The notes under the pieces: model-generated
The model's database searches: none
Told to the model about the DNA's origin: nothing
The model's input: the letters and a program-made list of their open reading frames with translations, nothing else
Made by a program: the position numbers and the translations under genes
Shown here: in pieces, positions 1-64,000 of the stretch
Layout of the letters: every line of letters starts with the position of its first letter
Numbering within the stretch: the first letter of the stretch is position 1
Source of the DNA: Clostridia bacterium
GTDB taxonomy: Bacteria; Bacillota; Clostridia; Oscillospirales; CAG-272
DNA: 64,000 nt
Direction of reading: 5' to 3'
NCBI GenBank assembly: GCA_017411805.1
Contig: JAFQPI010000019.1
Span: 62,001-126,000 of the forward strand

Positions 1-1248
1 GCAACGGTCAATCAGCTTCTCTTTGTATTCAACCTCTGCATATTCGGCGGTCTTTCGGGTATCGGAATCTTTACAGCTCAGTTTGCGGGAGCAAAGGATT
101 CCGCGGGCGTACGCCGCACCGTCAGAGCGAAGAATTATCTTGCCCTCGCAATGCTCGCGATCGGTATTACCGTTTTTCTCGCCTTCCCCGAGACGCTTAT
201 CAAGCTCTATATTGCCGAAGATACCAAACCCGAAGTTGCAGAGCTGATGATGGGCCACGCGCTCGACTATATCTACATAATGCTTATCGGCCTTGCGCCG
301 TTTGCGATATCCCAGGTCTACGGTTCAACTCTCCGCGAAGAGGGTGAGACCAAGCTTCCAATGATCGGCGGAGTAGTCGCAATTCTCGTCAATCTCGTAC
401 TCAACTATATTCTTATCTTCGGCAACGAGGGCAAGCTTCCCTTCATCACCTTTGCTCCCATGGGAGTTGCGGGTGCGGCAATTGCGACCGTTGTTTCGCG
501 CTACGTCGAAATGCTGCTGCTCGTTATCATCACCCACACAAGAAAGAATAAATATCCTTCCTTCGTCGGCGTTTACCGCACCGCGAAGATCCCGCTTCCT
601 CTCTGTAAGGATATGATAATCAAGGGCTCTCCCCTGCTTATCAATGAATTCCTTTGGTCATTCGGTCAGGCAATACTACTTCAGTGCTATTCCGTACGTG
701 GACTCGAATGCGTAGCCGCCGCGAACATTTCATCCACGGTCCTCAATCTCTTCAACGTCGTTTGCTTCTCGATGGGTAGTGCGATCGCCATCATCCTCGG
801 TCAGCATCTCGGTGCGGATGAGGTAGAAGAAGCAAAATCCTCAGTCTGGAAGCTCTTTGCTCTTTCTATTGCCTCCTGCCTCTTTATGAGCACCGCTCTT
901 GCGCTCTGCTCGAAGCTCATCCCCTCCTTCTACGACGCAAGCGAATATACAAGGGATCTTGCGGGATCGATGCTCTTTATCGTTGCCTGCACGATGCCGA
1001 TCTTCGCCTTTGCTCACGCGGTATATTTTACACTGCGGTCGGGAGGTAAAACACTTCTTACCTTCATCTTCGACTGCGGATTTACCTGGGGAGTTACTAT
1101 TCCCTTTGCATACATCACAGCGCATCATACGTCAATGGGTATCATCCCCCTCTACCTCTGTGTCCAGTTGCTTGACCTGACGAAATGCATCGTCGGCTAC
1201 TTCCTTATCAAGAAGGGTATCTGGATCAACAGAATTATTTCCGATTGA
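1..1248 (+). CDS. MATE-family multidrug/cation exporter (5' end outside window)
   Basis: This reading frame is open from base 1, so the gene starts before the window; the visible part is 415 residues of a usual ~450. It is a polytopic membrane protein with about ten hydrophobic segments, alternating with short charged loops. The pattern of long paired helices, a middle loop rich in R/K (TRKNKYPS region) and a second half resembling the first fits the MATE (NorM/DinF-like) antiporters, which export cationic drugs or metabolites using Na+ or H+. A strong terminator follows directly, so it ends its transcription unit. The substrate cannot be read from the sequence. The family call is by residue pattern, not by a search. 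Confidence 0.85.
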   Translation, partial: ATVNQLLFVFNLCIFGGLSGIGIFTAQFAGAKDSAGVRRTVRAKNYLALAMLAIGITVFLAFPETLIKLYIAEDTKPEVAELMMGHALDYIYIMLIGLAPFAISQVYGSTLREEGETKLPMIGGVVAILVNLVLNYILIFGNEGKLPFITFAPMGVAGAAIATVVSRYVEMLLLVIITHTRKNKYPSFVGVYRTAKIPLPLCKDMIIKGSPLLINEFLWSFGQAILLQCYSVRGLECVAAANISSTVLNLFNVVCFSMGSAIAIILGQHLGADEVEEAKSSVWKLFALSIASCLFMSTALALCSKLIPSFYDASEYTRDLAGSMLFIVACTMPIFAFAHAVYFTLRSGGKTLLTFIFDCGFTWGVTIPFAYITAHHTSMGIIPLYLCVQLLDLTKCIVGYFLIKKGIWINRIISD

Positions 1249-1252
1249 TCAT

Positions 1253-1282
1253 AATACCTCGGCAAAAGCCGAGGTATTTTTT
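1253..1282 (+). terminator. Rho-independent terminator after the MATE gene
   Basis: An 11-bp perfect stem (AATACCTCGGC / GCCGAGGTATT) with an AAAA loop is followed by a run of T. It lies 4 nt after the MATE stop codon. Confidence 0.9.
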
Positions 1283-1303
1283 GGCTAAAACTGATAAAAA
1301 CGC

Positions 1304-1332
1304 TTGATTTAAAGAGAATATTATGCTATAAT
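1304..1332 (+). promoter_or_regulatory. Sigma-A promoter of the Gfo/Idh-isomerase operon
   Basis: TTGATT and TATAAT are separated by 17 bp, with TGc directly before the -10 (extended -10). It lies about 40 bp upstream of the first start codon. Confidence 0.8.
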
Positions 1333-1372
1333 TAAGTTAATATATTTTATATTCCGAAAGGAGCCAAACATC

Positions 1373-2422
1373 ATGGTTATTGCTGTTATCGGCTGCGGCA
1401 GAATTGCCCAGAACGCACATTTTCCCGCGCTATCGAAGGTCGAGGGACTTCGCATCAAGTACGCATGCGACCTCATCATCGAAAAGGCGCAGGCAATGAA
1501 GGAAAAATACGAAATGGTTGAGAATGTTATCACAGACTATAAGATCGCCCTCGCCGACCCAGAGGTCGAGGCTGTATTCGTTCTCACTCCCAACTTCGCG
1601 CACTACACCGTAACTATGGACGCTCTTCGCGCAGACAAGCACGTCTTCTGCGAGAAGCCCGTAACAGTCAACTATGCTCTCTCCAAGGAGATGGCAGACG
1701 AGGCAAACGCACGCGGCAAGATCCTCAATATAGGCGTCTGCAACCGCTATCATAAATCTGTCGAAATGCTAAGAGAGATGAACGAGCGCGGTGAATTCGG
1801 CAATATTTACCACGTTTACTGCTCCTTCCGCTCTCACCGCTCCATTCCCGGACTCGGCGGCGCATTCACAACAAAGGCTGAGTCGGGCGGCGGCGTTCTC
1901 ATCGACTGGGGCGTTCACTTCTTTGATCTCATCCTTTATATCCTCGGCGCTCCCGAGCTCAAGACCCTCACCTGCAACTCTTACAACGAGATGGCAAAGG
2001 ATATTAAGTCCTATACCTACAAGAGCATGTGGGCTGAGGACACTATGGATCCCGAGGGAACCAACGACGTTGACGATATGATCACAGGCTTCATCCGCAC
2101 CTCAAGCTCCTCGATCTCCTTCAACGGTGCTTGGGCACAGAACATCGGTCATAACGAGATGTTCATCGACTTTATGGGTGATAAGGGCGGAGCGCGCCTT
2201 GCCTACGGCAAGAAGTTCACCTTCTATTCGGGCGATACGCTTGAGTCCTTCGAGCCCGAGTACGATATCCCCAACATGTATCTCTGCGAGGACGAGGCAT
2301 TCTTCGAGTCCTGCAGAACGGGCGAGAAGAACCGCTCGCATATCGACAACATTCTAAACAGCATGCTGCTGCTCGACACACTCTATCAGTCGGCTGAGCG
2401 CGGCGAAGAGATTCGCTTGTAA
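1373..2422 (+). CDS. Gfo/Idh/MocA-family NAD(P)-dependent sugar oxidoreductase
   Basis: A 349-residue protein. The N-terminus is a Rossmann fold with the dinucleotide loop GCGRIAQ (residues 7-13). The family EKP motif (CEKPVTVN, about residue 100) supplies the lysine of the active site, and the second half carries the GGGVLIDWGVHFFDL segment with the catalytic Asp/His pair seen in glucose-fructose oxidoreductase and inositol dehydrogenase relatives. The length is typical. It should oxidise a hydroxyl of a sugar, glycoside or inositol, or reduce the corresponding ketone. The start is supported by AAAGGAG just upstream. It leads an operon with two TIM-barrel isomerases and a beta-lactamase-fold hydrolase. 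That neighbourhood resembles clusters that act on 3-keto-glycosides or inositols, but the substrate is an inference. Confidence 0.9.
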   Translation: MVIAVIGCGRIAQNAHFPALSKVEGLRIKYACDLIIEKAQAMKEKYEMVENVITDYKIALADPEVEAVFVLTPNFAHYTVTMDALRADKHVFCEKPVTVNYALSKEMADEANARGKILNIGVCNRYHKSVEMLREMNERGEFGNIYHVYCSFRSHRSIPGLGGAFTTKAESGGGVLIDWGVHFFDLILYILGAPELKTLTCNSYNEMAKDIKSYTYKSMWAEDTMDPEGTNDVDDMITGFIRTSSSSISFNGAWAQNIGHNEMFIDFMGDKGGARLAYGKKFTFYSGDTLESFEPEYDIPNMYLCEDEAFFESCRTGEKNRSHIDNILNSMLLLDTLYQSAERGEEIRL

Positions 2423-2479
2423 TACAGCGTTTATTAAACAATTTTTTTACATAATCAACTATAATCGGAGGTAAATATT

Positions 2480-3340
2480 ATGGGTTATTTTCCTATTGGC
2501 GCGATCGTTGACTCCTTCAAGATGGAGACACACGAAGCAATAAAGAAGGCTGCATCGATGGGCATCGAGGGTCTTCAGATCTACTGCACGAAGGGCATTC
2601 ATGCTCCCGAGAACTTCTCAAAGGCTGACCGCCGCGAGCTTCTTAACTTCGCGAAGGATCACGGTCTCAAGTTCTCCGCTATCTGCGGCGACCTTGGCGG
2701 CGGCGGATTCACTCATCCCGAGCTCAATCCCGAGAAGATCGAAAAGTCCAAGCGCATCATCGATATGTGCGCTGACCTTGAGACCGGCGTCGTAACCACT
2801 CACATCGGCGTTGTTCCCGAGGACAAGAATCACGAGCGTTACAAGATCCTTCAGGAGGCTTGCCACGAGCTCGCTATGTACGCCGACAGCGTTGGCGCAA
2901 AGTTCGCTATCGAGACGGGTCCCGAGAGAAGCATCGTTCTCAAGGAATTCCTCGATTCGCTCGGCTCGACCGGTGTTTCGGTCAACCTCGACCCCGCTAA
3001 CCTCGTTATGGTAACCGGCGACGACCCCGTTGGTGCAGTTTATAATCTTCAGAAGTACATCGTTCACACTCACGCAAAGGACGGCATTAAGCTTCTCGAC
3101 GTTGGACCCGAGATTGCTTACCGCGTAGTTCATCCCGTTCCCGAAGAGTTCCAGGGCAAGAAGTTCTATCAGGAGGTTCCGCTCGGACAGGGCAGCGTTG
3201 ACTTCCCGAAGTACCTCGCGGCTCTCAAGGACATCGGCTACCGTGGATTCCTCACCATCGAGCGCGAGTGCGGCGAAGATCCTGCGGCTGACATCGGCAT
3301 CGCGGTCGAGCACCTCAAGAAGAGTATGGCGGGTCTTTGA
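2480..3340 (+). CDS. Sugar phosphate isomerase/epimerase (AP endonuclease 2 fold)
   Basis: A 286-residue TIM barrel of the xylose isomerase-like superfamily. Metal-ligand regions are visible: the E of FAIETGPE, NLDPANLVM, IVHTHAKDG and FLTIERECG are the usual barrel-end Glu, Asp, His and Glu positions. Members isomerise or epimerise keto-sugars, or act as lyases or dehydratases in inositol catabolism (IolE/IolI types). The ATG follows CGGAGG with good spacing. The next gene begins 2 nt after this stop, so translation is probably coupled. The exact reaction is unknown. Confidence 0.85.
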   Translation: MGYFPIGAIVDSFKMETHEAIKKAASMGIEGLQIYCTKGIHAPENFSKADRRELLNFAKDHGLKFSAICGDLGGGGFTHPELNPEKIEKSKRIIDMCADLETGVVTTHIGVVPEDKNHERYKILQEACHELAMYADSVGAKFAIETGPERSIVLKEFLDSLGSTGVSVNLDPANLVMVTGDDPVGAVYNLQKYIVHTHAKDGIKLLDVGPEIAYRVVHPVPEEFQGKKFYQEVPLGQGSVDFPKYLAALKDIGYRGFLTIERECGEDPAADIGIAVEHLKKSMAGL

Positions 3341-3342
3341 TA

Positions 3343-4221
3343 ATGAAGATCTCGGTCAGCTCATATTCATTCCAGCAATATATCCGCGCAGGCAAGCTTA
3401 CGCAGCTTGATACTGTTAAAGCCGCTTACGACCTCGGTCTGCGCGCGATAGAATTCATCGATCTCTGCCCCGAGCAGGGCAAGGCTCCCACTCTCGAGGA
3501 GCAGAAGGAGTACGCGAAGCTCATCCGTGCCGAGGCTGACAAGTACGGCATGGATATCAACGCCTACACCATCGGCGCAAACCTTTTCAAGAAGGGAGAG
3601 GAGGCCGAAAAGGAGATCAAGCGTCTTTGCGATCAGCTTGACGTTGCCGCGCTTCTCGGCGCAAAGGTTATGCGCCACGACGTCTGCTGGGCTTACGGCA
3701 AAGAAGCCGATGCACGTTCATTCGAGCTGATGCTCCCGACGATCGCGGAAAACGCTCGCAGAGTCACCGAATATGCCGCTACCCTAGGCATCAGGACCTG
3801 CTCCGAAAACCACGGTCAGATCGCGCAGGACAGCTACCGCGTTGAAAAGCTTTTCAACGCCGTCGGTCACGAAAACTACGGTCTGCTCGTCGATATGGGC
3901 AACTTCGCTTGCGTTGACGAGGACAGCGCAATGGCAGTTTCCCGACTCGCTCCCTATGCTTTCCACGTCCACGCAAAGGACTGGCTCGTTCACGAATTCG
4001 ACGAGGATTTCGAATCGGGATATCACACCCGCGGATGCCGCAGACTTGTCGGATGCTCGGTCGGTGAGGGCGACATTCCCGTAAAGCGTTGCATCGCCAT
4101 CCTCAAGAAGGCGGGCTACGACGGCTACGTTTCGATCGAATACGAGGGTCCCAATGATTGCATCGAAGGCATCAAGCTCGGCATCGAGAATCTCAAATCT
4201 TTTGGAGTAAGTGCAGAATGA
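3343..4221 (+). CDS. Sugar phosphate isomerase/epimerase (second paralogue)
   Basis: A 292-residue TIM barrel of the same superfamily as the preceding gene but clearly diverged. Likely metal-binding strands are TCSENHGQ, LLVDMGNFA, AFHVHAKDW and VSIEYEGPN. The ATG at 3343 is chosen rather than the in-frame TTG at 3337, because the TTG lies inside the upstream stop region and the sequence MKISVSSYSF matches the usual start of the fold. Two adjacent isomerase-fold genes after a Gfo/Idh gene suggest successive steps on one keto-sugar, or a two-subunit enzyme. The stop overlaps the next start (ATGA). Confidence 0.83.
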   Translation: MKISVSSYSFQQYIRAGKLTQLDTVKAAYDLGLRAIEFIDLCPEQGKAPTLEEQKEYAKLIRAEADKYGMDINAYTIGANLFKKGEEAEKEIKRLCDQLDVAALLGAKVMRHDVCWAYGKEADARSFELMLPTIAENARRVTEYAATLGIRTCSENHGQIAQDSYRVEKLFNAVGHENYGLLVDMGNFACVDEDSAMAVSRLAPYAFHVHAKDWLVHEFDEDFESGYHTRGCRRLVGCSVGEGDIPVKRCIAILKKAGYDGYVSIEYEGPNDCIEGIKLGIENLKSFGVSAE

Positions 4222-4964
4222 AAATAACATTTATGGGAACCTCCCACGGCGTTCCGTCGGCGGAGAGGCATTGCTCCTCGACTATGATCGAAACAAACGG
4301 CTCTGCCTACATTATTGACGCGGGCGCGCCGATATACGATGAGGTTTTGCGTGCGGGAGTAAAATACGAGGACGTCCGCGCGATCTTCACCACGCATTGC
4401 CACGGCGACCATATAGACGGAATTTTCCATTTTATCGACCTTTCGCAGTGGTATTGGAAGAACTCGAATTACGACGTTTATCTGACCTCGCAGGCTGTAA
4501 TCGACGCTATCCACGCGGTTCTGAATGCAGTCTCTCCGGGTGCAAAATTCCCCGAGGACCGCATTCGTCTGCATCTTGCAACCCCCGAAACCAAATTCGA
4601 GGACGAAAACATCAAGCTCTCCTATATCCCGACCAAGCATATAAACGACGCTCACCTCAGCGCGGCAATGGATATCGAGATTGAGGGCAAACGCATCCTC
4701 TTTACCGGTGACATGTCGCAAAAGCTCGCCAAGGACGACTTCCCGAAGGTAGCCTTTGAGAAGGAATACGACTTAATCGTATGTGAGCTCGCGCACTTTG
4801 GCATTCCCGAACTTACTCCCTATCTCGACCGTGTCAAGACGAAGCGTTTCGCATTCACCCACGCCTCCGAACGCAAATTCGGCGATATCGCCGACCTCGC
4901 CGCATCGGGCAAGTATCAGTTTGAGATACTGCATCCGAGTGATGGAGATATCCTCGAGATTTAA
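4218..4964 (+). CDS. Metallo-beta-lactamase-fold hydrolase
   Basis: A 248-residue protein starting at the ATG that overlaps the upstream stop in ATGA; a longer in-frame extension to 4158 would lie inside the upstream gene and is rejected. The zinc motif HCHGDH is at residues 60-65. Further ligands are expected in PTKHINDAHLS, FTGDMS and the late FTHASE histidine. The opening MGTSHGVPS resembles RNase Z/PhnP-like phosphodiesterases of the superfamily. As the last gene of a sugar operon it may hydrolyse a phosphodiester, ester or lactone intermediate, for example one made by the oxidoreductase. That role is inferred from position only. Confidence 0.85.
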   Translation: MKITFMGTSHGVPSAERHCSSTMIETNGSAYIIDAGAPIYDEVLRAGVKYEDVRAIFTTHCHGDHIDGIFHFIDLSQWYWKNSNYDVYLTSQAVIDAIHAVLNAVSPGAKFPEDRIRLHLATPETKFEDENIKLSYIPTKHINDAHLSAAMDIEIEGKRILFTGDMSQKLAKDDFPKVAFEKEYDLIVCELAHFGIPELTPYLDRVKTKRFAFTHASERKFGDIADLAASGKYQFEILHPSDGDILEI

Positions 4965-4970
4965 ATCATA

Positions 4971-4988
4971 TTTGCCGTTATCGGCAAA
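4971..4988. promoter_or_regulatory. Inverted repeat, candidate operator 1 upstream of the Fic gene
   Basis: TTTGCCG-TTAT-CGGCAAA is an 18-bp inverted repeat directly after the hydrolase stop codon. The same half-sites recur at 5023-5040 and, as one arm, at 5076-5088. Confidence 0.6.
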
Positions 4989-5006
4989 TTATCCCTTATT
5001 TAATAC

Positions 5007-5056
5007 ATAAAAATATAGTTATTTTGCCGATATCGGCAAAATAACTATATTTTTAT
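5007..5056. promoter_or_regulatory. 50-nt perfect palindrome containing operator 2
   Basis: Bases 5007-5056 are a perfect palindrome centred between 5031 and 5032. The core, TTTGCCGATATCGGCAAA at 5023-5040, matches operator 1; the arms are A/T-rich. It ends 12 bp before the -35 of the Fic promoter. It could be a repressor site, a loop-less cruciform, or a bidirectional terminator between the sugar operon and the Fic gene (a T-run closes the right arm). Confidence 0.7.
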
Positions 5057-5068
5057 TTTTGCTTTCTA

Positions 5069-5097
5069 TTGATATTTTGCCGATAATGTGGTATAAT
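5069..5097 (+). promoter_or_regulatory. Promoter of the Fic gene with an operator half-site in the spacer
   Basis: TTGATA-N17-TATAAT with TGg before the -10. The spacer holds TTTTGCCGATA, one arm of the palindromes upstream, so a protein bound there would sit between -35 and -10 and should repress. Confidence 0.75.
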
Positions 5098-5125
5098 ATA
5101 TACATATAAAAAAGGAGTATCATTA

Positions 5126-6013
5126 ATGAAATATTTTACTGCAGCAGAAGCGGCAACAAAATGGGAATTATCGGAGCGCAGTGTGCGTAATTATTGCGCG
5201 GGAGGTCGTGTTGCCGGTGCGATTCTTCTCGGCAAGACCTGGATGATCCCCGAAGACGCATTAAAGCCTATGAGAAAGCCCCGAAAAGTAGTTCGGGATT
5301 CTCTGCTCGACATCTTGAAACGCGAAAAAAGATCCGCGATCTCGGGCGGTATTTATCACAAGATTCAAATCGAGCTTACCTATAACTCCAACCATATGGA
5401 AGGAAGCAAGCTGACCCACGATCAGACAAGGTATATTTTTGAGACGAACACTATCGGAATTTCGGATAAAAGCATAAGAGTGGACGACGTCGTGGAAACC
5501 GCCAATCATTTCCGTTGCATTGATCTGATAATCGAAAATGCATCGGGAATGCTTACGGAAAACTTCATCAAAGAGCTTCACCGTATTCTCAAAAACGGAA
5601 CCTCTGACAGCCGCAAATCGTGGTTTGCTGTTGGCGAATACAAAAAACTACCTAACGAAGTCGGCGGGAGAGAGACCACGCTTCCCGAAGATGTCGCACG
5701 CGAAATGAAAGCTCTGCTCTCCCAATATAATGCCACCAAGGAAAAGACATTTGAAGAAATTCTTGACTTTCATCACCGATTTGAAATAATCCATCCTTTT
5801 CAAGACGGTAACGGACGTGTCGGTAGACTGATTCTCTTCAAAGAATGTCTGCGTAACAACATAGTTCCTTTCATCATAGACGAAGAACTGAAAATGTTTT
5901 ACTATCGCGGTCTTTCCGAGTGGACGCGCGAGCGCGGATATCTCCTCGATACTTGTCTTACTGCGCAGGATAGATTCAAGAAGTATCTTGATTATTTTAA
6001 GATTGAATATTGA
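5126..6013 (+). CDS. Fic-domain protein (probable AMPylator) with N-terminal helix-turn-helix
   Basis: A 295-residue protein. Residues 1-50 resemble a MerR/excisionase-type helix-turn-helix (AAEAATKWELSERSVRNYC, then an LGKTWMIP wing). The Fic core follows, with the complete catalytic motif HPFQDGNGR at residues 223-231. A class II inhibitory motif (S/T)xxxE(G/N) is present as SNHMEG at 88-93; in that class the Glu blocks ATP binding until it is relieved. Known Fic enzymes transfer AMP or another nucleotide to Ser/Thr/Tyr of a target protein. The helix-turn-helix plus palindromes in its own promoter suggest autoregulation. No antitoxin-like small gene is adjacent, so it is self-contained. The target is unknown. 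Confidence 0.9.
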   Translation: MKYFTAAEAATKWELSERSVRNYCAGGRVAGAILLGKTWMIPEDALKPMRKPRKVVRDSLLDILKREKRSAISGGIYHKIQIELTYNSNHMEGSKLTHDQTRYIFETNTIGISDKSIRVDDVVETANHFRCIDLIIENASGMLTENFIKELHRILKNGTSDSRKSWFAVGEYKKLPNEVGGRETTLPEDVAREMKALLSQYNATKEKTFEEILDFHHRFEIIHPFQDGNGRVGRLILFKECLRNNIVPFIIDEELKMFYYRGLSEWTRERGYLLDTCLTAQDRFKKYLDYFKIEY

Positions 6014-6017
6014 ATAA

Positions 6018-6048
6018 AACGATCCTCACCGAAACGGCGAGGATCGTT
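6018..6048. terminator. Bidirectional terminator between convergent genes
   Basis: Stem AACGATCCTC / GAGGATCGTT, extended inward by CC/GG pairing, between the Fic gene (plus) and the HAD gene (minus). Confidence 0.75.
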
Positions 6049-6052
6049 CTAT

Positions 6053-6679
6053 TCAGATCAATTCGCTGAACTTAACGATATATCCGTCAAATTCGCTGCT
6101 CATTTCCTTGGTATATTCCTTTGAGGAATCGTCGTAGACGCCGTAGACCTTCATTCCTGCGATCTTTGCGGTACGGCATGCACCGAGGTTGTCGTCAAGG
6201 AAGGTTACGTCTTCGACCTTCTCGCCGAGTCTTTTTGCCGCTTCAACGTATATCGCGGGATCTGCTTTCGTCATATCGAAATCGTTGCAGGACCAGACGT
6301 TATCAAAAAGATCGAAAAGTCCGAGACGCTTGAGACAGGGATCAAGGGTGAGATGCGGGCTTGCGGTCAGGACGTTGAGCTTATCGCCGCGTGCGCGCAG
6401 AGCAAGCAGAGTCTCGCGGACAGTCTCCTTCGCGGGGATATTGTTCGCGTACTGCTCGTACATATATTCGCCCATACGCCTTGTGATCTCCTCAAAGGTC
6501 AGCGGCATACCGAGCTCGAGATAATAATTTGCCGTGCCGATATATCCGAGGGGCGTGATGATCTTGATCACGTCGTCGGGATATTTCGTGCCCGTCTCGT
6601 CGAGAATGCGGAGCATCTGCGAGGCGTACGTCGGCATCGAATCAACGAGCGTGCCGTCAAAATCGAAAAGATAAGTCAT
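6053..6679 (-). CDS. HAD-superfamily phosphatase (phosphoglycolate phosphatase-like)
   Basis: A 208-residue protein with all HAD motifs: FDFDGTLVDS at residues 5-14 (nucleophile and acid Asp), LTASPH (motif II Thr/Ser), KADPAIYVEAA (motif III Lys) and TFLDDNLGA (motif IV acidic pair). The helical cap after motif I fits the small-phosphate phosphatase subfamily (Gph/YcjU-like), which hydrolyses sugar phosphates or phosphoglycolate. The ATG overlaps the stop of the upstream oxidoreductase by 1 nt (TAATG), so the two are co-translated and probably act on one pathway. The substrate is not determinable here. Confidence 0.88.
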   Translation of the reverse strand: MTYLFDFDGTLVDSMPTYASQMLRILDETGTKYPDDVIKIITPLGYIGTANYYLELGMPLTFEEITRRMGEYMYEQYANNIPAKETVRETLLALRARGDKLNVLTASPHLTLDPCLKRLGLFDLFDNVWSCNDFDMTKADPAIYVEAAKRLGEKVEDVTFLDDNLGACRTAKIAGMKVYGVYDDSSKEYTKEMSSEFDGYIVKFSELI

Positions 6680-7752
6680 TATACTTCCTCAAAATCAACC
6701 GTCTTACCGAGCTTATCCGACTCGAAAGCAGCCTCGATAACGCGAAGAACTCGGCGCATCTGATCGTGCTTTACGATCTGCTCAGCCTCGCCTCGGATCG
6801 CAGCGGTGAAGTTGCGATAATAATCGTGAACGTCGGAGTCCATACGCTCGATGTAGCTCTCCTCAAGAGTGTCCTCGGCGCGGGGAGCCATAGTCTTGGT
6901 CATACCTGCGGCGGTAACTACGGGCTTGACCTCGCCCTCTTCAACCGTCTTGCAAGAGATCACGCGTGTGCGGTCGCGCCAATCCTCGATGATAGCCGCG
7001 CCCGAAGTACCCGTCATATAGAATCTGGGCAGCGAGATGAAGTGGTGAGTTCCGACCTCGATATGACCGACGGTGTCATCTTCGAAAATAATGTCGAGCT
7101 TGAAGCCGTCGTCAACTTCCTTGTTTGTGATATGTTCGCAAAGGCAACGGACCTGCTTGATCTTCTTGTCCTCAAAGATAAGAAGCATCTGGTCGATGAG
7201 GTGAACGCCCCAGTCATAGATCATTCCGCCGCCGTGTTCGGGCTTGCCTCTCCAGTCACCGGGAATGCCGCGCGAGCCGTGAATTCTCGATTCACATGAG
7301 AAAACTCTGCCGAGCTTGCCCGAAAGATAAGCCTCGCGCATCATGCGGAAGTCGATATCCCAACGGCGATTCTGATGAACCGTGAAGAGTCTGCCGCATT
7401 CCTTTGCAACCGCGATGACCTGTTCGAGCTCCGTCGAATTAAGAACAACAGGCTTTTCGGTGATAACGTGCTTACCGGCGCGGAGAGCCTTGATCGCGAT
7501 CTCAGCGTGGACCTCATTGGGAGTTGCGATGGTAACAAATTTAATATCTTCATCCGCAAGCAGCTCCTCAAGGGAAGAATACGCGCGGATTCCATTGGTC
7601 TTCGCAAGCTCGACCTTTACGGGATTGATGTCGTAGATACCGCAAAGATACGCGACGTCGCTTTCAAGAATGTATCTGGTGTGCCAGCCGCCCATTCCGC
7701 CGTAGCCGATGACGGCGCAGCCTGTTTTCTGCTGCATTTTAACTTCACTCAT
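6679..7752 (-). CDS. Gfo/Idh/MocA-family oxidoreductase
   Basis: A 357-residue protein with a Rossmann N-terminus (AVIGYGGMGGWH, residues 13-24), the EKP motif (ITEKPVVLN, near residue 97) and GGGMIYDWGVHLIDQM near residue 180, which carries the catalytic Asp and His. It belongs to the same family as the genes at 1373 and 34219 but is not a close copy. It is the first gene of a two-gene unit with a HAD phosphatase, suggesting oxidation of a sugar or polyol linked to dephosphorylation. The start is preceded only by a weak Shine-Dalgarno sequence (GAGGC). Confidence 0.88.
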   Translation of the reverse strand: MSEVKMQQKTGCAVIGYGGMGGWHTRYILESDVAYLCGIYDINPVKVELAKTNGIRAYSSLEELLADEDIKFVTIATPNEVHAEIAIKALRAGKHVITEKPVVLNSTELEQVIAVAKECGRLFTVHQNRRWDIDFRMMREAYLSGKLGRVFSCESRIHGSRGIPGDWRGKPEHGGGMIYDWGVHLIDQMLLIFEDKKIKQVRCLCEHITNKEVDDGFKLDIIFEDDTVGHIEVGTHHFISLPRFYMTGTSGAAIIEDWRDRTRVISCKTVEEGEVKPVVTAAGMTKTMAPRAEDTLEESYIERMDSDVHDYYRNFTAAIRGEAEQIVKHDQMRRVLRVIEAAFESDKLGKTVDFEEV

Positions 7753-7784
7753 AGTCCAGCCTCACATTTATGCAAAATTCGTAT

Positions 7785-7799
7785 GGACAAAATCTGTCC
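7785..7799. promoter_or_regulatory. Candidate operator in the leader of the Gfo/Idh-HAD unit
   Basis: GGACA-AAATC-TGTCC is a short inverted repeat about 12 bp downstream of the -10 box, a typical repressor position. Confidence 0.4.
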
Positions 7800-7810
7800 T
7801 TACATATAAC

Positions 7811-7839
7811 ATTATAAGACAAAAAGCGCGATTGTGCAA
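7811..7839 (-). promoter_or_regulatory. Promoter of the Gfo/Idh-HAD unit
   Basis: Read on the minus strand: TTGCAC-N17-TATAAT, about 60 bp upstream of the start codon at 7752. Confidence 0.75.
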
Positions 7840-7877
7840 GACATAGATGGGTAAATGTAGGACAAAAATTGCTATAC

Positions 7878-7909
7878 AAAAAGCCAAGCTCATTGAGCTT
7901 GGCTTTTTT
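7878..7909 (-). terminator. Terminator of the three-gene surface-protein operon
   Basis: A stem of about 12 bp (AAGCCAAGCTCA / TGAGCTTGGCTT) with T-rich flanks lies just after the last paralogue on the minus strand. Confidence 0.9.
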
Positions 7910-7917
7910 CAGAAAAT

Positions 7918-9171
7918 TTATTCTTCTCTTCTCTTGCGAATAAGAGAGATCACGGACATCACAACCGCCATACCGCCGAGACAGACGGCGATAGTATTGA
8001 ACGCGTTGTCACCGGTTGCGGGGGAAGGCACGAATTCATCGGGATTTGTCAGCAGATCGATAATCTGCGAATCCTCAAGCATCCAGAGCGAATAATAATG
8101 CGAAAATTTACACTCCACAGCTTTCGCAACCCTTTTATCTCCCTCAATAAATTCAAAATATACAAGTGCGGTAGCCTCCTTGTCGGTTGACTTCACTATC
8201 TTGATTCTCGTATCATCCGGGTCATAAACGAACTGAATAGTCTGCTCACCGTTTACGGTAACAATGTATTCGTCACCGACTTTTTCAGCGCCGATCTTTT
8301 CGACGGTAGCTTTGCATCCGGCAACCAATTTATCGACCGCGGAATCTTCGCAGAACTCCCCAATATAATATTTATCAATATCTTTTTTCAATTCGGCAAT
8401 AACAGGCAGCAATATTTCCCTTACATCGGGAATCAGAATTCCGCCACCCGAAGGATTCGGTGCATCGGGATTTTTCGAGCGGTAGTCTTTAAGATATGCG
8501 TGCTCGGTCGCCAATACAAGGCTGTATTCAGATTCTGCTATTCTCCAGCCGTTTGCAGTTTTCTCGAATCTGCATTCAACAATATCAAAATCATCTGTTC
8601 TGGGACCGTCGATATATGCGAAATAAACTGTGATATTAGCCTTGGCTGTTTTTGAATCACCCGAAATTATTTTGATTTCAACATTTTCTACATTCGGGTA
8701 CAGATACGCGCCTGTGTAACTCGGCACATCTCCCGGATTCGCGAACAAAACAGACTTTTCATCTCTGTAAAACAGAGGGCGAAGATTCTCCCACATTGTT
8801 TCATAAGGATGAATCGTTGCGGTAAGCGGATATGCATAAGATAATTCAGCAGTATCTTTAGTATAAATCGTTTCGGTATAATCACACATTTTTTCGTATG
8901 ATCCACCCGGAAGCTTCTCTTCGTTTACTATCCAATAAGAAACCTTTCTGCCATTGTCAAGCTCTAATTCTATACGTTTATCATCAGAAAACTCAATGTA
9001 TCTTGCATGGTTATTCCTTACGTCACGGGAAAACTCATACGCCTTTACTATCAGTTCCTTCGCCTCGCTCTCGCTGATCGTTTCACTCTTTGCTGAAGCT
9101 GTTGGCGCCGTTGCCGAAAAGGCGGCAAGACAGAAGGTGAGGGCTAAAATAACAGATAAAAATTTTTTCAT
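7918..9171 (-). CDS. Secreted surface protein with sorting-like tail (paralogue 1 of 3)
   Basis: A 417-residue protein of unrecognised function. The N-terminus is a classic signal peptide ending about at TASA (residue 28). The exported part holds two similar segments: one with LPGGSYEKMC and CRFEKTANGWRIAES, and a second with CKFSHYYSLWMLEDS. The 'cysteine, aromatic, W.(I/L).ES' ending of each recalls small NTF2-like extracellular domains. The C-terminus is SPATGDNA, a hydrophobic stretch and RKRREE, the layout of a sortase substrate. It is last in an operon with two paralogues. The 27-nt gaps between them are nearly identical in sequence, which shows tandem duplication. Confidence 0.8.
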   Translation of the reverse strand: MKKFLSVILALTFCLAAFSATAPTASAKSETISESEAKELIVKAYEFSRDVRNNHARYIEFSDDKRIELELDNGRKVSYWIVNEEKLPGGSYEKMCDYTETIYTKDTAELSYAYPLTATIHPYETMWENLRPLFYRDEKSVLFANPGDVPSYTGAYLYPNVENVEIKIISGDSKTAKANITVYFAYIDGPRTDDFDIVECRFEKTANGWRIAESEYSLVLATEHAYLKDYRSKNPDAPNPSGGGILIPDVREILLPVIAELKKDIDKYYIGEFCEDSAVDKLVAGCKATVEKIGAEKVGDEYIVTVNGEQTIQFVYDPDDTRIKIVKSTDKEATALVYFEFIEGDKRVAKAVECKFSHYYSLWMLEDSQIIDLLTNPDEFVPSPATGDNAFNTIAVCLGGMAVVMSVISLIRKRREE

Positions 9172-9198
9172 TGTTTTACCGTCCTTTCATAACTAAAG

Positions 9199-10608
9199 TT
9201 AAAGTGTTTCTCTCTTTTTGCGAGGTATCAATGCGATCACAGACATAACGAGTGCCATTCCTCCAAGGCAGACGGCGATCTCATCAAACGCATTGTCACC
9301 GGTTGAGGGCGCTTCGCCGACGGTGTATTCAAATTCGTCAGCCGAGCTGATCATATCGATGAAGGGAGACTCAGCAACATCCCACCGACCGTAAGCGTAA
9401 GGCTTCTCTAATTTACATTCAACGTATATAGGAATCCTCTTGCCGTCCTTGATAAGCTCGCAGTAAACGTGCGCGGTCGCTTCTTTGTCGGTAGATTCAA
9501 CGACCTTTACAACAGCGGTTTCGGGATCGTAAGAGAAATTAACACTATCGGGTACAGCAACGTAGTCTACTCTGCCTTCGGTGATCCTTCTTTCAAAATC
9601 ACGATCGGCATATGCGCGGTCAAAAAGCTTATAAGTTGATTCCGTTACACAGAATTCCAAATACTCTTCGTATCCACCGTAGGGACTAAACATATTGTCC
9701 GATGCTTTAACATACTGCATAGTTTTCTTTTCACCGCTGTCGGAAACTATCTCTTTTAAGATAGAAACAAATTCCTTGCCATTCTTCTGAGCATATTCGT
9801 AATAATCCTGCTTGTAACTATTCATGCCGGAAATTGCGTACATAATCTCATCAACGGTATATTTTGCTTCGGCGGCAGCAAGCTTTAAAGCATCGTCGCG
9901 TACTTTCTCGGGATTCTCTTCTCTGTAATCGTAGAGATAATTTTGATCGTTTGCAAAAAGAATACTGAATTCCGATTCTGCAATTCTCCAACCGTCCGGA
10001 GTATTCACAAACTTACATTCAACAGGGAAATAGTAATCCGGTCTTGGTCCATCACCCCAATATGAATCAATTGTAATTATTGCGCTTGCTTCCGACGAGT
10101 CTCCGCGAATACCCGATATAAAATCGGGAACCTCCGGGTCTAAACCGATATAGCAATATTCAAGAAAAAAACAAGCAAATACTTTTCCGTTTTCATCCAC
10201 ATAAAAATTCGGGAACTCGATCAGGCGCCAATCCGATCCGTCTTTAATGGGGTATTCAACAACGTTGTAAGCTTTTGAAGCTATACCCGCCTCATAAGTC
10301 TCATTTGCAAGCTCACATACCGCCGCATACGATCCGCCCGGAAGCGCAGATTCGAGGACAGGACGATACGTAACATCAATATTATACTCGGGCAAATGTA
10401 CCTTTCGTCTTTCATCGGACTCGTGGTCAAAATATTCCTGATCATAGTAACCGTATCTGACCATCATAAGATCACGAGCTTTTACTACCAGCTCTTTTAC
10501 TTCATTCTCGCTGATAGTTTCACTCTTTGCTGAAGCTGTTGGCGCTGTTGCCGAAAAGGCGGCAAAGCAGAAGGTGAGCGCCAAAATAATAGATAAAAAC
10601 TTTTTCAT
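9199..10608 (-). CDS. Secreted surface protein with sorting-like tail (paralogue 2 of 3)
   Basis: A 469-residue protein whose first 35 residues are almost identical to paralogue 1, followed by a diverged body. It has the ALPGGSYAAVC and CKFVNTPDGWRIAESE segments, then a weaker second copy (GGYEEYLEFC, CKLEKPYAYGRWDVAES). The tail is APSTGDNA, a membrane segment and RKKRETL; this tail is nearly identical to that of paralogue 3. Strong conservation at both ends with divergence between them points to duplication followed by diversifying change, or to gene conversion at the ends. Function unknown. The likely location is the outer face of the cell envelope. Confidence 0.8.
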   Translation of the reverse strand: MKKFLSIILALTFCFAAFSATAPTASAKSETISENEVKELVVKARDLMMVRYGYYDQEYFDHESDERRKVHLPEYNIDVTYRPVLESALPGGSYAAVCELANETYEAGIASKAYNVVEYPIKDGSDWRLIEFPNFYVDENGKVFACFFLEYCYIGLDPEVPDFISGIRGDSSEASAIITIDSYWGDGPRPDYYFPVECKFVNTPDGWRIAESEFSILFANDQNYLYDYREENPEKVRDDALKLAAAEAKYTVDEIMYAISGMNSYKQDYYEYAQKNGKEFVSILKEIVSDSGEKKTMQYVKASDNMFSPYGGYEEYLEFCVTESTYKLFDRAYADRDFERRITEGRVDYVAVPDSVNFSYDPETAVVKVVESTDKEATAHVYCELIKDGKRIPIYVECKLEKPYAYGRWDVAESPFIDMISSADEFEYTVGEAPSTGDNAFDEIAVCLGGMALVMSVIALIPRKKRETL

Positions 10609-10635
10609 CGTTTTACCGTCCTTTCATAACTAAAG

Positions 10636-12132
10636 TTAAAGTGTTTCTCTCTTTTTGCGAGGTATCAATGCGATCACAGACATAACGAGTGCCATTCCGC
10701 CGAGGCAGACGGCGATCGCATCAAACGCATTGTCACCGGTGTCGGGGGAATCGAAATCAACATTCGAAGGAAGTCCGACGCCGTATTTTTCATATATTGC
10801 CTTATCCTTGACAAGATATTTGCTGTAATTCTGATTCGGCGCGGTTCTGGCAGTTATCGCTCGCAGTTGCTCACAGTCATCGATCACCCAGCCTTGGTCG
10901 GTCTTTACGAAAACGACTTCCAAAGAAAATAAAGTATAGCCCATTTCTTTGGGATGATCTTCATAAGAAGAATGGTATATCACCTTTCCGGTAGCGCGAT
11001 CTCCGGTGATAACGAGGTCGTCGATGGTAGGCCTTCCCCGATTACCTTCCTTGATCAGATAAGAAATACTATCGCCACCGTAATAGCCCGGATACTTTGA
11101 CTCGAAGCAAGCGTACCTCTTGCCGTCCTGAACGTAAAAGAGGGGCATATTTTCCTCGCTGGCATAATGAGTCAAAATTCTCTCCGCCGCCACTTCGGAA
11201 AAATACTTTTTACTTTCTTCGACAAGTCCTTCATAAGACCCTCCGGGAAGTTCATTTTCTTTTACCAGGTAATATCTTGCAAACTCATCACCGAATCGAG
11301 AGTTTCCGAAATCTTCTCCGAACGGAGTAATGTATTCGTTTTCATCATACGGCATGGAACTTCGGATCTGACTGTAAAACTGCATCGCATCAAAAAACAG
11401 ATATTCAAAAAATCTCAGATTTTCAGGATCGCCCGAATAGGGTTCGTGTTCGATCTTTCCGTAAGTTATAAACATTGAAGCAAGCGGCGATTCTGCAATT
11501 CTCCAACCGTCCTGTGTTTTTTCAAACAGACATTCAACATCTGAATAGTCTTTTTGCAAACGATAGCTTTTTTCACCGATCGGGATGAATGAAATTATAT
11601 CACAATAAACTTTCGCCCTTGCAGATTTTTCGTTGCCTTCTATTATGAAAACAGTATTGTCCGTTTTATCATACCCAAAGGAATTATACTCTGGATTGGG
11701 AATAACGTTCGCTAAAGCAACGTAACGCTTTTCGTTCTCTTCTATAAAGAGAGGTAAATTGTTGTTTGTATAGGCATGACTCGTAAATTCAGCACTGACC
11801 GCGGGTGTAAAAATCGAGTTCACATATTTTATGAAGCCTTCGTAAGAACCGCCCGGGAATACCGAATCCAAAACTTCCATATAATACATTCTTGTGCCGG
11901 TAGCATCGTCCTGGCGCGTCAATTTATCCGTAGGCCACGGAGCATCTTCTTCGCAATAGAATAATTCCTCATAATTGATCAAGACATAATATGCATCATA
12001 AGCCGCATCAACGAGCCTTTCGGCCTCACTCTCACTAATCGTTTCACTCTTCGCCGAAACGCTCGGCGCGATTGCACTCAAGGCAGCCAAAACAAATGTG
12101 AGGACGAGGATGGTTGACAATAATTTTTTCAT
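10636..12132 (-). CDS. Secreted surface protein with sorting-like tail (paralogue 3 of 3, first in operon)
   Basis: A 498-residue protein. The signal peptide ends near SVSA. It has two clear copies of one module: FPGGSYEGFIKYVN with CLFEKTQDGWRIAES, then LPGGSYEGLVEESKK with VVFVKTDQGWVIDD, so the module is about 200 residues. The C-terminus is SPDTGDNA, a hydrophobic segment and RKKRETL. A good ribosome binding site (AAGGAGG) precedes the ATG, better than those of the two downstream paralogues, which fits its place as first gene. No enzyme motif was seen. Confidence 0.8.
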   Translation of the reverse strand: MKKLLSTILVLTFVLAALSAIAPSVSAKSETISESEAERLVDAAYDAYYVLINYEELFYCEEDAPWPTDKLTRQDDATGTRMYYMEVLDSVFPGGSYEGFIKYVNSIFTPAVSAEFTSHAYTNNNLPLFIEENEKRYVALANVIPNPEYNSFGYDKTDNTVFIIEGNEKSARAKVYCDIISFIPIGEKSYRLQKDYSDVECLFEKTQDGWRIAESPLASMFITYGKIEHEPYSGDPENLRFFEYLFFDAMQFYSQIRSSMPYDENEYITPFGEDFGNSRFGDEFARYYLVKENELPGGSYEGLVEESKKYFSEVAAERILTHYASEENMPLFYVQDGKRYACFESKYPGYYGGDSISYLIKEGNRGRPTIDDLVITGDRATGKVIYHSSYEDHPKEMGYTLFSLEVVFVKTDQGWVIDDCEQLRAITARTAPNQNYSKYLVKDKAIYEKYGVGLPSNVDFDSPDTGDNAFDAIAVCLGGMALVMSVIALIPRKKRETL

Positions 12133-12414
12133 AGACTTTACCTCCTTTTTGGTTGTCTTTAGAGATTTTCAAATTTAGTGTATTGAAAAAATAGCCCTTC
12201 ACTTATCAAGTACCCAAAAAGGGCGATTTGGTTTCAGTTTTTTGAGAAAAAATATATAAAAATTTGAGATTTGTCATTCTGTACAAAACGCAAGGCGAAA
12301 TCTTGTGCATACTGACAGTATAATTACATCTTAAAGTATTTATATATAGTCGAAAAATATAGCGTTCGGTTGCATATTTTTTAAAATATTCCCCTAAGTT
12401 TATTTTATCATAAA

Positions 12415-12459
12415 TAAAAAAGCAAGTCAAGAATTTTTTGGCCTGACTTGCATTTTTTG
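12415..12459. terminator. Hairpin with flanking A and T runs
   Basis: GCAAGTCA (12422-12429) pairs with TGACTTGC (12444-12451), flanked by A-run and T-run. It can act in either direction and lies between the TcaA-like gene and the paralogue operon. Confidence 0.6.
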
Positions 12460-12503
12460 TCATTTTGCACATTTTTTGAGTATTTCAATTGTTTATTATA
12501 AAC

Positions 12504-12533
12504 AACAAATCCGCGCTTTCGCGCGGATTTGTT
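12504..12533 (-). terminator. Hairpin downstream of the TcaA-like gene
   Basis: A 13-bp perfect stem AACAAATCCGCGC / GCGCGGATTTGTT with a TTTC/GAAA loop. It lies about 50 bp after the stop of the gene ending at 12583. Confidence 0.7.
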
Positions 12534-12582
12534 ACATTTATTTCGCCGAAGGCGATAACCATTCACGCCAAGCGTGACAGAA

Positions 12583-14481
12583 TCATTCAGCCACAGTCGG
12601 TGAATACACAAAGCTCCAGACTCTCCATTCGCCGCGGTAGAGCACCTGCAGGACGCTGATGCTGCCCGTAAGAGTATCAGTCTGCTCAATGCCGTCAAGA
12701 GTGCGGGTACGCGTTACGCTGAATTCCACCTTACAGCTGAGGCTGATATCGGTATATTCCACAAGATCCGTCGTATTCTTCGAATCAAAAGCAAATGAAT
12801 CATATTTGGGCATCAGATTGACGTCGCGGTATGATTCCATAACTGCCACGTAACCCGCAGTACCCTCGATCATCTGTGCCTTAAGAGCGGCGTAATTTGC
12901 CTTGAAATCCTTTTCATTATCGGGATCATTCCATGAACCGCCGCCGCAGATATAGGCAATATACGCCTCGGCAAACTTCTCAGCAGTTGCGATCCTTTCC
13001 GCATCAAAGATATCACCCGCATTGAAATCAAATTCACATCTGATATTATATCCGTCCCTGACCGTTCCCGCCAACTCAAGCTCGGCATCTCCAAGCTTGG
13101 CGGTGACGTTCGGCTCGGCAAGGTAACCCGTTATCACGTATTTATCAAATGACGGCATAGCTCCCTCGATAACCCCGAGCTCCGAGACCTCGTATTTTCC
13201 GAGCGCGGTAAATCCGTAAGCTATTTCCTCGGCTGATGCTCCGCCTTCTGACTTTTTGTCCGCTCCGATAGCCTTTCCGTTAACAAATAGCTCGGCGCCA
13301 GAAGGCAGTATGACCGTCACGATGTACTTGCACTCATCCGGAGTGTTAAACTTATAATTTCCGCCCTCGCTTGAAATCAGATCAACAGCCTTCTCTCCGA
13401 TCTTTGCCCCGACCTCAACCTCGCCGAAGAGGTTTCCGATCGTCCAAACACTGAGGCGCGGAAGCGTACCTGTTCCGCCGTCATCAAGCTGTCCGAGCTC
13501 GCCGTCTATCTCCTCGCGGCTCGCCAGCTCCTCTGTCAGATGAATTCCGCTGACAAAAGCGTCAACTCCGACGGGGACCGTCACCTTGATCGAATGAGAT
13601 GCGCTTTCGGGATAGGAAAAATACCATTCGCCCTCACCGTTTTCATTCAGAACGAGGCTCTCGCCGTTAAGCGTTGCAGTAAGCTCCGGGATGAAATAAA
13701 CGTCATGGAAAACGTAAATTTCGCAGGGTGCTACGTCATGCCCCGTCTCGAACATCGAGAGCGCGGGATACGCAACCGTGTAGTTTTCCTTTTTATCCGA
13801 CTCAATGGCAATACCGTTTACCGTAAGTGCCGCGCCGGCGGGAAGGATGATCCTGTACTCGGGAAATTCGACGTTGTCAAAATAGGAGATTTCAAATTCA
13901 AATCGTTCAATTTCCCATTGACCCATTGAAAAGAGACCGATGGAGGTATCTTTAATAATTAAGGAAGCGAAATGCTCACCGTCCGAGAAAAGCTCAAAGA
14001 CAGGATAGCCCTCCGCGGAAGGAGCGGTGCGGCGAAGATACGTGATCTCTCCAAGCTCAAAAGCAGGCGAAAGAACGTCATATGCGAGCTTTGAGGCATC
14101 CTCATAAGCGGGATAAGTCTTTGGGAGATTCAGACGAAGCTGTTGCTGCCATACTGAAAGATCACTCTCGGCAATAAAATTCTCAACGAAAAGCTCAGCG
14201 CGGCTACCCTCTCTTATCTCGGCAAATCGCCAGGATACGACAACAAGGATTCCAAGTATCAATAATGCGGCGCTGAAATATGCGATCAGCCCCTTGAGAA
14301 GGCCGTGCGACTTTGGGTGGCGTCTGCGTTCTCTGCCCTCAAAATTGGCGTCAAGTCCGACACCGATCTTTGACATAACGTCTCCGCGCTCTCCCGAGGT
14401 ATCCGTCATCGAAACGATATTCTGCTCCTTGCCGATATCGTCGGGAAGATTTTTCGGAAGATCATTTCTGATTTCAGACAT
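12583..14481 (-). CDS. Membrane-anchored envelope protein with repeated beta domains (TcaA-like)
   Basis: A 632-residue protein. Residues 1-60 are cytosolic, followed by one membrane helix (LIAYFSAALLILGILVVVSW, near 68-87) and a large outer part. The outer part begins with an NTF2-like segment and then repeats a module marked by ILPAGAALTVNG, VTVPVGVDAFVSG and VILPSGAELFVNG. This 'P-x-G-(x)n-VNG' pattern is seen in TcaA-like and related wall-associated proteins. The last ~130 residues form another NTF2-like domain ending in WRVWSFVYSP. TcaA proteins affect glycopeptide sensitivity, but this similarity is by pattern only. The start overlaps the upstream NAGPA-like gene stop by 1 nt. Confidence 0.7.
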   Translation of the reverse strand: MSEIRNDLPKNLPDDIGKEQNIVSMTDTSGERGDVMSKIGVGLDANFEGRERRRHPKSHGLLKGLIAYFSAALLILGILVVVSWRFAEIREGSRAELFVENFIAESDLSVWQQQLRLNLPKTYPAYEDASKLAYDVLSPAFELGEITYLRRTAPSAEGYPVFELFSDGEHFASLIIKDTSIGLFSMGQWEIERFEFEISYFDNVEFPEYRIILPAGAALTVNGIAIESDKKENYTVAYPALSMFETGHDVAPCEIYVFHDVYFIPELTATLNGESLVLNENGEGEWYFSYPESASHSIKVTVPVGVDAFVSGIHLTEELASREEIDGELGQLDDGGTGTLPRLSVWTIGNLFGEVEVGAKIGEKAVDLISSEGGNYKFNTPDECKYIVTVILPSGAELFVNGKAIGADKKSEGGASAEEIAYGFTALGKYEVSELGVIEGAMPSFDKYVITGYLAEPNVTAKLGDAELELAGTVRDGYNIRCEFDFNAGDIFDAERIATAEKFAEAYIAYICGGGSWNDPDNEKDFKANYAALKAQMIEGTAGYVAVMESYRDVNLMPKYDSFAFDSKNTTDLVEYTDISLSCKVEFSVTRTRTLDGIEQTDTLTGSISVLQVLYRGEWRVWSFVYSPTVAE

Positions 14482-15368
14482 CAGTTTGCACCTCCTCTAA
14501 CAACAAAAGCAAAGGAGCTTGCGCCCTTTTCTCCGAGCTGACCGACTCCGGAGGCGTAAAACGCGCCTTCTACGGAAAATGCCGCGGCATTGACCGCTCC
14601 GTATTCAAACATCAGCGAAGCAAGCTCGGAATATGTTATACCCGCAGGATAAAGTCCGCGGTCGTTTGCAAAAATAAGGATAAGCGATCCATCCGCCGCC
14701 TGACCTATAGCGGCTCTCGACGCATAGCCTCCGCCGAGATCGCCGACGGGCGAACCGTTCTGCAGGAGTACTCTGTCCGCCGCCATGCCCCAGACGTATC
14801 CCGAATTAGCAGCCTCATAAGCCGTCATCGCGCCAACGTCAAGTATACCGTCGTCGTCCATGGCGCAGAAGCAGTAGATCTCGCCGTCATTTCCGCGATA
14901 AGTCAGATAATCTCCGATAAGAAAGGCATCAACGTCACCGGCAAGACCGAGGGCGTATTTGGAGGAAGTATACGTTGCATCAGTCTCCTCGAGCGAGAGA
15001 GTGTCGGGATCAATTCCCGTTATTACAACGGCATCCCATGCCTTTGACACGCTGTCAACGTAATAAAGCGCGGAGGTATAACTTTTATCTTCGCCGGTCT
15101 CGATCTCGGATTCCGCAATCTCGGGCGGCATATAAAAGAGGGCGCGCTCAAGCTCGTCTGCGCTGTAGAAAAGCCCCGCCAGAGGGAACCTTCTCTCAGC
15201 AAAAGTGGCGCAAAGATGAGCCGATTCTGATCTTGCGGGTCCTTTGGCAATGACAAAGGCGGCGCCCGCAATGGCACCAAGAAATATGACCGCTGTAAGC
15301 AGCAAGACCAGTCCTATCGCAAGGATGACCTTTCCCGTTTTTTTCTTTCTTCTGATAACCTTTGACAT
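14481..15368 (-). CDS. Membrane-anchored phosphodiester glycosidase-like protein (NAGPA domain)
   Basis: A 295-residue protein with a basic N-terminus (KVIRRKKKTGK) and one membrane helix (VILAIGLVLLLTAVIFLGAI). The outer domain shows the NAGPA/phosphodiester glycosidase pattern: ALGLAGDVDAFLIGDYLTYRG, then SRAAIGQAADGSLILIFANDRG and AGITYSELASLMFEYGAVNAAAF. In the family the last motif usually continues into a DGGGS-type loop; here it reads SVEGAFYASG, so a catalytic residue may be altered. Relatives cleave N-acetylglucosamine phosphodiesters or act on wall polymers. It shares a promoter with the TcaA-like gene. Confidence 0.7.
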   Translation of the reverse strand: MSKVIRRKKKTGKVILAIGLVLLLTAVIFLGAIAGAAFVIAKGPARSESAHLCATFAERRFPLAGLFYSADELERALFYMPPEIAESEIETGEDKSYTSALYYVDSVSKAWDAVVITGIDPDTLSLEETDATYTSSKYALGLAGDVDAFLIGDYLTYRGNDGEIYCFCAMDDDGILDVGAMTAYEAANSGYVWGMAADRVLLQNGSPVGDLGGGYASRAAIGQAADGSLILIFANDRGLYPAGITYSELASLMFEYGAVNAAAFSVEGAFYASGVGQLGEKGASSFAFVVRGGAN

Positions 15369-15401
15369 CAGCTACTCCATGATAATAATATACTATTATA
15401 T

Positions 15402-15430
15402 ATTTTACCGCAAAAAACGACAATTGTCAA
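15402..15430 (-). promoter_or_regulatory. Promoter of the NAGPA-like/TcaA-like operon
   Basis: On the minus strand TTGACA-N17-TAAAAT, about 35 bp upstream of the start at 15368. A GACAATTGTC palindrome overlaps the -35. Confidence 0.75.
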
Positions 15431-15449
15431 TATCTTATCTGTTAACAAT

Positions 15450-15478
15450 AAAAAAGTGCCGCTTCATCACGGCACTTC
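15450..15478 (-). terminator. Terminator of the foldase/barrel operon
   Basis: AAGTGCCG / CGGCACTT stem with a T-run on the minus strand, immediately after the stop at 15479. Confidence 0.85.
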
Positions 15479-16588
15479 TTATTCGTTATTTAGTGGAAAC
15501 TCGGGAACTCCGAGTCCCGTCATGATATTATCCGCGCCAGAATTCATCGCCGCCCTTGTCTGCAACTCGCAATCGGGATCTGATCCGCATCCCAGCAGCA
15601 TACGGATAGAATACTCACTGCAGATACTTTGAGCGCGCAATACTCTATCCGCGATCAAGGATTGAGCATTCATAAGCGAGGGGACTTCTACCGAATAAAG
15701 ATCAAGCGCGAGAAATCCACATTTCTTTGCGATCTCGTCGATCTTCTCCTTTGCACCGGTGGCATTAATAAATTCAAACGAAAGCCCGAGACCGATCACG
15801 GTACCTCTTCCCTTTTGCTCATAAACGTCGGAAATAAAGGAAAGACCCTCGTCGGTATTTCCGGTAAAACCAAGGAGCAATATTTCATCGAATCCCGCAT
15901 CAACAAGCTCGCAGATCAGCGCGATCTCGTAAGCACGCATGATCGAGCGTGTCTCATCGGGACGGTTGAGATAATCTATCTCAAAAATACCGCATATCTT
16001 TGTTCGTTCACCCCAATTTGAGTATATCAGGTCAACACCTGAATCGAGATCGGTGCTCCCCACTCTGTCTATAGAATACTCGAGGCTTGCCGAAGAGTTA
16101 TACGCAAGAAGCATTTCGCCGCTGTCACGGTCCTTTTCGCGAAGCGTTACGGAAACCGAATCAAATCTGATGGGATCCTCGGGGATCTCAATATTCTCCG
16201 TTGTATCCGAGGAATCGGACGTTACGTCACCGGTCTCCTCTTGCGTCTCCTCATTTACCTCGGTCGTATCTTCAAAAGTTGTCTCCGGGATATCTTCGGT
16301 CGCGTCTTCGGTTTCCGGGGAGTAATCCACTCCGAATATGATACCTTGCGCAATCACGTTGGCGGGAGGATTCGCGTAATAGACCTCAGCCTCCGTTGTC
16401 ACGGGCTCCGTGGTATCATAGATTATATCCTCGGCAAGTGTGCGAAGATAGTTTCCGAGCATTACCGCAAGAACGAAAAGCACAAGCGCGATCGATACAA
16501 ATATGACCGCAAGCTTTCCGCCGGGCGGCATTGGGGTATGATGACGGCTTCTGAAAGCTCTCCGCCTTCCGCCGCTTACTGTACTCAT
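15479..16588 (-). CDS. Membrane-anchored glycosidase-like TIM-barrel protein
   Basis: A 369-residue protein. One membrane helix (LAVIFVSIALVLFVLAVMLG, about 25-44) is followed by an acidic, T/E-rich spacer (repeats of TTE, EET, DTTE; about 55-135) and a C-terminal domain of ~230 residues. That domain has barrel-like strands (ICGIFEIDYLN, DEILLLGFTG, GTVIGLGLSFEF, FLALDLYS, RMLLGCGSD, DNIMTGLG). The order recalls putative glycoside hydrolases of the DUF4015 type, but the catalytic acids could not be assigned. The T/E spacer looks like a flexible wall-spanning linker. Its start directly abuts the stop of the foldase gene, so the pair is co-translated. Confidence 0.6.
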   Translation of the reverse strand: MSTVSGGRRRAFRSRHHTPMPPGGKLAVIFVSIALVLFVLAVMLGNYLRTLAEDIIYDTTEPVTTEAEVYYANPPANVIAQGIIFGVDYSPETEDATEDIPETTFEDTTEVNEETQEETGDVTSDSSDTTENIEIPEDPIRFDSVSVTLREKDRDSGEMLLAYNSSASLEYSIDRVGSTDLDSGVDLIYSNWGERTKICGIFEIDYLNRPDETRSIMRAYEIALICELVDAGFDEILLLGFTGNTDEGLSFISDVYEQKGRGTVIGLGLSFEFINATGAKEKIDEIAKKCGFLALDLYSVEVPSLMNAQSLIADRVLRAQSICSEYSIRMLLGCGSDPDCELQTRAAMNSGADNIMTGLGVPEFPLNNE

Positions 16589-17629
16589 TTATTCAATCTC
16601 CAGAATATTGATCGATTTACCGTAATCGTTGAATTCAAATTTCAGCTCGCTCTTGTATCCCGCAAGTATCTTATTGAACTCCGAGCCCATGATATCGTCC
16701 TTGAAATCGTCATAATTATCCTCAAGATAGTCCTCCTCGAGCTCGAGGCGGAGGATTATGTAGTATCCTTCGGGCGTTTTGATAATATCGCTGAGCTGAT
16801 TTACTCGCAGATCAAATGCCGCAAGCTCGTATTCATCTCCGTAATCGGAGGTATATCTTGCAAAATACTTGCCGTGTCTGGTGGTCATTGTGTAATCGGC
16901 GCAATGGATACCCTTGAGCATGATCAGCTCAAGCTCCTTCTGATCGCTCTCCTTGATCTGCGCGTGCAGCTTCTCGGCAAGTGCGAGATTCTCCTCAGTC
17001 ACACCCTGGAGAAAAATATGGTTCGTTCTAATAAAGCTATCCGAATGCATATAATCATCAATATATTCATCATCGCTCTCGACCTCACCAAGGTCCTGAG
17101 AAAGAATATAGAAGAGCTCGGTCGCGCATTCCTCGGCGGCATTATAATAGCGGAAAAGGTAATCGGTAAGATACTGCTCCTCAAGCATCTTCTTATACTT
17201 TCTGAAGCTTCCGCATTCGTCGACAGCAAGCTCGACGGTCTTCTGAACTGCATCAAGAATAGCTTCCTCTTTCATCATAACGGCTGAGCCGCCGCCAACG
17301 TAATAGAAATCTGCCATTGCCTGAACAGCATAATAGTCGCTGACGATGCTTTCGGTAACGCGAGTCATCAGCTCATCGCGGTACTCCTCAGCCTTCGCGG
17401 GATCAGTCCAGATATCCTCGCCGAATTCAAGAGCCATATCCTTCTTATGATTGAGAACAAGATAACGAAGCTCCTCGTATCTGACGTCAAATTTGCCGAT
17501 CTTACCAACGATAGCAGCCTCTTCATCGGTGCTCTTGACGGGCTTCGCTGCGCAAGAAGACATAACTGCGGTCAGCAGAATAAGCAATGCAAGAGCAAGG
17601 GAAAGTCGCCTCTTACGGTCAATTTTCAT
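16589..17629 (-). CDS. PrsA/parvulin-type peptidyl-prolyl isomerase lipoprotein
   Basis: A 346-residue lipoprotein starting at 17629, where AGGAG lies 6 nt upstream; the in-frame ATG at 17659 has no such site. The signal peptide has a lipobox (AVMSSC, lipid-carrying Cys26). The body resembles SurA/PrsA: a helical N-terminal part and a parvulin-like region from about residue 210 (RTNHIFLQGV, then TPEGYYIILRLE near 305). PrsA proteins fold exported proteins at the membrane-wall interface, often penicillin-binding proteins and secreted enzymes. It heads a pair with the barrel protein, which may be a client. Confidence 0.8.
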   Translation of the reverse strand: MKIDRKRRLSLALALLILLTAVMSSCAAKPVKSTDEEAAIVGKIGKFDVRYEELRYLVLNHKKDMALEFGEDIWTDPAKAEEYRDELMTRVTESIVSDYYAVQAMADFYYVGGGSAVMMKEEAILDAVQKTVELAVDECGSFRKYKKMLEEQYLTDYLFRYYNAAEECATELFYILSQDLGEVESDDEYIDDYMHSDSFIRTNHIFLQGVTEENLALAEKLHAQIKESDQKELELIMLKGIHCADYTMTTRHGKYFARYTSDYGDEYELAAFDLRVNQLSDIIKTPEGYYIILRLELEEDYLEDNYDDFKDDIMGSEFNKILAGYKSELKFEFNDYGKSINILEIE

Positions 17630-17765
17630 AATGATTCTCCTATTGATATAATAATTCATTTAATAATACCATAATTTTGTGTCGTCCATGTGAATACAAG
17701 AATAATTCGAACTATTTATTCTTGTCGCTCTATTTGAAAATTCACAAAAAAATTCTCAAAAACAT

Positions 17766-17794
17766 TTGCAACCGAGGCGATTATATGGTATACT
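17766..17794 (+). promoter_or_regulatory. Promoter of hprK
   Basis: TTGCAA-N17-TATACT with TGg before the -10, about 30 bp upstream of the hprK start. Confidence 0.8.
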
Positions 17795-17826
17795 ATATAT
17801 AATAAAAAATTACGAGGACGTTTATC

Positions 17827-18762
17827 ATGGAAGAAAAAAACAGAATATCGCTCTCATCGCTTATCAAAGAATTCAAGCTTGAAGAAATATATCTTCCCCT
17901 GACCGCTGAGGAGATCTTTGTCACCGTACCCGAGGTAGACCGCCCCGGACTTGCGCTGACGGGCTTTTTTGATCTTTTTGAGACCTCGCGCATTCAGCTC
18001 ATCGGTAATGCAGAATGCCGTTATCTGACCAATATGAACGACGAGGATCGCGACTTGCATATACGCAATTTCGTAGCACACAAGCCGGTCACCATCATTA
18101 TGACCTCGGGAAACAAGGCATACCCCGAGCTTATCAAATACTGCGAGGAATTCGGCGTTCCGCTTCTCTCGACCGACGAATCCACCTCCGCAACTATGGC
18201 GGCTCTCTTTGCCTCTCTCAACGTTCATCTTGCGCCCTGCATTACGCGCCACGGCGTACTCGTTGAGGTCTACGGCGAGGGTATCCTCATCCTCGGTGAC
18301 AGCGGAGTCGGTAAATCCGAGACCGCGATCGAGCTTGTCAAGAGAGGACACCGACTAATCGCGGACGACGCGGTTGAGATCAAACGTGTATCAAAAAAGG
18401 CACTCGTCGGACAGGCACCCGAGATCCTGCGCCACTACGTTGAGCTTCGCGGAATCGGTATCATAGACGTCCGCCGCCTTTACGGTATCAGCGCGGTCAA
18501 GGACACCGAAAAGCTTGACCTTGTCATCAATCTTGAATCCTGGGTTCAGGGCAAGATGTACGACCGCCTCGGACTCGACGATCAGACTGTAAACATACTC
18601 GGCATCGAGCTTCCCTCCCTCACGATCCCCGTCCGTCCCGGTAGAAACCTCGCCATCATCCTCGAGATCGCGGCAATGAACAACCGCCAGAAGAAGATGG
18701 GATACAACACCGCTGAGGAGTTCAATAAGAGACTTATGGCGATGATGGGGATAGAAGAGTGA
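17827..18762 (+). CDS. hprK: HPr kinase/phosphorylase
   Basis: A 311-residue protein of the usual family length. The P-loop GDSGVGKS is at residues 157-164 and is followed by the HRLIADDAVEI stretch with the catalytic Asp pair. The HprK signature LRGIGIIDVRRLYGISAV is near residue 215. The enzyme phosphorylates or dephosphorylates Ser46 of HPr (and Crh) in response to ATP, fructose-1,6-bisphosphate and phosphate, and so controls carbon catabolite repression in Bacillota. It is transcribed alone here, divergent from the envelope operon; its common neighbours (lgt, murB, rapZ) are absent. Confidence 0.97.
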   Translation: MEEKNRISLSSLIKEFKLEEIYLPLTAEEIFVTVPEVDRPGLALTGFFDLFETSRIQLIGNAECRYLTNMNDEDRDLHIRNFVAHKPVTIIMTSGNKAYPELIKYCEEFGVPLLSTDESTSATMAALFASLNVHLAPCITRHGVLVEVYGEGILILGDSGVGKSETAIELVKRGHRLIADDAVEIKRVSKKALVGQAPEILRHYVELRGIGIIDVRRLYGISAVKDTEKLDLVINLESWVQGKMYDRLGLDDQTVNILGIELPSLTIPVRPGRNLAIILEIAAMNNRQKKMGYNTAEEFNKRLMAMMGIEE

Positions 18763-18763
18763 T

Positions 18764-18830
18764 AAGTGTAAAGTGAAAAGTGAAAAGTTATGGTAAATTT
18801 CCGCCCGGATCGGGCGGAAATTTTCATTCA
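18764..18830 (+). repeat. Dispersed intergenic repeat, copy A
   Basis: AAGTGTAAAGTGAAAAGTG-type runs, then GGTAAATTTCC, a GC hairpin and GGAAATTTTCATT. The same order occurs at 32370-32492 (minus) and 41719-41852 (plus). Here the hairpin doubles as the hprK terminator. Confidence 0.8.
18795..18823 (+). terminator. Terminator of hprK inside repeat copy A
   Basis: A 13-bp stem AAATTTCCGCCCG / CGGGCGGAAATTT with a three-base loop, then TT. Confidence 0.75.
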
Positions 18831-18834
18831 TAAT

Positions 18835-18868
18835 AAAACGGACTGAGCGATCAGTCCGTTTTATTTTA
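18835..18868. terminator. Bidirectional terminator between hprK and the lipoprotein gene
   Basis: AAAACGGACTGA / TCAGTCCGTTTT with a GCGA loop and T-rich flank. It serves the minus-strand lipoprotein gene ending at 18883. Confidence 0.85.
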
Positions 18869-18882
18869 TTATGTTTATGTTA

Positions 18883-20205
18883 TTAGTCCATTATTATTAT
18901 GAAAAGATAGGATTTCTGCGCGACATATTCCTTTCCAACCTCGGGTGTGCCATCCCACGAAGCCATGGATGGATCTTTTAATTGAAAAACAACCTTAAAC
19001 CAATACATTCCCGCTTTCTGGTGTTCTTTATTTCCGGAATATATCTGATTGTGAGTGGGAGAATAGGACGCAACACCATCACCATTCATGTCGAACAATT
19101 CGGCATAGAAAAAATCTCCTCCTTGATTCAAATGTAAAGTTGAATATTGCGTACTGAGTAATTCGATCGTCTCATTCAACTCGCAAACAATGATCGGGCA
19201 CCCATCGGGAATTATCCCGCTTGAAAGATCATACACTTCATATTCAACGAACTCGTATGAATACTTACCGTCCTTTTCCGAGTAACCTATACATTTATAA
19301 CCGTTCTCAGACTGCTCATATCCCTCTACAATAGTATCCCCTATCTTTATTCCGACGGTTTTAATGTCATTTTCCGAAGCCAGACCGGGACTTTCGGGGT
19401 AAACGCTCGGAACATAAACGAATCCGCCTTCTTTTTGAATATCGTAAAATCTGAATGGTACACCCCAATCATCGTTTTGGAACAATAATCGAGCCTTCGA
19501 ATCATGCTCAAAATTATTGCAGTAATTTGTTATCTCGAAGCGGTTAAAAACGTCATATCTTCTATAGTCGTCATATTCGGGCTGCTCGGTATCGTACAGA
19601 TACAGCAAATACTGTGCACCGCTGATCATCGCGAGTCCGTTGCTATGCGAGAGATACAACTCGCACTCTTCGGCAACAAATTCTCCCGACACGGTTGTTT
19701 CTTCCTCTCCCAAATATTCCATCCAACCTTCGATAATGCACATCTCACCGCTCAGATCAACTTCAATAATATCGCCGACGGAAGATGTGTTACCCTCGGA
19801 TTGATACAGTATATCGTCTATTTTTACGGGACATACAACTTCTGCACTAAACGATATATTTGTTGCAGAAGCTTCTGTCAATTGTTTCGGGTTTTCCAAT
19901 ACGGTTGCAACAACTATCATTGCGTTGTCCATGCCTCGGATCTTACTTTCAATTTCTTCGAAACTCAATGACAGCTCATTAACCTCGTAACCTCTTTCCC
20001 GAACGCTCATTTGGTCAAGGCAAAATTCCGTACCTTTATACTCAATTATCGGCAAATAAGTATAATTTTCCGTATATTTCGGAGGCAACGGTAGGCTGAT
20101 ATCGAGATTTGTGCGCTCCGGAAACTCGCCAAATTCATGAAAGCAGGAGGTGAAGCCTGCCAATGAGCACAATATGAGAATTATACAAGCTACTCGTTTC
20201 TTCAT
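18883..20205 (-). CDS. Lipoprotein of unknown function
   Basis: A 440-residue protein starting at 20205, where AAGGTGG lies 5 nt upstream; a GTG nine bases earlier is less likely. The signal peptide ends in a lipobox (LAGFTSC). The rest is a soluble, beta-rich, acidic extracellular protein with no repeat or enzyme motif that could be recognised. It contains a segment DMNGDGVASY resembling a single calcium-binding loop, near residue 380. It stands alone between two terminators and has its own promoter. Confidence 0.75.
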   Translation of the reverse strand: MKKRVACIILILCSLAGFTSCFHEFGEFPERTNLDISLPLPPKYTENYTYLPIIEYKGTEFCLDQMSVRERGYEVNELSLSFEEIESKIRGMDNAMIVVATVLENPKQLTEASATNISFSAEVVCPVKIDDILYQSEGNTSSVGDIIEVDLSGEMCIIEGWMEYLGEEETTVSGEFVAEECELYLSHSNGLAMISGAQYLLYLYDTEQPEYDDYRRYDVFNRFEITNYCNNFEHDSKARLLFQNDDWGVPFRFYDIQKEGGFVYVPSVYPESPGLASENDIKTVGIKIGDTIVEGYEQSENGYKCIGYSEKDGKYSYEFVEYEVYDLSSGIIPDGCPIIVCELNETIELLSTQYSTLHLNQGGDFFYAELFDMNGDGVASYSPTHNQIYSGNKEHQKAGMYWFKVVFQLKDPSMASWDGTPEVGKEYVAQKSYLFIIIMD

Positions 20206-20234
20206 AATATCCACCTTATTGATTCAGTATTTTA

Positions 20235-20264
20235 ATTATAACACAAATTATACCAATAAGTCAA
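20235..20264 (-). promoter_or_regulatory. Promoter of the lipoprotein gene
   Basis: On the minus strand TTGACT-N18-TATAAT with TGt before the -10. Confidence 0.7.
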
Positions 20265-20324
20265 GATATTTGCTCCCCATCTTGGAGAGTTTTTTTCTTG
20301 AGTTATTTACAAATAAATGCAGGT

Positions 20325-20366
20325 TTTTGAGACTCCCGTAGACTCTCGGTATCGTTTTGAGACTCC
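20325..20366 (+). promoter_or_regulatory. Phased direct repeats upstream of the phage cassette
   Basis: TTTTGAGACTCC occurs at 20325-20336 and 20355-20366. The shared core AGACTC occurs at 20330, 20340 and 20360, all at multiples of 10 bp, hence on one helix face. A possible -10 (TAAAAT, 20376-20381) follows with no good -35, which fits a promoter needing an activator bound to these repeats. Confidence 0.5.
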
Positions 20367-20413
20367 GCTCGGCGGTAAAATGATTACGGTACAGACGGGA
20401 AAGCGAGGTTACG

Positions 20414-20830
20414 ATGTCCGCAAGCGACACTACACCGCCAAATACCCCAAGCCGCACCCTGCTTGAATACTTAGCAGACGAGGACAAGATCATCGATGCG
20501 ATCAGCGATTACGTTCTACGCTGCCGACAAGAAACGGGCGGCAACCCCAAAAGTGCGGGCAGAATACCGAATGTCGCAGGCTTTTGCAGATTTCTCGGCG
20601 TGACGCTTTCCGATTTTGATCGGATGAAGTCGACACGTCCCGAGCATCACGGCGCGATCTGCGCCGCACTTGAGGATGAAGCTCTTAACTCACAGATGAC
20701 GGCGACCATCCTCTCGATCTATCTCAAGCACCGTCTCGGTTACGGGGAGGATCGCGAGGAGGTCGGCGTCACCGATTCGGGTCAGCTCCGACTGATCTTC
20801 GATCATGACGCATTCGAAGACGGCGGATAG
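20414..20830 (+). CDS. Phage terminase small subunit (DNA-packaging protein)
   Basis: A 138-residue protein. The middle, PNVAGFCRFLGVTLSDFDRMK, reads as a helix-turn-helix, and the LEDEALNSQMTATILSIYLKHRLGYGE stretch is typical of gp3-like small terminases, which bind the packaging site and present phage DNA to the large subunit. Its position directly before the large terminase gene supports this. GAGG lies 6 nt upstream of the ATG. The last 26 nt overlap the next gene. Confidence 0.85.
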   Translation: MSASDTTPPNTPSRTLLEYLADEDKIIDAISDYVLRCRQETGGNPKSAGRIPNVAGFCRFLGVTLSDFDRMKSTRPEHHGAICAALEDEALNSQMTATILSIYLKHRLGYGEDREEVGVTDSGQLRLIFDHDAFEDGG

Positions 20831-22157
20831 CGCGCCCGAGCGCGCCCTTCACATTCCCGGCTCCCCGAACGAACGCCAGCGCGAATTCTTCTCCTGCAAA
20901 AAGAAGTACATCGCCTACGGCGGCGCTCGCGGAGGCGGAAAATCCTGGGCGCTGCGAAGGAAGCTCATCCTCATGTGTCTGCGGTATCCGGGTCTTCGCT
21001 GTCTGCTCATAAGGCGGACTCTCCCCGAGCTCCGCTCAAACCATCTCGCGCCGCTTCTTGCGGAATACGGCGCGATACTCTCCTACAGCGAGCGTGACCG
21101 CGAGCTCACTCTCGAAAACGGAAGCCGTATAATCCTCGGTTACTGCGCCGCCGAGCGCGACGCACTCCGATATCAGGGTCAGGAATACGATATCATAGCC
21201 ATCGACGAGGCAACGCAGCTGAGCGAATATCAGTTTTCTATCTTCAAGGCCTGTCTGCGTGGCACCTCGGACGTTCCGAGGCGTATTTATCTGACCTGCA
21301 ACCCCGGAGGCATCGGTCACGCATGGGTCAAAAGGCTCTTCATCGACCGCGATTACCGTCTCGGCGAGGACCCCGAGGATTACGCCTTCATCCCCGCCAC
21401 GGTTTTTGACAACGGCATTCTCACCCGCGCCGATCCCGACTATGTGCGCAGGCTCGAGACTCTGCCGCCGAAGCTCCGTGACGCCTGGCTCTACGGCAGA
21501 TGGGATATTTTCGAGGGTCAGTTCTTCACCGAATTCGACGAGGCACGCCACGTCTGCGCAGACAACGCCATCCCCCGCGCAGACCACACAGTTGCCGCGA
21601 TCGACTACGGCTTCGACATGCTCGCCGCCTATATCTGCATCTGTGACGCGGAAGGTCGCGTATACGTCACCGACGAATTCTGCGCACCAAATCTGACTCT
21701 CGGAGAAGCCGCCGCAAGGATCGCGGAGCTTTGCCGAGGGAAGAACGTGGAATTTGCCGTCGCCTCTCCCGACCTATGGAACCGCCGTCAGGACAGCGGC
21801 AAAAGCGGCTTTGAGATCATGCAATCTGCTCCCGGCATGCCGCCTATGCGCCCCGCCGATGACAGGCGAGTGCCGGGTTGGCGTGTCGTCCGCGAGTATC
21901 TGCGTGACCGCGAGGACGGCAAGCCGGGACTTCTCATCAGCCGCCGTTGCCGCGAGCTGATACGCTGTCTTCCCGCGCTCCTCTTTGACAAGAACCGTCC
22001 CGAGGATGCCGCAGGCGAGCCGCACTCGATCACTCATTCGCCCGAGGCACTCCGCTACGCGCTGATGAGCCGCTTTACCGCCGAAAGCGAGCTTCCACGG
22101 CAAGAAGGGCACGAATTCAGATTCCGCAAAAACAATAAGGATCCCTTCTTTGACTAA
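20805..22157 (+). CDS. Phage terminase large subunit
   Basis: A 450-residue protein with both domains intact. ATPase: Walker A GGARGGGKS at residues 39-47, Walker B IIAIDEA near 130-136, and the coupling motif LTCNPGG. Nuclease: AIDYGFD near Asp267, then VASPDLW and a late SPEALRYALM segment, carrying the metal-binding acids of the RNase H-like fold. It cuts concatemeric DNA and drives it into the capsid. The start lies inside the small subunit gene with no clear ribosome binding site, so expression is probably by translational coupling. No frameshift or stop is present. Confidence 0.95.
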   Translation: MTHSKTADSAPERALHIPGSPNERQREFFSCKKKYIAYGGARGGGKSWALRRKLILMCLRYPGLRCLLIRRTLPELRSNHLAPLLAEYGAILSYSERDRELTLENGSRIILGYCAAERDALRYQGQEYDIIAIDEATQLSEYQFSIFKACLRGTSDVPRRIYLTCNPGGIGHAWVKRLFIDRDYRLGEDPEDYAFIPATVFDNGILTRADPDYVRRLETLPPKLRDAWLYGRWDIFEGQFFTEFDEARHVCADNAIPRADHTVAAIDYGFDMLAAYICICDAEGRVYVTDEFCAPNLTLGEAAARIAELCRGKNVEFAVASPDLWNRRQDSGKSGFEIMQSAPGMPPMRPADDRRVPGWRVVREYLRDREDGKPGLLISRRCRELIRCLPALLFDKNRPEDAAGEPHSITHSPEALRYALMSRFTAESELPRQEGHEFRFRKNNKDPFFD

Positions 22158-22210
22158 AAAACGCGTCTGTACCCTGTCATTGAGGGGAAATACAAACGAA
22201 AGGAAATAGA

Positions 22211-23938
22211 ATGGCATCGATCAAATTCAAAAATGCACTCGGCGTCGAGCGTGGCTTTGAGGAAGGCTTCGGCGGAATAGACTCGAGTGCCGCGCAAAAA
22301 GCAACCGACAGCCTTTCATCTCTGGTCAACCTGCTCCCCGCTGCAGACGGTTCGCTTCGTCTGCGTCCCGGATACTGCGAAAAGCTTACGTTATCCGCGC
22401 CGCTCAGAGCATCCTTCTCGGTAGGAGAAAAATTCTACGCCTTGGCGGGAAGCAAGCTGACGCTTACCGACACCGAAAGCGGCGAAACCACTCTTTTGGC
22501 AGAGGTTGCAACCACCTCGGGCACAGCCGAGATATTCCGCTTCGGCGGAGAGCTTTACGTTCATGATTCGGAAAAGCTCTACCGATATGACGGCAATTTG
22601 CTTTCCGAATGCGACGGATACGCTCCGCTTTACGGAAAGAATTGGCATGCTTACGACTGCGGTGAGGTATTTGAGGATATTAACCTCGTATCCGACCGCA
22701 TCAGGATCTCCTATCTCGTTTCAGAAGGAGACCGCAACTACAATATCGGGATCAGAGCAGTCTCGCTCGAACGTATTGAGGTTGACGGAAAAGAGTACGG
22801 CGTAGAAGAAAACGGTATCACCTTGAAGGACAACACCGTGCGCTTTACAAACAACATTGAGGTCTCGGACGGACAGATTGTCACGTTATGGCTAACGATA
22901 GCTCCGGAATACTCCAAAAGGCATCTGATCTCAAAGCCCGTAAGTACCTTTGTCTTTTCAAACAGCGGCGGAGAAAGACTTTGCATGTATTCCTCGGGTG
23001 AATCCTCAGAGCTTCTCTGTTCGCTGGCGCCTTCCAAACAAGAGATCTCAGAATCAAGAAAGAGCTCCGCTTCATCCTCCCCGCTGTATTTTTCAAGCGA
23101 AAATTCCATCCGCATAGGTAACGGCGGATATCCGATCACGGGAATGGCACATCATTTCGACCGTGCTCTTCTCTTCACAGACGCCAACACCTGGTGCGTT
23201 GATTTTGAAGGAGAAGAAGCCGATCCCAAAAGAATCTTCCCCAAGATCTTTCTTCTTAATTCCGCAATAGGTTTCGAAGGCTCAGGGAGCACGGCGTACT
23301 GCCAAAATGATCCTCTGACATATTACCGCGGAAGGCTCTTCCGTTGGCATTCTCAATCGGGTGTCCGAGATGAATGCAGCGCGGATATGATCTCCGAACC
23401 CGTTTCCCATCTCATCCCCAAGGACGGCGAAAATCTCTCCATGCTTTCGATACCGCATATGGGTCTCGTACTCATTTCGGACTCCGAGAGTGATGACGGA
23501 AGGATCATCGTTTACAGCACCGAGCGTAAAGCCTGGACGCAATACAGCGGCATATTTGCCGAGCGTCTCTTCCTTTTCGGCACGTACCCCGCATTTTCAC
23601 GTTCGGAAAAGATCTACGTATTCGATGACAAACTCAAGGCGGATTTCGAAGACGGAGAAGAGTTCCCGATAGAGGCGAGGCTGGTTTCGCATTTCACCGA
23701 TTTCGGCTGTCCCGAGCTCACCAAACGATCGGTAAGAATCTTAATAAACGGTGAGCTCGGAGAGGATGCAACTCTTGAACTCGAAAACGAAATCGGTGAG
23801 AAAAGGAAGATCGGACTTTTGAAAACAGGCGGGGACTTATCCGAAAGGCTGACAATGCCTCGGTTTAAAAAGCTAAGATATACGATAGAAAGCCGCGATG
23901 CCATCTGCCTTGAAAACATCATTCTATCGGCAAAATAA
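22211..23938 (+). CDS. Phage neck/tail-hub-like structural protein
   Basis: A 575-residue protein. The opening (LGVERGFEEGFGGIDSS, then SLVNLLPAADGSLRLRPGY) is the pattern of podovirus neck or 'packaged DNA stabilisation' proteins, a beta-propeller family related to P22 gp10. The rest is beta-rich with repeated short strand pairs (FYALAGSKLTLTD, LYVHDSEKLYRYDG, ALLFTDANTWCVD, RIIVYSTERKAWTQYSG, KIYVFDDKLKADF), consistent with propeller blades. AAAGGAAA precedes the ATG. Its position between terminase and portal differs from P22, where the equivalent gene follows the capsid gene. The assignment is by pattern and context. Confidence 0.65.
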   Translation: MASIKFKNALGVERGFEEGFGGIDSSAAQKATDSLSSLVNLLPAADGSLRLRPGYCEKLTLSAPLRASFSVGEKFYALAGSKLTLTDTESGETTLLAEVATTSGTAEIFRFGGELYVHDSEKLYRYDGNLLSECDGYAPLYGKNWHAYDCGEVFEDINLVSDRIRISYLVSEGDRNYNIGIRAVSLERIEVDGKEYGVEENGITLKDNTVRFTNNIEVSDGQIVTLWLTIAPEYSKRHLISKPVSTFVFSNSGGERLCMYSSGESSELLCSLAPSKQEISESRKSSASSSPLYFSSENSIRIGNGGYPITGMAHHFDRALLFTDANTWCVDFEGEEADPKRIFPKIFLLNSAIGFEGSGSTAYCQNDPLTYYRGRLFRWHSQSGVRDECSADMISEPVSHLIPKDGENLSMLSIPHMGLVLISDSESDDGRIIVYSTERKAWTQYSGIFAERLFLFGTYPAFSRSEKIYVFDDKLKADFEDGEEFPIEARLVSHFTDFGCPELTKRSVRILINGELGEDATLELENEIGEKRKIGLLKTGGDLSERLTMPRFKKLRYTIESRDAICLENIILSAK

Positions 23939-23947
23939 GGAGTAAAA

Positions 23948-25513
23948 ATGATTACCGAATCTCAAAAAAAGACCTGGCGGCAGTATGAAGCCGGCAGAAA
24001 TTACAAAAGACAGATCGGGCTCTACTCACGCGTCGAAGAAAACGAACGCTTTTACCGAGGAGACCAATGGCGCGGCGGCGCAGGATTGCCCAAGCCCGTC
24101 TTCAACATCGTCAGCCGAATCGTTGATTATCTCGTTTCAACTGCCGCGGTCGGCGACGTTAAGATAACGTATCTTGATGAAAACCTCCCGTTCGCTCCAA
24201 ACACGGCAGAAGCTGACGTTATCAGAAAAGCCGTCGAGCTCATGAGCCAAAACGCCGCTTACCGTTGGGAGCACTCGCGCCTGCAGAGCCTAATCTACCG
24301 TCTTCTTTATGACGCTGCGCTGACGGGCGACGGTCTTCTCTATTGCTCGTGGGATCCCGATTCCGACGGCGGAGGCGGTTGGCGCGGTGATATCGTGACC
24401 GAGGCGATCGACTCTACGAATATCTTCCCCGCGGACACCTCAAATCCCGATATTCAATCTCAGGATTACATCATCATTTCGGGCAGAGCAAGCGTTGATT
24501 CCTTACGCCGCGAAGCCAAGGAAGCGGGCATGAGTGAGCAGGATATCTCAAAAATCCACCCCGACTCTTCCACAGAATTCAACGAGCGCGGTGCAGGTGA
24601 GCTTGCCAAGATCGAACCCGAATATGAGGACGGAGAAGCACGCGCTACCTATCTGATCAAATTCTTCCGTGAAAACGGACTGGTAGTGTTTGAAAAATCT
24701 ACACGCGACTGTCTCATTCGCCGTGCTGTAACGCCCTGTAAGCTCTATCCCGTAGCTCATTTTTCATGGCAGGCGGCAAAGAATTGCTTTTTCGGAAACT
24801 CTCCCGTCAGCTCTATGATAGCCAATCAGAAATATATCAACCGTGCGTACGCTATGGTCATGAAGCATATGACAGACACGGCTTTCTCAAAGGTCATCTA
24901 CGACCGCACGAGAATTCCCGAATGGACAAACGAGGTCGGAGAAGCGATCGCCGCAGTTGGCGGCGGAAATCTTGCAGATGCCGTCACGGTTGTGGGCACG
25001 GGAAAGCTTGAGGAAGGCTACCTCGCGCTTATCGAAAACGCGGTCACTTTGACCAAAGAGCTTTCAGGAGCAACCGAAACCGCGCTCGGAAACGTAAATC
25101 CGACCAACACCAGCGCGATCCTCGCCCTCCGAGAGGCTTCAATGCAGGCTCTCGAACGCGTTCAGAGCGAGCTTTACCTTTGCCTTGAGCAAATGGCTTG
25201 CATCTGGGCGGACATGACTCTCGCCTTCTGCCCCGACGGCAGACCGCTTCGCACGTCAAACGGCTTCGGAAAGCTTTTCCCCTCGCGTCTGCACTCGCTC
25301 CTTCTCCGCGCAAAGATCGACATCTGCGATTCCGCGAGATATTCCGCATCGGGAACGCAAAGCGTTCTTGACCGTCTGCTCGACGGCGGGCATATCACTC
25401 TCGCCGAATACCTTGACCGACTCCCCGAAGGACTTGTACCCGACCGCTTGATGCTTGCGGAGGCTCACAGAAAGGAGAAGAATAATGGACGAAACGATCG
25501 AGATGACGATTGA
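23948..25513 (+). CDS. Phage portal protein
   Basis: A 521-residue protein of usual portal length. The N-terminus (TWRQYEAGRNYKRQIGLYSR, then NERFYRGDQW) and PVFNIVSRIVDYLVS are typical portal openings. The central helical region with TKELSGATETALGNVNPTNTSAILALREASM matches the stem/clip region of P22- and Bacillus-phage-type portals. The portal forms the dodecameric ring at one capsid vertex through which DNA enters. The C-terminus is charged (AHRKEKNNGRNDRDDD) and overlaps the next gene by 29 nt. The ribosome binding site is AAGGAG. Confidence 0.9.
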   Translation: MITESQKKTWRQYEAGRNYKRQIGLYSRVEENERFYRGDQWRGGAGLPKPVFNIVSRIVDYLVSTAAVGDVKITYLDENLPFAPNTAEADVIRKAVELMSQNAAYRWEHSRLQSLIYRLLYDAALTGDGLLYCSWDPDSDGGGGWRGDIVTEAIDSTNIFPADTSNPDIQSQDYIIISGRASVDSLRREAKEAGMSEQDISKIHPDSSTEFNERGAGELAKIEPEYEDGEARATYLIKFFRENGLVVFEKSTRDCLIRRAVTPCKLYPVAHFSWQAAKNCFFGNSPVSSMIANQKYINRAYAMVMKHMTDTAFSKVIYDRTRIPEWTNEVGEAIAAVGGGNLADAVTVVGTGKLEEGYLALIENAVTLTKELSGATETALGNVNPTNTSAILALREASMQALERVQSELYLCLEQMACIWADMTLAFCPDGRPLRTSNGFGKLFPSRLHSLLLRAKIDICDSARYSASGTQSVLDRLLDGGHITLAEYLDRLPEGLVPDRLMLAEAHRKEKNNGRNDRDDD

Positions 25514-25946
25514 CGAGATCGCTGAAGATGTGATCGAACCCGAAGAAACAGAAGCGAACGATAACGCCGATCTGATCGCAGAACTCGACACCCTGCGCCA
25601 ACGTGTTGAAGTCGCCGAGCGCACAGCGCGAGAGATCTCTGCGGCTTGGCGCGAATTCTCCGAGCTTTATCCCGACGCAGACTTATCCTCCCTCCCCGAT
25701 TCATTCAATTCCGCGATCGAGCGCGGGATCCCTCCCGCGGCGGCATACGCCCTTGAGCTTCGCCGCCGTGAGGTAACAAAACTTCGTATCGAGGCGGCAG
25801 ATAAACGTGCCCGGGAGCTTTCCGCGGGCAAGGTTCAGCCCACCGAAGATTCACTATATTCGCCCGAGGAAGTCCGAGCTATGCCTCCCTCCGAGGTAAG
25901 AAAAAACATCGAAAAAATACGCCGCTCAATGAAGAGCTGGCGCTGA
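25485..25946 (+). CDS. Probable phage capsid scaffolding protein
   Basis: A 153-residue protein beginning at the ATG at 25485, which follows AAAGGAG; an upstream in-frame start at 25455 is less likely. It has an acidic first third, a central coiled coil (NADLIAELDTLRQRVEVAERTA) and a basic C-terminus (RKNIEKIRRSMKSWR). This acidic-coil-basic layout, its size and its place between portal and coat match scaffolding proteins, whose basic tail docks on the coat protein. No protease domain is visible. The assignment rests on layout and context. Confidence 0.7.
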   Translation: MDETIEMTIDEIAEDVIEPEETEANDNADLIAELDTLRQRVEVAERTAREISAAWREFSELYPDADLSSLPDSFNSAIERGIPPAAAYALELRRREVTKLRIEAADKRARELSAGKVQPTEDSLYSPEEVRAMPPSEVRKNIEKIRRSMKSWR

Positions 25947-25979
25947 CAAAACATTTAAAAAAAGAAAGGATTAAAAACT

Positions 25980-26798
25980 ATGTCTCTTAAAAACTTTATC
26001 TCTACCGTATGGAGCGAAACGCTCTACTCCCAGATGGACAAGAAGTACATCGCCGTCGCAAACTGCAACCGTGAATTCGAAGGTGATATCAAAGGCCGCG
26101 GCGACAGAGTCAAGATTTGCGGTGTCGGCGATATCAATATCTTCGACTACACCAAGAACACAGACTTTGACAACGCAGCTCAGGAGCTTTCCGATTCCGT
26201 AAAGACCCTCATCATCGATCAGGCAAAGGCATTCAATTTCCAGATCGACGATATCGAGCGCGCTCAGACAAACCCCAAGCTCATGGATGCTGCTGTACGA
26301 AATGCCGCTTCCGCGCTCGCAAACACCGCGGACAAGTACATCTTCGGACTCTGCAACAAGGCGGGCAGCAATATCGAAAGCACCGCAACCGTCGATAATA
26401 TCATCTCCACTCTCATCGACGCACGCACAAAGCTCCTTAAAAACAACGTCTGTGATCCCGGCGAGATCGTAATCGAGGTCTCTCCCGAGATCAGCAACCT
26501 CATTCTCAAGAGCAAGATCAACACCTCGAACGAGGATACCGCGCTTGAGACCGGATGTATCGGCAATATCGCGGGCTGCAAGGTATTTGTATCCAATAAT
26601 ATCGTCGTAGAAAACGGCGTACATAAGTGCATCGCCCGCTCCAAGCGCGCCATCGCATTTGCGGAACAGCTTTCCGAGATGGATGCATACCGTCCCGAAA
26701 AGAGATTTGCCGACGCTGTCAAGGGTCTGCACCTTTACGGTGCGGAGGTAATTTACCCCTCCGAGATGGTAAGACTCGACCTTACCCTCGCCGCGTAA
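25980..26798 (+). CDS. Phage major capsid (coat) protein
   Basis: A 272-residue protein. The opening SLKNFISTVWSETLYSQMDK, GRGDRVKICGVGDINIFDY and the later CIGNIAGCKVFVSNNIV and KRAIAFAEQLSEMDAYRPEK segments are typical of HK97-fold coat proteins of the P22/N4-gp56 branch. It lies directly after the scaffold-like gene, with AAAGGA upstream. The codon pattern is clean and the frame is intact. The capsid would be built of this protein alone; no decoration gene is seen. Confidence 0.85.
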   Translation: MSLKNFISTVWSETLYSQMDKKYIAVANCNREFEGDIKGRGDRVKICGVGDINIFDYTKNTDFDNAAQELSDSVKTLIIDQAKAFNFQIDDIERAQTNPKLMDAAVRNAASALANTADKYIFGLCNKAGSNIESTATVDNIISTLIDARTKLLKNNVCDPGEIVIEVSPEISNLILKSKINTSNEDTALETGCIGNIAGCKVFVSNNIVVENGVHKCIARSKRAIAFAEQLSEMDAYRPEKRFADAVKGLHLYGAEVIYPSEMVRLDLTLAA

Positions 26799-26816
26799 TT
26801 TTGAGGAGGGCGAAAA

Positions 26817-27206
26817 ATGAAGCTTCGCTCTGTATACGAAACCGCGCTTAAGCTTATCGGCGAGGTGGAATGCACCGCATCAGAGGCTGAGCTTTCCGAT
26901 CGCGCACCCTACATAGGTGCCGCGCTCTGCCGCGAAGCATCCGCGCTTGACCGCGCATACCGACAGGCATTCGGTATGGAAAAGGGAGTTGATTTCGAGG
27001 AATTGTACCTTGATCTCGAAGAAAAATTCCCCCTTGCGGACAGATTCGCTCCCGCCGCCGCGTACTACATGGCAGCAATGCTCATACTCGACGAAGATTT
27101 CGACCTCTACGAAACGCTCTTTGAGAGATGGTGCGATGCCCTCGCCGCCATCTCTGCTGAGATCCCCTTCGTCAAGGGCTCAACAGCCGACGTGTATCCC
27201 GAATAA
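26817..27206 (+). CDS. Phage head-completion/connector protein
   Basis: A 129-residue, mainly helical protein with a strong ribosome binding site (GAGGAGGG). The pattern of short helices with conserved aromatic and acidic residues (ALIGEVECTASEAELSDRA, then AAAYYMAAMLILDEDFDLYE) resembles gp4/gp6-like adaptor proteins that seal the portal after packaging. It is the last gene of the head cassette, and a terminator follows 15 nt later. Confidence 0.7.
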   Translation: MKLRSVYETALKLIGEVECTASEAELSDRAPYIGAALCREASALDRAYRQAFGMEKGVDFEELYLDLEEKFPLADRFAPAAAYYMAAMLILDEDFDLYETLFERWCDALAAISAEIPFVKGSTADVYPE

Positions 27207-27220
27207 ATAATCTGAAAACG

Positions 27221-27259
27221 GATACTCAATTTCCGAAAAGGGGTTGAGTATCCGTTTTT
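27221..27259 (+). terminator. Terminator of the phage head cassette
   Basis: GGATACTCAA / TTGAGTATCC stem and a run of T, directly after the connector gene. It isolates the cassette from the following chromosomal gene. Confidence 0.9.
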
Positions 27260-27266
27260 TATGCTA

Positions 27267-27295
27267 TTGCAAAACCGCAGTATTTATGCTATAAT
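27267..27295 (+). promoter_or_regulatory. Promoter of the M48-like peptidase gene
   Basis: TTGCAA-N17-TATAAT, about 40 bp before the start codon. Confidence 0.85.
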
Positions 27296-27332
27296 ATAAA
27301 TATGAAAGATTCTCTCTCAAAAGGAGGTTATT

Positions 27333-29615
27333 ATGAAAGGCAAAATCACAAAAAAGCACATTCTGCTGTTCGTCTGCATGGGCTTGATGTTCGGCTTGAT
27401 CTTTCTTACCGTTTTTTTGACGGGAGGAAGGGAGATCGGCGAGTTCACCGATACCGATCGAATCATCTTCACAGCATTTATCATCATTGAGATCGTCAAT
27501 ATCGTCGTTATGATGATCGTAGCAAACATGATAGGGAAAGCTAATCCTCCGCCCGAGCCTATCGCTCTGCCTCAAAGTATTTATCAAAAGACCTTGCGCC
27601 GGCGCGGGATAATTATTCTTGTTGCGTCAATCGTCTCGGCACTCGGCTTCAGGATACTCGGCATAGTCCTTTATAAGTTTATTCCCGCGCTCAATTGCAC
27701 CGAGACTTTGATCATATGGTGCATAGCAATGCTTCTTCCGATAGTCTTCTTTATCTCTAGCATCGTCCTGCAAAAGCTTTACGTCCGCAAATTTGCCAAT
27801 CAAAGCGTCGCGCAGATCCAAAGCTTTATGATCTCGCATCGCGAGCGTGCGGAAGAAACCGCGGCAGAAAAGCTTGCTTATTTAAAGAAATTAAAGTCGC
27901 TTTGCGATATTTACGCGATCCTTTTCGGAATACTCGGCGCGATATGTTCTCTTTTCTTAGGAAGCGTTACGTCATCATCAAGCGGTTCCGGATATTTGCT
28001 ATACCCCACGTTTCTCTTCCTTTGCGCTTTCTCCCGTATCCGTTTCCGCACCCTCGAAATCTTTTTTGACGAGGACGAAAGCTGTATTTCCGAGGATTCT
28101 TTTCCCGCTCTTTTCGCCCTTGCCGAAAAAGCCGCGCGCAAGCAGGGATGCGAGGAAAAGATCAAGATCATTCTCGCACCCGATTATGGCGCAGGCATCG
28201 CAAAGGAATCGGGTATGTATTGCATAAGTCTCGGTGTCATGCTGCTTAATATCCTTTCAGATGACGAGCTTTATCAGATACTTCTGCACGAATTTGCTCA
28301 CGTCACAAAAGAAAATATTGACGGCATGCGCGAACGCCGCTACGGCAGTTGGCTTGAAAACGGAAACCAACATTTTCTGTCCGCGCTCACCTCAAAAATG
28401 TACGCATTTGCAGATTGCATTTACGCACTTCAATTCTCGCTATATCTCTACGCCGCATCGATTCAGCTCGAGACCGAAGCCGACCGCGCAATGGCACTCC
28501 ACGGCGACTCAAAAATCGCGGCAAGTGCCCTCACGAAGCTCAAATACCGCGATCTTTACGAATGGGAGATCGGCACTCATGATGATGAATCTGCCTTCAT
28601 GACGGAGGCACCGGATCCGACAATTCTGAAAAAAGATATCGACGACTTCCTCTCGCAAATCGAAAAGAGGAAGGATTTCTGGGATTCTCTCATAGACAAG
28701 GAGATCATTTCAAGGCAAGCTTCCCACCCGACTCTAAAAATGCGCCTTGAAACTCTCGGCGTTTCGGAATACCGGGTTCTACCCGCGGAAGCCGCGGGCA
28801 GCTTTGCCGATGAGCGTATCCGCGCGCTTGAGCTAATGTCAGAGCTCGTGCGCAAAGCAAACGAAGAAAATTATGAGGAAAACAGAAAATACAGATACCT
28901 CGAGCCTCTTGAAAAGATCAAAGAATGGGAAGAAGCCGGTAGACCCGTCATTTCTGAGGAATATGCCGACATCTGCCTTTACCTTCGAGCTCTCGGCAGA
29001 CATATCGAATCAGACGAACTCTGCAAAAAGGCAATCGAGGAGCTTCCCTCCCCCGCAAATCTCCACGGCTACTATATGCACGGTTGCTTCCTGCTTCATA
29101 CATATGACCCCTCGGGACTTGATTACATCTATCACGCTATCGAAAACAACACCAACTATATTGAAGAAGGTCTTCAGATAATCGGTGAATACTGTTGCAT
29201 AGTCGGAGACCAAGAGGAGCTTGACACCTACCGCGAAAAGGCTCTTCAGATCGCACAAAAGGACAAGGATATCTACAGCAAGATCAACGTCCTCGATAAA
29301 GGCGACGATCTCACGGCGGAAAAGCTGCCCGAAGGAATGCTTGAGGGTATTATCGACTTTATCAAGTCGATCGACGGAGACAAGGTCAGCAAGGTTTATC
29401 TCGTAAGAAAGACAATCACCCCGGATTTCTTCACAAGCGCCGTGATCGTTGATTTCAAGGAAGGCGCCGCAGATGATGACCAAAACGAAATAATGCACAA
29501 GATCTTCCGCTATCTCGACACCTCAACCGATTGGCAATTCTCGCTGTTTGATTACAGAAGTGTTGCAAAGATCAAAGTCGAGAACATACCGAACAGTTTG
29601 GTTTACAAAGCATAA
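27333..29615 (+). CDS. Membrane-bound M48-like metallopeptidase with helical-repeat tail
   Basis: A 760-residue protein. Four hydrophobic segments lie at about 8-30, 45-68, 88-110 and 122-147, with two more near 190-235. The zinc site HEFAH is at 319-323, with the third ligand probably in the IQLETEADRAM segment near residue 378 (ExxxD layout), as in HtpX/Ste24-type peptidases. From about 510 the protein is helical with TPR-like pairs (YADICLYLRALGRHIESDE, then PANLHGYYMHGCFLLHTY). M48 peptidases degrade damaged membrane proteins or cut peptides. The start follows AAGGAGG. It has its own promoter and is chromosomal rather than phage. Confidence 0.8.
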   Translation: MKGKITKKHILLFVCMGLMFGLIFLTVFLTGGREIGEFTDTDRIIFTAFIIIEIVNIVVMMIVANMIGKANPPPEPIALPQSIYQKTLRRRGIIILVASIVSALGFRILGIVLYKFIPALNCTETLIIWCIAMLLPIVFFISSIVLQKLYVRKFANQSVAQIQSFMISHRERAEETAAEKLAYLKKLKSLCDIYAILFGILGAICSLFLGSVTSSSSGSGYLLYPTFLFLCAFSRIRFRTLEIFFDEDESCISEDSFPALFALAEKAARKQGCEEKIKIILAPDYGAGIAKESGMYCISLGVMLLNILSDDELYQILLHEFAHVTKENIDGMRERRYGSWLENGNQHFLSALTSKMYAFADCIYALQFSLYLYAASIQLETEADRAMALHGDSKIAASALTKLKYRDLYEWEIGTHDDESAFMTEAPDPTILKKDIDDFLSQIEKRKDFWDSLIDKEIISRQASHPTLKMRLETLGVSEYRVLPAEAAGSFADERIRALELMSELVRKANEENYEENRKYRYLEPLEKIKEWEEAGRPVISEEYADICLYLRALGRHIESDELCKKAIEELPSPANLHGYYMHGCFLLHTYDPSGLDYIYHAIENNTNYIEEGLQIIGEYCCIVGDQEELDTYREKALQIAQKDKDIYSKINVLDKGDDLTAEKLPEGMLEGIIDFIKSIDGDKVSKVYLVRKTITPDFFTSAVIVDFKEGAADDDQNEIMHKIFRYLDTSTDWQFSLFDYRSVAKIKVENIPNSLVYKA

Positions 29616-29616
29616 C

Positions 29617-29640
29617 AAAAAGCCCCGAAAGGGGCTTTTG
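29617..29640. terminator. Bidirectional terminator
   Basis: AAAAGCCCC-GAAA-GGGGCTTTT between the convergent peptidase gene and the membrane protein gene. Confidence 0.9.
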
Positions 29641-30186
29641 TTATCTTTCAATTCTTTCCTTATCCCAAGTCAACAACACATATGTTTTGCCTATTAGCTG
29701 TATCGCAAAGAACAAAACTCCAGTAAGTATCATTCCGAGATATTCTGAACCGATAAGCTCATATATTCCCGCATCCATAACAAAGGGATACTCGATCGGC
29801 ATTGTTTCGTCGTGGCTGTACCCCCATTTCGAATAGAGCAAACAGTACGGAAGCTGACCGAGCGTATAAATCGCGGCAAATATCAAGGTCTCGCGTAAAT
29901 TCACTTTGCAGAAATCGACAAGTCCGAGATTCTTTCCCTTTGTTTCTGTAAGAAAAACACGTCTCTTTTCACCGTTGCGTGCGAATTCAACTACAAGGTA
30001 AGCGTTAAATATTACGAATATTACTATCGCAAACACTCCGATTATTCCGCGAGCGGTTGAAAAGTCCTTTTGATTTGCCGCTGTTCCCGCCATATTCGAA
30101 AGAAGTATACCGTATACAAGCGCGCTTATCAAATGAACGAGAACCAGCTCAAAATAAAAGAAAAAGTAATTTTTGATCTTATTCAT
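29641..30186 (-). CDS. Four-helix membrane protein of unknown function
   Basis: A 181-residue protein with about four membrane segments (LVHLISALVYGILLS, IIGVFAIVIFVIFNAYLVVEF, LIFAAIYTLGQLPYCLLY, LGMILTGVLFFAIQLIGKTYVLL). No known family was recognised. Its start overlaps the stop of the MerR gene (ATGA), so it is almost certainly regulated with it. A transporter subunit or drug-responsive membrane protein is possible but unsupported. Confidence 0.7.
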   Translation of the reverse strand: MNKIKNYFFFYFELVLVHLISALVYGILLSNMAGTAANQKDFSTARGIIGVFAIVIFVIFNAYLVVEFARNGEKRRVFLTETKGKNLGLVDFCKVNLRETLIFAAIYTLGQLPYCLLYSKWGYSHDETMPIEYPFVMDAGIYELIGSEYLGMILTGVLFFAIQLIGKTYVLLTWDKERIER

Positions 30187-31292
30187 ATCGTCGTCTCCCT
30201 CTCAAAAACATAATATGACGGTTTCCATCCGCCGTAAATGTAATCACCGCTCTTCCATTCGATGAAGAGATATTCCTCGCCGTCGATCTCGCGCAGTTCA
30301 TAAGCCGATGCGGTAACATTCAGCTTATCAAGAACGAATCCCTTTGTCCATGTGCGCATTTCGGGATCGCTGATCCTTCGATTGCCGTAAGTAACACTCA
30401 ACGCACCGTCATTGCCGAAAACGACTTCCGAAAAATACGGTTTTACCGACGGTTTGTTCTTACGACGAAAATCTGTGGGCGTACTGCAAAAGCCACAGGC
30501 AATCCACCGTCCAAGAACTCTGTTGTCCTTCGCAAACGGAATATCAATATTGTCCTTATGCGCGATCTGGGCAACCGTATAGGATTTGTTATCCTCACGT
30601 TGAAGAACAAGAGTAGTCGTTTTTCCGCTCCTAAAATATTCATAGGACTTGAAATCCACAAACATATACTCTACTCCGTTATACTCTACGATCGCATAAT
30701 TATTGACGGTTGAGCTTGTTGCTGTTTCGATCAAGAGTTTGCCATTTGTCCATGCATAACACCAATATTCCCCACCCTTCGGAAGAAAATAGATCTCCTT
30801 CATGACAGAAGCAAATTCACTATCCATTGAACGATCCTCGGTAAAGAAATCTTCTTTATTCAGATATTCACCGACTATCTTCCATTTTCCAACGGCTCGC
30901 GGATCGTCCACAAAAGGCAAATTGAGGTTTTCTCTGGGGAATTCATGTCTTTTCGGACTCGGCAGAGCTGTAGCGGAATCGACAAGCATCATGCGCTTGG
31001 ATTCTTCAAGATTATCGAGCTTTTTTATATGCTCGATCTTCTTTTTTTCAAAAAGCTCTATTATATCCCAATCGCTCTTTGCCTCTGCAAGAATATCCTT
31101 GATCTCGCTCAACGAAAAACCCGCCTTTTTGAGCGCGCTTATTCGGACGAAAACGGCTATCTGCTCCTCCGAATAATATCGGTAACCCGTAAACGCGTCA
31201 ATATATTCTGGAACGAGCAGTCCTTCTTTGTCATAATACCGAAGCACGGATATTTGTGTTTTGCATATCCGCGCAAATTCACCGATCTGCAT
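30183..31292 (-). CDS. MerR-family regulator with a duplicated beta-barrel effector domain
   Basis: A 369-residue protein. Residues 1-75 are the MerR DNA-binding domain (IGEFARICKTQISVLRYYDKEG, then YRYYSEEQIAVFVRIS), followed by the dimer coiled coil to about 115. The remaining ~250 residues hold two similar modules of about 115 residues: one from DDPRAVGKWKIVGEY, the other from KDNRVLGRWIACGF. Each ends with a strand containing YNGVEYMFVDFKSYEYF or IDGEEYLFIEWKSGDYI. These look like lipocalin-like ligand domains. Such regulators usually sense a hydrophobic drug or lipid and activate their own promoter; the 19-bp-spacer promoter upstream supports this. Confidence 0.85.
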   Translation of the reverse strand: MQIGEFARICKTQISVLRYYDKEGLLVPEYIDAFTGYRYYSEEQIAVFVRISALKKAGFSLSEIKDILAEAKSDWDIIELFEKKKIEHIKKLDNLEESKRMMLVDSATALPSPKRHEFPRENLNLPFVDDPRAVGKWKIVGEYLNKEDFFTEDRSMDSEFASVMKEIYFLPKGGEYWCYAWTNGKLLIETATSSTVNNYAIVEYNGVEYMFVDFKSYEYFRSGKTTTLVLQREDNKSYTVAQIAHKDNIDIPFAKDNRVLGRWIACGFCSTPTDFRRKNKPSVKPYFSEVVFGNDGALSVTYGNRRISDPEMRTWTKGFVLDKLNVTASAYELREIDGEEYLFIEWKSGDYIYGGWKPSYYVFERETTI

Positions 31293-31321
31293 TTTTATCT
31301 CCTTATGAATCTTGTGTCATA

Positions 31322-31352
31322 ATTATACACCTAAAGTTAGGTTGAGAGTCAA
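31322..31352 (-). promoter_or_regulatory. MerR-type promoter with 19-bp spacer and operator
   Basis: On the minus strand TTGACT-N19-TATAAT. The long spacer holds the inverted repeat ACCTAACTTTAGGT (plus-strand 31329-31342). This is the textbook MerR arrangement in which the bound activator untwists the promoter. Confidence 0.9.
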
Positions 31353-31363
31353 TAGTTTTTTGC

Positions 31364-31393
31364 AAAAAAACCAGCCCTGAAGGGCTGATTTTA
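31364..31393 (-). terminator. Terminator after the M55 peptidase gene
   Basis: ATCAGCCC-TTCA-GGGCTGGT with a run of seven T on the minus strand. Confidence 0.85.
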
Positions 31394-32215
31394 TATGCAG
31401 TAAATAAATTCTTCGATATTGTGAACCGTGGAAACGACGGTATGGGCGTCTTTGCCGAGGACTTCATCGGTGAGGTATTCAGCTTCGATGCCTCTTTTTT
31501 GCAAGCGGGCAAGATACTTTGCCGTGTCCTCGACTCGTTTGAAGGATTTTTCAAATCTTGCGGGGAAAGCAAGAGTCCTATATGCGTGTTCCGATTTCAC
31601 GGCTTCGGTGATCTTTTTGCCTATTTCGGCAAAGAGCTCCTTGTTATCGCGGAATTCGGCTTCATTTCTCGATATTTCGTGCTTTGTTGTGACGGTAATG
31701 ATCGACTCAACCGCGCGTTTTGCCTGTGAGCACGCGATATCACCGCCCGCGAAAAAGACCGAAGGCTTCGAGTGCGACGCCGCGATATAGGCATCCATAT
31801 CGATCTCGCCGATATATTTTCCGTCAAGCTTATAGAACTGCACCGTTTTACTGCTCATTGTATGCGCAAGCACACCGCCGAGCGTGCCCTCCATAGCGTG
31901 ATAGCCGAAGTAGCAGACGCAATCGTAATCGTCGGCGAAGTACATACGGGGCAAGGTCAGATCGGGGTCGAGCAGATCAACGCGCGGATCAAGGTCAGCC
32001 TTATCGATATTATGACCGCCGCCGTGGTTATCCCAGAGATCGACCTTCTCCGCGCCTGCGGCAAAAAGCGCACGCGCCGCGGCATTGATCTCAAGCGCGC
32101 CCTGCACCTTTGCGATCTTCCATTCGTCGGTGCCCTTCGAGAGAGCCTCGTAAGGAACGCCCTTGACGTTATTTACGCCCTCCAGATCGAGAGCGATTAG
32201 GATTCTTTTATACAT
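31391..32215 (-). CDS. M55-family D-aminopeptidase (DppA-like)
   Basis: A 274-residue protein of usual M55 length. The metal-binding opening ALDLEGVNNV (Asp10, Glu12), the DNHGGGHN segment, FGYHAMEGTLGGVLAHTMSS and GEIDMDAYIA match DppA, a decameric zinc D-aminopeptidase that cleaves D-Ala-containing peptides such as those from wall turnover. No dipeptide transporter genes are adjacent. The next gene upstream is a sugar isomerase, separated by a repeat-rich 282-bp gap, so this is probably a separate transcription unit. Confidence 0.88.
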   Translation of the reverse strand: MYKRILIALDLEGVNNVKGVPYEALSKGTDEWKIAKVQGALEINAAARALFAAGAEKVDLWDNHGGGHNIDKADLDPRVDLLDPDLTLPRMYFADDYDCVCYFGYHAMEGTLGGVLAHTMSSKTVQFYKLDGKYIGEIDMDAYIAASHSKPSVFFAGGDIACSQAKRAVESIITVTTKHEISRNEAEFRDNKELFAEIGKKITEAVKSEHAYRTLAFPARFEKSFKRVEDTAKYLARLQKRGIEAEYLTDEVLGKDAHTVVSTVHNIEEFIYCI

Positions 32216-32247
32216 AGTAACACCTCGTAAAAAAGAGTGAAGGAGCG

Positions 32248-32272
32248 AAAACCACCCGAAAAGGGTGGTTTT
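32248..32272 (-). terminator. Terminator downstream of the third isomerase gene
   Basis: AAAACCACCC / GGGTGGTTTT stem, palindromic, in the gap between the isomerase and the M55 gene. Confidence 0.65.
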
Positions 32273-32369
32273 ACTCCTTCCAAGCGGGTACCGGGGACGG
32301 CACCCGCTTGAAGCGCGGGGAAGTTTCGCACTCTGCGGAGTGCGACTTAAGGCTCTGCCTTAAGAATCC

Positions 32370-32492
32370 GCGAACTTTTGAAAAAGTTCGATCAAAACTT
32401 TAACCTTTTAATTAGATGAAAATTTCCGAGCAAAGCGAGGAAATTCACCTCAACTTTTCACTTTACACTTTCCACTTTTCACTACGCCGAAG
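32370..32492 (-). repeat. Dispersed intergenic repeat, copy B
   Basis: Read on the minus strand: runs of AAGTG/AAAGTG units, GGTGAATTTCC, a hairpin, GGAAATTTTCAT, then TTTTGATCGAACTTTTT and AAAAGTTC. Copy C shares the whole order and copy A the first part. It lies just downstream of the isomerase stop codon. Confidence 0.8.
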
Positions 32493-32497
32493 GCGTC

Positions 32498-33466
32498 TTA
32501 CGCCCACGAAATCGTTCTGGGCTTATCCTCTGTCATAACGATCGGTCCGAGAACCGAGATAGCCTTGCGAAGTCCCTCGTCAACCGTCATGATGCTGTCC
32601 TCGTGCTCGATGGAGATAGCTCCGTCGTAGCCGCAGAGGCGGAGGTTGGAAATAATGTCTCTCCAATAAGACTCGTTGTTACCGAATCCGACTGCGCGGA
32701 ATACCCACGCGCGGTTGAGCTCGTCGCTGTAATGCTTGGTATCGAGAACGCCGTTCTTCGCGGTGTTGTACTTGTCGACCTTGGTATCCTTCGCGTGGAA
32801 GTGATAGATCGCGCCCTTCAGCTCGCGGATAGCCGCAACGGGATCCATTCCCTGCCAGATAAGGTGGGAGGGGTCAACGTTTGCGCCGATAACGGGACCT
32901 ACTGCCGCACGGAGCTTGAGCAGAGTCTCGGGATTGTATACGCAGAAGCCGGGATGCATCTCGAACGCGATGTGCTCAACGCCGTGTGCGGTCGCGAACG
33001 CGCCCATCTCCTGCCAGTAAGGAATCACCTTTTCGTTCCACTGCCATTCGAGAATGGTGAGGAAGTCATCGGGCCAGGGGCAGGTTACCCAGTTCGGGTA
33101 CTTCGAACCCTCGCTGTCGCCGGGACAGCCCGAGAAGCCGATAATGGTCTTAACTCCAAGCTTCTCAGCGAGAAGGATAGCCTCGCGGAAGTCCTTGTCA
33201 AAGCTCTCTGCGGTAGCCTTATCGGGATGCAGAGGGTTGCCGTGACAAGCAAGAGCAGCGATCTCAACGTCGAACTTCTTGAAGGTATCAACGAATGCGT
33301 TGTACTTTGCCTCGTCGGCAAGAAGCTCTGCGGGGTTGCAATGAGCCTTTCCGGGATAACCGCCCGCGCCAACCTCAACGGTATGTACGCCAAGCGAGGT
33401 GAGAATCGACAAGGACTCTTCAAGAGTCTTGTTGCCGTAAAGATTTTCAAGAACACAAAGTTTCAT
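32498..33466 (-). CDS. Sugar phosphate isomerase/epimerase (AP endonuclease 2 fold)
   Basis: A 322-residue TIM barrel. Metal-site strands are visible as IAFEMHPGF (Glu), IGANVDPSHLIW (Asp, His), IYHFHAKDT (His) and AISIEHEDS (Glu). It resembles IolE/IolI-like and hydroxypyruvate isomerase-like enzymes in length and layout, and is distinct from the two paralogues near 2.5-4.2 kb. AGGAG lies upstream of the ATG, and a possible promoter (TTGACA then a weak CATAAA at 17 bp) overlaps the end of the upstream gene. A Gfo/Idh gene lies two genes upstream, repeating the association seen at 1.4 kb. Confidence 0.87.
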   Translation of the reverse strand: MKLCVLENLYGNKTLEESLSILTSLGVHTVEVGAGGYPGKAHCNPAELLADEAKYNAFVDTFKKFDVEIAALACHGNPLHPDKATAESFDKDFREAILLAEKLGVKTIIGFSGCPGDSEGSKYPNWVTCPWPDDFLTILEWQWNEKVIPYWQEMGAFATAHGVEHIAFEMHPGFCVYNPETLLKLRAAVGPVIGANVDPSHLIWQGMDPVAAIRELKGAIYHFHAKDTKVDKYNTAKNGVLDTKHYSDELNRAWVFRAVGFGNNESYWRDIISNLRLCGYDGAISIEHEDSIMTVDEGLRKAISVLGPIVMTEDKPRTISWA

Positions 33467-33512
33467 GGTTATTTCTCCTAAAAGTTTTTTATGTATGAGG
33501 AATTGCGTAATG

Positions 33513-34100
33513 TCAATAGCCAGTAATCGACACTATGATAACTAACAGCCAGTATGGAAAAAACATGATCGCGGCTGTCATCAACCAGGCACATATAGCA
33601 AAAGCCACGCTCCAAAAGATCTTTTGAAGCTTTGTCCTGATCGGAGACGTTAAATTTGAAAACGTCAAAAACGTCCACAGCACAATCATAATAGTTGTTA
33701 GACAATTAAACAAAAAACCGGGCGGAATCGGAGCTATCGAGTTGAGCCACGGAATTCCCACAATCGCCGAAAGCGTAAGTATCATCAGTATGATACTGAC
33801 CGCTAAAGGCAACTTTTCCTGCGGGTTATACTCACGCTCGTTCCCGACAAGCATACCGCGGTGAACAATATCAATATCTTTGCCGTGCACAACAAGCTTA
33901 AGTGTTTCGTTACCGCACGCGAAATCATGTTCCAAATCGGGAATCAGCTTACTTCCCGAAGGCTGTAGCGTTGCGACTTGTGTGCAGTCAACGTAAATTT
34001 CTATCGGGTCAACAATAGATCGGCGCAAATTCAACTGCCTTATTACTTTAATGTTGTGTTTTCCGTCGGAGGTTTCGATCTGCCAAAAATACTCTTTCAT
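33513..34100 (-). CDS. Membrane protein of unknown function
   Basis: A 195-residue protein using the ATG at 34100, which has GGAGGG upstream at a rather long spacing; a start at 34142 would lie before that site. The first ~95 residues are soluble and beta-rich (WQIETSDGKHNIKVIRQLN, then YVDCTQVATLQPSGSK), resembling a small ligand or scaffold domain. Three hydrophobic segments follow (PLAVSIILMILTLSAIVGI, FNCLTTIMIVLWTFLTF, VAFAICAWLMTAAIMFF). No family was recognised. It lies between a Gfo/Idh gene and an isomerase gene, but a metabolic role cannot be inferred. Confidence 0.65.
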   Translation of the reverse strand: MKEYFWQIETSDGKHNIKVIRQLNLRRSIVDPIEIYVDCTQVATLQPSGSKLIPDLEHDFACGNETLKLVVHGKDIDIVHRGMLVGNEREYNPQEKLPLAVSIILMILTLSAIVGIPWLNSIAPIPPGFLFNCLTTIMIVLWTFLTFSNLTSPIRTKLQKIFWSVAFAICAWLMTAAIMFFPYWLLVIIVSITGY

Positions 34101-34218
34101 TCGTACGATTTTCCCTCCTTTAAATGAGGTCGCTATGCACAAATTATCACAATCCGTAGGGACCGACGTCCTCGGCGGTCCGTGGGCATTAAATTATTTA
34201 TTTGGCGAAATATTTCAC

Positions 34219-35304
34219 TTAAAAGCGGTATATATCTCCCGTCTTAGCAGAAGTATAAATGCCTTCAAGAATTCTTGTTACAGTATACGCCTGCTCGGGA
34301 GTGACGAGGGGAGTGGTATCGTTGACGACAGCCTCGATCCAGAGTCTTGCCTCTCGGTCTGCGGGGGACTCGTTGCCGTGGCCGTCGAAGAACGCCGCGC
34401 CCTTTGCGTCAAGATTGGGCTTGAACTCATACTGCGCGTTGTGCGCAACTCCGTTGATGCGCAGACCATGGTCCATATCCGCGCCTGCGAGAGTTCCGCA
34501 GAAGGAGGTCACAGCCTCGCGGGGATCAGCCACGTTGAGCGCCCAGGCGGATTCAAGATTGATGGTCGCGCCGTTTTCCATAACTACGAAGCCAAACGCG
34601 GAATCCTCGACGGTAAATTTCTCGGGATCCCAGTTGCCCCAGGCGTTGCCCTGATGCTCGGGGTCGCCCTGCGAGAGCTTGTGGTATGCGGTACCTACGC
34701 AGTACTTGGGCTTGTAGTTATTCAGCATATAGAGAGTGAGGTCGAGAGCGTGGGTTCCGATGTCGATCAGAGGACCGCCTCCCTGCTCGTACTCGTTGAG
34801 GAATACGCCCCAGGTGGGAACTGCGCGGCGGCGAAGAGCGGTTGCCTTCGCATAGTAGATATCGCCAAACATACCGTCGTCAACGAGCTTCTTGAGGTAA
34901 ACGGCATCCGCGCGGTTACGGGTCTGATAGCCGATCGTGAGCTTCTTTCCGGTTCTCTCAGCGGCATCGAGCATCTTCTTTGCCTCTTCAGAGTTGATCG
35001 CCATCGGCTTCTCGCACATAACGTGCTTGCCTGCCTCGAGAGCGTCAACCGAAATGAAAGAATGCGAACGGTTGGGAGTGCAGACGTGAACGACGTCGAT
35101 AGTCTCGTCCGCGAGGAGCTCCTTGTAGTTTTCGTAGTACTTTGCATCGGGTGTGCCAAACTTTGCGGCAGCCTTCTGTGCCTTTTCAAGGATGATATCG
35201 CAGAAAGCGACCATCTCTACGTTCTTGAGCTTAGCGAGAGAGGGCATATGCTTGCTCGTGGCGATCCCGCCACAGCCGATAATACCTATTCTTACCTTTT
35301 CCAT
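34219..35304 (-). CDS. Gfo/Idh/MocA-family oxidoreductase
   Basis: A 361-residue protein starting at the ATG at 35304 (MEKVRIGIIGCGG); an in-frame ATG ten codons upstream lacks a ribosome binding site. The dinucleotide loop GIIGCGGIA is followed by the EKP motif (CEKPMAIN, near residue 96) and GGGPLIDIGTHALDLTLYML (near 178), which holds the catalytic Asp and His. It should act on a sugar, a glycoside or an inositol. It may be cotranscribed with the tldD/pmbA pair, which ends 48 nt upstream, though a functional link is unlikely. Confidence 0.87.
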   Translation of the reverse strand: MEKVRIGIIGCGGIATSKHMPSLAKLKNVEMVAFCDIILEKAQKAAAKFGTPDAKYYENYKELLADETIDVVHVCTPNRSHSFISVDALEAGKHVMCEKPMAINSEEAKKMLDAAERTGKKLTIGYQTRNRADAVYLKKLVDDGMFGDIYYAKATALRRRAVPTWGVFLNEYEQGGGPLIDIGTHALDLTLYMLNNYKPKYCVGTAYHKLSQGDPEHQGNAWGNWDPEKFTVEDSAFGFVVMENGATINLESAWALNVADPREAVTSFCGTLAGADMDHGLRINGVAHNAQYEFKPNLDAKGAAFFDGHGNESPADREARLWIEAVVNDTTPLVTPEQAYTVTRILEGIYTSAKTGDIYRF

Positions 35305-35352
35305 AATTATTACCGTCCTAAAAAATGTATTCACGCAGTTTTACAATTGGTA

Positions 35353-36663
35353 TCAATTGCCCGAAACTGAAATATCCGAGAACATAACGTCGGGTGCGCC
35401 GAAGCTCGAGCCTGTGCCGAAGCTGAGGTTGTTTGCGATAGCGGTCACCTTGAAGAGGAGCTTATAGTAGTTGTCCGCTACGGTGATATTCTTGACCGCG
35501 CGGGTCTTCTTACCGCCCTCAACGAGGAAGCCCGAAGCCTGAAGCGAGAAGTCGCCGCTGACGGCATTTACGCCCGCGTGGAGACCCTGCAGACCCGTGA
35601 TATAGAGTCCGTCGCCGAGCTTTTCGAGGAGCTCTTCCTCGGTAAGCTCACCCGGCTTGAGATAGAGCCCCTGAACGCCGATGCCCTTTGCGCTCGTTGC
35701 GTTACCCGTGGTCTCGGTATCAAACTTCTTTGCGTACATACGGTTGTAGAGGAGGGTCTTGAGAACGCCGTCCTCGATTACGCTCTTGGTGTAAACTGCC
35801 ACGCCCTCTGCATCGAAGGGGCAATGACCGAACTTCTTCTCGTGGAATGGGTCGTCGATGAGGGTGACGATATCAGAGGCAACCTTCTCGCCTTCCTTGC
35901 CCGCGAAGAGAGTGGTCTTGAGGAATGCGGAACGAGCCGAGAATACGCCCGAGAATACGGAGAGGATCGAACGCATTGCGCCGTTCTCGAGAATGATATT
36001 GTACTTCCCCGAGTCAACGGGCTTGCCGCCGAGCTTTGCAACCGCGCCGTCATAGGCGAGCTTGACGAGCTCATCGTTCGAGATCTCATCGGCGAACTTC
36101 ATTTCGTAGTTCTCTTCAGCGTCGTCGCCGTCCTTAACAGCAGCAACCGCGCCCTTTGCAACGTAACCCGACTCATAATCGAGATCGAGTCCCGCAGAGT
36201 TGAAGAAGCTCGACTCGGATGCAGAGACCTGCATGAAGCTCTGCGAGCCCTCAACGACCTTTTCACAAGCCATGATCTTGGTCTGGAGATCCATAGTCTC
36301 CTTGATCATTTCTTCAGCGGAAGGAATAACTACTTCCTTCTTTTCGACTTCCTTATATTCGGGCGAGCCCTCGAAGAGGGGAACTTCGTCCGCGTCGTCA
36401 ACGACGAGCGCGCTCTCGCAAGCACGGCGAACAAGCTCAGCCGCTTCCTCGGGAGTTACGATATTGCCAGAAGCGTATCCGCTCTTACCGCCCTTAACGC
36501 ATCTTACGCTGATGCTCTTGCTCTTATCATATGTAACAGAGGAAATGTCATCCTTGAGCGCCTCAACAGCCGCGCTTGTGGACGAGCCCATCTTAACCTC
36601 ATAGCCTTCCGCGCCGTAAGCCTTTGCAGCCTCTGCTACGGCATTCTTAATAGCATTTTTCAT
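35353..36663 (-). CDS. pmbA: TldE/PmbA-family protein, partner of TldD
   Basis: A 436-residue protein of usual PmbA/TldE length. The family features are the N-terminal helical domain and the C-terminal GLYITGLQGLHAGVNAVSGDFSLQASGF segment. PmbA lacks the metal-binding motif and forms a heterodimer with TldD, which together cut small proteins or peptides, for example in microcin B17 maturation and CcdA degradation in E. coli. It lies 18 nt downstream of tldD and shares its promoter. The substrate in this organism is unknown; no lantibiotic or microcin genes are adjacent. Confidence 0.93.
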   Translation of the reverse strand: MKNAIKNAVAEAAKAYGAEGYEVKMGSSTSAAVEALKDDISSVTYDKSKSISVRCVKGGKSGYASGNIVTPEEAAELVRRACESALVVDDADEVPLFEGSPEYKEVEKKEVVIPSAEEMIKETMDLQTKIMACEKVVEGSQSFMQVSASESSFFNSAGLDLDYESGYVAKGAVAAVKDGDDAEENYEMKFADEISNDELVKLAYDGAVAKLGGKPVDSGKYNIILENGAMRSILSVFSGVFSARSAFLKTTLFAGKEGEKVASDIVTLIDDPFHEKKFGHCPFDAEGVAVYTKSVIEDGVLKTLLYNRMYAKKFDTETTGNATSAKGIGVQGLYLKPGELTEEELLEKLGDGLYITGLQGLHAGVNAVSGDFSLQASGFLVEGGKKTRAVKNITVADNYYKLLFKVTAIANNLSFGTGSSFGAPDVMFSDISVSGN

Positions 36664-36681
36664 CGTCTGTTCTCCTTTCGC

Positions 36682-38070
36682 TTACTTGCTTCCGCCGACC
36701 GTGATATCCGAAACGCGGATGAGGGGCTGACCGACGTCTGTCGGAACAGAGCCGCTCGACGAGCCGCACATACCCTGTGCGGTCTCCATATTCTGACCGA
36801 CCATGTCGATATTCATAAGGATCTCGCTGCCGGTACCGATCAGCGACGCACCCTTGACGGGCTCGCAGATCTCACCGTTACGAACGATGTAGCCCTCTCT
36901 TACGGCAAAGTTGAACGCGCCTGTGAAGGGGTTGACAGATCCGCCGCCCATTGCAGCAGCATAGATACCGTTATCGATCGACTTGATGATGTCCTCGTTC
37001 TTGTCGGGACCGTTTGCGATGTAAGTATTTGTCATACGGGAGGTGGGCTCGTAGGAATAATCCTCGCGGCGTCCGCTTGCCGTAGAGGGCATACCCATTC
37101 TGCGCGAGCCGAGACGGTCGATCATATAAGAGGTGAGGATACCGTCCTTGATGAGGGTGCGCTTGATCATAGGCATACCCTCGTCATCGATATTGCAGGA
37201 GCCCCAGCCGTTCGGGATGGTTCCGTCGTCGATTGCGGTGACCTTGGGGTTCGCGATCTGCTGACCCATCCTGCCCGCCATCTGCGACATGCCGATACCA
37301 ACGCTTGTTGCCTCGAGAGAGTGACCGCAAGCCTCGTGGAAGATAACGCCGCCGAAGCCGTTGCCGATAGCAACGGTCATCTTGCCCGAAGGACAGGGGA
37401 CTGCCCTCAGGTTGACCATAGCCTGACGAGCCGCTTCCTTACCGACTTCCTCGGGATTTACAACGCTGTCGAAGAGCTCCCAACCCATGCTTCTGCCGGG
37501 GTTCGAGCCGCCGGTCTGGTTTTCCTTACCGTCGGATGCTACAGCGGAGACGCTGATTCTTGTACGAACCTGACGGTCGCCGGTGTAAAGTCCTTCGCTG
37601 TTTGCAACGATGAAGTTCTTTTCATTCGAGGAGATACCGCCCTGGACCTGAACGATCTCGGGAGCGTACTCATAAGCCTTAGTACAAGCCGCGCGGAGAA
37701 GTTCAGCGCGAACAGCCGCGGGAACGTCGGAGGGGATCGTCTTAATGGGGTGAATATTTGTTGGTATTCTTTCAGTCAGATAAAAATCGGGAATTCTCTG
37801 TACGGGGCTGCCAACAGCCTGCGCAACTCTCTCGGCGCACTCGCGCAGTCCCGAGGGAGTGAGATCGGACGTACATCCGAAGTATGTCTTTGTTCCAACG
37901 AAGGCACGGATTCCGACGCCGCCGTGAACGCTGTCTGCGACCGTTTCGATCTTCTTGTTGGAGTAGCTTACACTGTTTGCCTTGGAGTATTCCGAGTAGA
38001 CTTCAACGAAGTCTGCGCCGCCGTGAAGCACGATGGCGATAAGCTCGGACATTGTTTTCTTATCAAGCAT
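36682..38070 (-). CDS. tldD: TldD-family metallopeptidase
   Basis: A 462-residue protein with the zinc motif HEACGH at residues 245-250 (HExxxH) and the conserved GFGGVIFHEACGHSLEA context, followed by the IDDGTIPNGWGSCNIDDEG loop and the RMTNTYIANG region. It is the catalytic half of the TldD-PmbA heterodimer. It is first in the operon and has its own promoter at 38113-38141. Confidence 0.95.
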   Translation of the reverse strand: MLDKKTMSELIAIVLHGGADFVEVYSEYSKANSVSYSNKKIETVADSVHGGVGIRAFVGTKTYFGCTSDLTPSGLRECAERVAQAVGSPVQRIPDFYLTERIPTNIHPIKTIPSDVPAAVRAELLRAACTKAYEYAPEIVQVQGGISSNEKNFIVANSEGLYTGDRQVRTRISVSAVASDGKENQTGGSNPGRSMGWELFDSVVNPEEVGKEAARQAMVNLRAVPCPSGKMTVAIGNGFGGVIFHEACGHSLEATSVGIGMSQMAGRMGQQIANPKVTAIDDGTIPNGWGSCNIDDEGMPMIKRTLIKDGILTSYMIDRLGSRRMGMPSTASGRREDYSYEPTSRMTNTYIANGPDKNEDIIKSIDNGIYAAAMGGGSVNPFTGAFNFAVREGYIVRNGEICEPVKGASLIGTGSEILMNIDMVGQNMETAQGMCGSSSGSVPTDVGQPLIRVSDITVGGSK

Positions 38071-38112
38071 TTTTCGTGGTTCCTTTCTTGATTATATATA
38101 ATATATAGAATA

Positions 38113-38141
38113 ATTATATCACAATCTTTGGCGATTGTAAA
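38113..38141 (-). promoter_or_regulatory. Promoter of tldD-pmbA
   Basis: On the minus strand TTTACA-N17-TATAAT with TGa before the -10. Confidence 0.85.
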
Positions 38142-38191
38142 TATATATTCGGAAATTTGTTATATACTTATTAAAACTTGCGACAAGCCCA

Positions 38192-38220
38192 TTGACAACG
38201 GCAAAGCTATATGATATAAT
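38192..38220 (+). promoter_or_regulatory. Promoter of the small lipoprotein gene
   Basis: TTGACA-N17-TATAAT, perfect consensus, with TGa before the -10. It is back to back with the tldD promoter. Confidence 0.9.
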
Positions 38221-38267
38221 CAATTTGGATAAATATAAAAATACAATAACTTTCAAAGAGGTACGAC

Positions 38268-38666
38268 ATGAAAAAAACATTTTGTTTTGTACTCGCGGTT
38301 ATTATGATTGTCTCGCTCATCTCATGCTCAAAGACCGGAAGCGCCAAAATCGATTACGGTGAATCCGAGTTATATACTATGGAGGAGCGTGAGACAATCG
38401 TCAATATGATAATTGAAGAAATTGAAGAAGGGGAATCAAATGTCAAGCTCAAAAGTCTCGAATTTGCGGGGGACTCATCATGTTCCTACCATCTTGAACA
38501 GTTCAAAAAAGACTATGATATAGAATATGAGAAATGCATAGTTTTTATCGCCAATATGAAAACACCTGACGCAATTAAATACTTTAATCAACCTGAAAGA
38601 ACATTTTGCTACTTCTATGTAAAAGAGCCGGACGGTGAATGGTATTTGAAGGGTAGAGGTTGGTAA
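38268..38666 (+). CDS. Small lipoprotein of unknown function
   Basis: A 132-residue protein. The signal peptide ends in a lipobox (IVSLISC, lipid-carrying Cys near residue 22). The mature part is short, acidic and soluble, with an alternating strand pattern at the end (RTFCYFYVKEPDGEWYLKG). It has one of the strongest promoters in the window and stands alone, so it is probably abundant. No family was recognised. Confidence 0.75.
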   Translation: MKKTFCFVLAVIMIVSLISCSKTGSAKIDYGESELYTMEERETIVNMIIEEIEEGESNVKLKSLEFAGDSSCSYHLEQFKKDYDIEYEKCIVFIANMKTPDAIKYFNQPERTFCYFYVKEPDGEWYLKGRGW

Positions 38667-38824
38667 AACAACTGCGCTGATATTTTCGTATATTTTTCCG
38701 CAGGTCGCCCGAGCGACTTGCGATCTGAATGCATTAATAAATAATTACATACCTAATATCGCAAAATTCAGGAAGCTATGTTCGCACTCGCGATGCAGGG
38801 GTGAAGGGGGCGGCAGCCCCCTTC

Positions 38825-38885
38825 AAAAGAAGCGATGTCATCCTGAGGAGCGCCCGCAGGCCGCTCGGCGACGAAGGATCTCGCG
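38825..38885 (+). repeat. Inverted repeat arm 1 (GTCATCCTGAGG-type element)
   Basis: It matches arm 2 at 55 of 61 positions. The core GATGTCATCCTGAGG...GAAGGATCTCG is of a kind often seen between genes in gut Clostridia. It is followed by a perfect 12-bp GC hairpin (38883-38912) and a further hairpin to 38942. Confidence 0.85.
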
Positions 38886-38968
38886 ACGCCCGAGTTGTTC
38901 CTCGGGCGTCGCGGTGCTGGCGAAGTGGTCTGCACAGCACCGACCCAACTAAATGTATATGAATATGG

Positions 38969-39012
38969 AAAATCACTGTGTAGTATCAAAATTACACAGT
39001 GATTTTGTTTTA
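38969..39012 (+). terminator. Hairpin between the inverted repeat arms
   Basis: AAAATCACTGTGTA (38969-38982) pairs perfectly with TACACAGTGATTTT (38993-39006), followed by GTTTTATTTT. It could terminate readthrough from the small lipoprotein gene. Confidence 0.6.
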
Positions 39013-39120
39013 TTTTGCCTTTCAAAAGTGCGAACAACTACGTTTGACTTTAGTTTTACGATTATGCACATCAAACCACTCCGTACAGGCACCGCGCCGC
39101 CTCTTGTAAATGGGAGGCGG

Positions 39121-39181
39121 CACGAGATCCTTCGGTGCCAAGCGGCCTGCGGGCGCACCTCAGGATGACATCGTTTCTTTT
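39121..39181 (-). repeat. Inverted repeat arm 2 (GTCATCCTGAGG-type element)
   Basis: It is the inverted partner of 38825-38885, with six mismatches. Its inner side also continues into a hairpin (GCCGCCTCCC / GGGAGGCGGC-like), of different sequence from arm 1 but the same layout. Confidence 0.85.
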
Positions 39182-39273
39182 GTGCATTATTCCCAATTTG
39201 CAAATACGCGCAAAATAAAAGTAAAAGTATAACGCCGAAATTGCAAATTTCTTCTTTTTTATTAAATAAATAC

Positions 39274-39302
39274 TTGCAAAATTAATTAAATAATGGTATA
39301 AT
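39274..39302 (+). promoter_or_regulatory. Promoter of the malate operon
   Basis: TTGCAA-N17-TATAAT, about 60 bp upstream of the start codon. Confidence 0.8.
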
Positions 39303-39363
39303 ATTTCTGTGTGAAAATACGAATAAAATAAAAAAATATATAAAAAGAAAGGTGCTATCAATC

Positions 39364-40470
39364 ATGGCAAAACACATCGTCGATTGGACCACAATCACAA
39401 ACTTTGTAGTTGACTCTTTCGTAGGCTACGGCATTCCCCGCGAGGACGCGGAGATCTGCGCAGACGTTCTTCTCGAATCCGACAAGCGCGGTATCGAGTC
39501 CCACGGTTGCAACCGTTTCAAGCCGATCTACCTTGACAGAATCGAGGCAGGTATTCAGAACCCCGTAACCAATTTTGAGATCATCAAGGAGACCGAGACC
39601 ACCGCTGTTGTTGACGGACATGACGGTATGGGTCAGGTTATCGGTTACAAGGCTATGCAGATGGCTATCGATAAAGCTAAGAAGTACGGTATGGGTATGG
39701 TTGCTGTTCGTAACTCCTGCCACTACGGTATCGCAGGCTACTACACCTCCATGGCTGCTAAGGCAGGCTGTATCGGTCTTACCGGTACCAACGCTCGTCC
39801 TACCGTTGCTCCTACCTTCGGCGTAGAGGGTATGTTCGGTACCAACCCCCTCACTCTCGGCGTTCCCACCGATGAGCCCTTCGACTTCAACTTTGACGGC
39901 GCTACCTCCACCTACCAGAACGGTAAGCTCGAGTACTACGCTCGTCTTGACAAGGACGCTCCCGCAGGCGCACTTGTAACCAAAGAGGGTACCGCTTACG
40001 TTGGCAAGGCTGCTGACGCACTCAAGGATATGGCACGCGGCGAGTGCGCACTCTGCACTCTCGGCGGCCCCGGCGAAGAGGGCGCAGGCTACAAGGGCTA
40101 CGGCTACGCAATGTTCGTAGAGCTCCTTTCCGCAGTTCTTCAGGACGGTTCCTACGGTAAGGCTCTTACCGGTCTTAAGGACGGCAAGAAGGTTCCCTTC
40201 CACCTCGGTCACTTCTTCATCGCTATCGACACAGACCACTTCCTCGGCGAGGACGTTTGCCGTAAGAAGGCAGGCGACATCATCCGTGAAGTTCGCGGCG
40301 CAAGAAAGGCTCCCGGAGCTGAGCGCATCTACTCCGCAGGCGAGAAGGAATACGAGATCCGTCTCTCCCGTGAGTCCGGTGTTCCGATCAACGAGTCTGT
40401 TCAGGGCGAAATGTCCGCAGTTCGCGACAAGCTCGGTCTTACCCAGTACGTATTCCCCTGGGAAAAGTAA
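39364..40470 (+). CDS. Malate/L-lactate dehydrogenase (Ldh_2 family)
   Basis: A 368-residue protein starting at the ATG at 39364 (GAAAGGTG upstream); a GTG at 39352 overlaps that site and is rejected. It has the Ldh_2 fold features: ESDKRGIESHGCNRF near residue 45, RNSCHYGIAGYY with the catalytic His near 120, and the GTNPLTLGVPT loop. The family (MdhII, ComC, AllD types) reduces 2-oxo acids with NADH or NADPH and is unrelated to classical malate dehydrogenase. With malic enzyme 24 nt downstream, malate is the likely product. Codon choice is unusually uniform, a mark of high expression. Confidence 0.88.
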   Translation: MAKHIVDWTTITNFVVDSFVGYGIPREDAEICADVLLESDKRGIESHGCNRFKPIYLDRIEAGIQNPVTNFEIIKETETTAVVDGHDGMGQVIGYKAMQMAIDKAKKYGMGMVAVRNSCHYGIAGYYTSMAAKAGCIGLTGTNARPTVAPTFGVEGMFGTNPLTLGVPTDEPFDFNFDGATSTYQNGKLEYYARLDKDAPAGALVTKEGTAYVGKAADALKDMARGECALCTLGGPGEEGAGYKGYGYAMFVELLSAVLQDGSYGKALTGLKDGKKVPFHLGHFFIAIDTDHFLGEDVCRKKAGDIIREVRGARKAPGAERIYSAGEKEYEIRLSRESGVPINESVQGEMSAVRDKLGLTQYVFPWEK

Positions 40471-40494
40471 TCCTAAAAAGGCATCTTAACGAAT

Positions 40495-41673
40495 ATGAAT
40501 TACAGAGAAGAATCCCTTAAGAAGCATGCCGAATGGAACGGTAAGATAGAAGTTACCGCTCGCATTCCCGTTAACACCCGCGATGACCTCTCTCTTGCTT
40601 ACACCCCCGGAGTTGCGGAACCCTGCCTCGCTATTCAGGCAGACTACAATAAGTCCTTCGAGCTCACCCGCCGCTCGAACCTCGTAGCCGTTATCACAGA
40701 CGGTACCGCGGTTCTCGGTCTCGGTGACATCGGTCCCGAGGCGGGTATGCCCGTTATGGAAGGCAAGTGCCTTCTCTTCAAGGAGTTCGGCGACGTTGAC
40801 GCATTCCCGCTCTGCATCCGTTCCAAGGATGTAGACGAGATCGTCCGCACCATCTATCTCCTTTCGGGCTCCTTCGGAGGAATCAACCTCGAGGATATCG
40901 GAGCCCCCCGCTGCTTCGAGATCGAGCGCAGATTGATCGAGATGTGCGACATCCCGATCTTCCACGACGACCAGCACGGCACTGCTATCGTAGTTGCAGC
41001 CGCTCTTCTCAACGCTCTCAAGATCGTTAAGAAGGATATGGCAGAGATCAAGATCGCAATGAACGGTGCGGGCGCGGCAGGCGTTTCAATCGCTAAGCAC
41101 CTCATCAATATGGGCGCAACCGCAGGCAACATTATCATGTGCAACAGCCGCGGCTCCATCTATGAGGGCAAGCCCGGACTCAACTCCGAAATTCAGGAAA
41201 TGGCTAAGATCACCAACAAGGACAAGCTCGACGGCACTATCGCAGACGCTCTTCGCGGTGCGGACGTGTTCATCGGCGTATCCGCTCCCGGCACCGTTAC
41301 CGCCGAGATGGTATCGAAAATGGCAAAGGACGCTATAGTATTCCCGATGGCAAACCCCACTCCCGAGATCATGCCCGACGAGGCAAAGGCCGGCGGCGCG
41401 CGCATCGTTGGTACAGGGCGTTCAGACTTTCCCAACCAGATCAACAACCTCCTCGCATTCCCCGGCATCTTCCGCGGTGCGCTTGACGTCCGCGCGTCGG
41501 TGATCAACGAGGAAATGAAGGTCGCAACCTCCCGTGCACTCGCTTCTCTCATCAGCGACGAAGACCTGAGTGAGGAGAATATCATCCCCTCCGCGCTCGA
41601 CAAGAACGTCGGCAAGGTCGTCGCCAAGGCTGTTGCAGAGGCTGCAAGAGCTACAGGCGTTGCAAGGATCTAA
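40495..41673 (+). CDS. Malic enzyme (oxaloacetate-decarboxylating malate dehydrogenase)
   Basis: A 392-residue short-form bacterial malic enzyme. Visible motifs are LAYTPGVAEPC (catalytic Tyr), GPEAGMPVMEGKCLLFKEF (catalytic Lys), PIFHDDQHGTA (metal-binding acids) and the NAD(P) loop GAGAAGVSIAKHL. It converts malate to pyruvate and CO2 while reducing NAD(P)+. Together with the preceding dehydrogenase it makes a malate shunt: oxaloacetate plus NADH to malate, then malate to pyruvate plus NAD(P)H. This bypasses pyruvate kinase and can turn NADH into NADPH, as known from cellulolytic Clostridia. Cofactor preference is not assigned. A terminator follows. Confidence 0.93.
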   Translation: MNYREESLKKHAEWNGKIEVTARIPVNTRDDLSLAYTPGVAEPCLAIQADYNKSFELTRRSNLVAVITDGTAVLGLGDIGPEAGMPVMEGKCLLFKEFGDVDAFPLCIRSKDVDEIVRTIYLLSGSFGGINLEDIGAPRCFEIERRLIEMCDIPIFHDDQHGTAIVVAAALLNALKIVKKDMAEIKIAMNGAGAAGVSIAKHLINMGATAGNIIMCNSRGSIYEGKPGLNSEIQEMAKITNKDKLDGTIADALRGADVFIGVSAPGTVTAEMVSKMAKDAIVFPMANPTPEIMPDEAKAGGARIVGTGRSDFPNQINNLLAFPGIFRGALDVRASVINEEMKVATSRALASLISDEDLSEENIIPSALDKNVGKVVAKAVAEAARATGVARI

Positions 41674-41683
41674 ATTCAACAAT

Positions 41684-41715
41684 AAAACCGAGTCACTCAG
41701 GTGGCTCGGTTTTTT
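41684..41715 (+). terminator. Terminator of the malate operon
   Basis: AAAACCGAGTCAC / GTGGCTCGGTTTT with a T-run. It is almost identical to the hairpin at 42144-42176. Confidence 0.9.
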
Positions 41716-41718
41716 CGT

Positions 41719-41852
41719 TGTAGTGTAAAGTTAAAAGTGGAAAGTGTAAAGTTGTGGTGAATTTCCGAGCCGACGGCTCGGAAATTTTCATTTTATTGAA
41801 GAACAACAGCTGAAAAATTTTGATTGAACTTTTTGTAACGGAGTTCAAAAAG
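41719..41852 (+). repeat. Dispersed intergenic repeat, copy C
   Basis: AGTGTAAAG-type runs, GGTGAATTTCC, hairpin, GGAAATTTTCATT, then TTTTGATTGAACTTTTT and GTTC. The order is the same as in copy B, with a different hairpin stem. Confidence 0.8.
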
Positions 41853-41880
41853 CCAAACCAAGAGGTCCGCACTCTTAAAC

Positions 41881-41927
41881 TCCCCTTCCCGGGACACGTA
41901 GCGAAGCGTCGTCGCGGTATTGAATGA
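41881..41927 (+). repeat. Direct repeat unit 1
   Basis: TCCCCTTCCCGG, then ACGTAGCGAAGCG and CGCGGTATTGAATGA. Unit 2 at 41988-42036 repeats this with few changes. Confidence 0.8.
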
Positions 41928-41987
41928 TTTTCAAGAATTCCGCCTCAATGTTCAGGAAGATGAATAAATGGGCTCGCAGACTAAAGC

Positions 41988-42036
41988 TCCCCTTCCCGGT
42001 TTACGGGTAGCGAAGCGGCGCCGCGGTATTGAATGA
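41988..42036 (+). repeat. Direct repeat unit 2
   Basis: The same TCCCCTTCCCGG, TAGCGAAGCG and CGCGGTATTGAATGA blocks as unit 1, followed by a GACGGTCC/GGACCGTC hairpin. Confidence 0.8.
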
Positions 42037-42143
42037 CGGTCCGGGGGACCGTCAGACCCGCGGCGTGACCGAGCCACAGCGAGACGGGGGTGGGGGATGG
42101 GTCCCTCTTGGAGGCGCGCAGATTTTCTCTTTTACAGTTCATC

Positions 42144-42176
42144 AAAAAACCGAGTCACTTACGTGGCTCGGTTTTT
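42144..42176 (-). terminator. Terminator of the MORN gene
   Basis: A hairpin of the same sequence family as 41684-41715, in the same plus-strand orientation, but with T-run usable on the minus strand just after the MORN stop. Confidence 0.85.
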
Positions 42177-42194
42177 GAGTAAGAACTATCCAAT

Positions 42195-43874
42195 TCAGTC
42201 TGTATTTGTTTCTTCATCCAACTCTGAGGGCGCAGGGTTATGATCTTTCTCAATACCAATAAATACATCTTTTTCAAACCATCCCGATTGACAAGTTCCG
42301 TCAGACAAAGTCAGCACTCCTTTTCCATTACGGCATCCAATCTCAAACTCACCTTCATAACGACTGCCATCGGCAGATTCCATAATACCTGTACCGTGCG
42401 GAAGGCCGTCGTGACTAAGTTCTCCTTTGTACACACCGCCGTCGGCATAGTATTTTTCGCCTTCACCTACGATATTTCCGTTTTCATAAGTGCAAATCAT
42501 ACGCGTCCCCGTGGCAAAAAGATACGTAGCCTTGCCGTGCTGTTTATTGTTTTTATAAGGACCTTCATAAACGTCACCATTGGCAAATAGGTATCTCCCT
42601 TTACCGTGTTTTTTGTCGTTTTCATAGGTACCTTCATAAACCGCCCCGTCTTTAAAGCGGGTAACTCCATAGCCGTGACGCTTTCCGCAAACAAATTCAC
42701 CTTCGAAATCAGATTTAGAACAACCATATTTGCCGTGGCCGTGCGGTCTGTCATATTCCCACTCGCCTTCATAGTAAGTCCCATCGGGATATGTCATTTT
42801 TCCGAAACCGTGACACATATCATTTTTCCATTCGCCCTCGTAATGCTTCCCGTTATTCCAATCCGCAATGCCATAGCCTTCCCATATGCCGTCGCGAAAT
42901 TCTCCCTCATAACGATAATTGACGTATTCACGCTTCCCTTTACCGCTAAAATAGAATTGACTGCCGGGAACGGGAGCTTTCTTGTTAAAAAGCAAGTGTC
43001 CTTTGATCCAAAAACCTCTGTAACGATGTTCGCTTGTATCCGTGTATGTGCCAAATCCGGTATATTCTCCTTTGCGGCGTGTTCCGACATAAGATTCTCC
43101 GTTTGGCCAGGTGGTTATACCGTAACCGTGCGCCACCCCTTTACGCCATCTTCCGTCATATGTAGAAAAATCCAGACGACGCTCGTGTCCTTTTCCCCAC
43201 AACATATCTTTTTTCCACTGACCTTCATAGCGAGTGCCTCTAAAATCGGTAAAAACTCCGTAGCCACAGCGCACATCATTTTTGTATGCACCTTCATAAT
43301 ACGATCCGTCCTTCCATTTGAAAACGCCGCGTCCGCATATTTTGCCATTGCGGAATTCACCCTCATAGTGTTGCCCGTCATTGCAAGAAAGAGTCCCCTG
43401 ACCATGTGGCTTATAGTCCTGAAACTTGCCCTGATAGCATGTACCGTCCGCAGTGGTGAGCGTACCGTGACCATTGAACATATTATTACACCAATATCCG
43501 GTGTAAACAGCACCGTCAGGTAAGCGCAAAGTTCCAAAGCCATGGCGCAATCCGTCAGAATAGCTTCCCTCAAAGACACTGCCATTTGGCTCTCGTTCAA
43601 TTACTTCACCGTGCGGCTTGCCATCGCGAAGATTGCCTTCAAAATAGTATCCGTTAGGATTATTCATAACTGTGTGCCCTTGCATCGTACCTAAATAGTA
43701 GCTCGTAGACACACGGGTGCCATCACGGGTGGTAACGGTCATCTTTCCATTTGGAATACCGTCAAACCATTCTCCTTCAAAGATCGTGCCGTCCGAGTTT
43801 TCCCATTTTTCAAAGCCATTCAATAGACCGTTACCATTTGTTGCGGGCAGATTGGTTTTTGGGAAACGAAACAT
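42195..43874 (-). CDS. MORN-repeat protein
   Basis: A 559-residue protein made almost wholly of about 20 MORN-type repeats of ~23 residues, with units such as DGSYYEGAYKNDVRCGYG, NGKHYEGEWKNDMCHGFG and DGAVYEGTYENDKKHGKG. There is no signal peptide, membrane segment or enzyme domain; the short acidic tail is SELDEETNTD. MORN repeats form elongated beta-sheets that serve as scaffolds or bind lipids or proteins, and are more usual in eukaryotes. It would be cytosolic. It has its own perfect promoter and terminator and is not part of an operon. The partner is unknown. Confidence 0.9.
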   Translation of the reverse strand: MFRFPKTNLPATNGNGLLNGFEKWENSDGTIFEGEWFDGIPNGKMTVTTRDGTRVSTSYYLGTMQGHTVMNNPNGYYFEGNLRDGKPHGEVIEREPNGSVFEGSYSDGLRHGFGTLRLPDGAVYTGYWCNNMFNGHGTLTTADGTCYQGKFQDYKPHGQGTLSCNDGQHYEGEFRNGKICGRGVFKWKDGSYYEGAYKNDVRCGYGVFTDFRGTRYEGQWKKDMLWGKGHERRLDFSTYDGRWRKGVAHGYGITTWPNGESYVGTRRKGEYTGFGTYTDTSEHRYRGFWIKGHLLFNKKAPVPGSQFYFSGKGKREYVNYRYEGEFRDGIWEGYGIADWNNGKHYEGEWKNDMCHGFGKMTYPDGTYYEGEWEYDRPHGHGKYGCSKSDFEGEFVCGKRHGYGVTRFKDGAVYEGTYENDKKHGKGRYLFANGDVYEGPYKNNKQHGKATYLFATGTRMICTYENGNIVGEGEKYYADGGVYKGELSHDGLPHGTGIMESADGSRYEGEFEIGCRNGKGVLTLSDGTCQSGWFEKDVFIGIEKDHNPAPSELDEETNTD

Positions 43875-43904
43875 GTGATACCTCTCCTTACATTTGATAT
43901 AAAT

Positions 43905-43933
43905 ATTATATCATACGCATTATTGCTTGTCAA
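43905..43933 (-). promoter_or_regulatory. Promoter of the MORN gene
   Basis: On the minus strand TTGACA-N17-TATAAT with TGa before the -10. Confidence 0.88.
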
Positions 43934-44036
43934 CATCAATTCTTGGCGCTATGTTTAGAGTGACAATAATAATATGAATAAAGCCAAGAGATATTGCATA
44001 TATTTTAGCGAAATATACTATCACGGAGGAAAAAGA

Positions 44037-45626
44037 ATGAATGAAAATTTAAACGGAAGATTTGACTTCACCGCGCGCATTTTCGACCGCGCGGAAACAT
44101 GCGATCTTTCCGATGACTACACTTTGCCGGATTACATGCCGGCGATCGGGCGCGTCATTTCCTGCACCGCAACAGTCGCTCCCCCCACACTTTATCTCGG
44201 CGGAGGCAATCTCGAATTTGCCGGCGGTATTCGATACCGTCTGCTCTATGAATCGGCAGAAGATTCATCCCTATGGTGTTACGAGTTGCCCGGTGAATAT
44301 GATTTTCTTATCCCCGCTGACCGTCTCTGCGATCTTCCCGAAGATCTCTCCGAACTTTCCGGCATTTCCGATGCAAAAGCGGAAAACATCTCCGCCAGAA
44401 TAACAGCCCCTCGACGTCTCACTATCAAATCGAAAATTCGACTGAAATCTGCGCTTTGCTGCAGATCTGTTTTTGAAACCAAGTTCAGAGGAGATCTGAA
44501 CAATACAGATGCCATCCGAACCCTTGAGGGTGTCGCAGCGTGCGGTATCGTAATCGGAGGGTCAAGCACCCCCGTCGTATGCCACGATAAGATCACTTTC
44601 TCCGAGGCGGGATTTACCGATAACAGCAACTACCGTCTGATCTCATCGCGCGGAAACGTCATGATCAGCCGTATGGAGAAATCCACGTCGTCCTTGGATT
44701 GCCGCGGCGAACTGAATGCTACAATAATTTTATCATCCGAAAACCCTGAAGACCGCCCGCGCAAGATCACGCGAAAGATTCCATTTTCCGTAGAGATCCC
44801 ATTCGGCGACTATCACGATTCTGCAGCTAATCACATAGGGCTGCGTGCGAGTGGCGTATGTCCGAATATTTCAATGTCTACAGATGAGGAAGGAATCAAC
44901 CTCGAAGCAACAATAATAATTTCTGCCGAGGCAGCCGCAACGTCGCGGATTACTTACCTGAAAGATATATATTCGAGAAAAGCAGACTGCGAAACCTCGC
45001 GTACTTCCCTCGTGCTTCCTATACCGCAGGCATGTTTCAATGGAAATGTTACTATAAGCTCTTCTGCCAACCTCTCCGATATTGGGCTTGACAGCGGCAT
45101 GAGAATTCTCGATTGCATTGCTCATGCTACGCCAACGATTGAAAAAGAGATCACAACGGACGGCAAGCTTATTATAAGCGGAAAACTGAAGATCAACGTC
45201 ATCGCAGACAACGGTGCAGAACTGATTCCGTCAGAATTCGAATCTCCCTTTAAGTATGTCACCGAAATTCAAAACTGTAAAAATATCCATAATCCCGTAA
45301 TTGACGTTATTACAGCTATATCCGATATAAAATGCCGTATCGACGGCGGCAAGCTTACTTCGGATTGCGAGCTCTGCTTTGCAATTCTTCTTGAGAATGA
45401 AGTGTCAATAAACGCAATTTCCGAAGTAAATTTCACTTCAGCAGAGGAGCAAAGCATATCTCTCTCAAAAATTTTAATATGCTATCCAACACTCGGCGAG
45501 ACGCTATGGGATGTTGCTAAAAAATATCGCTCCGATGCCTTTGAGATAGCGGAAAAGAATTCTCTGAGTGTCACAGAGTATGACGATCCAAATTCGCTCT
45601 CAAATTCGAAATTCATCATCATATAA
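44037..45626 (+). CDS. SPOCS (DUF3794)/LysM-type spore envelope protein, SipL-like
   Basis: A 529-residue protein starting at 44037 after CGGAGG; an in-frame ATG at 43974 lacks a ribosome binding site. The body is a tandem of beta-rich SPOCS-like modules (SCTATVAPPTLYLGGGNLEFAG opening; a second with FSVEIPFGDYHDS; a third with DGKLIISGKLKINVIADN). The last ~50 residues are a degenerate LysM (CYPTLGETLWDVAKKYRSD). The same layout is found in SipL, which anchors SpoIVA at the forespore in Clostridia. No sigma-A promoter was seen upstream, so a sporulation sigma factor is possible. It indicates a spore former. Confidence 0.75.
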   Translation: MNENLNGRFDFTARIFDRAETCDLSDDYTLPDYMPAIGRVISCTATVAPPTLYLGGGNLEFAGGIRYRLLYESAEDSSLWCYELPGEYDFLIPADRLCDLPEDLSELSGISDAKAENISARITAPRRLTIKSKIRLKSALCCRSVFETKFRGDLNNTDAIRTLEGVAACGIVIGGSSTPVVCHDKITFSEAGFTDNSNYRLISSRGNVMISRMEKSTSSLDCRGELNATIILSSENPEDRPRKITRKIPFSVEIPFGDYHDSAANHIGLRASGVCPNISMSTDEEGINLEATIIISAEAAATSRITYLKDIYSRKADCETSRTSLVLPIPQACFNGNVTISSSANLSDIGLDSGMRILDCIAHATPTIEKEITTDGKLIISGKLKINVIADNGAELIPSEFESPFKYVTEIQNCKNIHNPVIDVITAISDIKCRIDGGKLTSDCELCFAILLENEVSINAISEVNFTSAEEQSISLSKILICYPTLGETLWDVAKKYRSDAFEIAEKNSLSVTEYDDPNSLSNSKFIII

Positions 45627-45655
45627 AAAATGCCCTCCGTTCGGAGGGCATTTCA
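45626..45655. terminator. Bidirectional terminator
   Basis: AAATGCCCTCC-GTTC-GGAGGGCATTT between the convergent SPOCS/LysM gene and the surface protein gene. Confidence 0.9.
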
Positions 45656-45664
45656 TTATGTAAA

Positions 45665-47137
45665 TTAGTTTTCTCTCTTCTTTGCTACGATGCCGGTAGC
45701 TGCAATTGCAACGATTGCAATAACAAGATAGAATATTGCGGAGTCACCGGTGGGAGTTGACGAACCGGGCTCAGTGGTCTCGGGAGCGGGCTCGGTTGTT
45801 TCGGGAGCGGGCTCGGTTGTTTCGGGAGCGGGCTCGGTTGTTTCGGGAGCGGGCTCAGTGGTTTCGGGAGCGGGCTCAGTGGTCTCGGGAACTTCGGGCT
45901 CGGTAGATTCTACCTGACCTGCGGTTGCAACGATCTTGAGTGTAAGTACGCCGTCAACGAGAGCGTAAGCCTCACCGAGAGCGGTTACGGTTGCGTCGCT
46001 GTTAATATCTGCAATTGCCTTAGCCTCGCCGGCAACATAACCGGGAGCAGTATCGGGAGCAAGTGCATTGCTTGCACAGCCTTCAAGATAGATAGAGTTC
46101 TTTACGGAACCTTCAGTTGTAATCAGGCCGGCAAGATGACCGTACTGAGCTGCATTCTTGTTATCAATATTAATGGTTACCTTACCGACACTTACACAAT
46201 TTTCGATAACGCCATTTCCATAAAGTCTGCCGGTAATACCACCGGAGAGACGCTGACCGGAAACATCAGCATAGTTAATGCAGTTTGAAATCTTTACAAG
46301 CGTGCCATCTCCTGCTTTATTGCTCGAACCGCCTGTCTGAGCTACGATACCTCCGCTCAGAGGAGTGGTAGAAGATACGGTACCGAAGTTAGCGCAGTTT
46401 TCAACGATAATTTCGCGTCCGTTGAGCTGACCTGCAATACCACCTATAATGGAATTGCCGCTGGTGCTATTATATGAAACAGAACCGTAGTTTACACATC
46501 CGGAGATGGTCAGAATAATCTGATTCTTTCTGTTAGCACCACCAAAAATACCTCCGGAATAGCCGTTTCCGCTGGTAACTTCGATGTCAGCATAGTTTAC
46601 GCAGTTCTCAACAACAAGATAACGTACAAAATCTGTATCCTTCTGCTCATCTGTGAAGTCAGTGATTTTACCGACGATACCGCCAACATTGGTCTTACCC
46701 TTGAAATAAGAATCCTTAACGGTAAGATTCTTTACCGAACCATCAGCATATGCAAAGAAGCCAACGCCCTCAGCATCGGAAACTACGCAAAGACCCGAAA
46801 CAGTCTTGCCGTTACCATCAAAATTACCGTTAAAAGGAATGGGATTCCAGTTAGATTCTGTGGGGAGCTCAGAACCCTTGGTGTAAGAAGACCATACGAT
46901 ATCGTTTGTCAGCTTATAGCTTGCATTGTCAACGGGATTTGCAGCAAAATAAGCAAGATCCGCACCGTTTGCGATCAGATAAGGATCAGCTTCTGTACCA
47001 GAGCCCGAAAGGGACGCAGATACGCTTGTTCCATCATATACCTCTGCTGCAGAGATATACATTGCAACCATACCGATTGCGGAAAGACCCATAAGAATTG
47101 CCAGAACTGCGGCAACTACACGTACTGTCTTTGTCAT
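45665..47137 (-). CDS. Secreted GLUG/adhesin-like surface protein with Pro-Glu-Thr stalk
   Basis: A 490-residue protein. The signal peptide is followed by SGSGTEADPYLIANGADLAYFA, the usual opening of GLUG-type surface proteins. Repeated beta-helix-like units with N-Y-G turns follow (ISGCVNYGSVSYNS, IENCVSVGKVTI, VENCANFGTVSS). Near residue 415 a stalk of TTEPAPE repeats (about five eight-residue units) projects the head from the wall. The end is STPTGDSA, a hydrophobic segment and KKREN. It is probably an adhesin or a polysaccharide-binding wall protein. It is transcribed alone. Confidence 0.85.
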   Translation of the reverse strand: MTKTVRVVAAVLAILMGLSAIGMVAMYISAAEVYDGTSVSASLSGSGTEADPYLIANGADLAYFAANPVDNASYKLTNDIVWSSYTKGSELPTESNWNPIPFNGNFDGNGKTVSGLCVVSDAEGVGFFAYADGSVKNLTVKDSYFKGKTNVGGIVGKITDFTDEQKDTDFVRYLVVENCVNYADIEVTSGNGYSGGIFGGANRKNQIILTISGCVNYGSVSYNSTSGNSIIGGIAGQLNGREIIVENCANFGTVSSTTPLSGGIVAQTGGSSNKAGDGTLVKISNCINYADVSGQRLSGGITGRLYGNGVIENCVSVGKVTINIDNKNAAQYGHLAGLITTEGSVKNSIYLEGCASNALAPDTAPGYVAGEAKAIADINSDATVTALGEAYALVDGVLTLKIVATAGQVESTEPEVPETTEPAPETTEPAPETTEPAPETTEPAPETTEPAPETTEPGSSTPTGDSAIFYLVIAIVAIAATGIVAKKREN

Positions 47138-47182
47138 TTGTTTTATACCTCACATTTTTGGCTTTCGCCGTTTTATAAATAT

Positions 47183-47211
47183 ATTATACTATATATTGAA
47201 AAAAAAAGCAA
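47183..47211 (-). promoter_or_regulatory. Promoter of the GLUG surface protein gene
   Basis: On the minus strand TTGCTT-N17-TATAAT; the -35 is weak. Confidence 0.6.
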
Positions 47212-47235
47212 TAAGTTTATCAAAATTTTTTTAAA

Positions 47236-47269
47236 AAACAATCAGCTCCCCGAGGGGAGCTGATTGTTT
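47236..47269 (-). terminator. Terminator of the CxxC-repeat protein gene
   Basis: A stem of about 16 bp (AAACAATCAGCTCCCC and its complement) with a long T-run on the minus strand. Confidence 0.9.
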
Positions 47270-47294
47270 ATGTAAGAATTTAATCTATTTCAGA

Positions 47295-49907
47295 TTAGTT
47301 CTCTCTCTTCTTGAAGCTAACTGCAGCAACGCCGAGGGTTGCAACAGCAACGATAGCTACTACGAAGAATACAGCGTTGTCACCGGTGCCGGGGTTCTCG
47401 GGCTGAGTGGGTTCGCCGGTTGCGGGAAGAATAACAGCCTTGAGGTTGGTATTCTTGGTGCAGAGCTCATCAAGCCATGCATATCCGCAATCCTTGCAGT
47501 ACCAGTACTCGATGTTACCGTTCTCGGTAGCGGTGGGTGCTACTGCTGCTACGTGCTCTACGTTGTGAGATACGGGAAGAATTACAGACTTAAGGTTGGT
47601 GTTCTGCTGGCAGAGCTCGTCAAGCCATGCAAATCCGCACTTCTCGCAGTACCAGTACTCAATGTTGCCTTCCTCGAAGCATGTGGGAGCCTTAGCCTCT
47701 ACGTGCTTGATCTCGTGAGTAATGGGAAGAATTACAGACTTGAGGTTGGTGTTCAGATGGCAAAGCTCATCGAGCCATGCGTATCCGCACTTCTCACAGT
47801 ACCAGTACTCTACGTTACCTTCCTCGAAGCATGTGGGAGCCTTTGCTTCTACATGTACGAGCTCGTGTGCAACGGGAAGTACTACTGCAAGCATGTTGGT
47901 GTTGAGTGTGCACTCTGCATCAAGCCATGCCTGACCGCATACTGCACAGTACCAATATTCGATGTTACCGATATCGGTGCAGCTGGGTGCCTTAGCCTCT
48001 ACGTGAATGATCTCGCCGTGTGCCATGGGAAGTACTACTGCAAGAAGGTTGGTGTTGAGTGTGCACTCTGCATCAAGCCATGCCTGACCGCATACTGCAC
48101 AGTACCAGTATTCGATATTACCGTTCTCGAAGCAAGCAGGAGCCTTAGCCTCTACGTGAGTTGCCTCTGCGTGTGCCATGGGAAGAATTACTGCCTTGAG
48201 GTTGGTGTTGCGTGTGCACTCTGCATCAAGCCATGCATATCCACAGTCTACACAGTACCAGTACTCAATGTTACCGTCCTCGAAGCAAGCGGGAGCCTTA
48301 GCCTCTACGTGAATGATCTCACCGTGTGCCATGGGAAGAATTACGTTCTTGAAGTTGGTAAGCTGAGTGCGTGCCTCATCCTGCCATACCTTCTCACACT
48401 CTTCGCAGTACCAGTACTCGATGTTACCGTCCTCGAAGCAAGCGGGAGCCTTAGCCTCTACGTGTACTACTTCTCCGCCGAGTTCGGGGAGGATTACGTT
48501 CTTGGAGTTGCTGATTTCTCTGAGGAGCTCGTCAGTCCATACGGTCTCACAAGTGTAGCATACCCAATACTCAATGTTGCCTTCGTAGTGGCAGCCGGGA
48601 GCTACTGCTTCGAAGTGAGTAAGAGTTGCATGGTTTACAGGAAGAATTACGTTCTTGAAGTTGGTAAGCTGGGTGAGAGCCTCATCCTGCCATACCTGCT
48701 CGCACTCTGCGCAGTACCAGTACTCAATGTTGCCTTCCTCGTAGCAGTTAGGAGCCTTAGCCTCTACATGTACTACTTCGCCGCCGAGTGCGGGAAGAAT
48801 TACTGCGAGGTGATTGGTAATCTGCATCTGTGTCTCATCTGCCCATACCATATCACAATCTGCGCAGTACCAGTGCTCGATGTTACCTGTGTAGTGGCAA
48901 CCGGGAGCTACTGCATCAATGTGAACTATGTTGTTGTGAGTTGCGGGAAGAATTACGTTCTTGAAGTTGGTAAGCTGAGTGCGTGCCTCATCCTGCCATA
49001 CCTGCTCGCACTTCTCACAGTACCAGTACTCGATGTTGCCTTCCTCGAAGCATGCGGGTGCCTTTGCTTCTACGTGAATAACATCACCGCCTACCTCGGG
49101 AAGAATTACTGCGAGGTGGTTGGTAATCTGCATCTGTGCCTCATCTGCCCATACCATATCACAATCTGCGCAGTACCAATGCTCGATGTTACCAGTATAG
49201 TGGCAATCGGGAGCTACTGCATCGATGTGAACGATGTTGTTGTGAGTTGCGGGAAGAATTACGTTCTTGAAGTTGGTAAGCTGAGTGCGTGCCTCATCCT
49301 GCCATACCTGCTCACACTTCTCGCAGTACCAATGCTCGATGTTGCCTTCCTCGAAGCATGCGGGTGCCTTTGCTTCTACGTGAACAACTTCGCCGCCTAC
49401 CTCGGGAAGAATTACTGCGAGGTGGTTGGTAATCTGCATCTGTGCCTCATCTGCCCATACCATGTCACAATCTGCGCAGTACCAGTGCTCGATGTTACCT
49501 GTGTAGTGGCAATCGGGAGCTACTGCTTCTACGTAAATCACGTTTTCATGGACGATAGGAAGAATTACGTTCTTGAGGTTGGTCATGCTCCAAGCCTCGC
49601 AAGATTCATCCAGCCATGCTGCACCGCAAGTCTTGCAGTACCAATACTCAACGTTGCCCTCGTTATCGCAGCCGGGCTTAACTGCTGCTACGTGCTCAAC
49701 GTCGTGGAACTCACCGTACTCGATTCCTTCGCCACAAGAGCACTCACGGTACTTGTAGCAGGGAATGTCATTTACAGTGGTCCATGCGGTCCAATGATGG
49801 CCTTCGCCTTCGTGGAGTGTATCTGCTGCTGATACGCCAACTGCAATAGCAACCATTACAGAAAGGCACATAACCAAAGCAAATACAATTGCTGTAAACT
49901 TTCTCAT
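47295..49907 (-). CDS. Giant repeat surface protein, 15 CxxC modules
   Basis: An 870-residue protein starting at 49907, where AAGGAG lies upstream; an in-frame ATG at 49961 is inside the promoter. After the signal peptide (VGVSAAD) come 15 modules of ~50 residues, each of the form HVEAKAPxC, EGNIEYWYCxxC, W.DE, TNLKNVILP. Each normally has three cysteines with one CxxC pair, so zinc binding or disulfides are likely. Modules alternate in the N-terminal half (CADCDMVW and CEKCEQVW types) and become uniform toward the C-terminus. The tail is NPGTGDNA, a membrane segment and KKREN. It may bind a polymer or metal at the surface; the function is unknown. Confidence 0.85.
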   Translation of the reverse strand: MRKFTAIVFALVMCLSVMVAIAVGVSAADTLHEGEGHHWTAWTTVNDIPCYKYRECSCGEGIEYGEFHDVEHVAAVKPGCDNEGNVEYWYCKTCGAAWLDESCEAWSMTNLKNVILPIVHENVIYVEAVAPDCHYTGNIEHWYCADCDMVWADEAQMQITNHLAVILPEVGGEVVHVEAKAPACFEEGNIEHWYCEKCEQVWQDEARTQLTNFKNVILPATHNNIVHIDAVAPDCHYTGNIEHWYCADCDMVWADEAQMQITNHLAVILPEVGGDVIHVEAKAPACFEEGNIEYWYCEKCEQVWQDEARTQLTNFKNVILPATHNNIVHIDAVAPGCHYTGNIEHWYCADCDMVWADETQMQITNHLAVILPALGGEVVHVEAKAPNCYEEGNIEYWYCAECEQVWQDEALTQLTNFKNVILPVNHATLTHFEAVAPGCHYEGNIEYWVCYTCETVWTDELLREISNSKNVILPELGGEVVHVEAKAPACFEDGNIEYWYCEECEKVWQDEARTQLTNFKNVILPMAHGEIIHVEAKAPACFEDGNIEYWYCVDCGYAWLDAECTRNTNLKAVILPMAHAEATHVEAKAPACFENGNIEYWYCAVCGQAWLDAECTLNTNLLAVVLPMAHGEIIHVEAKAPSCTDIGNIEYWYCAVCGQAWLDAECTLNTNMLAVVLPVAHELVHVEAKAPTCFEEGNVEYWYCEKCGYAWLDELCHLNTNLKSVILPITHEIKHVEAKAPTCFEEGNIEYWYCEKCGFAWLDELCQQNTNLKSVILPVSHNVEHVAAVAPTATENGNIEYWYCKDCGYAWLDELCTKNTNLKAVILPATGEPTQPENPGTGDNAVFFVVAIVAVATLGVAAVSFKKREN
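47430..49720 (-). repeat. Tandem ~150-bp coding repeats
   Basis: Fifteen copies of a roughly 150-bp unit inside the gene above. Neighbouring copies are very similar at the DNA level, so unit number is likely to vary between strains and short-read assemblies may collapse it. Confidence 0.85.
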
Positions 49908-49949
49908 TATTTGTTTTCTCCTTTTCTTATTTTGAAAGTTTTCGTGAAT

Positions 49950-49978
49950 ATTATACCACATATGCTTATATAAGTCAA
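49950..49978 (-). promoter_or_regulatory. Promoter of the CxxC-repeat protein gene
   Basis: On the minus strand TTGACT-N17-TATAAT with TGg before the -10. Confidence 0.88.
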
Positions 49979-50164
49979 TGCTTTTTCAAAAATCTTTCCT
50001 TCCAAACGATTGTTTTTTTGAAATTTATTTTTTGTAAATTTTTATACTTGTCATTTTTTCCATAAAAATACCTTGACTTCTGCATTTTCTTTGTACATTT
50101 TTTAATCTATTACTATTTATTTCCATAATTGTTTATTTAATGTTTCCTAAATTTTCTTTACCCC

Positions 50165-50193
50165 TTTACAATGTCAAAGAAATGTGCTATAAT
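50165..50193 (+). promoter_or_regulatory. Promoter of the CHAP-SH3 protein gene
   Basis: TTTACA-N17-TATAAT with TGc before the -10. Confidence 0.88.
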
Positions 50194-50235
50194 ATTCCTA
50201 CAGAACTCAAAATCCGGAGGTCAAAATTACAAAAA

Positions 50236-51759
50236 ATGACTACAAAACGAACCCTCTCGGCGATCTTATCGCTCATACTGATTTTTACCTTTTTGACGGC
50301 TTTTTCAGTCCCCGCTGCAGCTTCGATCAAGCCAAATTACTCGGCTTACGAATACGGTGACGCATACAAAACGAGCAATTATTACGATCAGCTTCTTAAA
50401 GCAAAAAAGCAGCTCACGGGCGATCACAGATATGACGTAATACTCATCGCGCTTTCACAGGTTGGCTACCACGAAGGAGACAGCGACGCCGACATGGACG
50501 GCTGGAATCTCTCGGGAAGCAATAACTACGTCGAATACAACCGCCTTTTCTGCAAGCTTGACGGGATCTGGGGATACGCCTGGTGTGCCGCATTCGTCTC
50601 TTGGTGTCAATTCCAGGCCGACATTCCAGCGCAGATCGATTGCTCTGAGGTCAGCTGTCCCAGAATGATCAACGAGATACTTACTCCTCAAGGACTTTAT
50701 AAGACCCGCGAATCGGGATACATACCATTGATCGGCGATCTGATCTATTTCAAAAGCGCGACGTCGAACGCAGTCTCTACCCACGTCGGACTCGTTGTCG
50801 GAGTCAAAGATGGATATGTATATACCGTTGAAGGAAACGGCGGCGACCGTGTCGGAAAACACAAGTACGCGCTAAACGACAGCTACATTGTCGGCTACGG
50901 CGCGCTACAATATGAAACCAAAGAAGGAACAGACTATTCCGTATTCTCTCTCGAGGAAGACACCAAGCCCGGCGAATACATAGTCACCGCCGACTCGTTA
51001 AACGTCCGTGCAGGTGCCGGAACCTCCTTCTCCATCCTCGGCACTCTTTCAAAAGATGACCGAGTCGAGGTCCTCAAATTCAACGAAAGCTGGGGACGCA
51101 TTGATTTTGGCGGAAAAGAGGGTTGGATTTCGGTCTCTTATCTCCGATCCGCCGATATGAACGTACACACTATATATTATAAGGTAGGAGAAGGAAAATT
51201 TTCTCTGACACAGCAAAGAAAACATCCCGGTAAGGACATGATCATTCCGGAAGAATCTCCTACGCTTACCGGTCACACCTTCCTCGGTTGGGCAACCGAA
51301 AGCAAGGGCGACGTCGTCTACAAGCCGGGTGACAAATACACCGCCGACGAGGATGCCAAACTCTACGCGGTCTGGGAACCCGAGAAATTGACCGTCACCT
51401 TCCTTGACTACGACGGAAGCGTCCTTGCAACAACTCAATGCGACTATGGTACGCAAGTAAAATATCCCATCGAAACCGAGCCCACACGCGAGAACGATGG
51501 CGAAAACGCATATGAATTTGCGGGCTGGGACGTTGAGCTTTCGCGCTATCTCAAGCGTGACACGACCTACACCGCGACCTACACCTCACGCCCGCTGACG
51601 GATGCGGAAAAAGAAGAATTCCTTGCCGCTCAGGCAACCGAGGAGATAACCGAAGCACCTGCAAATAACGGATGCGGAGCCTCTGTTTCTGTTATACCTC
51701 TCACCCTTATCATTCTACCCATCTCCCTTATCATCAAGAAAAACAAAAAGTCTTCCTAA
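50236..51759 (+). CDS. Secreted CHAP-type peptidoglycan hydrolase with SH3 and InlB-type repeats
   Basis: A 507-residue protein starting at 50236; GGAGG lies upstream but 15 nt away, so initiation may be weak. After the signal peptide comes a CHAP-like domain: GYAWCAAFVSWCQF (catalytic Cys), STHVGLVVGVKDGYVYTVEGN (catalytic His and polar residue). A bacterial SH3 domain follows (VTADSLNVRAGAGTSFSILG...WGRIDFGGKEGWIS). Two InlB/Flg_new-type repeats (GHTFLGWATESKGDVVY, then EFAGWDVELSR) and a membrane segment with a KKNKKSS tail end the protein. It should cut wall peptides or cross-bridges at the cell surface. Confidence 0.85.
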   Translation: MTTKRTLSAILSLILIFTFLTAFSVPAAASIKPNYSAYEYGDAYKTSNYYDQLLKAKKQLTGDHRYDVILIALSQVGYHEGDSDADMDGWNLSGSNNYVEYNRLFCKLDGIWGYAWCAAFVSWCQFQADIPAQIDCSEVSCPRMINEILTPQGLYKTRESGYIPLIGDLIYFKSATSNAVSTHVGLVVGVKDGYVYTVEGNGGDRVGKHKYALNDSYIVGYGALQYETKEGTDYSVFSLEEDTKPGEYIVTADSLNVRAGAGTSFSILGTLSKDDRVEVLKFNESWGRIDFGGKEGWISVSYLRSADMNVHTIYYKVGEGKFSLTQQRKHPGKDMIIPEESPTLTGHTFLGWATESKGDVVYKPGDKYTADEDAKLYAVWEPEKLTVTFLDYDGSVLATTQCDYGTQVKYPIETEPTRENDGENAYEFAGWDVELSRYLKRDTTYTATYTSRPLTDAEKEEFLAAQATEEITEAPANNGCGASVSVIPLTLIILPISLIIKKNKKSS

Positions 51760-51765
51760 TATATA

Positions 51766-51793
51766 TGCGGCATCTGCTTTCGCAGATGCCGCA
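51766..51793. terminator. Bidirectional terminator
   Basis: TGCGGCATCTGC-TTTC-GCAGATGCCGCA between the CHAP gene and the last gene of the dut-mre operon. Confidence 0.9.
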
Positions 51794-51801
51794 ATATTAT
51801 T

Positions 51802-53619
51802 TTAGTTGATATCGAAATCAACCATTACGGGACAATGGTCGCTTGAGAGAAGCGTATACTCATGAAGAAGTACGCTGAAGAGCTTGGGAGTCATGTTGCT
51901 CTTATTATAAACGAGCGCGTGGTCGATAGCCGAAGAATACGTCTTGCTCGGATAGACCGACTCAAGATAGAGACCAAGCTCTGCGTTATAGGGAGCATAC
52001 GCATGATGTGTTGTAATATCAACGGTTTCGGGTGAGATCTTCTGCAGATTCTCAAAGCCCGCGGTATAAAGATTCTTTATCGGATCGGACGAGATATTAC
52101 AGTTGAAGTCACCGCCAACGATGAAGGGACATCCGTGCTTATCCGTGATCTGCTTTACGAGCTCGGCAAGCTGTGCTGCATCCTTGATTCTCGCAGATTT
52201 ACCGAGTTCGTCACTCGTCCAGTAGAAATGCGTAGAACCTACGGCAAATACGTCACCCGTAGTCTTATCCTTAAAAACAGCCCATGTCACAGACTTCGAC
52301 TTGTCGCCCGCGCCGTCGTCATAGAGATAATAGCCACTGTCAATGACGTCAAGCTTATCCTTAAGATAAAGCAAGGGGGTATAGTTGACCTTATTGGAAT
52401 TCGTGACGTTAACGGTAACCTCGGCATAGCCGTACTTTTTGATAAAGGCATGGTAGGTGGCTACGCATGATGCACTCTCCTGAAGTCCGATAACGTCGGG
52501 AAGATACTCGAGATGAAGCTCGGCTTGCATAATATTTCTCGATGCGATCGGGTATTCGTCAATGTGCGCGCCGTGTACGTTGTTAAATATAACGCGATAT
52601 TCGCCCGATCTGTTCTCGACATGATTCTTATCATCCGGCTCTGCAACTCCGCTGTAGGTGAAGCCGTCCGCTATCTCGACCTTATCGCCCTTGAAAAGGG
52701 TTTCCGTCAGATAATCATAAAGAGCGGAATATCCATCCATACATTCTGCCGAAACATAAAGCTTATTGCCAGATGCGCGCACGGAGAAGCCATGCTTTGA
52801 TTCCACGGTGTCGCCGCCGTGCATAGTCTTACCGAATATGATCTCGCGGCGGCTCGCGTCATCCTTTCCCGCAGAACTGTCAGACTTTATCTCAAGCTCA
52901 AAGCCCGCATTCTTGGAAAGCTCATAGCGGAAAAGGCGCGCCGTTCTTTCTGCGGAATAAATATCGCTCTTGCCGTAAACGATGGTATATTCGGTAATAT
53001 CCGCGCCAAGGAGATTGCATTCACCGATCGAATACTTGCCGTAAGTATAGCTGAACTTGTTATCCTCGGTCAGCTCGATTGTGGCACTGCCGATACTATC
53101 CCTTCCCTGCTTGATCAGCACGTCGTTAATAAAGCGATCGCATGCCTTCTCGACAGACGAGAGACTGATTCCGGCAAGGACGATCTTGTCGCCCTCATAG
53201 GTAACTGCATAATCGCGCGAGCGCATACCTTTGACGACGTTCTGGGAAGCTTCACGATCGGTCGGACCGAGCAGGATCTCGTACTGATGCTCAACTCCGT
53301 AATCACCAACAGGGCTATCGAGTATCTCATCGCTGACGAGCTTGAGCTCAACACCCGTATATTTCGAGATCTGCTTGCGCAGGCTGAGCGCAACGTCCTT
53401 GATGCTGCTGTCGAAGCCCTGGGGGTATACTATGTAAAACGCGCATTTGCCGCCCTCGCTGAATTTCAGCGTCGTGGGGACAGGCTCAGTCTCTTCGGGA
53501 AGGGTTGAGGTGTTCTCGCTGCCGTCGACAGGCGGTTGCTCATTGCCCTTGCAGGACGAAAGAAGAACTGCAAAAGCAAAAATGCAGATCAAAATGGTCA
53601 AAAAACGTGTTTTTTTCAT
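51802..53619 (-). CDS. Endonuclease/exonuclease/phosphatase-family lipoprotein
   Basis: A 605-residue lipoprotein (lipobox VLLSSC). The N-terminal ~320 residues hold two similar domains of alternating strands and helices with LGPTDREASQNVVKGM and FGKTMHGGDTVESKHG, an unusual extension resembling the N-terminal domains of some glycosidases. The C-terminal domain has the EEP motifs: FNNVHGAH, LPDVIGLQESA (metal-binding Glu), VGGDFNCN (Asp, Asn), SAIDHALV and LSSDHCPVMVDFD (catalytic Asp-His). Such enzymes cut phosphodiesters in nucleic acids, lipids or inositol phosphates. Its start overlaps the preceding stop, placing it last in the dut-mre operon. Confidence 0.8.
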   Translation of the reverse strand: MKKTRFLTILICIFAFAVLLSSCKGNEQPPVDGSENTSTLPEETEPVPTTLKFSEGGKCAFYIVYPQGFDSSIKDVALSLRKQISKYTGVELKLVSDEILDSPVGDYGVEHQYEILLGPTDREASQNVVKGMRSRDYAVTYEGDKIVLAGISLSSVEKACDRFINDVLIKQGRDSIGSATIELTEDNKFSYTYGKYSIGECNLLGADITEYTIVYGKSDIYSAERTARLFRYELSKNAGFELEIKSDSSAGKDDASRREIIFGKTMHGGDTVESKHGFSVRASGNKLYVSAECMDGYSALYDYLTETLFKGDKVEIADGFTYSGVAEPDDKNHVENRSGEYRVIFNNVHGAHIDEYPIASRNIMQAELHLEYLPDVIGLQESASCVATYHAFIKKYGYAEVTVNVTNSNKVNYTPLLYLKDKLDVIDSGYYLYDDGAGDKSKSVTWAVFKDKTTGDVFAVGSTHFYWTSDELGKSARIKDAAQLAELVKQITDKHGCPFIVGGDFNCNISSDPIKNLYTAGFENLQKISPETVDITTHHAYAPYNAELGLYLESVYPSKTYSSAIDHALVYNKSNMTPKLFSVLLHEYTLLSSDHCPVMVDFDIN

Positions 53620-54116
53620 GATATGCCTCCGTTAGTGGGATTGTTTTCTATGTATTCATCCAGGATCCGTGCCGCGAGTCTGACAGCCTCAAGGCAGGGC
53701 CTTTTTGCATAATATTCGGGAGTTCTCTCCTCCGGAGAGGGATCGCTCGAAACCGCTCCCGCTCCCATGCGGGATGCGAGGATGTCCCGGCAGACCACGC
53801 TTCCCCATCTTTCGGAAAATCGCGCGCCGAGTTCTTGTATTCTTTTATAATGAAGACTTTTTTCACCGCGCTCGGGCGGAATCGTAAATCCGTAGATAAG
53901 GCCTGCCGCCATTACCGCGCCCGAAAATGCTCCGCAAACCTCGCGCATACGCCCGACACCGCCTCCCATGGAGGAAGATAGCCGCGCCGCAGTATCATAT
54001 TCAAGTCCGTGAATATCACAGAAGGCGCAGAATACCGCTTGTGCGCAGACAGCTCCCGAAAGGAACAACTCGGATGCACGCGCCTCATGGGGCGTCATAA
54101 TCTGGTCGTTGATCAT
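53616..54116 (-). CDS. C_GCAxxG_C_C-family putative redox protein
   Basis: A 166-residue protein with the family cysteine layout: CAQAVFCAFCDIHG near residues 24-37, then GGGVGRMREVCGAFSGAVMAAGLIYG (the CGAxxGA motif), CRDIL and a late PCLEAV cysteine. The family is predicted to bind a metal cluster or act in thiol redox chemistry; experimental data are scarce. The start overlaps the upstream DUF2500 gene (ATGA). Its presence in a cell-shape operon is unusual. Confidence 0.85.
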   Translation of the reverse strand: MINDQIMTPHEARASELFLSGAVCAQAVFCAFCDIHGLEYDTAARLSSSMGGGVGRMREVCGAFSGAVMAAGLIYGFTIPPERGEKSLHYKRIQELGARFSERWGSVVCRDILASRMGAGAVSSDPSPEERTPEYYAKRPCLEAVRLAARILDEYIENNPTNGGIS

Positions 54117-54472
54117 CTTCCCGCCTCGCGATTTCTCTCAAACCGAATATAACGCGTTCCCTGCAAAGTCAGCAAACCAACGTCGCCGACAACAAGTAAT
54201 CCGTATTCATTGCTCGGTACGTAAAGCTCGGCTCTGTCACCGCTTTCAAATTCAAAGGTAACGTAGCAGGAATAGATATCCGAGTAATGGTTACCGCGTC
54301 CATGGGATGCCGTACGCTTATCAACGATTTTAGCTTCGACAGTCAGGCGGGGGGATCTGTCGTTTTGCTTTTTCTCCTTGATCATTCTCACAAAAACGAA
54401 AGCAAATATTCCCCCTACGAGCAAGAAAACAAGAGGAACTAATATAAAAGGAATAATAAACAAAAATCCCAT
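54113..54472 (-). CDS. DUF2500-family membrane protein
   Basis: A 119-residue protein starting at 54472 with AAGGAGAG upstream; an in-frame ATG at 54526 lies inside the upstream gene. One N-terminal membrane segment (FLFIIPFILVPLVFLLVGGI) precedes the family core RLTVEAKIVDKRTASHGRG, YVTFEFESGDRAELYVPSNEYGLL and GDVGLLTLQGTRYIRFER. The function of this family is not known. It lies between pyridoxal kinase and the C_GCAxxG_C_C gene with overlaps of a few bases. Confidence 0.85.
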   Translation of the reverse strand: MGFLFIIPFILVPLVFLLVGGIFAFVFVRMIKEKKQNDRSPRLTVEAKIVDKRTASHGRGNHYSDIYSCYVTFEFESGDRAELYVPSNEYGLLVVGDVGLLTLQGTRYIRFERNREAGR

Positions 54473-54474
54473 TC

Positions 54475-55371
54475 TTACTCTCCTTTCATAATACCGTTCA
54501 TATCTTCTATCAGCCTTCCAAGGCAACCCTCAAGAAGCACGCCGTCACGCCTCGGTTCATCCGCGCCGTACTCGAGCGAATAATCGATCACATCGGCTGT
54601 GAAGCGCGAGGCGTATTCCGCGCCCTTTTGCAGAGCCGTACGGTCGCAAGGCGCACCCGACTTCAGAATATATCCGAGGAGTACCGAAGCGAAAAGATCG
54701 CCGGTACCGGGATAGTCGTTCCTTCTCGCGCGCTCCGAATGCATCGCGCCAAGACAGTAAGTTCCGACTCCGCCATTAAAATGAATACCCGTTATGATGC
54801 ACTCGGCATCGGTAAATTGCTTTAGCTTCTCCGCTATCAAGTCTACGACCGCCCAAGCCTCATCGGCCGAGAGGGATGAAAGGTCGGGATACGCCGTATC
54901 CGTCATCAGGCACGCCTCGGTGAGATTCGGTGTAATGATATCGGCTCTTGCGCAGAGGCGGCGCATCTCGGCAATAAGCTCGGGGTAGCATGCCGAATAA
55001 AGCTTTCCGTCGTCTCCCATAACGGGATCGACAAAAATCACGGTATCCTCACCTGCCGTACAGTCGATAAAATTCTCCACAGTCTTGACCTGTTTTTCAC
55101 TTCCGAGGAAGCCCGTATAGATTGCGTCAAGCTTGAGATCGAGCCGTGAAAAATGCTTTCCGATCGCCTCAATGGAATCATCAAGATCACGGAAATACAT
55201 ATCGGTAAATCCACCCGTATGCGTGGACAGAAGCGCTGTCGGAACCGGTATTGTCTGAACTCCCGCCGCAGAGAGCGCGGGAATTATCACCGTCAGTGCG
55301 CATCTGCCAAAGCAGGAAAGATCGTGTAATGCCGCAACGCGCGGCAGTTTGCGTTGTTTATCTGTTCTCAT
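54475..55371 (-). CDS. Pyridoxal/pyridoxamine kinase-like protein
   Basis: A 298-residue ribokinase-fold kinase. LHDLSCFGRCALTVIIPALSAAGVQTIPVPTALLS is the usual PdxK/PdxY opening, TGFLGS and FVDPVMGDDGKLY follow, and the anion hole with the catalytic Asp is PGTGDLFASVLLGYIL near residue 225. It phosphorylates pyridoxal, pyridoxine or pyridoxamine to the cofactor form. It is 17 nt downstream of the PBP2 gene in the operon. Specificity within the family cannot be set. Confidence 0.88.
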   Translation of the reverse strand: MRTDKQRKLPRVAALHDLSCFGRCALTVIIPALSAAGVQTIPVPTALLSTHTGGFTDMYFRDLDDSIEAIGKHFSRLDLKLDAIYTGFLGSEKQVKTVENFIDCTAGEDTVIFVDPVMGDDGKLYSACYPELIAEMRRLCARADIITPNLTEACLMTDTAYPDLSSLSADEAWAVVDLIAEKLKQFTDAECIITGIHFNGGVGTYCLGAMHSERARRNDYPGTGDLFASVLLGYILKSGAPCDRTALQKGAEYASRFTADVIDYSLEYGADEPRRDGVLLEGCLGRLIEDMNGIMKGE

Positions 55372-55388
55372 TGCTGTACTCTTGAAAA

Positions 55389-57539
55389 TTATTCTGTTGG
55401 GGTCTCTTCCTCTTTGACGATTCCGAAATATCTGTCAAGGATCTCTCTGGCCGCCCAGGAAGCATTGTATCCGTTTGCGCCGCGCTCGATCACGCAGGCA
55501 ACAACGATCTCGGGATCTTTGAGAGGTGCGAAAGAAACGAATACGGCGTTGTTGCTCGCATTTGAGCTCGTCTGCGCGGTACCCGTCTTGCCTCCCGCAC
55601 CGATCTCTGCGGGGAAGTCGCCGAACGCCTTACGAAGATCGCTCGAGGAAGAAAGCACGCCGTGCATTCCCTCTATGATCGCGTCGTATGCCGCGTCCTC
55701 GATCTCAACCTTGGCAAGTATCTCCGGCTCTGTCACGTGCACGGTCTCGCCCGAAAAGGTCTTGACCTCCTTGAGAAGATGTGCGGAATAGCGCGTACCG
55801 CCGTTGACCATCATCGAAATATAATTCGAGATCTGGAGCGGCGTATGCTCGCTGTAACCAACCCCAATGGAGCTTCGAAGAGTATCACCCGGCATCCAGG
55901 CCTTATCGTTTATCGGAATATTGAGTGTCTGCTTATATGCAGCGTCACCGAGCACTCCAATGTTCTCGGCGAGCTCGATTCCCGTATGCTGCTCCATTCC
56001 GAAGAGGGAAAAATACCTGTTTATACGGTCGATACCCATGATCCTGCCGAGCTCATAATAGAAATAGTTGCAGGAAACAGTAATCGCACGCGAGACGTTT
56101 ATCGGTCCGTGCGAGGAATTATAGTCTGTATAAAGCCAACACTCGGGCTGATAGTCTTCATAAAAGGTGTAAATACCCTTCGTATCTATCTTATGCGAGC
56201 TTGTAAAGAGCGTACCGTCAAGATAGAGCGGCTCGGCAAGTGCCGCAACCGACATACCTATCTTCGCGGTCGAACCGGGTCGGTACTGACCCATCAGCGC
56301 ACGGTTGGTATAGACCATTCGCGGATCGTTTACAAGATCTGCAAAATCCTTATTAAAGGTAGAGAGGTCGAAAGTGGGATAAGATCCGATTGCGAGAATC
56401 TCTCCGCCCGTGGCACTCTGAACGATGATCGCACCCGCATCGCAGTCCTCTCCGTCAAGATCGCCTTCAATCGTCGCGGAACGGTCAACGATGTACTGAA
56501 TGTTATCGGCAAGCGCGTCCTCGGATGCCATTTGCAGATTGATATCTATTGTAAGATATATATCGTTTCCCGCGATAGGCTCTTTGGTTATCTCCCGGCT
56601 GACGATATTACCCGCCTCGTCCTCAACTATCTTCATCTCCCCGTCCATACCTCTGAGATATTCCTCAAAGGCGAGCTCGCAGCCGCTGATTCCGACCTTT
56701 GCTGTGATCGGGTAGCCGAGAGAGGTATAGTATTCTGCGTCCTCGGCAAGAATGCCGCTTATTCTGCCGAGAATATGCGATGCATATCCCGGATAATGGT
56801 ATACCCGCGAATAATCGATCTTGATATCAACGCCGCGCACTCCAAGCTCTCGGACAGCCGTAACCAACGCGATATCAAAGCCCTCTCCGAAAATATACGG
56901 CTCAACCGCAGAGAAACGCATTGCGTCCATTTCATATCTGACTCTGATAAGCTCGGTCATCTCCTCGGACGTAAACAGAACCTCGTCTTCATTGATCATG
57001 CGGTATCTGTGTGCGATCGCGTTTGCAATATCCGAGGCGGACGCATCCTCAGAGAGCCCGTATTCACCCTTGATCCTCTCGAGTCTTGCCTTTACGGTCG
57101 CGCTCTTGAGCACGTCAACGTCATAGGTAATATCGGGATAATCCCCCTTGAACGGGCATTGCTTTTCCGCACGGTATTCGGTTCCTTCAAGAAGATCTAT
57201 TATTACAAGGATATCTCTGTTCTGTTCCTCGTAAGTTTTTGACATAGCAGAGTAGTCGTAAATCAAAGAATAGGTATATTTATTGCTTACAAGAATCTTC
57301 CCGTTTCTGTCATATATTTCACCGCGCATCGCCTGTATAACTGCGGTGCGGGTCGTATATCCGTCGCCGACGACCTCTTCCTTGCCTCCGTAGAGGCTTT
57401 GTATGCGGAAGGCGGAAACGATATATACAAGACAAACGATCACAAAGAAAGCGGATATGATGATATATCTGTAAAGATACTCTCGCCGTCCGTATTCGTT
57501 TACCGCTTCTTTGCCTGTTTCATTTTGATGGACGTTCAT
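55389..57539 (-). CDS. mrdA: Penicillin-binding protein 2 (elongation transpeptidase)
   Basis: A 716-residue class B PBP: one membrane helix (YIIISAFFVIVCLVYIVSAF), the dimerisation domain and the transpeptidase domain. The active-site motifs are RPGSTAKIG (SxxK, Ser near 421), SCNYFYYELG (SxN) and GGKTGTAQTS (KTG). It cross-links peptidoglycan during rod elongation as partner of RodA, MreC and MreD. It lies directly after mreD, as is usual. The family is normally ~650 residues; the extra length is in the N-terminal half. Confidence 0.95.
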   Translation of the reverse strand: MNVHQNETGKEAVNEYGRREYLYRYIIISAFFVIVCLVYIVSAFRIQSLYGGKEEVVGDGYTTRTAVIQAMRGEIYDRNGKILVSNKYTYSLIYDYSAMSKTYEEQNRDILVIIDLLEGTEYRAEKQCPFKGDYPDITYDVDVLKSATVKARLERIKGEYGLSEDASASDIANAIAHRYRMINEDEVLFTSEEMTELIRVRYEMDAMRFSAVEPYIFGEGFDIALVTAVRELGVRGVDIKIDYSRVYHYPGYASHILGRISGILAEDAEYYTSLGYPITAKVGISGCELAFEEYLRGMDGEMKIVEDEAGNIVSREITKEPIAGNDIYLTIDINLQMASEDALADNIQYIVDRSATIEGDLDGEDCDAGAIIVQSATGGEILAIGSYPTFDLSTFNKDFADLVNDPRMVYTNRALMGQYRPGSTAKIGMSVAALAEPLYLDGTLFTSSHKIDTKGIYTFYEDYQPECWLYTDYNSSHGPINVSRAITVSCNYFYYELGRIMGIDRINRYFSLFGMEQHTGIELAENIGVLGDAAYKQTLNIPINDKAWMPGDTLRSSIGVGYSEHTPLQISNYISMMVNGGTRYSAHLLKEVKTFSGETVHVTEPEILAKVEIEDAAYDAIIEGMHGVLSSSSDLRKAFGDFPAEIGAGGKTGTAQTSSNASNNAVFVSFAPLKDPEIVVACVIERGANGYNASWAAREILDRYFGIVKEEETPTE

Positions 57540-57564
57540 ACCGCGCCTCCTTTCGTTGGTATTT

Positions 57565-58119
57565 TTATTCCATTTCGATCTTCTTATGGAAGGGACGAAC
57601 CGTCATTCTTACAATAAAATACATCGGAATAGAGCATAACAGCGTAAGAAAATATTCGGGTATAACGATCTCCGTGAAGATCAGATAGAGATTGATATCG
57701 TTTTCGGCAAACATCGAATGAATGATGCTGAGCGAGGATCGGAAAGCCGCTCCTATCAGAATATACAGCATCCATGATATAAAATTTCTGTTCAGAAATA
57801 CTCGGCTGACCACTCCGAAGAAGTATCCGCAGAGCATATAAAAGAGAGGGAAAAAGAGTATATGCGCTCCGCCGCCGAAGGCCTCCGCTAACACGCCTGC
57901 GGATATTCCCGCTACAGCCCCGCTCCTCTCTCCGTCATAAACCGCAAGTCCGATCACCGATATCAGAAGCAGATCCGGCGTTGCGGGAATAAATACGATT
58001 GCAGAAAACAACGAGCTTTGAAGCACTCCCGAAAGGAATATCAGTACCGAAAACAGCAGTATTCTGCCCACTGTCTGCGAGGAAAACAGCCCGTGATGCT
58101 TTTGTTCCTTGAATTCCAT
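57565..58119 (-). CDS. mreD: Rod shape-determining protein MreD
   Basis: A 184-residue membrane protein with five to six hydrophobic segments (RILLFSVLIFLSGVLQSSLFSA, ATPDLLLISVIGLAVYDG, HILFFPLFYMLCGYFFG and others), the usual MreD size and pattern. It works with MreC and MreB to position the elongation machinery. The start is 1 nt from the mreC stop. The C-terminus is basic (HKKIEME). Confidence 0.92.
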   Translation of the reverse strand: MEFKEQKHHGLFSSQTVGRILLFSVLIFLSGVLQSSLFSAIVFIPATPDLLLISVIGLAVYDGERSGAVAGISAGVLAEAFGGGAHILFFPLFYMLCGYFFGVVSRVFLNRNFISWMLYILIGAAFRSSLSIIHSMFAENDINLYLIFTEIVIPEYFLTLLCSIPMYFIVRMTVRPFHKKIEME

Positions 58120-58120
58120 A

Positions 58121-58978
58121 TCATTCCTCCCGCTCGGAGATGATCTGATACTCTGTAATTATCATGAGCTTCGAGATCGACTCAAGATCCGCCGAGGGCT
58201 CGATAAGTGCCGTCAGCATGCGCGAGTTTTCATCCATCGTGATCTCGGTCACCTTGCCGATCACTATACCTCTCGGATAGACCTCGCCGATGCCGGAGGT
58301 CAGGACCTTGTCGCCGACGCGAATATCCGAATCGGGCTCGATATATACCATTCGGCAGATCCCCTCTGTGCGAAGCTCGTACGTTCCCTCCACAATTCCG
58401 AGGACTCCCGAACGCTCGATGTATGCGCCTACAGCCGACGCAGTCTCGGTTATCAGCACCGCCTTCGACCAGGTTGCCCCGACCTCCGTAATATGGCCGA
58501 CGAGACCCGTATCGGTTATTATAGGCATATTTACCTTGATCCCGTGCAGAGTTCCCTTTGAGAGGGTATATACCGTGCGGTAATTCGTTGACTCGCGTCC
58601 AACGACTGTCGCATCCTCAAAGAGGAAATCCACGTGCTCCTCCTTGATGCCGAGGAAGGAAGAAAGGAATTCGTTCTCTTCCCCGATAAGCTCGGCGTCG
58701 TAGACAAGATTTTTGTATCCTTCAAGCTCATCGCGCAGGGCATTGTTTTCTTCGCGCAGCTCATCAAGCGTTCTGAAATACAACGAAAAGCCCGAAATAC
58801 CCTCGCCGATCTTTGTAAACGCCCAACGGAATGGCGTTGAGACGGTAACAAGCGCAGAACGGACATAGGAACCCTGCCCCATCGCGCAGAGTACTCCCGG
58901 CACGATCGATAAAAGCAGAGCGACAGCGAGCGATATTAAGAAAAATCTACTCTTGATCAGTTTCAGAATGAATCCCAT
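58121..58978 (-). CDS. mreC: Rod shape-determining protein MreC
   Basis: A 285-residue protein: N-terminal membrane helix (FFLISLAVALLLSIVPGVLC), a coiled coil (TLDELREENNALRDELEGYK, about 72-92) and two beta-barrel domains marked by ATVVGRESTNY, GLVGHITEVGATWSKAVLI and DKVLTSGIGEVYPRGIVIGKV. It is the periplasm-like scaffold that contacts PBP2. The layout and length are standard. Confidence 0.94.
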   Translation of the reverse strand: MGFILKLIKSRFFLISLAVALLLSIVPGVLCAMGQGSYVRSALVTVSTPFRWAFTKIGEGISGFSLYFRTLDELREENNALRDELEGYKNLVYDAELIGEENEFLSSFLGIKEEHVDFLFEDATVVGRESTNYRTVYTLSKGTLHGIKVNMPIITDTGLVGHITEVGATWSKAVLITETASAVGAYIERSGVLGIVEGTYELRTEGICRMVYIEPDSDIRVGDKVLTSGIGEVYPRGIVIGKVTEITMDENSRMLTALIEPSADLESISKLMIITEYQIISEREE

Positions 58979-59001
58979 ATCCGTTTTCCTTGAATCATTT
59001 T

Positions 59002-60003
59002 TTATCTTGCGCGGTATTTTGCCACGCCGTTGTAATTTCCTTCAATAATGCGTCCGATTCCGAGAGCAACGCTGTCAAGCGGTCTCTTGGCAACCGTAAC
59101 GCGGACGCCGGTGCGCTCCGTTATAAGTGCAGGCAGACCTCCGAGAAGCGCGCCGCCTCCCGCAAGCATGATACCAAAATCAAATATATCGGCTGAAAGC
59201 TCGGGGGGAGTATTCTCGAGCGCAAGCTTGATAGTATCTATGATCTGATCAACCGATTCGCGCATAGCCTCCCTGACCTGCGCCGAGGTCACGGTCATTA
59301 CCGCGGGAAGTCCCGTGCGCAGATTTCTTCCGCGGATCTCTCTCTCACCGCGATCCATTGAGGGATGAACCGATCCGATATCCTTCTTGAGTGCCTCGGC
59401 AGTTCCATCGCCTATCAATATCTTATGCTCGCGTTTCATATACTGCACGATCGACTCGTCGAGTATATTACCCGCGGTACGCAGGCTGTGCGAAATTACG
59501 ATACCGCCAAGGCTGATGACCGCAACCTCGGTCGTTCCGCCGCCGATATCAACTATCATCGATCCGCGCGCGCCCGCAATCTTGAGTCCCGAACCGATGG
59601 CGGAAGCTATCGGTTCCTCTATAAGCGCAACACTCTTAGCCCCCGCCTCAAATGTCGCGTCCTCTACCGCACGGCGTTCAACCTCGGTAACGCCGTAGGG
59701 TATGCAGATCATGACCGTCGGACGCGAAAGCACTCCGCCCGCCGAAACTTTTGAAAAGAAGGAATGGAGCATATTTGCGGTCTTATCAAAATCCGCTATT
59801 ACTCCGTCCTTGAGCGGTCTTTGCGCAACGATATTACCGGGAGTCTTGCCTATCATGCGCTTTGCGTCGCCGCCAACTGCAACGACTCTCTTGCGAACCT
59901 GATCGACCGCCACGACGGACGGCTCACGCAGGACTATTCCCTTTCCCTTCATGTATACCAGGGTATTTGCCGTACCCAGGTCTATTCCCAGATGCTTTGA
60001 CAT
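59002..60003 (-). CDS. mreB: Rod shape-determining protein MreB
   Basis: A 333-residue actin homologue. The phosphate-1 loop GIDLGTANTLVY opens the protein, followed by MVDIGGGTTEVAVISLGG (phosphate-2) and the adenosine loop MLAGGGALLGGLPALI. It forms membrane-associated filaments that guide the elongasome. It lies 14 nt after maf and upstream of mreC, as is usual in Bacillota. Confidence 0.97.
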   Translation of the reverse strand: MSKHLGIDLGTANTLVYMKGKGIVLREPSVVAVDQVRKRVVAVGGDAKRMIGKTPGNIVAQRPLKDGVIADFDKTANMLHSFFSKVSAGGVLSRPTVMICIPYGVTEVERRAVEDATFEAGAKSVALIEEPIASAIGSGLKIAGARGSMIVDIGGGTTEVAVISLGGIVISHSLRTAGNILDESIVQYMKREHKILIGDGTAEALKKDIGSVHPSMDRGEREIRGRNLRTGLPAVMTVTSAQVREAMRESVDQIIDTIKLALENTPPELSADIFDFGIMLAGGGALLGGLPALITERTGVRVTVAKRPLDSVALGIGRIIEGNYNGVAKYRAR

Positions 60004-60016
60004 CTTCTATTCTCCG

Positions 60017-60604
60017 TTAATCTATTTCTTTGATGCGGATACCATACTCTTCATCAAGAAGATTTTTCACCGCATGGATCGGAAGTCCAACGACCGAATA
60101 CCAATCGCCCGTCACTCCCGCAATATACAGTGCCGCGCGTCCCTGAACGGCGTAACCGCCTGCCTTATCATAAGGCTCGTCGGTTGAAATATAATCCTCG
60201 ATCTCCTCCGCGCTCATTTCGTCGAAGGTGACGTACGCGGTCTCGAGAGTTGTCGCAAATTTCCCCTTGTAAGCAATGCAAACGCCCGTATGCACTGCGC
60301 TTCCGCAGCCGCAGAGCATTGTCAGCATGCGTCTTGCGTCCTCCTTGTCCTCGGGCTTGCCGAGGATCTCGCCAAAGCACTCAACCAGAGTGTCCGCCGC
60401 GAGAATGACCGAATCCGAAAGCTCGGGATGCGCATCGAGAAGTGCCTTTGCCTTTCTGCGTGCAAGGAGAGTGACCGCATCGGCAGCCTCAATACCCTCG
60501 GGCAGAGTTTCGTCGGCATCTACGGGCATGACCTCAAAATTCAAGCCAACGCTATTTAGGATCTCCTTACGTCTGGGCGACTGTGATGCAAGAATCAGCT
60601 TCAT
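60017..60604 (-). CDS. maf: Maf-family nucleotide pyrophosphatase
   Basis: A 195-residue protein with the Maf motifs LASQSPRRKEIL at residues 4-15, ADTLVECFGEILGKP near 68-82 and ISTDEPYDKAGGYAVQG near 145-161. Maf hydrolyses dTTP, UTP or modified nucleotides and is linked to septum and shape control in Bacillus. The gene starts 1 nt after the dut stop and lies before mreB, as in many Clostridia. Confidence 0.93.
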   Translation of the reverse strand: MKLILASQSPRRKEILNSVGLNFEVMPVDADETLPEGIEAADAVTLLARRKAKALLDAHPELSDSVILAADTLVECFGEILGKPEDKEDARRMLTMLCGCGSAVHTGVCIAYKGKFATTLETAYVTFDEMSAEEIEDYISTDEPYDKAGGYAVQGRAALYIAGVTGDWYSVVGLPIHAVKNLLDEEYGIRIKEID

Positions 60605-60605
60605 C

Positions 60606-61052
60606 TCAGTTTACCCCCGTTGATCCAAAGCCGCCCGTACCGCGCTCCGTTTCATCAAGCTCGTCCGCCTCAATGAAGGACGCCTGAAGAACCGGCATAA
60701 ACATAAGCTGAGCGATTCTGTCACCGTCGCACACCTTAAAAGGCTCGCTGCCCTTGTTGATAAGTGTCGCGCGAAGCTCACCGCGATAGTCCGAGTCGAT
60801 AATTCCGATCCCATTTGCAAGAGTAACGCCGTGCTTCGCGCCGAGACCGCTTCTTCCCGCCATGACGGCAACGATATCGTCGCGTTCCGTTGAGATAGCA
60901 ATACCCGTGGGGATCATTGCTCTCTCGCCGGGATTGATGATGACCTCGCCGCCCTCAAGAGCCGCACGGATATCAACCGCCGCAGAGCCGTCGGTCGCGT
61001 ATTCGGGGATCTTAGCCCCGCGTGTCAATTTTATTTTAACGTCTATTTTCAT
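60606..61052 (-). CDS. dut: dUTP diphosphatase
   Basis: A 148-residue trimeric-type dUTPase starting at 61052 after GAGGT; a start five codons upstream has no such site. The five family motifs are seen: ATDGSAAVDIRA, MAGRSGLGAKHGV, NGIGIIDSDYRGELRATLIN, GDRIAQLMFMPVLQ and the C-terminal RGTGGFGSTGVN. It converts dUTP to dUMP and keeps uracil out of DNA. It is the first gene of the operon and sits directly behind the promoter. Confidence 0.96.
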   Translation of the reverse strand: MKIDVKIKLTRGAKIPEYATDGSAAVDIRAALEGGEVIINPGERAMIPTGIAISTERDDIVAVMAGRSGLGAKHGVTLANGIGIIDSDYRGELRATLINKGSEPFKVCDGDRIAQLMFMPVLQASFIEADELDETERGTGGFGSTGVN

Positions 61053-61094
61053 TTTTCGATACCTCAACGGTTTATTTAAATACAGTTATTTAAT

Positions 61095-61123
61095 ATTATA
61101 TCATATATCTTAAGTCTAATCAA
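61095..61123 (-). promoter_or_regulatory. Promoter of the dut-maf-mreBCD-PBP2 operon
   Basis: On the minus strand TTGATT-N17-TATAAT with TGa before the -10. It is the only clear promoter for the nine downstream genes to 51802. Confidence 0.82.
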
Positions 61124-61156
61124 GAGGATAAATATTAAATTGAGCTATCATTATGA

Positions 61157-61195
61157 AAAAAATCTGCCGGCAAAAGATCTGCCGGCAGATTTTCA
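61157..61195 (-). terminator. Terminator of the solute-binding protein gene
   Basis: AAAATCTGCCGGCA / TGCCGGCAGATTTT (14-bp perfect stem), directly after the stop at 61203. Confidence 0.9.
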
Positions 61196-61202
61196 ATATA
61201 TT

Positions 61203-62732
61203 TTATTTACTATTAAGCTTCTCAAGATCGGCATTAAGAGTCTTTAATAGTCTGTTGATCGCATTAGCCTTCTGCTTGAAAACAGCACTCGAATTCTTCA
61301 TATTGTTTCCGACAATGGTACGGAAAATCTGGTGAGGCTTTTCGATAGCGTTGCAGTAAAGAACACCCGCATCGATCCATACGTTCTGAGTAATGAGATC
61401 AAGCATACGAACCGACTGCGGGTCGTTTGCGTATCTTCCCTTGAGAGCCTGCTCATAGTAAGCGGGAGTAATTGTATTGAAGCTGGTCGAAGCCATGACC
61501 TCAAGAACCGCGCCGATCATCTCGAGCTCTTCTTCGCTGAAATTGAAATTCGGAACCGAATATGCGGAGAAGGAGTCGTGGATAGCAGAGCGATAGGTCT
61601 GCTGATTTGTATCAAGGCGGGGCAGAGGAACGATTCCGTAATCATCCATACCTACAAGATCGTTCTCGACCTCGATCAGACGAAGAGTTACCATTGCAGC
61701 CTCTTCGTTTGCAAAGCTCTGAGCGATATCGTCCTGCTCATAGTCGCCGCTGGTGTGAGCTACTCTCATGGTACCGGCAGCTTCCCAGAAGAGCTGTGTC
61801 ATAAGCTCAGCCGCCTTAACCGTACGGTCAAGATCCAGAGAATAAGTATAATAGCCCTCGTCGTTTCTTGTGAGAATGGGAAGCTCGCAGGATGCCCAAT
61901 ATCCGTCAACGCCTATCATATTATGATTGCTCATAAATCCGAATACGTCGCCATCATCGGTCTCGCCGTTTCCGTTCGTGTCCTTATAAAGCTGTTCCGT
62001 GAGGATAAACTGCTTTTCAAGAGTCCACTCACCGCTCTCGACGGTATCGTAAAGGAGCTCGATATTGGCATTCCGGAACATTGTGATATTGAAGAAGGTT
62101 ACGAAAATAAAACGGTAGTAGGAAAGAAGGACCGCACCCGAGCAGATATACTGAGAGTCTCCCACAAGCATAGCCTCGTTAAGGCCCTGCGACCAATAGG
62201 GCTTGGAAAGATCGAGGTTCGGTACGTCCTTCAGGTCATAGTAAAGACCGCTTGAGGTGGTGGAAGCTGCTACGTATGCGGCATTGACGACAAGATCAAC
62301 GTCCTCGGCACCCGAATCGATAAGGAGCTGAAGCTGATTGCGAACGGCATAGTTATCCGTACCCTCAACGCCTCTGAGTGTGATATTGATACCAAGGCGG
62401 TCGTTCGCCTCTTCGTTTCTCTTATAAACGGCATCGTTTACAATAGTACCATTCTCCTCGGTACAGATCTCGTCCGCGACCCAATCACGGTTACGCGCCA
62501 GAATAACGATATCCTCGCCCTTGAAATCGAGCTCGGGAACGTCATCCGTGACGATGGTAACATCGGGATCCTCTTCGGGCAGAGTAGTTGCGGCTGCCTC
62601 GTTTGATACGGTAGTGTCAGCAGTATCCGAGCCCGCTCCCTCTCCCGATTCGGCACAAGCCGCAAACATTGAAAGCAGAGTAACAAGCACCAAAAATGCG
62701 GAAATCAGTCTTGCGATCTTTCTTGTGTTCAT
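61203..62732 (-). CDS. ABC-type sugar-binding lipoprotein (orphan)
   Basis: A 509-residue extracellular solute-binding protein. The lipobox is LSMFAAC; an acidic linker (GEGAGSDTADTTVSNEAA) joins it to the binding domain. The domain resembles family 1 carbohydrate-binding components: VDLVVNAAYVAASTTSSGLYYDLKDVPNLDLSKPYW region, the FANEEAAMVTLRLIEV segment and YGIVPLPRLDTNQQTY. No permease or ATPase gene is adjacent and the unit is monocistronic. It must use a transporter encoded elsewhere, or act as a sensor. The ligand is unknown. Confidence 0.87.
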   Translation of the reverse strand: MNTRKIARLISAFLVLVTLLSMFAACAESGEGAGSDTADTTVSNEAAATTLPEEDPDVTIVTDDVPELDFKGEDIVILARNRDWVADEICTEENGTIVNDAVYKRNEEANDRLGINITLRGVEGTDNYAVRNQLQLLIDSGAEDVDLVVNAAYVAASTTSSGLYYDLKDVPNLDLSKPYWSQGLNEAMLVGDSQYICSGAVLLSYYRFIFVTFFNITMFRNANIELLYDTVESGEWTLEKQFILTEQLYKDTNGNGETDDGDVFGFMSNHNMIGVDGYWASCELPILTRNDEGYYTYSLDLDRTVKAAELMTQLFWEAAGTMRVAHTSGDYEQDDIAQSFANEEAAMVTLRLIEVENDLVGMDDYGIVPLPRLDTNQQTYRSAIHDSFSAYSVPNFNFSEEELEMIGAVLEVMASTSFNTITPAYYEQALKGRYANDPQSVRMLDLITQNVWIDAGVLYCNAIEKPHQIFRTIVGNNMKNSSAVFKQKANAINRLLKTLNADLEKLNSK

Positions 62733-62782
62733 TGCGATACTCCTTTATGGTAGTGATAATGGGACATAGTATCCAATGAATA

Positions 62783-62811
62783 ATTATACCAAATATTCGC
62801 TTATTTGTCAA
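62783..62811 (-). promoter_or_regulatory. Promoter of the sugar-binding lipoprotein gene
   Basis: On the minus strand TTGACA-N17-TATAAT with TGg before the -10; perfect consensus. Confidence 0.9.
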
Positions 62812-62837
62812 CAGGTAAAAGAATATTCGGCTTTTTC

Positions 62838-62866
62838 TTGACAATCCAATTTCGTTATGCTATAAT
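62838..62866 (+). promoter_or_regulatory. Promoter of the PHP-type phosphoesterase gene
   Basis: TTGACA-N17-TATAAT with TGc before the -10; perfect consensus. It is divergent from the promoter above, 26 bp away. Confidence 0.9.
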
Positions 62867-62896
62867 TAACAAAAATAACCACTCCGGAGGTAAGTC

Positions 62897-63946
62897 ATGC
62901 ACGCTACAGATAAAGATATTGCTCACGTCGCCGCGCTATACGAAGGCAGACGCGCATTTTTCGGTGAGCTCCACGACCACGCCGCTACCGGCGGTACTGC
63001 CGACGGCAAGCGAAATCTCGATCATTGGAAGGGCGCGATGGAGGCTTTCGGCATGGATTTTGCCGCCATCCTCGACCATAAGCAGGTACGCCACATGTAT
63101 CTTCCCGAATGGGAGGACGGTGTTTTCATCGGCGGTACCGAGCCCGGCACGGGCATCATCGACATCGAATGCGAAAAGAATTCCGTCCATTACAACATGA
63201 TCTTCCCGGGTCCCAAATCAACAGAGGAGTTACTCCATTCCTTCCCTGAGTATCAGTTTGAGGGAGGCGAGGAAGGTCATTTCATATACCCAAAATTCAA
63301 ACGCGAACGCTTCATCGAGCTGATCGAAAAGGTACTTTCTCTCGGCGGCTTCTTCGTTCATCCGCACCCCAAGCAGCTTATGATCTCGGATAATCCCCTC
63401 GACTACTGGTTCCGCGACTACACGGGCATCGAGGTAATCTACCGCTCGCTCGAATCGAAGCATACCGAAAACAATTACAAGCTCTACTGCGACATTCTTG
63501 CCGAGGGCAAGCGGCTTTATTGCTGTGCGGGCGGTGACGGACACGCCTGCTGCTCCGACCGCGCGCTGACCACGATCTACTCGGCAGAGCGCAAGAACGT
63601 CGCGTACATATCCCACCTCCGCGAGGGCGACTTCGTCTGCGGTCCCGTCGGGATCAAGATGTGCGTCGGCGATACGCGCATGGGCGGACACCTTCCCTTT
63701 GAGGGCGAAAGACTCGTTCTTTCAGTCTCTGACTTCCATAAGAGCGTAAAGAACCCCGAGCACAGCTACCGCCTCGATCTGATCAGTGACAAGGGCTTGG
63801 TCGAAAGCGTCGAATTCTCCTGCGAGGAAGGCGTCACTATCGCGATCGACTGCGATCCTTCGGTCTCCTTCTACCGCGCCGAGGTCTTTGACGTCAACCG
63901 CGATCTCCGTCTCGCGCTCGGAAATCCGATCTGGAACGATAAGTAA
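62897..63946 (+). CDS. PHP-superfamily metal-dependent phosphoesterase
   Basis: A 349-residue protein. The metal-binding signature is seen in order: FFGELHDHAATGG (residues 21-33, the HxH pair), FAAILDHKQVRHM (Asp-His), GGFFVHPHPKQ (His) and CCAGGDGHACC (Asp-His). These match CehA/YciV-type PHP phosphoesterases, which hydrolyse phosphodiesters or phosphate monoesters of nucleotides and sugars. CGGAGG precedes the ATG. The protein is cytosolic. A beta-rich C-terminal domain (about 245-349) follows the catalytic half. The substrate is unknown; the divergent neighbour suggests a role in sugar use. Confidence 0.8.
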   Translation: MHATDKDIAHVAALYEGRRAFFGELHDHAATGGTADGKRNLDHWKGAMEAFGMDFAAILDHKQVRHMYLPEWEDGVFIGGTEPGTGIIDIECEKNSVHYNMIFPGPKSTEELLHSFPEYQFEGGEEGHFIYPKFKRERFIELIEKVLSLGGFFVHPHPKQLMISDNPLDYWFRDYTGIEVIYRSLESKHTENNYKLYCDILAEGKRLYCCAGGDGHACCSDRALTTIYSAERKNVAYISHLREGDFVCGPVGIKMCVGDTRMGGHLPFEGERLVLSVSDFHKSVKNPEHSYRLDLISDKGLVESVEFSCEEGVTIAIDCDPSVSFYRAEVFDVNRDLRLALGNPIWNDK

Positions 63947-63949
63947 GTG

Positions 63950-64000
63950 CAGAGGGCAGAGCATAAATAGTGCAAAATGCAGAATGCAAAATGCAAAATT
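63950..64000 (+). repeat. Low-complexity heptamer repeat at the window edge
   Basis: Repeats of AATGCAAA / GCAAAATG after the PHP gene, cut by the window end. The style is like the AAGTGAAA runs of the dispersed repeats at 18764, 32370 and 41719. Confidence 0.5.

Follow-up and report, generated by a model that had tools for sequence, protein, structure and literature searches.

A phage-type head and DNA-packaging cassette, probably host-owned and inherited across a family of gut Clostridia

Within the window, a 64,000-nucleotide stretch of contig JAFQPI010000019.1 of a Clostridia bacterium, positions 20414 to 27206 hold a 6.8-kb cassette of seven genes that we regard as likely, though by no means certain, to be a vertically inherited, host-owned DNA-packaging operon of short-tailed-phage-like ancestry, which would work in the manner of a gene transfer agent (GTA), packaging DNA and transferring it. 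The cassette is not a plain prophage remnant; the bacterium itself is the probable beneficiary of the head machinery, a small particle for gene transfer being the likeliest use.

Gene content and boundaries of the cassette

A sequence-only reading of this DNA named seven intact head and packaging genes, and all seven frames, on the forward strand, are indeed open and free of internal stops. The names stand for the large terminase, portal, and coat, which match phage families, whereas that of the small terminase falls just below its cut-off and those of g3, scaffold, and connector come from position. From their PHROG matches, we securely assign as predicted products the large terminase TerL (450 amino acids [aa]; 20805..22157; phrog_979, 1.1e-47; PF03237 and PF04466 above cut-off), the portal (521 aa; 23948..25513; phrog_156, 7e-24; PF16510, P22_portal, above cut-off), and the coat or major capsid protein (272 aa; 25980..26798; phrog_267, 3.3e-48; PF25209 above cut-off), whose profile also matches the major capsid protein of PDB entry 8e16 (8e-53). 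Residues K46, E135, D267, D323, and D401 of TerL are invariant across all alignment rows with a residue at the site.

The small terminase-like TerS (138 aa; 20414..20830) scores 29.3 bits against PF16677 (GP3_package), for which the Pfam cut-off is 29.4, and its homologue adjoins TerL in the loci of the window's family, f1. The candidate neck or head-closure protein g3 (575 aa; 22211..23938) has no Pfam, PHROG, or NCBIfam match and is named by its position; it lies 3' of the connector in genomes G023 and G025 and in the f17, f20, and f24 loci. The scaffold-like protein (153 aa from its ATG; 25485..25946), with no convincing match in the Pfam or PHROG libraries, is named by position and by a homologue in the portal-to-coat interval of relatives, as is the connector-like protein (129 aa; 26817..27206), with no match in either library, by a homologue 3' of the coat. 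A PDB sequence search returned nothing for the connector or for g3 (best, 0.31). The genes bear the translation signals that the sequence-only reading described: sequences resembling ribosome binding sites precede g3, portal, scaffold, coat, and connector, and TerL and the scaffold each begin within the gene before them. At 0.539, the GC content of the cassette slightly exceeds that of the remainder of the window, a point against the reading preferred here.

On the same strand, a leader immediately 5' of TerS (20327..20413), conserved in an alignment of four species and carrying three GAGACT/AGACT copies (AGACT at 20330, 20340, and 20360), is a possible operator or promoter region. Its exact pattern occurs once each in G000, G001, G005, and G010, and the nine remaining genomes of the genus lack it; sigma-70-like matches in the leader region are no more frequent than expected by chance, and a search for a second site of the motif gave two-mismatch matches only, not above the reversed-pattern control. 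The proposed private terminator corresponds to a strong forward-strand hairpin with a T-run 3' of the connector (27214..27259; −25.9 kcal/mol, z of −7.1, 0/200 shuffles). Chromosomal genes had been placed within 210 bp on either side, which agrees with a 443-aa gene on the minus strand 199 bp upstream and an M48-peptidase-like gene 126 bp downstream. Among 13 further flanking proteins, none falls in a PHROG family of known phage function and three match families of unknown function; no integrase, repressor, replication, or lysis gene occurs among the flanking proteins scanned, consistent with the absences first reported.

Partners encoded elsewhere were sought with a fibre-like profile (A3; 4 rows) and a coiled-coil profile (A2; 7 rows) built from genes beside cassettes in other genomes. 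These matched 3 and 4 of 59 genomes, respectively, every one of which had contributed rows to its profile, and neither matched the window's genome, a draft that is about 85% complete; the holin families PF05105 and PF16079 each gave no match in the 13 genomes of the genus. No fibre, coiled-coil, or holin partner was detected in the window's genome, although in four f1 relatives lysis or fibre genes adjoin the cassette. A lysis and attachment module may be unlinked, by analogy with the FpGTA of Faecalibacterium, and too divergent for detection.

Distribution, selection, and phylogeny

A relative of the coat occurs in 40 of the 146 genomes searched, the window's own included. Matches within f1 number 26, or 24 when two divergent ones are set aside (G028, 30% identity, locus L079; G035, 25%, L080). 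All seven genes stand at a single locus in 20 of these 24 genomes, and in another, G067, they are spread over two contigs with all genes kept, so that the cassette there would be unusable by a self-packaging element; g3 was not found in three of the 24. The gene order of the window recurs in 17 of the 20 full loci by our recount (18 by called gene starts), the difference being due to L064, in which the TerL frame opens upstream of TerS. The gene hprK is at 10 of the 24 loci, and the hprK flanking neighbourhood is common to different genera, as the proposed synteny check would have it under domestication. Two observations that would mark the locus as a plain remnant, confinement to one strain and an entire prophage at this position in neighbouring strains, were not made: 6 of the 13 genomes from the genus carry the cassette, as do the 24 f1 genomes, and among the hprK loci examined (10 bearing the cassette and 6 lacking it) none shows a larger prophage, the 6 being those of cassette-free congeners that retain the hprK locus. 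The distribution is patchy (26 f1 matches in 146 genomes, with 7 of 13 congeners lacking the cassette), and many losses must therefore be assumed.

In the closest pair, dN/dS is 0.09 to 0.21 across the cassette, well below 1, which shows purifying selection, and resembles the value for hprK in the same pair (0.09; dppA, 0.13). The highest ratios over all pairs with a value are those of g3 (0.49), scaffold (0.41), and TerS (0.37), with ratios from pairs whose dS exceeds about 1, near saturation, to be read as rough. For L042 and L043, the ratio is based on 387 to 392 codons because their TerL gene calls begin too far 3'.

The cassette and rpoB trees have 10 of 22 splits in common (shuffles, mean of 0.26 and maximum of 2), and the distances of the two are correlated (Spearman, 0.77 to 0.88; 0/2000 permutations), although four cassette splits contradict well-supported rpoB splits; this comparison was made without G043 (rpoB fragment), G110 (no rpoB match), G067 (portal absent at the locus), and G103 and G142 (TerL absent at the locus). 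In trees of TerL, portal, and coat that used 27 of 80 viral loci, with sequences shorter than 70% of the median length dropped, the f1 cassettes cluster without viral members, with support of 1.0 in the TerL tree but no more than 0.40 and 0.29 in those of coat and portal, respectively. All 26 cassettes cluster in the portal tree, joined by only two f17 sequences, and the f20 and f24 cassettes are placed among phage-like sequences in the TerL and coat trees.

Weighing the explanations

Synteny, low dN/dS, and congruence with rpoB bear out the earlier suggestion of selection for making capsids, and because these same observations favour domestication, they speak against its alternative of a recent deletion. 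A plain prophage remnant left by such a deletion would accord with the survival of head genes alone and with the failure to detect g3 in three f1 genomes, but in 20 of 24 f1 genomes the frames of all these genes are open, and the cassette has low dN/dS and a host-like phylogeny, making this origin highly improbable. Related phage head modules could instead have been captured repeatedly at a favoured site, and the patchy distribution, the four rpoB conflicts, and the position of the f20 and f24 cassettes among phage-like sequences all point that way; nevertheless, the single f1 group, the splits shared with rpoB, the hprK neighbourhood kept across genera, and a portal tree that unites every cassette with the addition of only two f17 sequences argue for one inherited cassette, and we consider repeated capture unlikely.

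Among the particle types that the sequence-only reading offered, a GTA-like one fits best, gene transfer itself being conjectural, and the satellite and encapsulation device fit less well. Capsid-forming satellites have been described with their own terminase and head and no tail, which is also the composition of this cassette, and such an element would depend on a helper phage for its tails and its release; yet there is no integrase or regulator among the flanks scanned to suggest mobility, inheritance tracks the host, and the G067 copy is split across two contigs, so a satellite is very unlikely. An encapsulin-like shell for storage or other cargo is hinted at by weak coat matches to NF041155 (20.7 bits) and PF04454 (20.2 bits), but these lie below the cut-offs for such shells (100 and 24.3 bits, respectively), and a portal and a terminase with invariant catalytic residues indicate DNA packaging; we hold this alternative to be most improbable. 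A role in competition or defence, or use of the head set to obstruct incoming phages, has a precedent in PBSX, a GTA-like particle that kills rather than injecting DNA (PMC12946183). No tail genes were found for such a particle, however, the seven proteins have no match in PADLOC, and interference would presumably not need the conserved TerL nuclease residues, which renders these roles very improbable.

A minimal system of head and neck only, in which the lineage would long have kept these seven genes while the genome lacked any module for a tail, receptor binding, or lysis, is possible but doubtful; its DNA might be freed by host autolysis and taken up by competence, or it might act inside the cell. 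The lysis genes beside the cassette in further f1 relatives weigh against it.

Under the preferred GTA-like reading, coat and scaffold would assemble a small head upon the portal, TerS and TerL would cut DNA, presumably fragments of the host's own chromosome, and drive it inside, and connector and g3 would seal the head; particle formation, a random host DNA cargo, exit from the cell, and delivery are all postulated steps. GTAs are characterized by proteins derived from tailed phages, encapsidation of mostly random host DNA, a fully endogenized genome, a head too small for the whole GTA genome, mostly vertical inheritance, and delivery of DNA to other cells (PMC9662315). The phage-family matches of TerL, portal, and coat agree with the first feature; the chromosomal flanks and the two-contig split in G067, in draft genomes only, fit full endogenization, often at several loci; and the rpoB congruence, four conflicts aside, corresponds to mostly vertical inheritance.

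Related systems and significance

On its published description, the closest system appears to be FpGTA. According to Borodovich et al. 2026 (PMC12946183), DNA-filled heads have been demonstrated for its similar podovirus-like gene set, it packages about 8.5 to 9 kb, and it is near-ubiquitous in Faecalibacterium, with strains lacking operon II also reported. Both are podovirus-like operons of TerS, TerL, portal, scaffold, and coat in the chromosome of gut Clostridia, without replication genes; FpGTA I, however, has ten ORFs in 10.5 kb compared with seven in 6.8 kb, and a second operon, encoding fibre, RBP, holin, and endolysin, is found in part of the Faecalibacterium strains, whereas no partner was detected here. 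A head of FpGTA dimensions might have room for the entire 6.8-kb cassette, which would count against a GTA. Alphaproteobacterial and Brachyspira GTAs resemble the cassette, again by description, in that head genes of phage origin have become a permanent part of the chromosome and diversify together with their host; packaging and transfer are experimentally established for those GTAs (PMC9662315) and proposed for the cassette.

The order of terminase, portal, scaffold, coat, and connector is that of Salmonella phage P22 (NC_002371), whose portal family the cassette portal matches, although P22 has tailspike, needle, and ejection proteins that the cassette lacks, and profile comparisons were nonsignificant (E of 0.21 for gp10 versus g3, 0.24 for gp4 versus connector, and 0.081 for coat versus coat; controls, 0.87 and 0.78). 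Two relatives are catalogued as viruses. IMG/VR contig L081 has all seven cassette genes, and in MT836592, from a human faecal virome, HMMs identify TerL (50% identical), portal, scaffold, coat, and g3, alongside a 195-aa ORF at the connector position and an extra fibre-like ORF 3' of g3. A scan of the viral contig collection for g3 found no relative and was insensitive, given that HMM scans did find g3 relatives in contigs retrieved by TerL.

To our knowledge, few GTAs have been described outside the Alphaproteobacteria. Since such loci are present in virus catalogues, as L081 is, they may be mistaken there for phages. With so few genes, it becomes possible to test which components of the phage head need to be retained by a bacterium, and a further podovirus-type cassette, with evidence of inheritance throughout a family of uncultured gut Clostridia, would point to host-owned DNA packaging being commoner in this class.

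Gene content and chromosomal setting of the cassette

At 20414-27206 of the window, the plus strand carries seven open genes: TerS, TerL, g3 (a 575-aa candidate neck protein), portal, scaffold, coat and connector. The window spans bases 62001 to 126000 of contig C15 in a 2.46-Mb draft genome that is 84.7% complete. Family searches make the identities of TerL, portal and coat secure, the TerS match is marginal, and the names of g3, scaffold and connector reflect their position. Immediate neighbors are a 443-aa gene upstream (18883-20214, minus strand) and an M48-peptidase-like gene downstream (27333-29615); Pfam further identifies an HPr kinase (hprK), a peptidase M55, a TIM-barrel protein, an oxidoreductase and a MerR regulator, and 0 of 13 further flanking proteins matched PHROG families of known function. 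The sequence-only reading had described seven intact head and packaging genes amid chromosomal genes, with a terminator behind them, and this description is borne out by the open frames, the Pfam neighbors and a hairpin with a T-run 3' of the cassette. Cassette GC is 0.539, against a maximum of 0.536 among 6.8-kb stretches sampled across the window, and third-position GC (0.56 to 0.71) is similar to that of hprK (0.64). The 443-aa gene, sited between hprK and the cassette, has a low GC (0.414) and no library match and, among the loci compared, is present in the window only.

About 90 bases 5' of TerS are kept across four species. This leader carries GAGACT/AGACT copies at 10- and 20-base spacing, and G000, G001, G005 and G010 each have a single exact copy of the pattern, which is absent from the nine other genomes of the genus; our guess is that the repeats are a candidate direct-repeat regulator site. 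At its C-terminal end, TerS of the window's family (f1) has a conserved motif (like FDHDAYEDG; window 20750-20830) that overlaps the TerL start, while variation is seen in the region that holds a helix-turn-helix in phage relatives.

Distribution and descent among relatives

A coat relative is present in 40 of 146 genomes of the genus, family and order (own genome included), 26 of them in f1; leaving out G028 and G035 as divergent gives a set of 24 f1 genomes. By HMMs, all seven genes occupy one locus in 20 of these 24, and 18 loci, judged by gene starts, have the window's gene order. In G023 and G025, g3 sits after the connector, and genome-wide searches found no g3 in G009, G031 or G066. In the draft genome G067 the cassette is divided, possibly through misassembly: one contig carries TerS, TerL, coat and connector, and a second carries g3, portal and scaffold. 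The packaging genes of G103 and G142 (family f17; L060, L061, L222 and L223) look similarly split, with portal to g3 on one contig and the best TerL match on another. The connector homologue of G009 (L044:10718-11968, reoriented) is called at 416 aa, with a long Ser/Thr-rich insert near its start. Within a virus catalogue, IMG/VR record L081 (10101 bases) holds the full seven-gene cassette in the layout of G043, which suggests that chromosomal cassette loci get catalogued as viruses. Seven loci of other genomes in the order (L210, L211, L212 and L218-L221) have TerL and g3 relatives, a divergent portal and no recognizable coat of the cassette's family, and are possibly further phage or GTA-like mosaics.

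Synteny in relatives, proposed earlier as a check, was found in part of the set: the sequence retrieved around the 24 f1 loci, some of which stop at contig ends, includes hprK in 10 cases, and at least one of nine neighborhood markers occurs at 14 of 24, four of these on one weak marker alone (c6 in L047 and L054, 31-33%; pprl356 in L056, 29%; an oxidoreductase in L059, 32%). Among loci given as non-f1, only L034 has a marker, and L034 is a record of G030, itself f1. Within the genus, coat and TerL occur in 6 of 13 genomes and hprK in 12 of 13; in the six congeners with hprK and without the cassette, the hprK-pprl356 neighborhood contains no cassette gene. Because the cassette adjoins hprK in other genera, its absence from these six would most simply be read as loss.

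A tree of TerL, portal and coat from 25 genomes has 10 of 22 splits in common with rpoB, compared with a mean of 0.26 and a maximum of 2 under label shuffling. Distances correlate with those of rpoB (Spearman 0.88, 0.77 and 0.79), also among 22 f1 genomes alone (0.78, 0.71 and 0.67), with 0 of 2000 permutations in each case. Four cassette splits with support of at least 0.9 (G036+G068, G030+G044+G059, G000+G005 and G051+G066) contradict supported rpoB splits. In wider trees that also include phage and other sequences, the f1 cassettes form a group free of viral members for TerL (24 cassettes and L214, likewise f1; support 1.0), coat (24 of 24; 0.40) and portal (22 of 22; 0.29), which argues for a putative single domestication, a claim limited to f1. 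In the TerL and coat trees, the f20 and f24 cassettes are placed amid viral and other sequences; the portal tree places all 26 cassettes together, with only the two f17 sequences added (support 0.94).

Delivery and lysis genes

Delivery or lysis genes adjoin the cassette at 4 of 24 f1 loci: XhlA-like, amidase-LysM endolysin, glycine-rich fibre-like and coiled-coil genes in G025; XhlA-like, fibre-like and coiled-coil genes in G023; M23 peptidase and holin-like genes in G026; and an M23 peptidase gene in G037. Holin genes are also present at f20 and f24 loci (PF16079, 8.9e-22; PF05105, 8.6e-40). No delivery- or lysis-type gene lies 3' of the terminator in the window, and its genome matches neither two holin families nor the fibre and coiled-coil profiles, both of which matched only the genomes that supplied their rows; the cassette of the window's genus would therefore be either reduced or served by an unlinked partner module that escaped recognition.

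A second GTA-like set occurs in G232 and G280, members of one genus of family f53 in the same class, outside the window's order (L234, ~7273-18003; L235, ~7157-18842; reoriented). It runs from a 63-64-aa ORF through TerL, portal, scaffold, coat, g3 and a fibre-like gene to a coiled-coil protein, and the upstream genes look chromosomal by eye.

Remnant, satellite or packaging operon

The sequence-only reading had weighed recent deletion against selection for making capsids and named dN/dS well below 1 as support for domestication; such values were obtained. Between the window and G005, the closest pair, dN/dS is 0.21 for TerS, 0.13 for TerL, 0.10 for portal, 0.15 for scaffold, 0.10 for coat, 0.09 for connector and 0.17 for g3 (dS 2.2, saturated), beside 0.09 for hprK and 0.13 for dppA as host genes; TerS gives 0.35-0.37 against G010 and G001. 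All 28 TerL rows share E135, D267 and D323, the 26 rows that cover K46 all keep it, and D401 is constant in rows with a residue there; we take these positions to be Walker and nuclease motif residues. Both a plain prophage remnant and a satellite are disfavored, and a domesticated, GTA-like DNA-packaging operon is best supported.

Six GTA features were taken from the introduction of PMC9662315; three are found here, two are of a kind that only experiments would show, and the sixth, a head too small for the whole GTA genome, would be judged against a cassette of 6.8 kb. PMC12946183 describes for the Faecalibacterium system (FpGTA) a second, 5.5-kb operon in some strains and, from one strain, ~40 nm heads with ~9 kb of DNA; its section on GTA-like packaging extends such packaging to other Ruminococcaceae, Oscillospiraceae and Christensenellaceae and names the operon for Faecalibacterium only. 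Titles and listings of open-licence literature yielded no account of a similar cassette in these bacteria.

Between close species, g3 is the most divergent protein (45-56% identity, versus 81-89% for TerL, portal and coat), which would suit an exposed part; P22 gp10 gave no match to g3. In the GTA-like operon, heads would most likely form around the portal, with coat assembling on scaffold; TerS and TerL would load host DNA and cut it, and connector and g3 would close the head.
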